DNA from: a virus
IMG/VR virus record: IMGVR_UViG_3300029319_000222
Coordinates: 13,934-34,191 of that record
Reading direction: 5' to 3' (one strand)
DNA length: 20,258 nucleotides
Shown here: in pieces, positions 1 through 20,258 of the stretch
Layout of the letters: each line of letters starts with the position of its first letter
How positions within the stretch are numbered: position 1 is the stretch's first letter
The notes under the pieces: model-generated
Seen by the model: the letters and a program-made list of their open reading frames with translations, nothing else
What the model was told of the DNA's origin: nothing
The model's database searches: none
Program-made: the position numbers and the translations under genes

Positions 1-3000
1 AAGAATTTTGCTGATGTTGGTATCACATCAGCAGTAGATAGTGGAGTTGGATTAGCAGGAACTACTAAAGCAATAAGTGTTCTTGATGTTTTTAGTGAGT
101 CTAAAGTTTGGACAATTAATAATTTTGATGTTGCAGTTGATGATGATGTTAGAAAAAACACTTCTGGTGCCGATCAATCTAAATTCCTCAAACTTGGTAA
201 CAGAAAATTAGCAAATTATACAGAATGTAGAACTAATAGAGTTCTTATTCATGATGACATCAGTGGTCAGTTCTCTAGTAAAGGATTCCAAGGAAATTCT
301 ATAGAAATTGAAGAGATTAATATCGCTGACACAAATGTCAAGTATTTGATTCAAGTCGTAAATCCAGACACTCTGGATGTTCAACTTTCAGAGTTGATCG
401 CACAAACAACATCTCTCGATTCCTATCTCTTTGAAAAGAATCTTGCAGTTTCTGCAGGACTGTCTACAAACACTAATCAAAAACTTGGAGAATTTAGTCT
501 TAATATTCAAAATGAAATTAAAACTTTACTCTTTACACCAACAGATCCTTTTAATACTGATTTAGATATCAAGATTCTTAAGAAGAGATATTCAAACTCT
601 TTTGCAGGAATTGGAACTCAAACTGTTGGTTCAATTGATCTAGTCAATTCAAACGTTCTTGGTATTACTAGTGTAGGAACTGCATCTAGTGAAAAAGCAT
701 TATATGAAATTGATTCTTCAAATTTCAATGCTGCTTTTGTAAGTTTTGAGATGATTAACAGATTTGATTTGGGAGACTTTGTAAATATTGAAGCATTTAT
801 TGATTTTGATGGGACAGATACTTATCTTAGTGAATATTACTTTGATTCTAATACACTCTCATATAGTTCTTCAAATGTCGGTATTATAACTGCAATATAT
901 GATGGTGTGGGAATCATTACTGTTAGTGTTAAGAATCCTGGTATTGAGACTTCTACTTATGATGTTCGCTCAAATATTATTGAGTTTACGCAGTCTGGAG
1001 CAGATGATACTTACAGATTCTTAAGAACTGGTCAACCTGCAACATCTGAAAGAAGTGCTCTCCTTGATTGTGTATCCGATACTCATGCGGGTATCACAAC
1101 CATTGCAGAATACAATAAGAGCGTTATATCTTCAGTTTCATCAATCGTTAGAGTTTCTGTTGGTTCAAGTTCTGCATTACATCAGGTAACTGCTTTATGT
1201 GATGGTTCTCAAGTTACTGTTATTCCTGGAGCATTTGTAGCAACTGCTGGTGCTGCTGGATTAGGTACATTTGGTGGTAAGATTAGAGGTAATGATTTCT
1301 TTGTTAATTTCTACCCAGATGATAGTTCTGCAAATTACACAACCCAATCATTCAACGAAGTATTCTATACCTTAAGTGATTTTGATAACGTACCAAATAC
1401 TCTAACATACAATTCACTTCAGCAGGATATGTTCCTTTCTTCCTTTGATGCTTTCAATGGAAGTAGAGCAAGTAAGACTGCATTTAATTTGAGACACGAA
1501 GGTGTTCCTATCTATGAAAAGGTCTTCAATCCTGCAGATACAAATGTTCTTGATCCAGTAACAGGAACATTTACAATTAATAATCACTTCTTCAATACTG
1601 CAGAAGAACTGATTTATACTCCAGGAACAACATTCGTTGGTGTTGGAAAGTCTGAGGTTGGTATTGGAGAAACTTCAAACTATCTTGGTGTTGTTGTAGA
1701 TCAACTTCCAGAAAGGGTTTATCCGATTGTTACTAATTCGAACACTTTCCGATTGGCAACAACTAAAGAATTTGCAGAGGCTGGAATTGCGGTAACTTTC
1801 ACCAATCTTGGTGAAGGTAATGCACACAAACTTGAATTTACCAAGAAACTATCTAAAACAGTAATTGGTCTTGATGGTATTGTTCAACAACCAATTACAT
1901 TTACTCCAGTTTCACATATTCTTGAAAATAATGGATTCTTTAATGTTGCTGGAGTTGGAACAATTCCAGTAGGACTTTCAACTTTCAATATTAGTGGTAT
2001 TTCCTCTATTCAACCAAGAGATTTACTCAGAATTGATGATGAATATATGAAGGTTGTTGAAGTTGGTCTTAGCACCAACGTTGCAGGTGAACTTCTTGGT
2101 CCAATCAACGGAATCATTCAAGCAGGATCTGCAGCAACATTTAATACTGTATCTGTTGTCAGAGCATCTGTTGGATCTACTGCCGCTCCACATAATGATG
2201 GTGCAACTGTACAGATATACAGGGGTTCATTCAATATTGTAGGTTCTAAAGTACACTTTACTGATCCTCCTACTGGAAGTGCTAGAACAAGAAGGGATGA
2301 GAGTAATCTTCCATTCGTAACTTCAGAATTCTCTGGAAGAACTTTCTTGAGATCTAATTATGATACCAATATGGTATTTGATGATATTTCAAATCAATTC
2401 ACTGGAGTTGGTCAAACTTTCACAATGAAAGTTGGTGGTGCAGATACAACAGGTGTTGATATTGGTAATGGAATTTTATTCTTGAACGGTGTTTTCCAAA
2501 CACCAACTACTATTAATAATCTTGGTAATAATTATCAATTTGAAAACTCAAGTGCTTTAGGTATTTCTAGTGTAGTATTCTCTGGTATTACTTCGGAAAA
2601 CGGTTCTTATATTCAGTCTGAATTTGATATTAATCAAAATCAATTACCAAGAGGTGGACTGATTGTTTCCCTTGGTTCAACACCAGGTCTTGGATATGCA
2701 CCACTTCATGGTGCAAAAGTAAAGGCAGATTTAACAAATGGTACAATTACAGATATTGTTGGTGTCAATACTTATCGTAAACCTGTAGGAATCACAACTG
2801 CAGATTACAATAATATTACTGGTGTTATTGAAATTGAAACTAGTTCAAATCACTATCTTAAGGGTGGAGAAAGAGTTCAATTGGTTGGACTTCACTTCAC
2901 ATGTTCTCAAGCATACACTGGTATAACCACAACAATATTCCCAGATCATGATCGTTCTTTTGATATTGTAAATATTCTTTCTGCTAATAAACTGACAGTT

Positions 3001-5448
3001 CAGGTCGGACCTAGCACAATTATTCACAATTATGTTGGATTTGGTAGTGTATTTAAGCACTTCTCACTTTCCAATGGTTCTGGATATAGAGACCCTGTTT
3101 CTATCGGTGTAACTGATTTAGCATTTGAGCATAAATTTGTACGCTCTGTTTCTGATTCAATCTTCGTTGGTTCTGCTGGAACTGATACATTCACAGCAAC
3201 TGATGCAGAATATACGTCACATACTGGCAAACTCTTGTTAACTATCCCATCTCATGGTTTAACAGTTGGTAATCAAATTGGTATTGATACTGGTGGAATT
3301 ATTTTCACATGTTCTGAAGATAATTTCTTTACCGAACAACCATATCCAAGAGCAACTGATCCAGTTGCTGGTATCACTACAGAAGTTACCTCAGTAACTA
3401 CAAATACCATTACGGTCAATGTTGGACCTGGTGGTGGTGCAGGAACAGGTGCAGAAATTTCTGCAACGGTTGGTATAGGTGGAACACTAATCTTTAGTAT
3501 TGATAATGGTGGTTCTGGATATGTAAATCCAAGGATTCAAATTCCTGAACCAACATATGAAAATATGGAGGTTGTCGGCGTATCAAGACTTGGAGTTGGT
3601 GCAACTACAACAACAGGTGAAAATCTGTTGATGAATGTTACTATTGGTGCTGCAGGAACTAATGTTGGCATTGGTTCAACTCTCTTCGAAGTTGAGTCTT
3701 TCAACATTAGAAGAAATGGATATGCATTCCAGGTTGGAGATGTATTTAAAATAGTTGGTCTTGTTACGGCATCACATCTGAGCGAACCAATTTCAGACTT
3801 TGAACTCGAAGTTACTGAAATTTTCAATGACTCAATGTCATCTTGGTCATTTGGTGAAATGAACTATATTGATAGTATTGAAGCATTCCAAGATGGTTCA
3901 AGAAAGAGATTCCCATTGATTTATCAAGGTGAACTCTTAAGTTTTGAATTAGATCCTAATAATGCACTTTCAAATGAGATTGATTTGAATGCAGTTTTAG
4001 TTATTTTTGTTAATGGTGTTCTTCAAGAACCTGGTTCTTCTTACGTATTTGAAGGAGGAACATCCTTCTTATTCGATCAGGCACCATCAGATTCTGATAA
4101 GGTTGATATTTTCTTCTATCTTGGTCAAGATGGTGTTGATGTCATTATTGTTGATGTTGAAGAAACATTTAAAATTGGTGATGAAGTTCTGGTTAAGAAG
4201 CATCCTAATTTTAATTTAACAAAAGATCAGAATAGAGATAGAACAATTTTTGATATTTTATCTGCAGATACACTTGAAACTGATATCTATCTTGGTCCAG
4301 GTATCAATGAAAATGATTTCAAACCAATCAGTTGGACTAAGCAAAAACTTGATAAGTTTGTCAAGGGAGATTTTGTTTATAAGACAAGAGATTCTATTGA
4401 ACCAAGAATTCTTCCAACAGCAAAGGTAATTGGTGATGTTGATGCAAGCACTGATCAAATTTTTGTTGATAACGCACAATTCTTCAATTATGAAGAAAAT
4501 AACTATGCAATTTCAATTAACTCTTTTAAAGGATTACTTGTAGAAGGAGTAAATCCAGTTTCTGCTGCAATCACAGCAACTGTTGGTGCTTCTGGAACAA
4601 TTAGTGCTCTTACAATTAATAATGTTGGTTCTGGTTATTCTGGTACTACGCTTGATGTTAAATTTACAGCACCTTTAGATATTGGTGTTGGTGTTGGTAC
4701 GACTGCAACTGCTACTGTAAGCATTGTTAATGGTTCTATTGACTCTGCAACTATCACAAATATAGGTTTTGGTTATTCTGTTATCAATCCTCCTCAAGCA
4801 ATTGTTGAAGTTCCCAAAGGAAAACAGGAATTGGTTGAAAATATTGTAAATATTGAAGGATTTACTGGTATTATTACTGGAATTAGTACAACTACAGGTA
4901 CTGGTGATTGTGGAATGGCACTCAATATTGATTATGATCGTATTGATTTTGCCAATAATTCTAGCGCAACTAATAGTTTGGTTGCAGGATATCCAGTCTA
5001 TGTCTATGAAACTTCAGTTGGTCACGGAGTAACTACTGTTGATGGAAATGATAGTTCTACCGTTGGTATTGGAACAACTTTCTTGGATGCTGTTTATATG
5101 GTACAAGCTGTTTCAAATAGTGGAAACAAAGGTAGGATAACTTGTAACATCCATGGAAATACCAATATTGTTGGTATTGCGACAACAGGATTGTATTTAC
5201 CCAACAATCCTGGTGCTACAATTTCCGCAGGTAAATTATCTTGGGGAAGATTATATAATGGAGGTGGTTCAATAACTAGAAATAATCCAATTTCAATAGG
5301 AGTAACTGGTCTCATAATTGATTCTGGATTATCTACATTCCCAACAATTCAAAGAAGAGACTTTGGATTTAAGAGTAGTGGCGCATTAAGGAAATTATCA
5401 AATGGTCCTGATGCAACTGAAAATTCTTCTGGTTTTACTATATTATAA
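1..5448 (+). CDS. Giant virion structural protein (T4 gene 7 position), 5' end outside window
   Basis: The reading frame is open from base 1 to the TAA at 5446-5448, giving 1815 residues with no start in view. A TTG at 346 is only an internal codon, because the 115 codons before it are open and similar in character. The product is rich in Gly, Thr, Ser, Ile and Val, with no signal peptide or membrane segment seen, which fits a beta-rich virion protein. Internal modules include three VNGVxQxP-type segments (near 1861, 2470 and 4000), two FTCS-containing segments (near 2890 and 3300) and several G-x-G-Y repeats (near 3080, 3510, 4625 and 4765). It lies directly upstream of gp8, where T4 has baseplate wedge gene 7, and large structural proteins occupy this place in marine T4-like phages. 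I see no convincing residue match to T4 gp7, so the baseplate role is inferred from position only. It could instead be a separate tail-fibre-like protein. Confidence 0.85.
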   Translation, partial: KNFADVGITSAVDSGVGLAGTTKAISVLDVFSESKVWTINNFDVAVDDDVRKNTSGADQSKFLKLGNRKLANYTECRTNRVLIHDDISGQFSSKGFQGNSIEIEEINIADTNVKYLIQVVNPDTLDVQLSELIAQTTSLDSYLFEKNLAVSAGLSTNTNQKLGEFSLNIQNEIKTLLFTPTDPFNTDLDIKILKKRYSNSFAGIGTQTVGSIDLVNSNVLGITSVGTASSEKALYEIDSSNFNAAFVSFEMINRFDLGDFVNIEAFIDFDGTDTYLSEYYFDSNTLSYSSSNVGIITAIYDGVGIITVSVKNPGIETSTYDVRSNIIEFTQSGADDTYRFLRTGQPATSERSALLDCVSDTHAGITTIAEYNKSVISSVSSIVRVSVGSSSALHQVTALCDGSQVTVIPGAFVATAGAAGLGTFGGKIRGNDFFVNFYPDDSSANYTTQSFNEVFYTLSDFDNVPNTLTYNSLQQDMFLSSFDAFNGSRASKTAFNLRHEGVPIYEKVFNPADTNVLDPVTGTFTINNHFFNTAEELIYTPGTTFVGVGKSEVGIGETSNYLGVVVDQLPERVYPIVTNSNTFRLATTKEFAEAGIAVTFTNLGEGNAHKLEFTKKLSKTVIGLDGIVQQPITFTPVSHILENNGFFNVAGVGTIPVGLSTFNISGISSIQPRDLLRIDDEYMKVVEVGLSTNVAGELLGPINGIIQAGSAATFNTVSVVRASVGSTAAPHNDGATVQIYRGSFNIVGSKVHFTDPPTGSARTRRDESNLPFVTSEFSGRTFLRSNYDTNMVFDDISNQFTGVGQTFTMKVGGADTTGVDIGNGILFLNGVFQTPTTINNLGNNYQFENSSALGISSVVFSGITSENGSYIQSEFDINQNQLPRGGLIVSLGSTPGLGYAPLHGAKVKADLTNGTITDIVGVNTYRKPVGITTADYNNITGVIEIETSSNHYLKGGERVQLVGLHFTCSQAYTGITTTIFPDHDRSFDIVNILSANKLTVQVGPSTIIHNYVGFGSVFKHFSLSNGSGYRDPVSIGVTDLAFEHKFVRSVSDSIFVGSAGTDTFTATDAEYTSHTGKLLLTIPSHGLTVGNQIGIDTGGIIFTCSEDNFFTEQPYPRATDPVAGITTEVTSVTTNTITVNVGPGGGAGTGAEISATVGIGGTLIFSIDNGGSGYVNPRIQIPEPTYENMEVVGVSRLGVGATTTTGENLLMNVTIGAAGTNVGIGSTLFEVESFNIRRNGYAFQVGDVFKIVGLVTASHLSEPISDFELEVTEIFNDSMSSWSFGEMNYIDSIEAFQDGSRKRFPLIYQGELLSFELDPNNALSNEIDLNAVLVIFVNGVLQEPGSSYVFEGGTSFLFDQAPSDSDKVDIFFYLGQDGVDVIIVDVEETFKIGDEVLVKKHPNFNLTKDQNRDRTIFDILSADTLETDIYLGPGINENDFKPISWTKQKLDKFVKGDFVYKTRDSIEPRILPTAKVIGDVDASTDQIFVDNAQFFNYEENNYAISINSFKGLLVEGVNPVSAAITATVGASGTISALTINNVGSGYSGTTLDVKFTAPLDIGVGVGTTATATVSIVNGSIDSATITNIGFGYSVINPPQAIVEVPKGKQELVENIVNIEGFTGIITGISTTTGTGDCGMALNIDYDRIDFANNSSATNSLVAGYPVYVYETSVGHGVTTVDGNDSSTVGIGTTFLDAVYMVQAVSNSGNKGRITCNIHGNTNIVGIATTGLYLPNNPGATISAGKLSWGRLYNGGGSITRNNPISIGVTGLIIDSGLSTFPTIQRRDFGFKSSGALRKLSNGPDATENSSGFTIL

Positions 5449-5454
5449 ACCCCA

Positions 5455-5462
5455 TATAAATA
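5455..5462 (+). promoter_or_regulatory. T4-type late promoter upstream of gp8
   Basis: An exact TATAAATA octamer lies in the 33-base gap between the giant structural gene and gp8. In T4-like phages this octamer is the whole late-promoter recognition element, read by the gp55 late sigma factor with the gp45 sliding clamp and gp33. By T4 spacing, transcription would start near 5468-5470, leaving a leader of about 13 bases before the gp8 ATG. It is one of only two exact copies I found on the + strand, and both are intergenic. Confidence 0.8.
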
Positions 5463-5481
5463 CATAAAAAACATATAAGCA

Positions 5482-7041
5482 ATGTCAGCTATTGTTACCG
5501 ATCAATTTAGAATTCTGAATGCAGGCAATTTTGTCGAATCGGTTGAAAATACGTCCAACTCTTATTACATTACTGTAGGTCTACCAAATCCAACTATTAC
5601 TGGATATGGTAGAACTTCTGATTGGAATACTTCACCACCAGCACCATTAGATAATCAAACCAATAATACACACGCTGGTGATGTTGTATTGTTTGGTAAA
5701 AAAATATCTTCTGCAAATGTTAAACGTATTGTTAGAAGAGTTGATTGGGTTGCTGGAAGTAGATATGAGATGTATAGGGATGATTACAGTATCGAATCTC
5801 CCTCACCACTAACTAATGCCGCAAGATTATATGACGCAAATTATTATGTAATTAATTCAGATTTTAGAGTCTATATTTGTATAGAGAATGGTTCTAGTGG
5901 TACCAATCCAAAAGGAAATGTATCGCAAGATGAACCAACATTTACAGATTTAGAACCAACTAGAGCTGGCACCAGTGGTGACGGATATATTTGGAAATAC
6001 TTATTCACAGTTTCTCCAAGTGATATTGTTAAATTTGATTCTACAGAGTATATTACTTTACCGAGTGATTGGACAACAACGTCCGATACTCAAGTGCAAG
6101 CAGTAAGAGACTCTGCAAATTCAAATACTAATCTCAATCAAATTAAAACAGTTTATATTGACAAAGCTGGCGGTAATTATGCCAGTGGATTAAGTCAAGA
6201 GATGAATATTATTGGTGATGGAACTGGTGCAAAAGTCAGAGTTGATGTTGAGAGTGGTAAAATTACAAAAACTGTAGTTACTGCAGGTGGAAAAGATTAT
6301 TCTTATGCTCTTGTAGACCTTGGTTCTATTAACTCTAATACAACTGGCACCAGCGCAAAACTTATACCAATAATTCCTCCATCTAAAGGTCATGGTGATG
6401 ATGTTTATTTGGAGTTAGGTTCTGACAAAGTTTTAATCTATGCTAGATTTGATGATTCAACTAAAGATTTCCCAGTTGATACCAGTTTTGCACAAGTTTC
6501 AATTGTAAAAAATCCAACAGCAGTTGGAACAAATAATATTTTTACAGGTGCAACTTTTAGTGGATTGAATTCTATAAAATTTTCATCAATTACTGGAACT
6601 CCTATAATTGGAGAAAAAATTGAACAGAGTCTTACTAATAATGTAGGAAAAGCATATGGATATGTTTCTTCTTATGATTCTGAAACAAAGGTTCTTAAAT
6701 ATATACAAGACCGTTCATTATATTTCAATCAAACTACTCTAGATCATCAAGATTATGTGGGTATTTCTACTAATGGTAGAAATTACGCTTTTGAATCAAG
6801 TGCTAATTTGATTACTGGACAATCATCTTCATTTAGTGGTTCCGTAGATCTCAATTTTTCGGGCATAACCACAAATCCAACAGGAAGTAAACTTATTAAT
6901 CTTGGTGTTAACTTCACAAGTGGCATGTCCGTTCCTGAAATAAATAAAGGGTCAGGACAAATAATTTATCTTGATAATAGACCTAGTATTGCTAGGAACT
7001 TGAGACAAAAAGAAGACATTAAAATTATACTGGAATTCTAA
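5482..7041 (+). CDS. gp8: gp8 baseplate wedge subunit
   Basis: This is the T4 gp8 homologue, a component of the baseplate wedge that assembles with gp7, gp10, gp6 and gp53. Blocks shared with T4 gp8, as I recall its sequence, are: AIVTDQFR (residues 3-10), RRVDW (85-89), GDGYIWKYLF (166-175) with an EYI.LP segment just after (189-194), a Q-[VI]-SI-[VI].NP block near 338-345, and the C-terminal YLDNRP plus I..F ending (495-519). The protein is 519 residues against about 334 in T4. The extra length falls between residue 220 and the C-terminal block and contains a glycine-rich repeat (230-275) and a GEKI-type module (about 375-405). The ATG follows the late promoter closely but has no clear Shine-Dalgarno sequence. 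The next gene starts 3 bases after its stop. Confidence 0.93.
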   Translation: MSAIVTDQFRILNAGNFVESVENTSNSYYITVGLPNPTITGYGRTSDWNTSPPAPLDNQTNNTHAGDVVLFGKKISSANVKRIVRRVDWVAGSRYEMYRDDYSIESPSPLTNAARLYDANYYVINSDFRVYICIENGSSGTNPKGNVSQDEPTFTDLEPTRAGTSGDGYIWKYLFTVSPSDIVKFDSTEYITLPSDWTTTSDTQVQAVRDSANSNTNLNQIKTVYIDKAGGNYASGLSQEMNIIGDGTGAKVRVDVESGKITKTVVTAGGKDYSYALVDLGSINSNTTGTSAKLIPIIPPSKGHGDDVYLELGSDKVLIYARFDDSTKDFPVDTSFAQVSIVKNPTAVGTNNIFTGATFSGLNSIKFSSITGTPIIGEKIEQSLTNNVGKAYGYVSSYDSETKVLKYIQDRSLYFNQTTLDHQDYVGISTNGRNYAFESSANLITGQSSSFSGSVDLNFSGITTNPTGSKLINLGVNFTSGMSVPEINKGSGQIIYLDNRPSIARNLRQKEDIKIILEF

Positions 7042-7044
7042 AAA

Positions 7045-10000
7045 ATGCCACAGAAGACTAACTTAAACGTAAATCCTTACTATGATGATTTTGATAAGGA
7101 TAATAATTTTTATAAGGTTCTTTTCAAACCTGGATTTCCCGTTCAGGCAAGAGAACTAACAGGTCTTCAATCTATTCTTCAGAATCAGATAGAGTCCTTC
7201 GGAACACATATGTTCAAAGAAGGTTCTATGGTGATTCCTGGTGGAATCACATGTGATAATGAATTTACTACTATCAAGGTAAATGAGACTCATTTGGGTC
7301 TAGATATTAGCATTTATCTAGATGCTCTTATCAATGCCAATGATGGTAAAGGTACAGAGGTAAGAGGTCAAGATACTGATATAACTGCAACAATTAAGGG
7401 ATATGTTCTCCCACCAAACGAAGATGCGGAAGAGATTACGCTTTTTGTAAAATATAACACATCAGCAGAAGATGGTGAGACTGAATTCTTTGCCAACTCT
7501 GAAGTATTACTTATTGAAGAGAACGTAACTTATGGTAATACTACTTTAAATGCGGGAGATACTATTCTTTCTTTGGTGGCAAATGATGCCTCAAATATTG
7601 GATATTCCGTAGGAGTTGCTGCTGGCGTTTATTTTATAAGAGGATATTTTGTTGATGTTCCAGACACACAGATAGTTCTTGATTTGTATGATAATCAACC
7701 ATCATATAGAGTTGGTTTTGAAGTTTTAGAGCAGGTAGTTAATTCTGATCAAGATATATCACTGAATGATAACGCTAAAGGATTTACTAATTTTGCTGCA
7801 CCTGGTGCAGATAGATTTAAACTTAGCACTAGACTAACCAAAAAAGGATTACAAGATTTCAACGATACCAACTTTATTGAACTTGTAAAAATTGATAATG
7901 GTGAGATTAAAAAGTTAGAAGCAAAGACTGAATATAATTTTATTAAAGATTACTTTGCCAAGAGAACCTTTGAAGAATCTGGAAACTATGCTGTTGATAA
8001 TTTTACCGTAGATGTTTTAGATTCTTTGAATAATGAGACTGGTGGTGCTGGTCTTTTTGCAGAAAATCAGCTCACTGATGAAGGAAATAGTCCTAGTGAC
8101 GACTTGATGTGTATCAAGGTTTCTGCAGGAACTGCATATGTTAAAGGATATGATGTAGATTTGGTTGGATCAACTATTATTGATGTCCCAAAACCAAGAA
8201 CCACTAAATCTATTGCAGAAACTAGAGTTCCCTTCCAAATGGGAAGTCTTCTTAAAGTTCATAACGTTACTGGTGTTCCATATATTTCTATTGGAACACA
8301 AGCAGGACAAAATACATCCGATAATGTAATTGAATTATTTGATAGGATAAGAAATACTGCTACAAATAACGCAGGAACTGGTAGAAAGATTGGTGAAGCC
8401 AGAATTTATTGGTATGGTGTAAGTGACGCAGCGTATGAAGGTGCTACAACCAACTGGGATTTGTATCTTTTTGATGTTCAGACATATACTGATGTTTATG
8501 TATCAAGTAATATAAGCAACAATAATGTAATTCCTCTTGGTTCATATGTAAGAGGTCTTTCTAGTGGTGCTACGGGATATATTGATAGTAAGAGAAGTCC
8601 TTTATGTATGAGTTTGACACAAACTTCTGGTGTTTTCCAGAGAGGTGAACAAGTTATTGTTAATGAAATTGAAGAGTATACCTTTGGTGTAACTGCTGTT
8701 GAAGAATTTACTGTAGAAGATATTAAATCTGTTTATCAAGATTCAACAGGTCTTGATTCAAATATTCAAAGAGACTTTATTGCAGATACAATTCTGTATG
8801 AAAAAGGTTTACCTGACTTTAGTAAGAATGATAAGTTAATTGTAAGTGGTAGCAATACTGGTCGAGTTCCTGGAAGATTCTTTGCGGGTGTAACTGGAAT
8901 TAAAACGGGTGCAATCTTAAAATATCAAAATGCATCTGGATCTGATCCAAACTTTAACGTTATTACTGGAATTAATGCTACTGGAAATGAATTGGATTTA
9001 GCGCAAGGAGCTAATAATTCTATTACAGGAATTTTTAACAATAATGTAACTAACGGTGAATCAAACTTCTCATTGATGGTTCCAAAGATTCTGAATTCAC
9101 AGCAATCTGGTCTTTATGCAGAACTTCCAAGATTTACTGTATCTTCTGTAGATTTATCTGATGCAGAGTTATCTATAACAAGACAAATTACTGGACAGTC
9201 TACTGACAGTAATGGTCAAATGACACTTAGCGTTGCAGATTTCTTAGGAGGTTCTGTTGGTATTAATAGTGTATTCTTCCAATCATTTGATGCTGAAAGA
9301 TATTCTATTCACTATTCAAATGGTACTACAGAATCTTTGACTTCTGACCAGTTTACATATGGTGCAACTCAAATCACATTTAAAGGTCTGACTGCCAGCC
9401 AAAGTAATGTTACTGTTATTGGAACTTTACTAAAAACTGATGTTACTCACAAAACAAATGATTACGTAAAGAGTAATATTGTTTCTATTACCAGAACAAC
9501 TGGAAAATCCCCAGCTACTGCAGGTTTAACTACAAGTAAGTTTTATGGATTGAGAATTGAAGATGAGGAGATTTCACTGAATACTGCAGATGTTGTTAAT
9601 GTTGTTGCAGTGTATGAATCAACTAATGATGCCGCACCAGTTTTAGATTCTTTAACTTTTGCAACTGGTCTTGCTTTAGATCAAAGTGTAATTATTGGTG
9701 AAAAAATTGTAGGTCAAGATAGTAGAGCAATTGGTCAAGTTGTAAATGTTACTGCAACCACCGTTGAATATGTTCCTCTCAATGATAATGATTTTGCAGT
9801 TGGTGAAGAAGTTCTATTTAAGAGTTCATCATTAAATTTACTGATTCAAGAAACCACGCCTGGTAGTTACGTTGATAGAACTGATAACTATTTTCTTGAT
9901 AAAGCAAATACAAACCAAATTGTAGATTATTCACGTATTAGAAGAAGAGATGGATTTGCAATTCCAACAAAACAATTGCAAATTATCTACAATCAATATA

Positions 10001-13000
10001 GAGTAAGTGCTGGTTCAACAATCGGTGGAGATGTCTTCACAGTTAATTCTTATACTGCTGACAGATATAAGAGCGACATTCCATCAGTAGTAAATGGTAC
10101 CAGAGTATCTGATCTTCTTGACTTTAGACCAAGAGTAAGAGATTTTGATGCATCAGCAGCAACAATGTCTCCATTTACTTATGATGCAAGAGAGTTTTCA
10201 ACAAATTATAGATTTGTTGTCACACCAGAAGAAACTACTAGAGTTGGTCTTAGTTACTATCTTCCTAGAGTTGATTTAGTATCAATTAATCGTCTTGGTC
10301 AGGTAGAAGTTATTCAAGGAGAACCAGCGGAAGATCCTCAAATACCAGATCTTGCAGATGATGCAATGGAAGTTGCTCTTATTGCATATCCAGCATATCT
10401 TTTTAATCCTACTAAAGATGCGGGAATTCTGTTGAGAGACAACAGAAGATTCACAATGAGAGACATTGCGAAACTTGAAGAAAGAATTGAAAATCTTGAG
10501 GAAGTTACTTCTTTAAGTCTTCTTGAACTTAACACTGCTACGTTAGAAGTTACGGATGCAAACGGATTGAATAGATTTAAGTCAGGATTTATTGTTTCTG
10601 ACTTTAAAGATAAGTCTCTTGCAGATCCAAAATACACTAGACTAGACATTAACTCAGAACAAAATATGGGTATTTCACCCGTTGAGTTCTGGTCTATTAA
10701 TGCGGAACTCGGATGGGATCCTTCAGTCGATGTTGAAAATGATGATCTTGATGAAAATCTTCCATTATCTGATAAGAATATTCAGAAATCTGGAGATTTA
10801 CTTACACTTGCATATAAAGAGGTTAATTTCTTAGATCAACCACATGCAACTAATGTTGAAAATGTAAACCCATTTAATGTTATTGTTTATGTTGGTGGTA
10901 TTCAATTAACTCCACCATCCGACAACTGGACTCGTACAATTTATATTAATAATAAGAGAACAGAATCTACAGGTGCTAAATGGATACAACAGGCGTCTGT
11001 TCATACGGATGTTGATCAAAAAGTTGAATATGTAACCTACAAGAAGGGCAAAGGTAGAAATGAGAAGAAAACTAGAAAATTCGTTACCACAACTACCACA
11101 AAGACTACCACATATAAACCAAAACTTATAGGACCATCTAAAGAATTTGATTATGTTGAGAATGTCAAAATTACTAGTACTGTAGATCCATTTATGCGTT
11201 CTAGGGAAGTATACTTCCTTGCAAATGGTCTGAAACCAAATACAAAGCACTATCACTTCTTAGATAGTCAACAAGTTGATATTATTCCAAAGTTGGTTAA
11301 AATTGATATGCAGTCTGGAACTTTCCAGAAATATGAGAAAGTTGATATTTTTAAAGGTGGAAAGAAAATTGGTCATATGAAGCTCAAAGAACCAAATCAT
11401 AAATTTGGTAATCAAGTCACTAAGATGGGTGTTATCAATCCATCCACTTATGAAACATATAGCATCAATCCATATGACAAGAATGGTTCTGCACCACCAT
11501 CAAATTATTCTGCTACCTCTAAACTTCTTAATTTTGACCTTAAAAAGTTAGCAAATAAAGAGAATTTTTATGGATACATTACAAAAGGTTGTAAAATTGT
11601 AGGTAAAACAAGTGGAGCTGTTGCTAAGGTTAAAAACTTTGAATTAATTAGTGATAACTGGGGAGATATTTTAGCATGTTTCCACTTCCGTGATCCAAAT
11701 AAAAAACCAGCACCACCAGTAAAAGTTAAGAGTGGAACTAAGACAGTAAAAGTTACTGCTGTTCCTCCAGGTGTAACACCACTTCCAGGTTCTACTACAC
11801 AAGCATCAGAAGCTATTGGTAGTTATAGTGGTTCTGGTACTATTATTACACAAGAACAAGATATTGTTAAAGTCAGAAATCCACCCAAACCAAAGGCAAA
11901 GAAACCTAAGGTTGAAGTTACTGTTAAGGCACCACATAGAGACCCTCTTGCACAAACTTTCCTTGTTGATGGTACTGGAATATTCCTTACCTCATTTGAC
12001 TTATTCTTTGCAAAGAAAGATCCTAAAAAGAAAGTCTTTATTGAACTTAGAACAGTAGAATTAGGTACTCCCACAAACCTCCTTGTTCAAGATTTTACAC
12101 AAATTGCTTTAAATCCTAAGGATATTAAAATCTCCAATGATGCTTCTGCAGCAACAACTGTCAGATTCCCATCACCAGTATATCTTGAAGCGGATAGAGA
12201 ATATGCAATTGTTATTCTTGCACCTGCTTCCGATAAGTATGAGATGTGGACAGCAACTATGGGTCAGAAAACTGTTCAATCAGCAATTCTTCCTAACTCA
12301 GAAAATGTTGTTGTTGCTAAGCAATACATTGGTGGATCTCTATTTAAATCTCAAAATGGTACAATTTGGACTCCTAATCAGTACCAAGATTTAACTTTCA
12401 AAATCAGAAAGGCAGAGTTTGTCGAAAAAGGCACACTGATTGCATATAATAGTGGTATTGGACCTAAGGGTTCAAATTCCTCTGATCTTCCTAAGAATCC
12501 AATTGAACTTCTTCCAAGAAAGTTAAAAGTAAGATGTGAAGGTTCTACTGCAGCAGATTCTACAAACTTCACTCCAGGAACAATGGTTGGAGTTGATGGT
12601 AATAATGATTTATATGGATTTATTGAGAATGTTGGTGGTGGTCTTGTATTAGGTACAAATTCTGGAGAGATTGCAAATCCTGGTATTGGATATAGTGCTA
12701 GTGCAACTCCAGACCTAGTAAGTCTTTACACTCTTACTGGTAAGGGTAGTGGAGCAACTGCCAAAGTAACCACAAATGGAAGTGGTGAAGTTACTGAGAT
12801 TGATATTCTTACTCGCGGTGAAGGATATGCAGTTGGTGATTTGTTAGGAATCACAACAGCACATGTTCAAAAAGGTAGTGGTGCGATTTTCGCAGTCAAT
12901 AATATTGGTGTTACCAGTACTCTGTATCTGAATAACGTGCAGGGTGAACACTTCCCAGTAGGTGTACGACTTCAACGTTATACTACAGATTATCTCTTAA

Positions 13001-14418
13001 GTTCCAAGACTTCTGGTTCTGCAAACTTTGTTGTTGAATCATCATCAATAATTGATGATAGATTTGATGGCAATGTTATGAAGATTACTCAATACAATCA
13101 TGCACATCATGGTGCAAATAATGATATACAAATTGTTGATGTACAACCAGATAGAGAGAAAGTCAAAATAACTGCTAATTTTGGTAAAAATGCAACTGTT
13201 GTTTCTGTTGCAGATACAACACCATTTGCTACTTATGAAGGTATCTCAACTTCTGGCGGATATGCAAAAATTTCGAATGAAATTGTTGAATATAGTGGCA
13301 TTAGTAATACTTCAGGTAATGCTGGTACTTTAACCATTGTTAAGAGAGGAGTTGATTCTACAACTCAAACTGCACATGATACTAGTGATTTTATTCAACC
13401 ATATGAAGTTGGTGGAGTTAATTTGAGAAGAATTAACACAACTCATGATTTGCCTGCGACTTACTACGTTGATGATAATGATAATATCGATCATTATCAT
13501 TTAAGATTTAATAGAAGTACTTCATATTCTAGTAGAGATGCTGGTGGAAGTATGATAAACTTCAATGGACAAAAGGCAGTTGGTAATAATAATGTTGGAA
13601 TTTCGCAAAACTACCAATTTAGTTCTCTTACCGCACAGTTTAATTATATTACTCCAGGAAAAGGTACTAAAATTAAAGCGTTAGTAAGAACCATTTCTGG
13701 AACTAGTGCTGGCGGAAATGAAGTTTCATTCATTGATCAAGGTTATGAACCAATCAATATTAATAAAGTAAAACATTTTGATACTCCTAGATTGGTTGCA
13801 TCAAATGTTAATGAAACAGAACAACTTACAACACTGCCTAGAAATAAGTCATTGACTTTACGTGTTGATTTTTCATCAAAAGATAAGAATCTTTCCCCAG
13901 TAATGGATATTCAGAATGCAACTTGGGTTCTTGGTAGAAATAAAATTAACCATCCAGTTGATGATTATGTTAACGATGCTAGAGCAAACACTTTAAACAA
14001 TGATCCTCATAGCACTGCCTTTGTTACAAGAATGGTATCTCTTGAAGAACCTGCAACTAGCTTGAAAGTTTATGTTGCAGCGTGTGTACAGGAGTTTGCA
14101 GATATGAGAGTTCTTTATAGACTTCATAGGTCAGATTCTGCAGAAATTGATCAAGCATTTGTTCCATTCCCTGGTTTTGATAATACCAAAGATACTGACG
14201 GTGATGGATATGGAGATCAAATTATTGATCCAGTTAAAAATAGTGGAAGACCAGATGCTAAAATGTCTGCAAATGATCCAGAAACTTTCTCAGAATATCA
14301 ATTCTCTGTAAATAATCTGGAACAATTTGATGGATTTAGTATTAAGATTGTTACTTCTTCCACTAACGAGTCCACACCAGTTAAACTGAAGGACTTTAGA
14401 TGTATCGCACTCGCATAA
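7045..14418 (+). CDS. DUF4815-type giant tail/baseplate structural protein
   Basis: A 2457-residue virion protein of the DUF4815 type common in marine T4-like phages. The N-terminus carries the family signature: a YYDDFD segment near residue 13, then KPGFPVQARELTGLQSILQ (about 28-46) and FKEGSMVIPGG. A second landmark is RDIAKLEERIENLE (1139-1152), probably a short coiled coil, followed by TSLSLLE. DPFMRSR and GLKPNTKHYHF lie near 1376-1400. A Lys/Thr-rich stretch (about 1328-1361) and a Pro/Lys-rich linker (about 1552-1632) precede a DPLAQTFLVD segment (1633 on) that runs to about 1795 and resembles a widespread phage tail domain. GE-x-I...SGA modules and two G-x-G-Y repeats are scattered through it. 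Near the C-terminus is an acidic D-x-D-x-D-G loop (2383-2391), and the protein ends in CIALA. It probably forms peripheral baseplate or fibre structure where T4 has genes 9-12. The family assignment rests on remembered motifs; the exact role is inferred. Confidence 0.85.
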   Translation: MPQKTNLNVNPYYDDFDKDNNFYKVLFKPGFPVQARELTGLQSILQNQIESFGTHMFKEGSMVIPGGITCDNEFTTIKVNETHLGLDISIYLDALINANDGKGTEVRGQDTDITATIKGYVLPPNEDAEEITLFVKYNTSAEDGETEFFANSEVLLIEENVTYGNTTLNAGDTILSLVANDASNIGYSVGVAAGVYFIRGYFVDVPDTQIVLDLYDNQPSYRVGFEVLEQVVNSDQDISLNDNAKGFTNFAAPGADRFKLSTRLTKKGLQDFNDTNFIELVKIDNGEIKKLEAKTEYNFIKDYFAKRTFEESGNYAVDNFTVDVLDSLNNETGGAGLFAENQLTDEGNSPSDDLMCIKVSAGTAYVKGYDVDLVGSTIIDVPKPRTTKSIAETRVPFQMGSLLKVHNVTGVPYISIGTQAGQNTSDNVIELFDRIRNTATNNAGTGRKIGEARIYWYGVSDAAYEGATTNWDLYLFDVQTYTDVYVSSNISNNNVIPLGSYVRGLSSGATGYIDSKRSPLCMSLTQTSGVFQRGEQVIVNEIEEYTFGVTAVEEFTVEDIKSVYQDSTGLDSNIQRDFIADTILYEKGLPDFSKNDKLIVSGSNTGRVPGRFFAGVTGIKTGAILKYQNASGSDPNFNVITGINATGNELDLAQGANNSITGIFNNNVTNGESNFSLMVPKILNSQQSGLYAELPRFTVSSVDLSDAELSITRQITGQSTDSNGQMTLSVADFLGGSVGINSVFFQSFDAERYSIHYSNGTTESLTSDQFTYGATQITFKGLTASQSNVTVIGTLLKTDVTHKTNDYVKSNIVSITRTTGKSPATAGLTTSKFYGLRIEDEEISLNTADVVNVVAVYESTNDAAPVLDSLTFATGLALDQSVIIGEKIVGQDSRAIGQVVNVTATTVEYVPLNDNDFAVGEEVLFKSSSLNLLIQETTPGSYVDRTDNYFLDKANTNQIVDYSRIRRRDGFAIPTKQLQIIYNQYRVSAGSTIGGDVFTVNSYTADRYKSDIPSVVNGTRVSDLLDFRPRVRDFDASAATMSPFTYDAREFSTNYRFVVTPEETTRVGLSYYLPRVDLVSINRLGQVEVIQGEPAEDPQIPDLADDAMEVALIAYPAYLFNPTKDAGILLRDNRRFTMRDIAKLEERIENLEEVTSLSLLELNTATLEVTDANGLNRFKSGFIVSDFKDKSLADPKYTRLDINSEQNMGISPVEFWSINAELGWDPSVDVENDDLDENLPLSDKNIQKSGDLLTLAYKEVNFLDQPHATNVENVNPFNVIVYVGGIQLTPPSDNWTRTIYINNKRTESTGAKWIQQASVHTDVDQKVEYVTYKKGKGRNEKKTRKFVTTTTTKTTTYKPKLIGPSKEFDYVENVKITSTVDPFMRSREVYFLANGLKPNTKHYHFLDSQQVDIIPKLVKIDMQSGTFQKYEKVDIFKGGKKIGHMKLKEPNHKFGNQVTKMGVINPSTYETYSINPYDKNGSAPPSNYSATSKLLNFDLKKLANKENFYGYITKGCKIVGKTSGAVAKVKNFELISDNWGDILACFHFRDPNKKPAPPVKVKSGTKTVKVTAVPPGVTPLPGSTTQASEAIGSYSGSGTIITQEQDIVKVRNPPKPKAKKPKVEVTVKAPHRDPLAQTFLVDGTGIFLTSFDLFFAKKDPKKKVFIELRTVELGTPTNLLVQDFTQIALNPKDIKISNDASAATTVRFPSPVYLEADREYAIVILAPASDKYEMWTATMGQKTVQSAILPNSENVVVAKQYIGGSLFKSQNGTIWTPNQYQDLTFKIRKAEFVEKGTLIAYNSGIGPKGSNSSDLPKNPIELLPRKLKVRCEGSTAADSTNFTPGTMVGVDGNNDLYGFIENVGGGLVLGTNSGEIANPGIGYSASATPDLVSLYTLTGKGSGATAKVTTNGSGEVTEIDILTRGEGYAVGDLLGITTAHVQKGSGAIFAVNNIGVTSTLYLNNVQGEHFPVGVRLQRYTTDYLLSSKTSGSANFVVESSSIIDDRFDGNVMKITQYNHAHHGANNDIQIVDVQPDREKVKITANFGKNATVVSVADTTPFATYEGISTSGGYAKISNEIVEYSGISNTSGNAGTLTIVKRGVDSTTQTAHDTSDFIQPYEVGGVNLRRINTTHDLPATYYVDDNDNIDHYHLRFNRSTSYSSRDAGGSMINFNGQKAVGNNNVGISQNYQFSSLTAQFNYITPGKGTKIKALVRTISGTSAGGNEVSFIDQGYEPININKVKHFDTPRLVASNVNETEQLTTLPRNKSLTLRVDFSSKDKNLSPVMDIQNATWVLGRNKINHPVDDYVNDARANTLNNDPHSTAFVTRMVSLEEPATSLKVYVAACVQEFADMRVLYRLHRSDSAEIDQAFVPFPGFDNTKDTDGDGYGDQIIDPVKNSGRPDAKMSANDPETFSEYQFSVNNLEQFDGFSIKIVTSSTNESTPVKLKDFRCIALA
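14191..14217 (+). other. Acidic DxDxDG calcium-type loop near the C-terminus of the DUF4815 protein
   Basis: Residues 2383-2391 read DTDGDGYGD, the spacing seen in thrombospondin type-3 and related calcium loops, followed by Asp 2395. The final acidic ligand is one residue later than in the canonical 12-residue loop, so the match is near, not perfect. Confidence 0.5.
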
Positions 14419-14419
14419 C

Positions 14420-14644
14420 ATGCCACACCCAGAATATGAAGACTTGATTCCTGTTGAGGGACACAAAAACTTGTACCGAGACAGGAATACTGGTTCTATT
14501 GTCAATACCGACAAAAGTAACTACAATAACTATATGAAAGTGAAACGGTTGAAACAGACAGAAAAGGAGGAACTTGATACAATCAAGGCTGATATAGAAG
14601 AAATCAAATCCTTACTACGGGAGCTTACTAATGGATCCAGATAG
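14420..14644 (+). CDS. Small conserved phage protein, 74 residues
   Basis: The product has a compact N-terminal part (PEYEDLIPVEGHKNLYRD, residues 4-21, then a TGSIVNTD segment) and a charged C-terminal helix (about 44-70) with Leu/Ile spacing typical of a short coiled coil. I recall similar small proteins in this part of marine T4-like genomes, but no function is known to me. Its ATG is one base after the stop of the DUF4815 gene, and its 3' end overlaps the next gene by 14 bases, so it should be translated as part of the same late message. No Shine-Dalgarno sequence is evident, suggesting coupling to the gene upstream. A small assembly or adaptor protein is possible; this is a guess from location. 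Confidence 0.8.
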   Translation: MPHPEYEDLIPVEGHKNLYRDRNTGSIVNTDKSNYNNYMKVKRLKQTEKEELDTIKADIEEIKSLLRELTNGSR

Positions 14645-14810
14645 CATAAAGTTGAGTGGACTTTCTAAAGAATTTGCATATCAAAAAATAGCAAATGAAT
14701 TAGATAATTGTGACAGTGTTTCTTTAATGAGAGATATTGCAAAATCTTACGCAAAACTTTATTTGAAGCAGCAAGAAGTAGTTGCTGGACTAGGACTTGA
14801 AGGAATATAA
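14631..14810 (+). CDS. Small phage protein, 59 residues, overlapping its upstream neighbour
   Basis: An ATG at 14631 opens 59 codons ending at the TAA at 14808-14810. A GGAG at 14620-14623, 7 bases before the ATG, is one of the better ribosome binding sites in the window and supports this start. The product begins MDPDSIKLSGLSKEFAYQKI and continues as a probably all-helical, charged protein with a YAKLYLKQQE segment near residues 40-49. Small proteins of this look occur near structural genes in other marine T4-like phages as I recall, with no known function. It overlaps the 74-residue gene by 14 bases in another frame. Its last codons overlap the second late promoter, so it ends the transcription unit that starts upstream of gp8. 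Confidence 0.75.
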   Translation: MDPDSIKLSGLSKEFAYQKIANELDNCDSVSLMRDIAKSYAKLYLKQQEVVAGLGLEGI

Positions 14811-14813
14811 ATA
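14806..14813 (+). promoter_or_regulatory. T4-type late promoter upstream of the 75-residue gene
   Basis: An exact TATAAATA octamer spans the stop codon of the 59-residue gene. By T4 late-promoter geometry transcription would start near 14820, about 20 bases before the ATG at 14840. It would drive the 75-residue protein, the fibre-like protein and probably the run on to gp13-gp16, since no other exact octamer was found between here and the right edge. A near match (TATAAATG) at 14835-14842 contains the start codon itself and is not counted as a promoter. Confidence 0.78.
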
Positions 14814-14839
14814 TTTCTACAATCCTGAACTGTATATAA

Positions 14840-15067
14840 ATGGCTGAAATTAAAGTCAGAGTAGGGGCGAAACCAGCAACAAAAGTTATTTCTTCACTTG
14901 CTGGTGCTCAAGGTCTGTCTTTGGCTGAGCTGAGTGATGTTAATGCCAGTAACTTATTAAATGGCATGGTTCTTGTATATAACAGCAGCACAAAGAAATG
15001 GGATGCGACGCTGACGCTTACCCCAGGTGCGACGCAGAATTTAGACATCAACGGAGGAAGCTTCTAA
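14840..15067 (+). CDS. Small structural-type protein, 75 residues
   Basis: The product starts MAEIKVRVGAKPATKVIS. Its middle reads like a compact phage tail motif (LSLAELSDVNASNLLNGMVL, residues 26-45, then a YNSSTKKWDA segment), of the sort seen in phage fibre proteins where short segments flank a repeat. It ends in DINGGSF, which resembles the DGGTF ending of the next, much larger gene. It sits first after a late promoter, with no clear Shine-Dalgarno sequence, and its stop is one base before the next ATG. I infer a small virion component or a partner of the 566-residue protein. I do not recognise a named family. Confidence 0.75.
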   Translation: MAEIKVRVGAKPATKVISSLAGAQGLSLAELSDVNASNLLNGMVLVYNSSTKKWDATLTLTPGATQNLDINGGSF

Positions 15068-15068
15068 A

Positions 15069-16769
15069 ATGGCAAGTATTATTAGGATCAAAAGATCCTC
15101 AGGCACTTCTAAACCATCAAGCCTGCAGTGGGGTGAATTTGGATATGTAACTGGTATTGGTAGTTATGGGGGAACTAACCAATATAAGGACAGAATTTTC
15201 TTAGGAGATGATGGTACTAATGCCAACCCAGTAGGTGGATTTTATTACACCTCAATGATGGAGCACACCCCAGGTGCTATCCAGGGTGTTCAAAATACAA
15301 GAAATTCAGATAATGGTGTTGTTGCTGTTCTTGCTCCATCATCAAATAGTGGTTTAGGTGGAGCAGATTCACTTAAAGTTGATCAGTGGAACGTAGATAA
15401 TATAAGAATTGATGGAAACGTAATTTCATCAACAGACACTGATGGTGATATTGATCTCGATCCTAATGGTTCTGGTGAGGTCCACATCCCAGACGATACA
15501 TTCCTGTCATTTGGTGATGATAAAGATGCAAAAATTGAATATGATGAAGACGGTGTTAATCAGTTAACCTTTACTGGTGCTGATATAAGAATCAATATTG
15601 CAACAGAGTCTGATACCAAAGATACTGGTGCTCTGATTGTTGAGGGTGGTGTTGGTATTGAGAAAAACCTCAACGTTGGAGGAAATCTCAATCTTGAAGG
15701 TGGTGCCGTCATCGATGACATCAAAATTCAAGATAATGTCATATCTTCACTCTCCGATAGTAGTGACACTCTATACTTAGATCCGTATCCTGATGGATTA
15801 AGTAATGAGGGTACTGTTATTATTAAAGGTAGTCTTCAAGTTGATGGTACAACAACATCGATTAATTCTACAACATCAACACTAAATGATCCAATTTTTC
15901 ACATTGGTGATTTAACTAGTGAAAGAACCGTAATGACAACGGTTGTTTCTGGTGTTAGTACTATCAGATTAGATTCTGTTGTTGGTATCAATACTGGTGA
16001 TATTGTATCTGGTAATGCAGGTCTGAATGCAGGTGCTGCAAATACGGTTTCATCATATGATACTGCAAATAAGATTATTACTCTGCAGGATGCCACTATT
16101 TCTGGTATTGCAACTGCAACTCAATTAACTATTACTCATGCATTTGATACTAATACCGATAGAGGTATTTCTTTTGCATATAATGACAGTCAATCACAAG
16201 TTGGTGGTGGAACCACTGGCAATAAGACTGGTTTCTTTGGATATATTGACCAAGGAAATGTTGGAAGTGGAGCAACAAACAGATCTTGGACCTATATTCC
16301 AGAAGCAACTATTGCAAATAGTCTTGTAAGTGGAACAAGAGGATACTTAGATATCAAAGGTATCTACTACCAGACCGGTGATTTTAATCACAATGGAATG
16401 GTTTATTTTGACGTTGATGGTCTTCAGACTTCAACGAACGCACCATCTTCTGCAGTTTCTGCTTCTAAGCAAGTAATGACTGCAATCACGAAGAGAGTCT
16501 TGAATCTTCCTAGTAATGTCACTTTAGCAGAAGGTGATATTGTTAGACAAGATACTAGCGATGCATATGGTGTTGTTGAAAGTGCAGTAAGTAATGCTGC
16601 TACAGTTCCTCTTGTTGGTGTTGAAGGAACTTTCAATACTACAAATAATTTGAGAAAAGAAGGTGATAATGGATTTATTGCAAATCTATCCGTAGTTCCT
16701 AGTAGTGTTGGTGTGATATATACTGATAGACCACATTGGACCGATACTCTTGATGGAGGTACTTTCTGA
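15069..16769 (+). CDS. Fibre-like virion structural protein, 566 residues
   Basis: The N-terminus (IIRIKRSSGTSKPSSLQWGE, residues 4-23) is the sort that opens many marine phage structural or fibre proteins. Further landmarks are an acidic TDTDGDIDLDPNGSGEV stretch (122-138), LSFGDDKDAKIEYDEDG (146-162), a run of Gly/Asn beta-type turns (185-225), a DGTTTSINSTTS segment followed by NDPIFHIGD (259-281), and DRGISFAYND then GFFGY (about 363-390). This order matches proteins annotated as tail-fibre-like or structural in T4-like cyanophages, as I recall them. The ATG has GGAGG 11 bases upstream (15053-15057). It lies two genes before gp13, where T4 encodes the short tail fibre and fibritin, so a fibre or whisker role is plausible but is inferred from position. 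It ends in LDGGTF. Confidence 0.85.
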   Translation: MASIIRIKRSSGTSKPSSLQWGEFGYVTGIGSYGGTNQYKDRIFLGDDGTNANPVGGFYYTSMMEHTPGAIQGVQNTRNSDNGVVAVLAPSSNSGLGGADSLKVDQWNVDNIRIDGNVISSTDTDGDIDLDPNGSGEVHIPDDTFLSFGDDKDAKIEYDEDGVNQLTFTGADIRINIATESDTKDTGALIVEGGVGIEKNLNVGGNLNLEGGAVIDDIKIQDNVISSLSDSSDTLYLDPYPDGLSNEGTVIIKGSLQVDGTTTSINSTTSTLNDPIFHIGDLTSERTVMTTVVSGVSTIRLDSVVGINTGDIVSGNAGLNAGAANTVSSYDTANKIITLQDATISGIATATQLTITHAFDTNTDRGISFAYNDSQSQVGGGTTGNKTGFFGYIDQGNVGSGATNRSWTYIPEATIANSLVSGTRGYLDIKGIYYQTGDFNHNGMVYFDVDGLQTSTNAPSSAVSASKQVMTAITKRVLNLPSNVTLAEGDIVRQDTSDAYGVVESAVSNAATVPLVGVEGTFNTTNNLRKEGDNGFIANLSVVPSSVGVIYTDRPHWTDTLDGGTF

Positions 16770-16773
16770 TAAT

Positions 16774-16965
16774 ATGGAAAATCAAGGTGAAGTGGATGTA
16801 AATGTTCTTGTTAAACTTTATAATTCAAAATTAGCAGCATTAACAAATCAAAATGTTCTTCTTGAGGCAAAACTTACCACTTTGTCTCAAGACTTTCGTG
16901 AAAAATATGAAGAATTGAAGCAAGAAAATGCTCAATTAAAATCAAAGTTAGAAGTCCAGGAGTAA
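16774..16965 (+). CDS. Small coiled-coil protein, 63 residues
   Basis: The chosen start is the ATG at 16774, four bases after the previous stop. An in-frame ATG at 16750 would add eight residues and overlap the fibre-like gene by 20 bases, and I consider it less likely. The product is almost wholly helical, with heptad-like Leu/Ile/Val spacing from LVKLYNSKLAAL onward and a charged C-terminal half (residues about 38-63) rich in Glu, Lys and Gln. No cysteine, membrane segment or signal peptide is seen. The last codons contain the AGGAG that serves as the ribosome binding site of gp13, so the two genes are tightly linked. It may be a small trimerising or scaffolding partner of neck or fibre proteins; the function is not recognised. 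Confidence 0.75.
   Translation: MENQGEVDVNVLVKLYNSKLAALTNQNVLLEAKLTTLSQDFREKYEELKQENAQLKSKLEVQE
16958..16963 (+). promoter_or_regulatory. Ribosome binding site of gp13
   Basis: AGGAGT lies 3 bases before the gp13 ATG at 16967, inside the last codons of the coiled-coil gene. It is a strong Shine-Dalgarno match in a window where most genes have none, and it fixes the gp13 start. Confidence 0.7.
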
Positions 16966-16966
16966 T

Positions 16967-17812
16967 ATGGCAAAACCATCAACTAGACAAGGTTTAATTG
17001 ACTATTGCTTACGTCAACTTGGTGCTCCCGTTTTAGAAATTAACGTGGATGATGATCAAATTGATGATCTAGTTGATGACGCCATTCAATATTTCAACGA
17101 ACGTCACTATGACGGCGTTGAAAAGATGTATTTAAAATATCAAATAACACAAGACGATGTAGATCGTGGTCAAGCAAAAGGTACTTCTGGTGTTGGTATT
17201 GTAACTACTACGGCAACATCCACATCAATTAGTGGATATGGTACAACAACATCAAGTTTTTACGAAACATCCAACTTTATTCAAGTACCAGACTCTGTTA
17301 TTGGTGTTGAAAGAATATTTAAGTTTGATACTAATAGTATTTCTGGTGGAATGTTTAGTATCAAATATCAACTTTTCCTGAATGACTTATATTATTTCAA
17401 CTCAGTTGAACTCTTACAATATGCAATGACAAAGAGTTATCTTGAAGATATTGATTTCTTATTAACTCCAGATAAACAGATTAGATTTAACAAAAGACAA
17501 GATAGATTATATCTTGACATTGATTGGGGTTCTCAAACAGCAGGAGAGTTTATGGTTTTAGAATGCTATAGAGCATTAGACCCTGAATCATTTACTCAGA
17601 TTTATAATGATAGTTGGATGAAACAATATCTTACTGCACTTATCAAGAGACAGTGGGGAAGAAACCTCAGCAAGTTTAGAGGAGTAAAACTTCCTGGTGG
17701 AATTGAATTAAACGGGGGAGAAATTCTTCAACAAGCAGAATCCGAATTGTCAGATATCAAAGCAAGAATGATGTCTGAATATGAATTACCACCCTTAGAC
17801 TTTATTGGATAA
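16967..17812 (+). CDS. gp13: gp13 neck protein
   Basis: Homologue of T4 gp13, which with gp14 forms the neck that closes the filled head and joins it to the tail. Shared blocks, as I recall T4 gp13, are LGAP (residues 18-21), DDQIDDLVDDAI (29-40) with the following HYDG (47-50), W.K.Y.TAL (217-225) and LPGGIELNG (242-250) followed by a helical, charged end. The length of 281 residues is close to the roughly 309 of T4. A Thr/Ser-rich stretch (76-102) replaces the corresponding T4 region. The start is supported by an AGGAG just upstream. The stop overlaps the gp14 start by one base (TAATG), implying translational coupling of the two neck proteins. Confidence 0.95.
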   Translation: MAKPSTRQGLIDYCLRQLGAPVLEINVDDDQIDDLVDDAIQYFNERHYDGVEKMYLKYQITQDDVDRGQAKGTSGVGIVTTTATSTSISGYGTTTSSFYETSNFIQVPDSVIGVERIFKFDTNSISGGMFSIKYQLFLNDLYYFNSVELLQYAMTKSYLEDIDFLLTPDKQIRFNKRQDRLYLDIDWGSQTAGEFMVLECYRALDPESFTQIYNDSWMKQYLTALIKRQWGRNLSKFRGVKLPGGIELNGGEILQQAESELSDIKARMMSEYELPPLDFIG

Positions 17813-19254
17813 TGGCTCTTAATCCCTTTTTTCTCCAAGGTACACAGTCTGAGCAAAGACTTGTTCAGGATATAATTAATGAGCACCTAAGATTTCATGG
17901 TGTAGAAGTAACATATATTCCAAGAAAATTTGTAAATAAGAAGACTGTAATTGAAGAAGTGCAGTCGTCTAAGTTTGATGATAATTTTGCGATTGAGGCA
18001 TATCTTAACACATATGATGGGTATGGTGGTGCAGGAGATATCTTAACAAAGTTTGGTGTAAGTATAAGAGATGAATTAATACTTACAATTTCAAAAGAAA
18101 GGTTTGAAGATTTTATTGCCCCATTTATGGCAGGCATTGATGATGGAACAGAAGATAGTGAATTGCCAACGCCAACAAGACCTAGAGAAGGTGATTTAGT
18201 TTATTTCCCTCTAGGACAAAGGTTATTTGAAGTAAAGTTCGTAGAACATGAAGATCCATTTTTCCAATTGGGAAAGAATTATGTTTATCAATTAAAGTGT
18301 GAACTCTTTGAATATGAAGATGAAGTTCTTGATACATCAATTCCTGAAATTGACACTCAAATTCAAGATGAGGGTATTCTGTCCACCCTTAAATTAATTG
18401 GTGTTGGTAAAACTGCTACTGCAATTGGTATTATACAAGGAACAGAAACTAGTGGATATATTAAAGAAATATTCTTAAATAATGATGGTTCTGGATATAC
18501 TTCACCACCAACAATTGGATTTACAACATCACCAACAAATCAATCTGGTGATACTCCAGAAGCAATAGGAATTCTCACAACCAAATCTGGCGTTACATCT
18601 ATTGAAAAGATTTTACTCATCAATGCTGGTGCTGGATATACTGTTGCACCTACTATCACATTCTCTGGTGGTGGTGGAAGTGGTGCTGCAGCAACTTGTA
18701 GCATTATAACTACTGGTCAAGGTGTAATTAGATACAGTGTTACTGATGGTGGTGTTGGATATGGCACAGCACCTACAGTAACAGTTGCAGCACCTCCTGC
18801 AAGTGGAATTAGTAGCACTGCTGTTGGTATTGCATCTATTGGTCTCGATTCTGCTGGTGACAGTGTATTGAAAGCGATTTATGTTGCTGACCCAGGTAGA
18901 GGATATAGTAATGCACCAACAGTTACTATCGGAGATCCAGAAGCACTTAGTGGTCTTGGAACATATCTCTTCAATGAAGTTATTGTTGGAGAAAGATCCA
19001 AGACCGAAGCTAGAGTTAAAGCTTGGGATAAAGATACAAATATACTTAAAGTATCTAATGTCAGCATTGGTTCTACTCAACGTGGATTCTCCCCAGGAGA
19101 AACTATTAGAGGAAAAGACTCTGGAGCAGAGTATCCATTACAGTCTTTCTCTCAAGATGATATATACAATGAGTATAGTGAAAATGATATATTCGAATCT
19201 GAAGCAGATAATATCTTAGACTTCACTGAATCTAATCCCTTTGGAACATTCTAA
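17812..19254 (+). CDS. gp14: gp14 neck protein with a large beta-repeat insertion
   Basis: Homologue of T4 gp14, the partner of gp13 in the neck. Matching blocks are GVEVTYIPRKFV (residues 30-41), AYLNTYDGY (63-71), FGVSIRDELILTIS (81-94), EGDLVYFP (126-133) and DPFFQLGKN (148-156). The C-terminus ESNPFGTF recalls the SSPF ending of T4 gp14. At 480 residues it is far longer than the roughly 256 of T4. The extra part lies between about residue 185 and 445. It holds four G-x-G-Y repeats (Tyr at 229, 276, 317 and 365, spaced 41-48 residues apart), then a module with AWDKDT and GETIRGKDSGA (403-439). The insertion probably makes a surface domain on the neck. Start and stop both overlap neighbours by one base, tying gp13, gp14 and gp15 into one translational unit. 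Confidence 0.95.
   Translation: MALNPFFLQGTQSEQRLVQDIINEHLRFHGVEVTYIPRKFVNKKTVIEEVQSSKFDDNFAIEAYLNTYDGYGGAGDILTKFGVSIRDELILTISKERFEDFIAPFMAGIDDGTEDSELPTPTRPREGDLVYFPLGQRLFEVKFVEHEDPFFQLGKNYVYQLKCELFEYEDEVLDTSIPEIDTQIQDEGILSTLKLIGVGKTATAIGIIQGTETSGYIKEIFLNNDGSGYTSPPTIGFTTSPTNQSGDTPEAIGILTTKSGVTSIEKILLINAGAGYTVAPTITFSGGGGSGAAATCSIITTGQGVIRYSVTDGGVGYGTAPTVTVAAPPASGISSTAVGIASIGLDSAGDSVLKAIYVADPGRGYSNAPTVTIGDPEALSGLGTYLFNEVIVGERSKTEARVKAWDKDTNILKVSNVSIGSTQRGFSPGETIRGKDSGAEYPLQSFSQDDIYNEYSENDIFESEADNILDFTESNPFGTF
18427..18939 (+). repeat. Four degenerate G-x-G-Y protein repeats within gp14
   Basis: Residues about 206-376 of gp14 contain four copies of a unit with the core [N/D]-x-G-x-G-Y-x-x-x-P-T-[IV]-x-[FVI]. 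The Gly-Tyr cores fall at 18493-18498, 18634-18639, 18757-18762 and 18901-18906. The copies differ in sequence, so this is an old protein-level repeat and not a recent DNA duplication. Similar units occur in the giant structural protein and in the DUF4815 protein. Confidence 0.75.
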
Positions 19255-20099
19255 TGCTAGGAACTTATTACTATCACGAAATAGTTAGAAAGACAATCAT
19301 ATCTTTCGGAACATTATTTAACGACATTCATGTACGCCACCAAGACAAAAGTGGTAATGATATTAGTGACTTAAAAGTTCCTCTTGCATATGGTCCTGTC
19401 CAAAAGTTTCTGGCAAGATTAGAACAGCAAGCAGAATTGAACAAAGCAGTTCAGATTACTCTACCAAGAATGTCATTTGAGATGACATCCATTGCATATG
19501 ATTCTACAAGAAAGTCAAGTCTTGTACAGACTTTTAAAACTTGTGATGATGGAAGTAAGGTAAAAAAGGTTTTTATGCCTGTTCCATATAATATTGGATT
19601 TCAACTAAACATTCTTTCTAAGTTGAATGATGACTCTCTTCAGATTTTAGAACAAATATTACCTGTTTTTCAACCACATTTTAATCTTACTATAGACTTA
19701 GTAGAATCAATTGGAGAAAAAAGAGATGTTCCAATTATTCTAGATTCTGTAAATTTTCAAGATGATTATGAAGGTTCTTTTGATACTAGAAGAGCACTTA
19801 TCCACACATTGAATTTTACAGCAAAAACATATCTGTTTGGTCCTATCGCAGACAGCAGCGATGGTCTCATTCGTAAGGTTCAGGTTGATGTGTATAGTAG
19901 TACTGACAGAAGTATTGCTAGACGTGAAATGAGATATACAGTTGAACCTGTTGCAAAGGTTGATAAAAATAATGATGGTGTTGTTGATGCTGCAGATAAA
20001 CCATTACTTATGCCAGGTGATAATTTTGGATTTGACGAAGAATGGGAATTTTTAGGAGACGGTAAAACTTATAGTCCAACTCGTCAAACTGATATTTAA
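19254..20099 (+). CDS. gp15: gp15 tail completion / sheath-stabilising protein
   Basis: Homologue of T4 gp15, which forms a ring at the end of the completed tail, stabilises the sheath and connects to the neck. Matching features are the Y..F-rich N-terminus with a TLFNDI block (20-25), LPRMSF (70-75), QILEQILPVFQPHFN (130-144, the clearest match), KRD..I.L (156-163) and a GLIR segment (204-207). The length of 281 residues is close to the roughly 272 of T4. Unlike T4, the C-terminal part contains a loop fitting the 12-residue EF-hand/dockerin pattern (237-248), then DNFGFDEEWEF. The ATG overlaps the gp14 stop by one base, and gp16 begins 5 bases after its stop. Confidence 0.95.
   Translation: MLGTYYYHEIVRKTIISFGTLFNDIHVRHQDKSGNDISDLKVPLAYGPVQKFLARLEQQAELNKAVQITLPRMSFEMTSIAYDSTRKSSLVQTFKTCDDGSKVKKVFMPVPYNIGFQLNILSKLNDDSLQILEQILPVFQPHFNLTIDLVESIGEKRDVPIILDSVNFQDDYEGSFDTRRALIHTLNFTAKTYLFGPIADSSDGLIRKVQVDVYSSTDRSIARREMRYTVEPVAKVDKNNDGVVDAADKPLLMPGDNFGFDEEWEFLGDGKTYSPTRQTDI
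19962..19997 (+). other. EF-hand/dockerin-like calcium loop coded in the gp15 C-terminus
   Basis: Residues 237-248 of gp15 read DKNNDGVVDAAD. This fits the canonical calcium loop exactly: Asp at 1, Asn at 3, Asp at 5, Gly at 6, Asp at 9 and Asp at 12. It is a single copy, whereas dockerins usually have two, so binding is only a prediction. Confidence 0.55.
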
Positions 20100-20104
20100 T
20101 AACT

Positions 20105-20258
20105 ATGAAAGATAATTATGAGTCCATTGACAAAGCACTTGATATTGAAAGTAGCATTGTTGAGTCAGAACCAATAAAACCAGTTCCACCAAAAGTGGAC
20201 AAAAATGATATTACAAAAGATTATGAATATACTCGTGCAAACTTATATTCTTTAATTG
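20105..20258 (+). CDS. gp16: gp16 small terminase subunit, 3' end outside window
   Basis: The first 51 codons of a gene cut by the right edge. The product starts MKDNYESIDKALDIESS. A ValPro/Lys-rich linker follows, and then a D-[IL]-x-x-D-Y-x-x-x-R-x-N pattern (residues 36-47), which parallels the DLEDDYGVVRRN region of T4 gp16 before its oligomerisation helix. T4 gp16 regulates the large terminase gp17 during DNA packaging. The position directly after gp15 is the T4 order, which raises confidence. The ATG lies 5 bases after the gp15 stop, with no clear Shine-Dalgarno sequence. Gene 17 would be expected just beyond the window. Confidence 0.85.
   Translation, partial: MKDNYESIDKALDIESSIVESEPIKPVPPKVDKNDITKDYEYTRANLYSLI

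Follow-up and report, generated by a model that had tools for sequence, protein, structure and literature searches.

The DNA analyzed here (the window, 20.3 kb) forms part of a 34,191-base IMG/VR virus record. By its gene order and its best matches, it stands next to Prochlorococcus phage P-SSM2 (Kyanoviridae), in which gp14 and gp7 are the same genes in the same order (65% identity in gp14) and from which it differs in detail only, as a close relative would. The window encodes the C-terminal part of baseplate protein gp7, gp8, a DUF4815 protein, a protein without assigned family and, after the latter, gp13, gp14 and gp15. The genes and features that concern the GxGY repeat are collected in Table 1.

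Table 1. Genes of the window and features related to the GxGY repeat
Feature	Position in window	Strand	Evidence or remark
gp7, C-terminal part	1-5448	+	phrog_2885; the giant 5' protein of the sequence-only reading
One GxGY unit in gp7, residues 1149-1191	3445..3573	+	profile-profile 87.3%; gp14-only profile iE 0.015
Two GxGY units in gp7, residues 1521-1610	4561..4830	+	profile-profile 97.9%; gp14-only profile iE 0.0003 and 0.0019
gp8	5482-7041		
Two degenerate units in gp8, residues 214-276	6121..6309	+	profile-profile 88.3%
DUF4815 protein	7045-14418		
Two units in DUF4815 protein, residues 1876-1937	12670..12855	+	profile-profile 94.0%
Protein without assigned family	15069-16769		
gp14 neck / head-closure protein, 480 aa, bears the unit array	17812..19254	+	Pfam T4_neck-protein E 2.2e-30, residues 3-186; phrog_460 head closure
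Conserved neck domain, gp14 residues 3-176	17818..18339	+	aligned with solved T4 gp14 9mkb, E 2.1e-24; VIA Z 11.1 to 9lu7
GxGY unit 1, gp14 residues 205-248	18424..18555	+	unit profile iE 8.6e-12 (profile includes unit)
GxGY unit 2, gp14 residues 252-296	18565..18699	+	unit profile iE 4e-13 (profile includes unit)
GxGY unit 3, gp14 residues 292-336	18685..18819	+	unit profile iE 9.3e-10 (profile includes unit)
GxGY unit 4, gp14 residues 348-384	18853..18963	+	unit profile iE 1.6e-9 (profile includes unit)
Second shared module, gp14 residues 383-445, F..GE...G..SGA type	18958..19146	+	profile-profile comparison
Conserved C-terminal tail of gp14	19207..19251	+	D470, F471, N475-G478 invariant in 82 sequences

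The unit array of gp14 and its copies in neighboring proteins

The GxGY core occurs in gp14 at residues 226, 273, 314 and 362, with spacings of 47, 41 and 48 residues and a P-T-type stretch after each. Four occurrences compare with 0.23 expected, and none of 2000 shuffles reached four. The four units described in the sequence-only reading are thus borne out, and the repeat is a genuine protein module. Repetition at the DNA level was weak (at best 70% over 60 nt). The second shared module that follows the units matched, in profile-profile comparison, two regions of the DUF4815 protein (811-900, 93%; 451-540, 92%) and one of gp8 (361-450, 78%).

In the alignment, the units follow the neck domain and precede the conserved C-terminal tail, the position of an insert. 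The T4_neck-protein domain was present in all 82 gp14 sequences of the invariance alignment (the window plus 81 of 95 non-redundant gp14). Solved T4 gp14, homologous and similar in fold to residues 3-176, could be aligned with that region only. The neck domain is common to T4-like phages, whereas the gp14 units were found in cyanophage gp14 only; T4 gp14 has none, and a whole-genome search with the unit profile found none in T4-like phage RB51 or in LIMEstone1 (Ackermannviridae). The proposal that the units occupy segments absent from T4-like proteins therefore held. The C-terminal part of T4 gp14 (178-256) is described as disordered before tail docking and in contact with gp15 thereafter (PMC12270204), which suggests that the cyanophage insert adjoins the neck-tail joint.

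The array differs among phage groups. By a loose motif, which took in 245 of 250 gp14 open reading frames (ORFs), exactly four units were present in 58 of 78 P-SSM2-like and 64 of 78 S-SM2-like proteins. The S-RIM8-like gp14 is a shorter version, with one motif match in 79 of 80 sequences and two units by profile in the three reference phages of that type.

Copies outside gp14 had been proposed in gp7, gp8 and the DUF4815 protein. A profile made from the gp14 units only recovered the gp7 copies at nt 4627, 4765 and 3511 (iE 0.0003, 0.0019 and 0.015); a broader profile that includes these units gave 4.6e-9, 2e-8 and 2.5e-7. The gp14-only profile was weak on gp8 (0.15) and on the DUF4815 protein (0.059). 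Because short units score poorly alone, we divided the other genes into 90 sliding windows, gave each a profile built with its own relatives and compared these with the profile of gp14 residues 205-385. The highest match was gp7 1501-1620 (97.9%), with two overlapping neighbors at 95.8 and 95.0%, followed by DUF4815 1861-1980 (94.0%), gp8 181-300 (88.3%) and gp7 1141-1260 (87.3%). All ten sliding windows above 20% overlapped unit sites and the next best stood at 4.2%; the scan gave no match in gp13, gp15 or the gene at 15069.

These results upheld the claimed gp7 copies near 3510, 4625 and 4765, by both the gp14-only profile and the profile-profile scan, and lost the one near 3080. They also recovered, though with less force, the DUF4815 copies near 12685 and 12820 (94%) and the degenerate gp8 copies near 6165 and 6285 (88%). 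The unit profile alone was weak on both pairs, with iE 1.6 and 0.12 for the DUF4815 copies at nt 12682 and 12817, and 1.2 for gp8, where the core is altered to GGNY (nt 6169) and GGKDY (nt 6286).

A literal GxGY match was not accepted by itself as evidence of a copy. Literal matches in gp7 fall at residues 896, 1026, 1171, 1543 and 1589. The one at nt 3076 was rejected (profile-profile 2.5% and 0.7%, no match in the unit-profile searches), as was that at nt 2686 (0.8%). Literal matches at nt 5977 in gp8 and nt 14200 in the DUF4815 protein have surroundings unlike the unit copies and were dropped after the profile tests. By eye, the stretch DTDGDGYGD at window positions 14191-14223 (DUF4815, near residue 2386) looks like a calcium-binding loop rather than a GxGY unit; a DKNNDGVVDAADK stretch near the C-terminus of gp15 (about 19980-20020) has a similar appearance.

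Spread and history of the family among cyanophages

With an iterated unit profile, eight reference cyanophages and the window (195 ORFs) yielded 81 hits at iE<0.01, and the same set reversed or locally shuffled yielded none. In an alignment of 56 of 80 units, identity to the first unit was 13-74%. Across 2446 ORFs a unit profile gave 1147 units at E<1e-3, a count that includes the training units and many loci from close relatives; reversed ORFs gave none at that threshold and four below 0.1. By frame, 827 units belong to gp14, 209 to gp7, 41 to gp8 and 11 to DUF4815 proteins, with 59 unassigned. At least one unit at this threshold was carried by 249 of 250 gp14 frames, 85 of 85 gp7, 41 of 112 gp8 and 11 of 199 DUF4815 frames, many of the last partial. 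Run lengths counted by motif pattern are underestimates, since variants such as GRSF are dropped.

Whole-genome searches placed units at 130 sites in the eight cyanophage genomes: 10 in P-SSM2, 14 in S-SRM01, 15 in P-TIM68, 14 in S-SM2, 15 in Bellamy, 24 in S-RIM8, 23 in ACG-2014d and 15 in S-WAM2. The record that contains the window has 10. Some of the sites, such as P-SSM2 216071-216307, are located beyond the virion block. A tblastn search with the gp14 repeat region returned 82 phage records, every one named for Synechococcus, Prochlorococcus or Marine, and no plasmid record. With one S-WAM2 fiber pair as query, 68 phage records were returned, nearly all of cyanophages and one of a Xanthomonas phage. 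Single pairs matched 18 PHROG families, among them baseplate wedge, head closure, tail fiber, baseplate hub and virion structural proteins. In ACG-2014d, a large structural protein (2059 aa, locus L088, 12938 onward) encoded between DUF4815 and gp13 also bears a unit.

The copies could in principle be beta turns rich in glycine whose common G, Y and P arose by chance or convergence. The units are indeed short and divergent, and those of gp8 and the DUF4815 protein are weak when taken alone. Set against this are the complete lack of reversed hits at E<1e-3 beside 1147 forward ones (training units included), and the 90-window scan, which singled out the unit sites. For gp14 and gp7 we regard chance or convergence as most improbable. 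That several structural genes share a common domain, as the sequence-only reading had it, is consequently retained, its copies outscoring reversed and locally shuffled sequence as well as other sequence rich in beta strands.

The other half of that proposal, that the domain gives a single phage matching surface patches, fared differently. It implies a cassette that spread recently through the virion genes, and two facts invite this view: the module occurs in several virion genes of one genome, and for gp7 unit 1 the closest relative is unit 4 of S-SM2-like gp14 (12 of 12). We sought recent copying between genes by nearest-counterpart and within-genome likeness tests and found none. The counterpart test drew on gp14 with exactly four detected units (two in S-RIM8-like phages), 12 per class. 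Units 1 and 2 of P-SSM2-like and S-SM2-like gp14 found their positional counterparts in 12 of 12 and 12 of 12 cases in one direction and in 9 of 12 and 12 of 12 in the other; unit 4 did so in one direction only (11 of 12), and unit 3 did not. Most of the array is therefore old. In eight genomes, gp14 and gp7 units of the same genome were no more alike than those of different genomes (mean 0.144 versus 0.148; permutation 0.81), which speaks directly against matching patches. Recent spread of a cassette is accordingly very hard to credit. The combination of positional orthologues with the absence of within-genome likeness argues instead for an old family that diverged slowly, and not for a cassette kept alike within each phage.

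Relation to domain D3* of tail spike Dpo31

No model of Pfam or NCBIfam covers the GxGY repeat region. Searched against protein sequences of the PDB, the unit profile had one match, tail spike Dpo31 (E 0.0011). A two-unit profile (23 of 31 pairs in its alignment) placed the match at residues 445-513 of 828 (E 1.5e-5), the next sequence standing at 0.054. Profiles of gp14 pairs only and of gp7 pairs only reached the same place independently (17.6 and 24.5 bits), a result that also tells against chance resemblance. The all-pairs profile scored 27.8 bits on Dpo31 compared with at best 13.5 in 1000 shuffles, and with its columns reversed it gave nothing below 0.05. A single-sequence search of the PDB with the gp14 repeat region reached nothing solved (best E 1.5), and its two Tc-family chains (E 1.5-1.8) were taken as chance. 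The gp7 profile had a weak match to a pilin (9btq, E 0.012).

Dpo31 was located in the genome of Cobetia phage Carin-1. The matched segment falls inside D3* (residues 434-536), which the report on the spike describes as an inserted Ig-like domain that protrudes from the spike, with distant likeness to sugar-binding domains (weak DALI Z, 2.8-2.9; PMC13317679); the word cyanophage is absent from the main text of that report. D3* (28lx, 28mg, 8ck1) is a single inserted domain with two GxGY units at a spacing of 44 residues. The systems differ in that Dpo31 is a podovirus spike with depolymerase activity, whereas the units of the window lie in neck, baseplate and DUF4815 proteins of a T4-like cyanophage, four of them in gp14. 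On the evidence of profiles, the GxGY module is homologous to D3*. Since the pair profiles match within D3*, the simplest interpretation is one D3*-like domain for every two units, so that a pair probably forms one small Ig-like domain; runs of three units in gp7 of S-RIM8 and ACG-2014d mean that this is not a strict rule.

AlphaFold2 models of only fair quality predicted an all-beta array in gp14 (pLDDT 72.7, pTM 0.46) and in gp7 residues 1444-1815 (pLDDT 70.2, pTM 0.65). The first strand stops immediately ahead of GxGY in each model, the second is short and lies at about +7 to +12, and the third spans about +17 to +33, so that the predicted strand order relative to the core agrees between the two proteins, in line with a common domain. 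Some BFVD matches, A0A482IHF7_2 and A0A0C5AE77 among them, are common to the two models. For the repeat part, no solved structure was clearly matched by Foldseek or VIA, and Dpo31 was absent among the matches listed for both models. Below 0.001, Foldseek matched the gp14 model with T4 gp14 only; VIA gave small barrels at Z 5-6 for gp14 188-450, a level common for this tool that hints at units inserted in a barrel, and no row at Z 8 for gp7. An Ig-like fold of the cyanophage copies is suggested by the link to D3*.

Ig-like accessory domains are small beta domains found on diverse virion proteins of phages and are thought to aid adhesion. The units differ in that the Ig-like models of Pfam matched none of four window proteins (E<=1), 82 gp14 (E<=0.01) or 23 pairs (E<=1). 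The new elements are the GxGY family, how densely cyanophages carry it and its link to D3*. Tail, baseplate and neck proteins are documented to share domains in mosaic fashion (PMC10684548). In a literature search on the motif and on Ig-like domains in cyanophage virions, which drew mostly on listings of papers, the module appeared undescribed in cyanophages.

Putative roles and bacterial copies

We propose, with a probability of roughly 60%, that the GxGY repeat is the core of a small accessory domain homologous to D3*, anciently inserted in cyanophage virion proteins and likely exposed, where it would bind weakly or act as a spacer. The domain would be all-beta, of about 90-100 residues and usually with two units, each predicted from gp14 and gp7 to run from strand A through the GxGY turn to a short strand B (P-T-I/V), a glycine-rich loop and strand C. 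Insertion would have occurred long ago in neck protein gp14, baseplate proteins gp7 and gp8 and the DUF4815 protein, in all of which the domain may lie at the surface. If gp14 forms a hexamer as in T4, six copies with about two domains each would surround the neck-tail joint. The most likely role would be to aid contact of the virion with the host surface or with extracellular polysaccharide. Adhesion or weak glycan contact is plausible given the protrusion of D3*, its faint likeness to sugar-binding domains (PMC13317679) and bacterial copies in glycan-related proteins (SusD, GH64). That the one homologous solved domain is inserted and protruding also fits the term decorative used in the sequence-only reading.

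Alternatively, the inserts could be purely structural, serving as spacers or braces that add bulk to neck and baseplate and stabilize adjacent subunits with no binding to the host. Neither GxGY motif of the gp7 pair varies among 53 gp7 sequences (the window plus 52 of 80 gp7 loci), as for a load-bearing part, and units are present not only in fibers but also in gp7 and gp8, which are inner baseplate families. The protrusion of the solved homologue and the copies in unrelated exposed bacterial proteins point the other way, and we consider a purely structural role possible, if on the unlikely side.

A bolder version of the accessory-domain reading would make the GxGY pair its own glycan-binding family of phage virions and bacterial surface proteins, with the gp14 ring replacing the fibritin whiskers and collar of T4. 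Fibritin_C was found in RB51, the positive control, and in none of the eight cyanophage genomes. T4 fibritin binds domain III of gp13 according to PMC12270204, and the C-terminal half of gp13 is about 30 residues shorter in cyanophages than in RB51. LIMEstone1 lacks both Fibritin_C and the units, so that loss of fibritin and presence of units are not strictly coupled. We hold this extension to be speculative and rather improbable.

Some of the most abundant ocean viruses are cyanophages of this family. Their baseplate and fiber proteins are enormous and mostly unannotated, and with a single profile 10-24 units can now be marked in each of the eight cyanophage genomes. The link to a solved domain makes the question of what the inserts touch testable with one recombinant domain, and D3*, an orphan for the authors who described it, gains a family.

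In one scan of bacterial genomes, the module was encoded at 10 loci in five phyla, in 11 ORFs of 2 to 16 units. A family scan of eight of these 11 ORFs identified SusD, a GH64 match, a phage tail sheath, fibronectin III, collagen-repeat and a multicopper-oxidase match, and two proteins without family. The Antarcticirhabdus protein of the phage-sheath family (L334:3506-5002) carries two GxGY units upstream of the sheath match, and the SusD protein of Sphingobacterium (L335:2329-4164) has two within its long SusD_RagB match.
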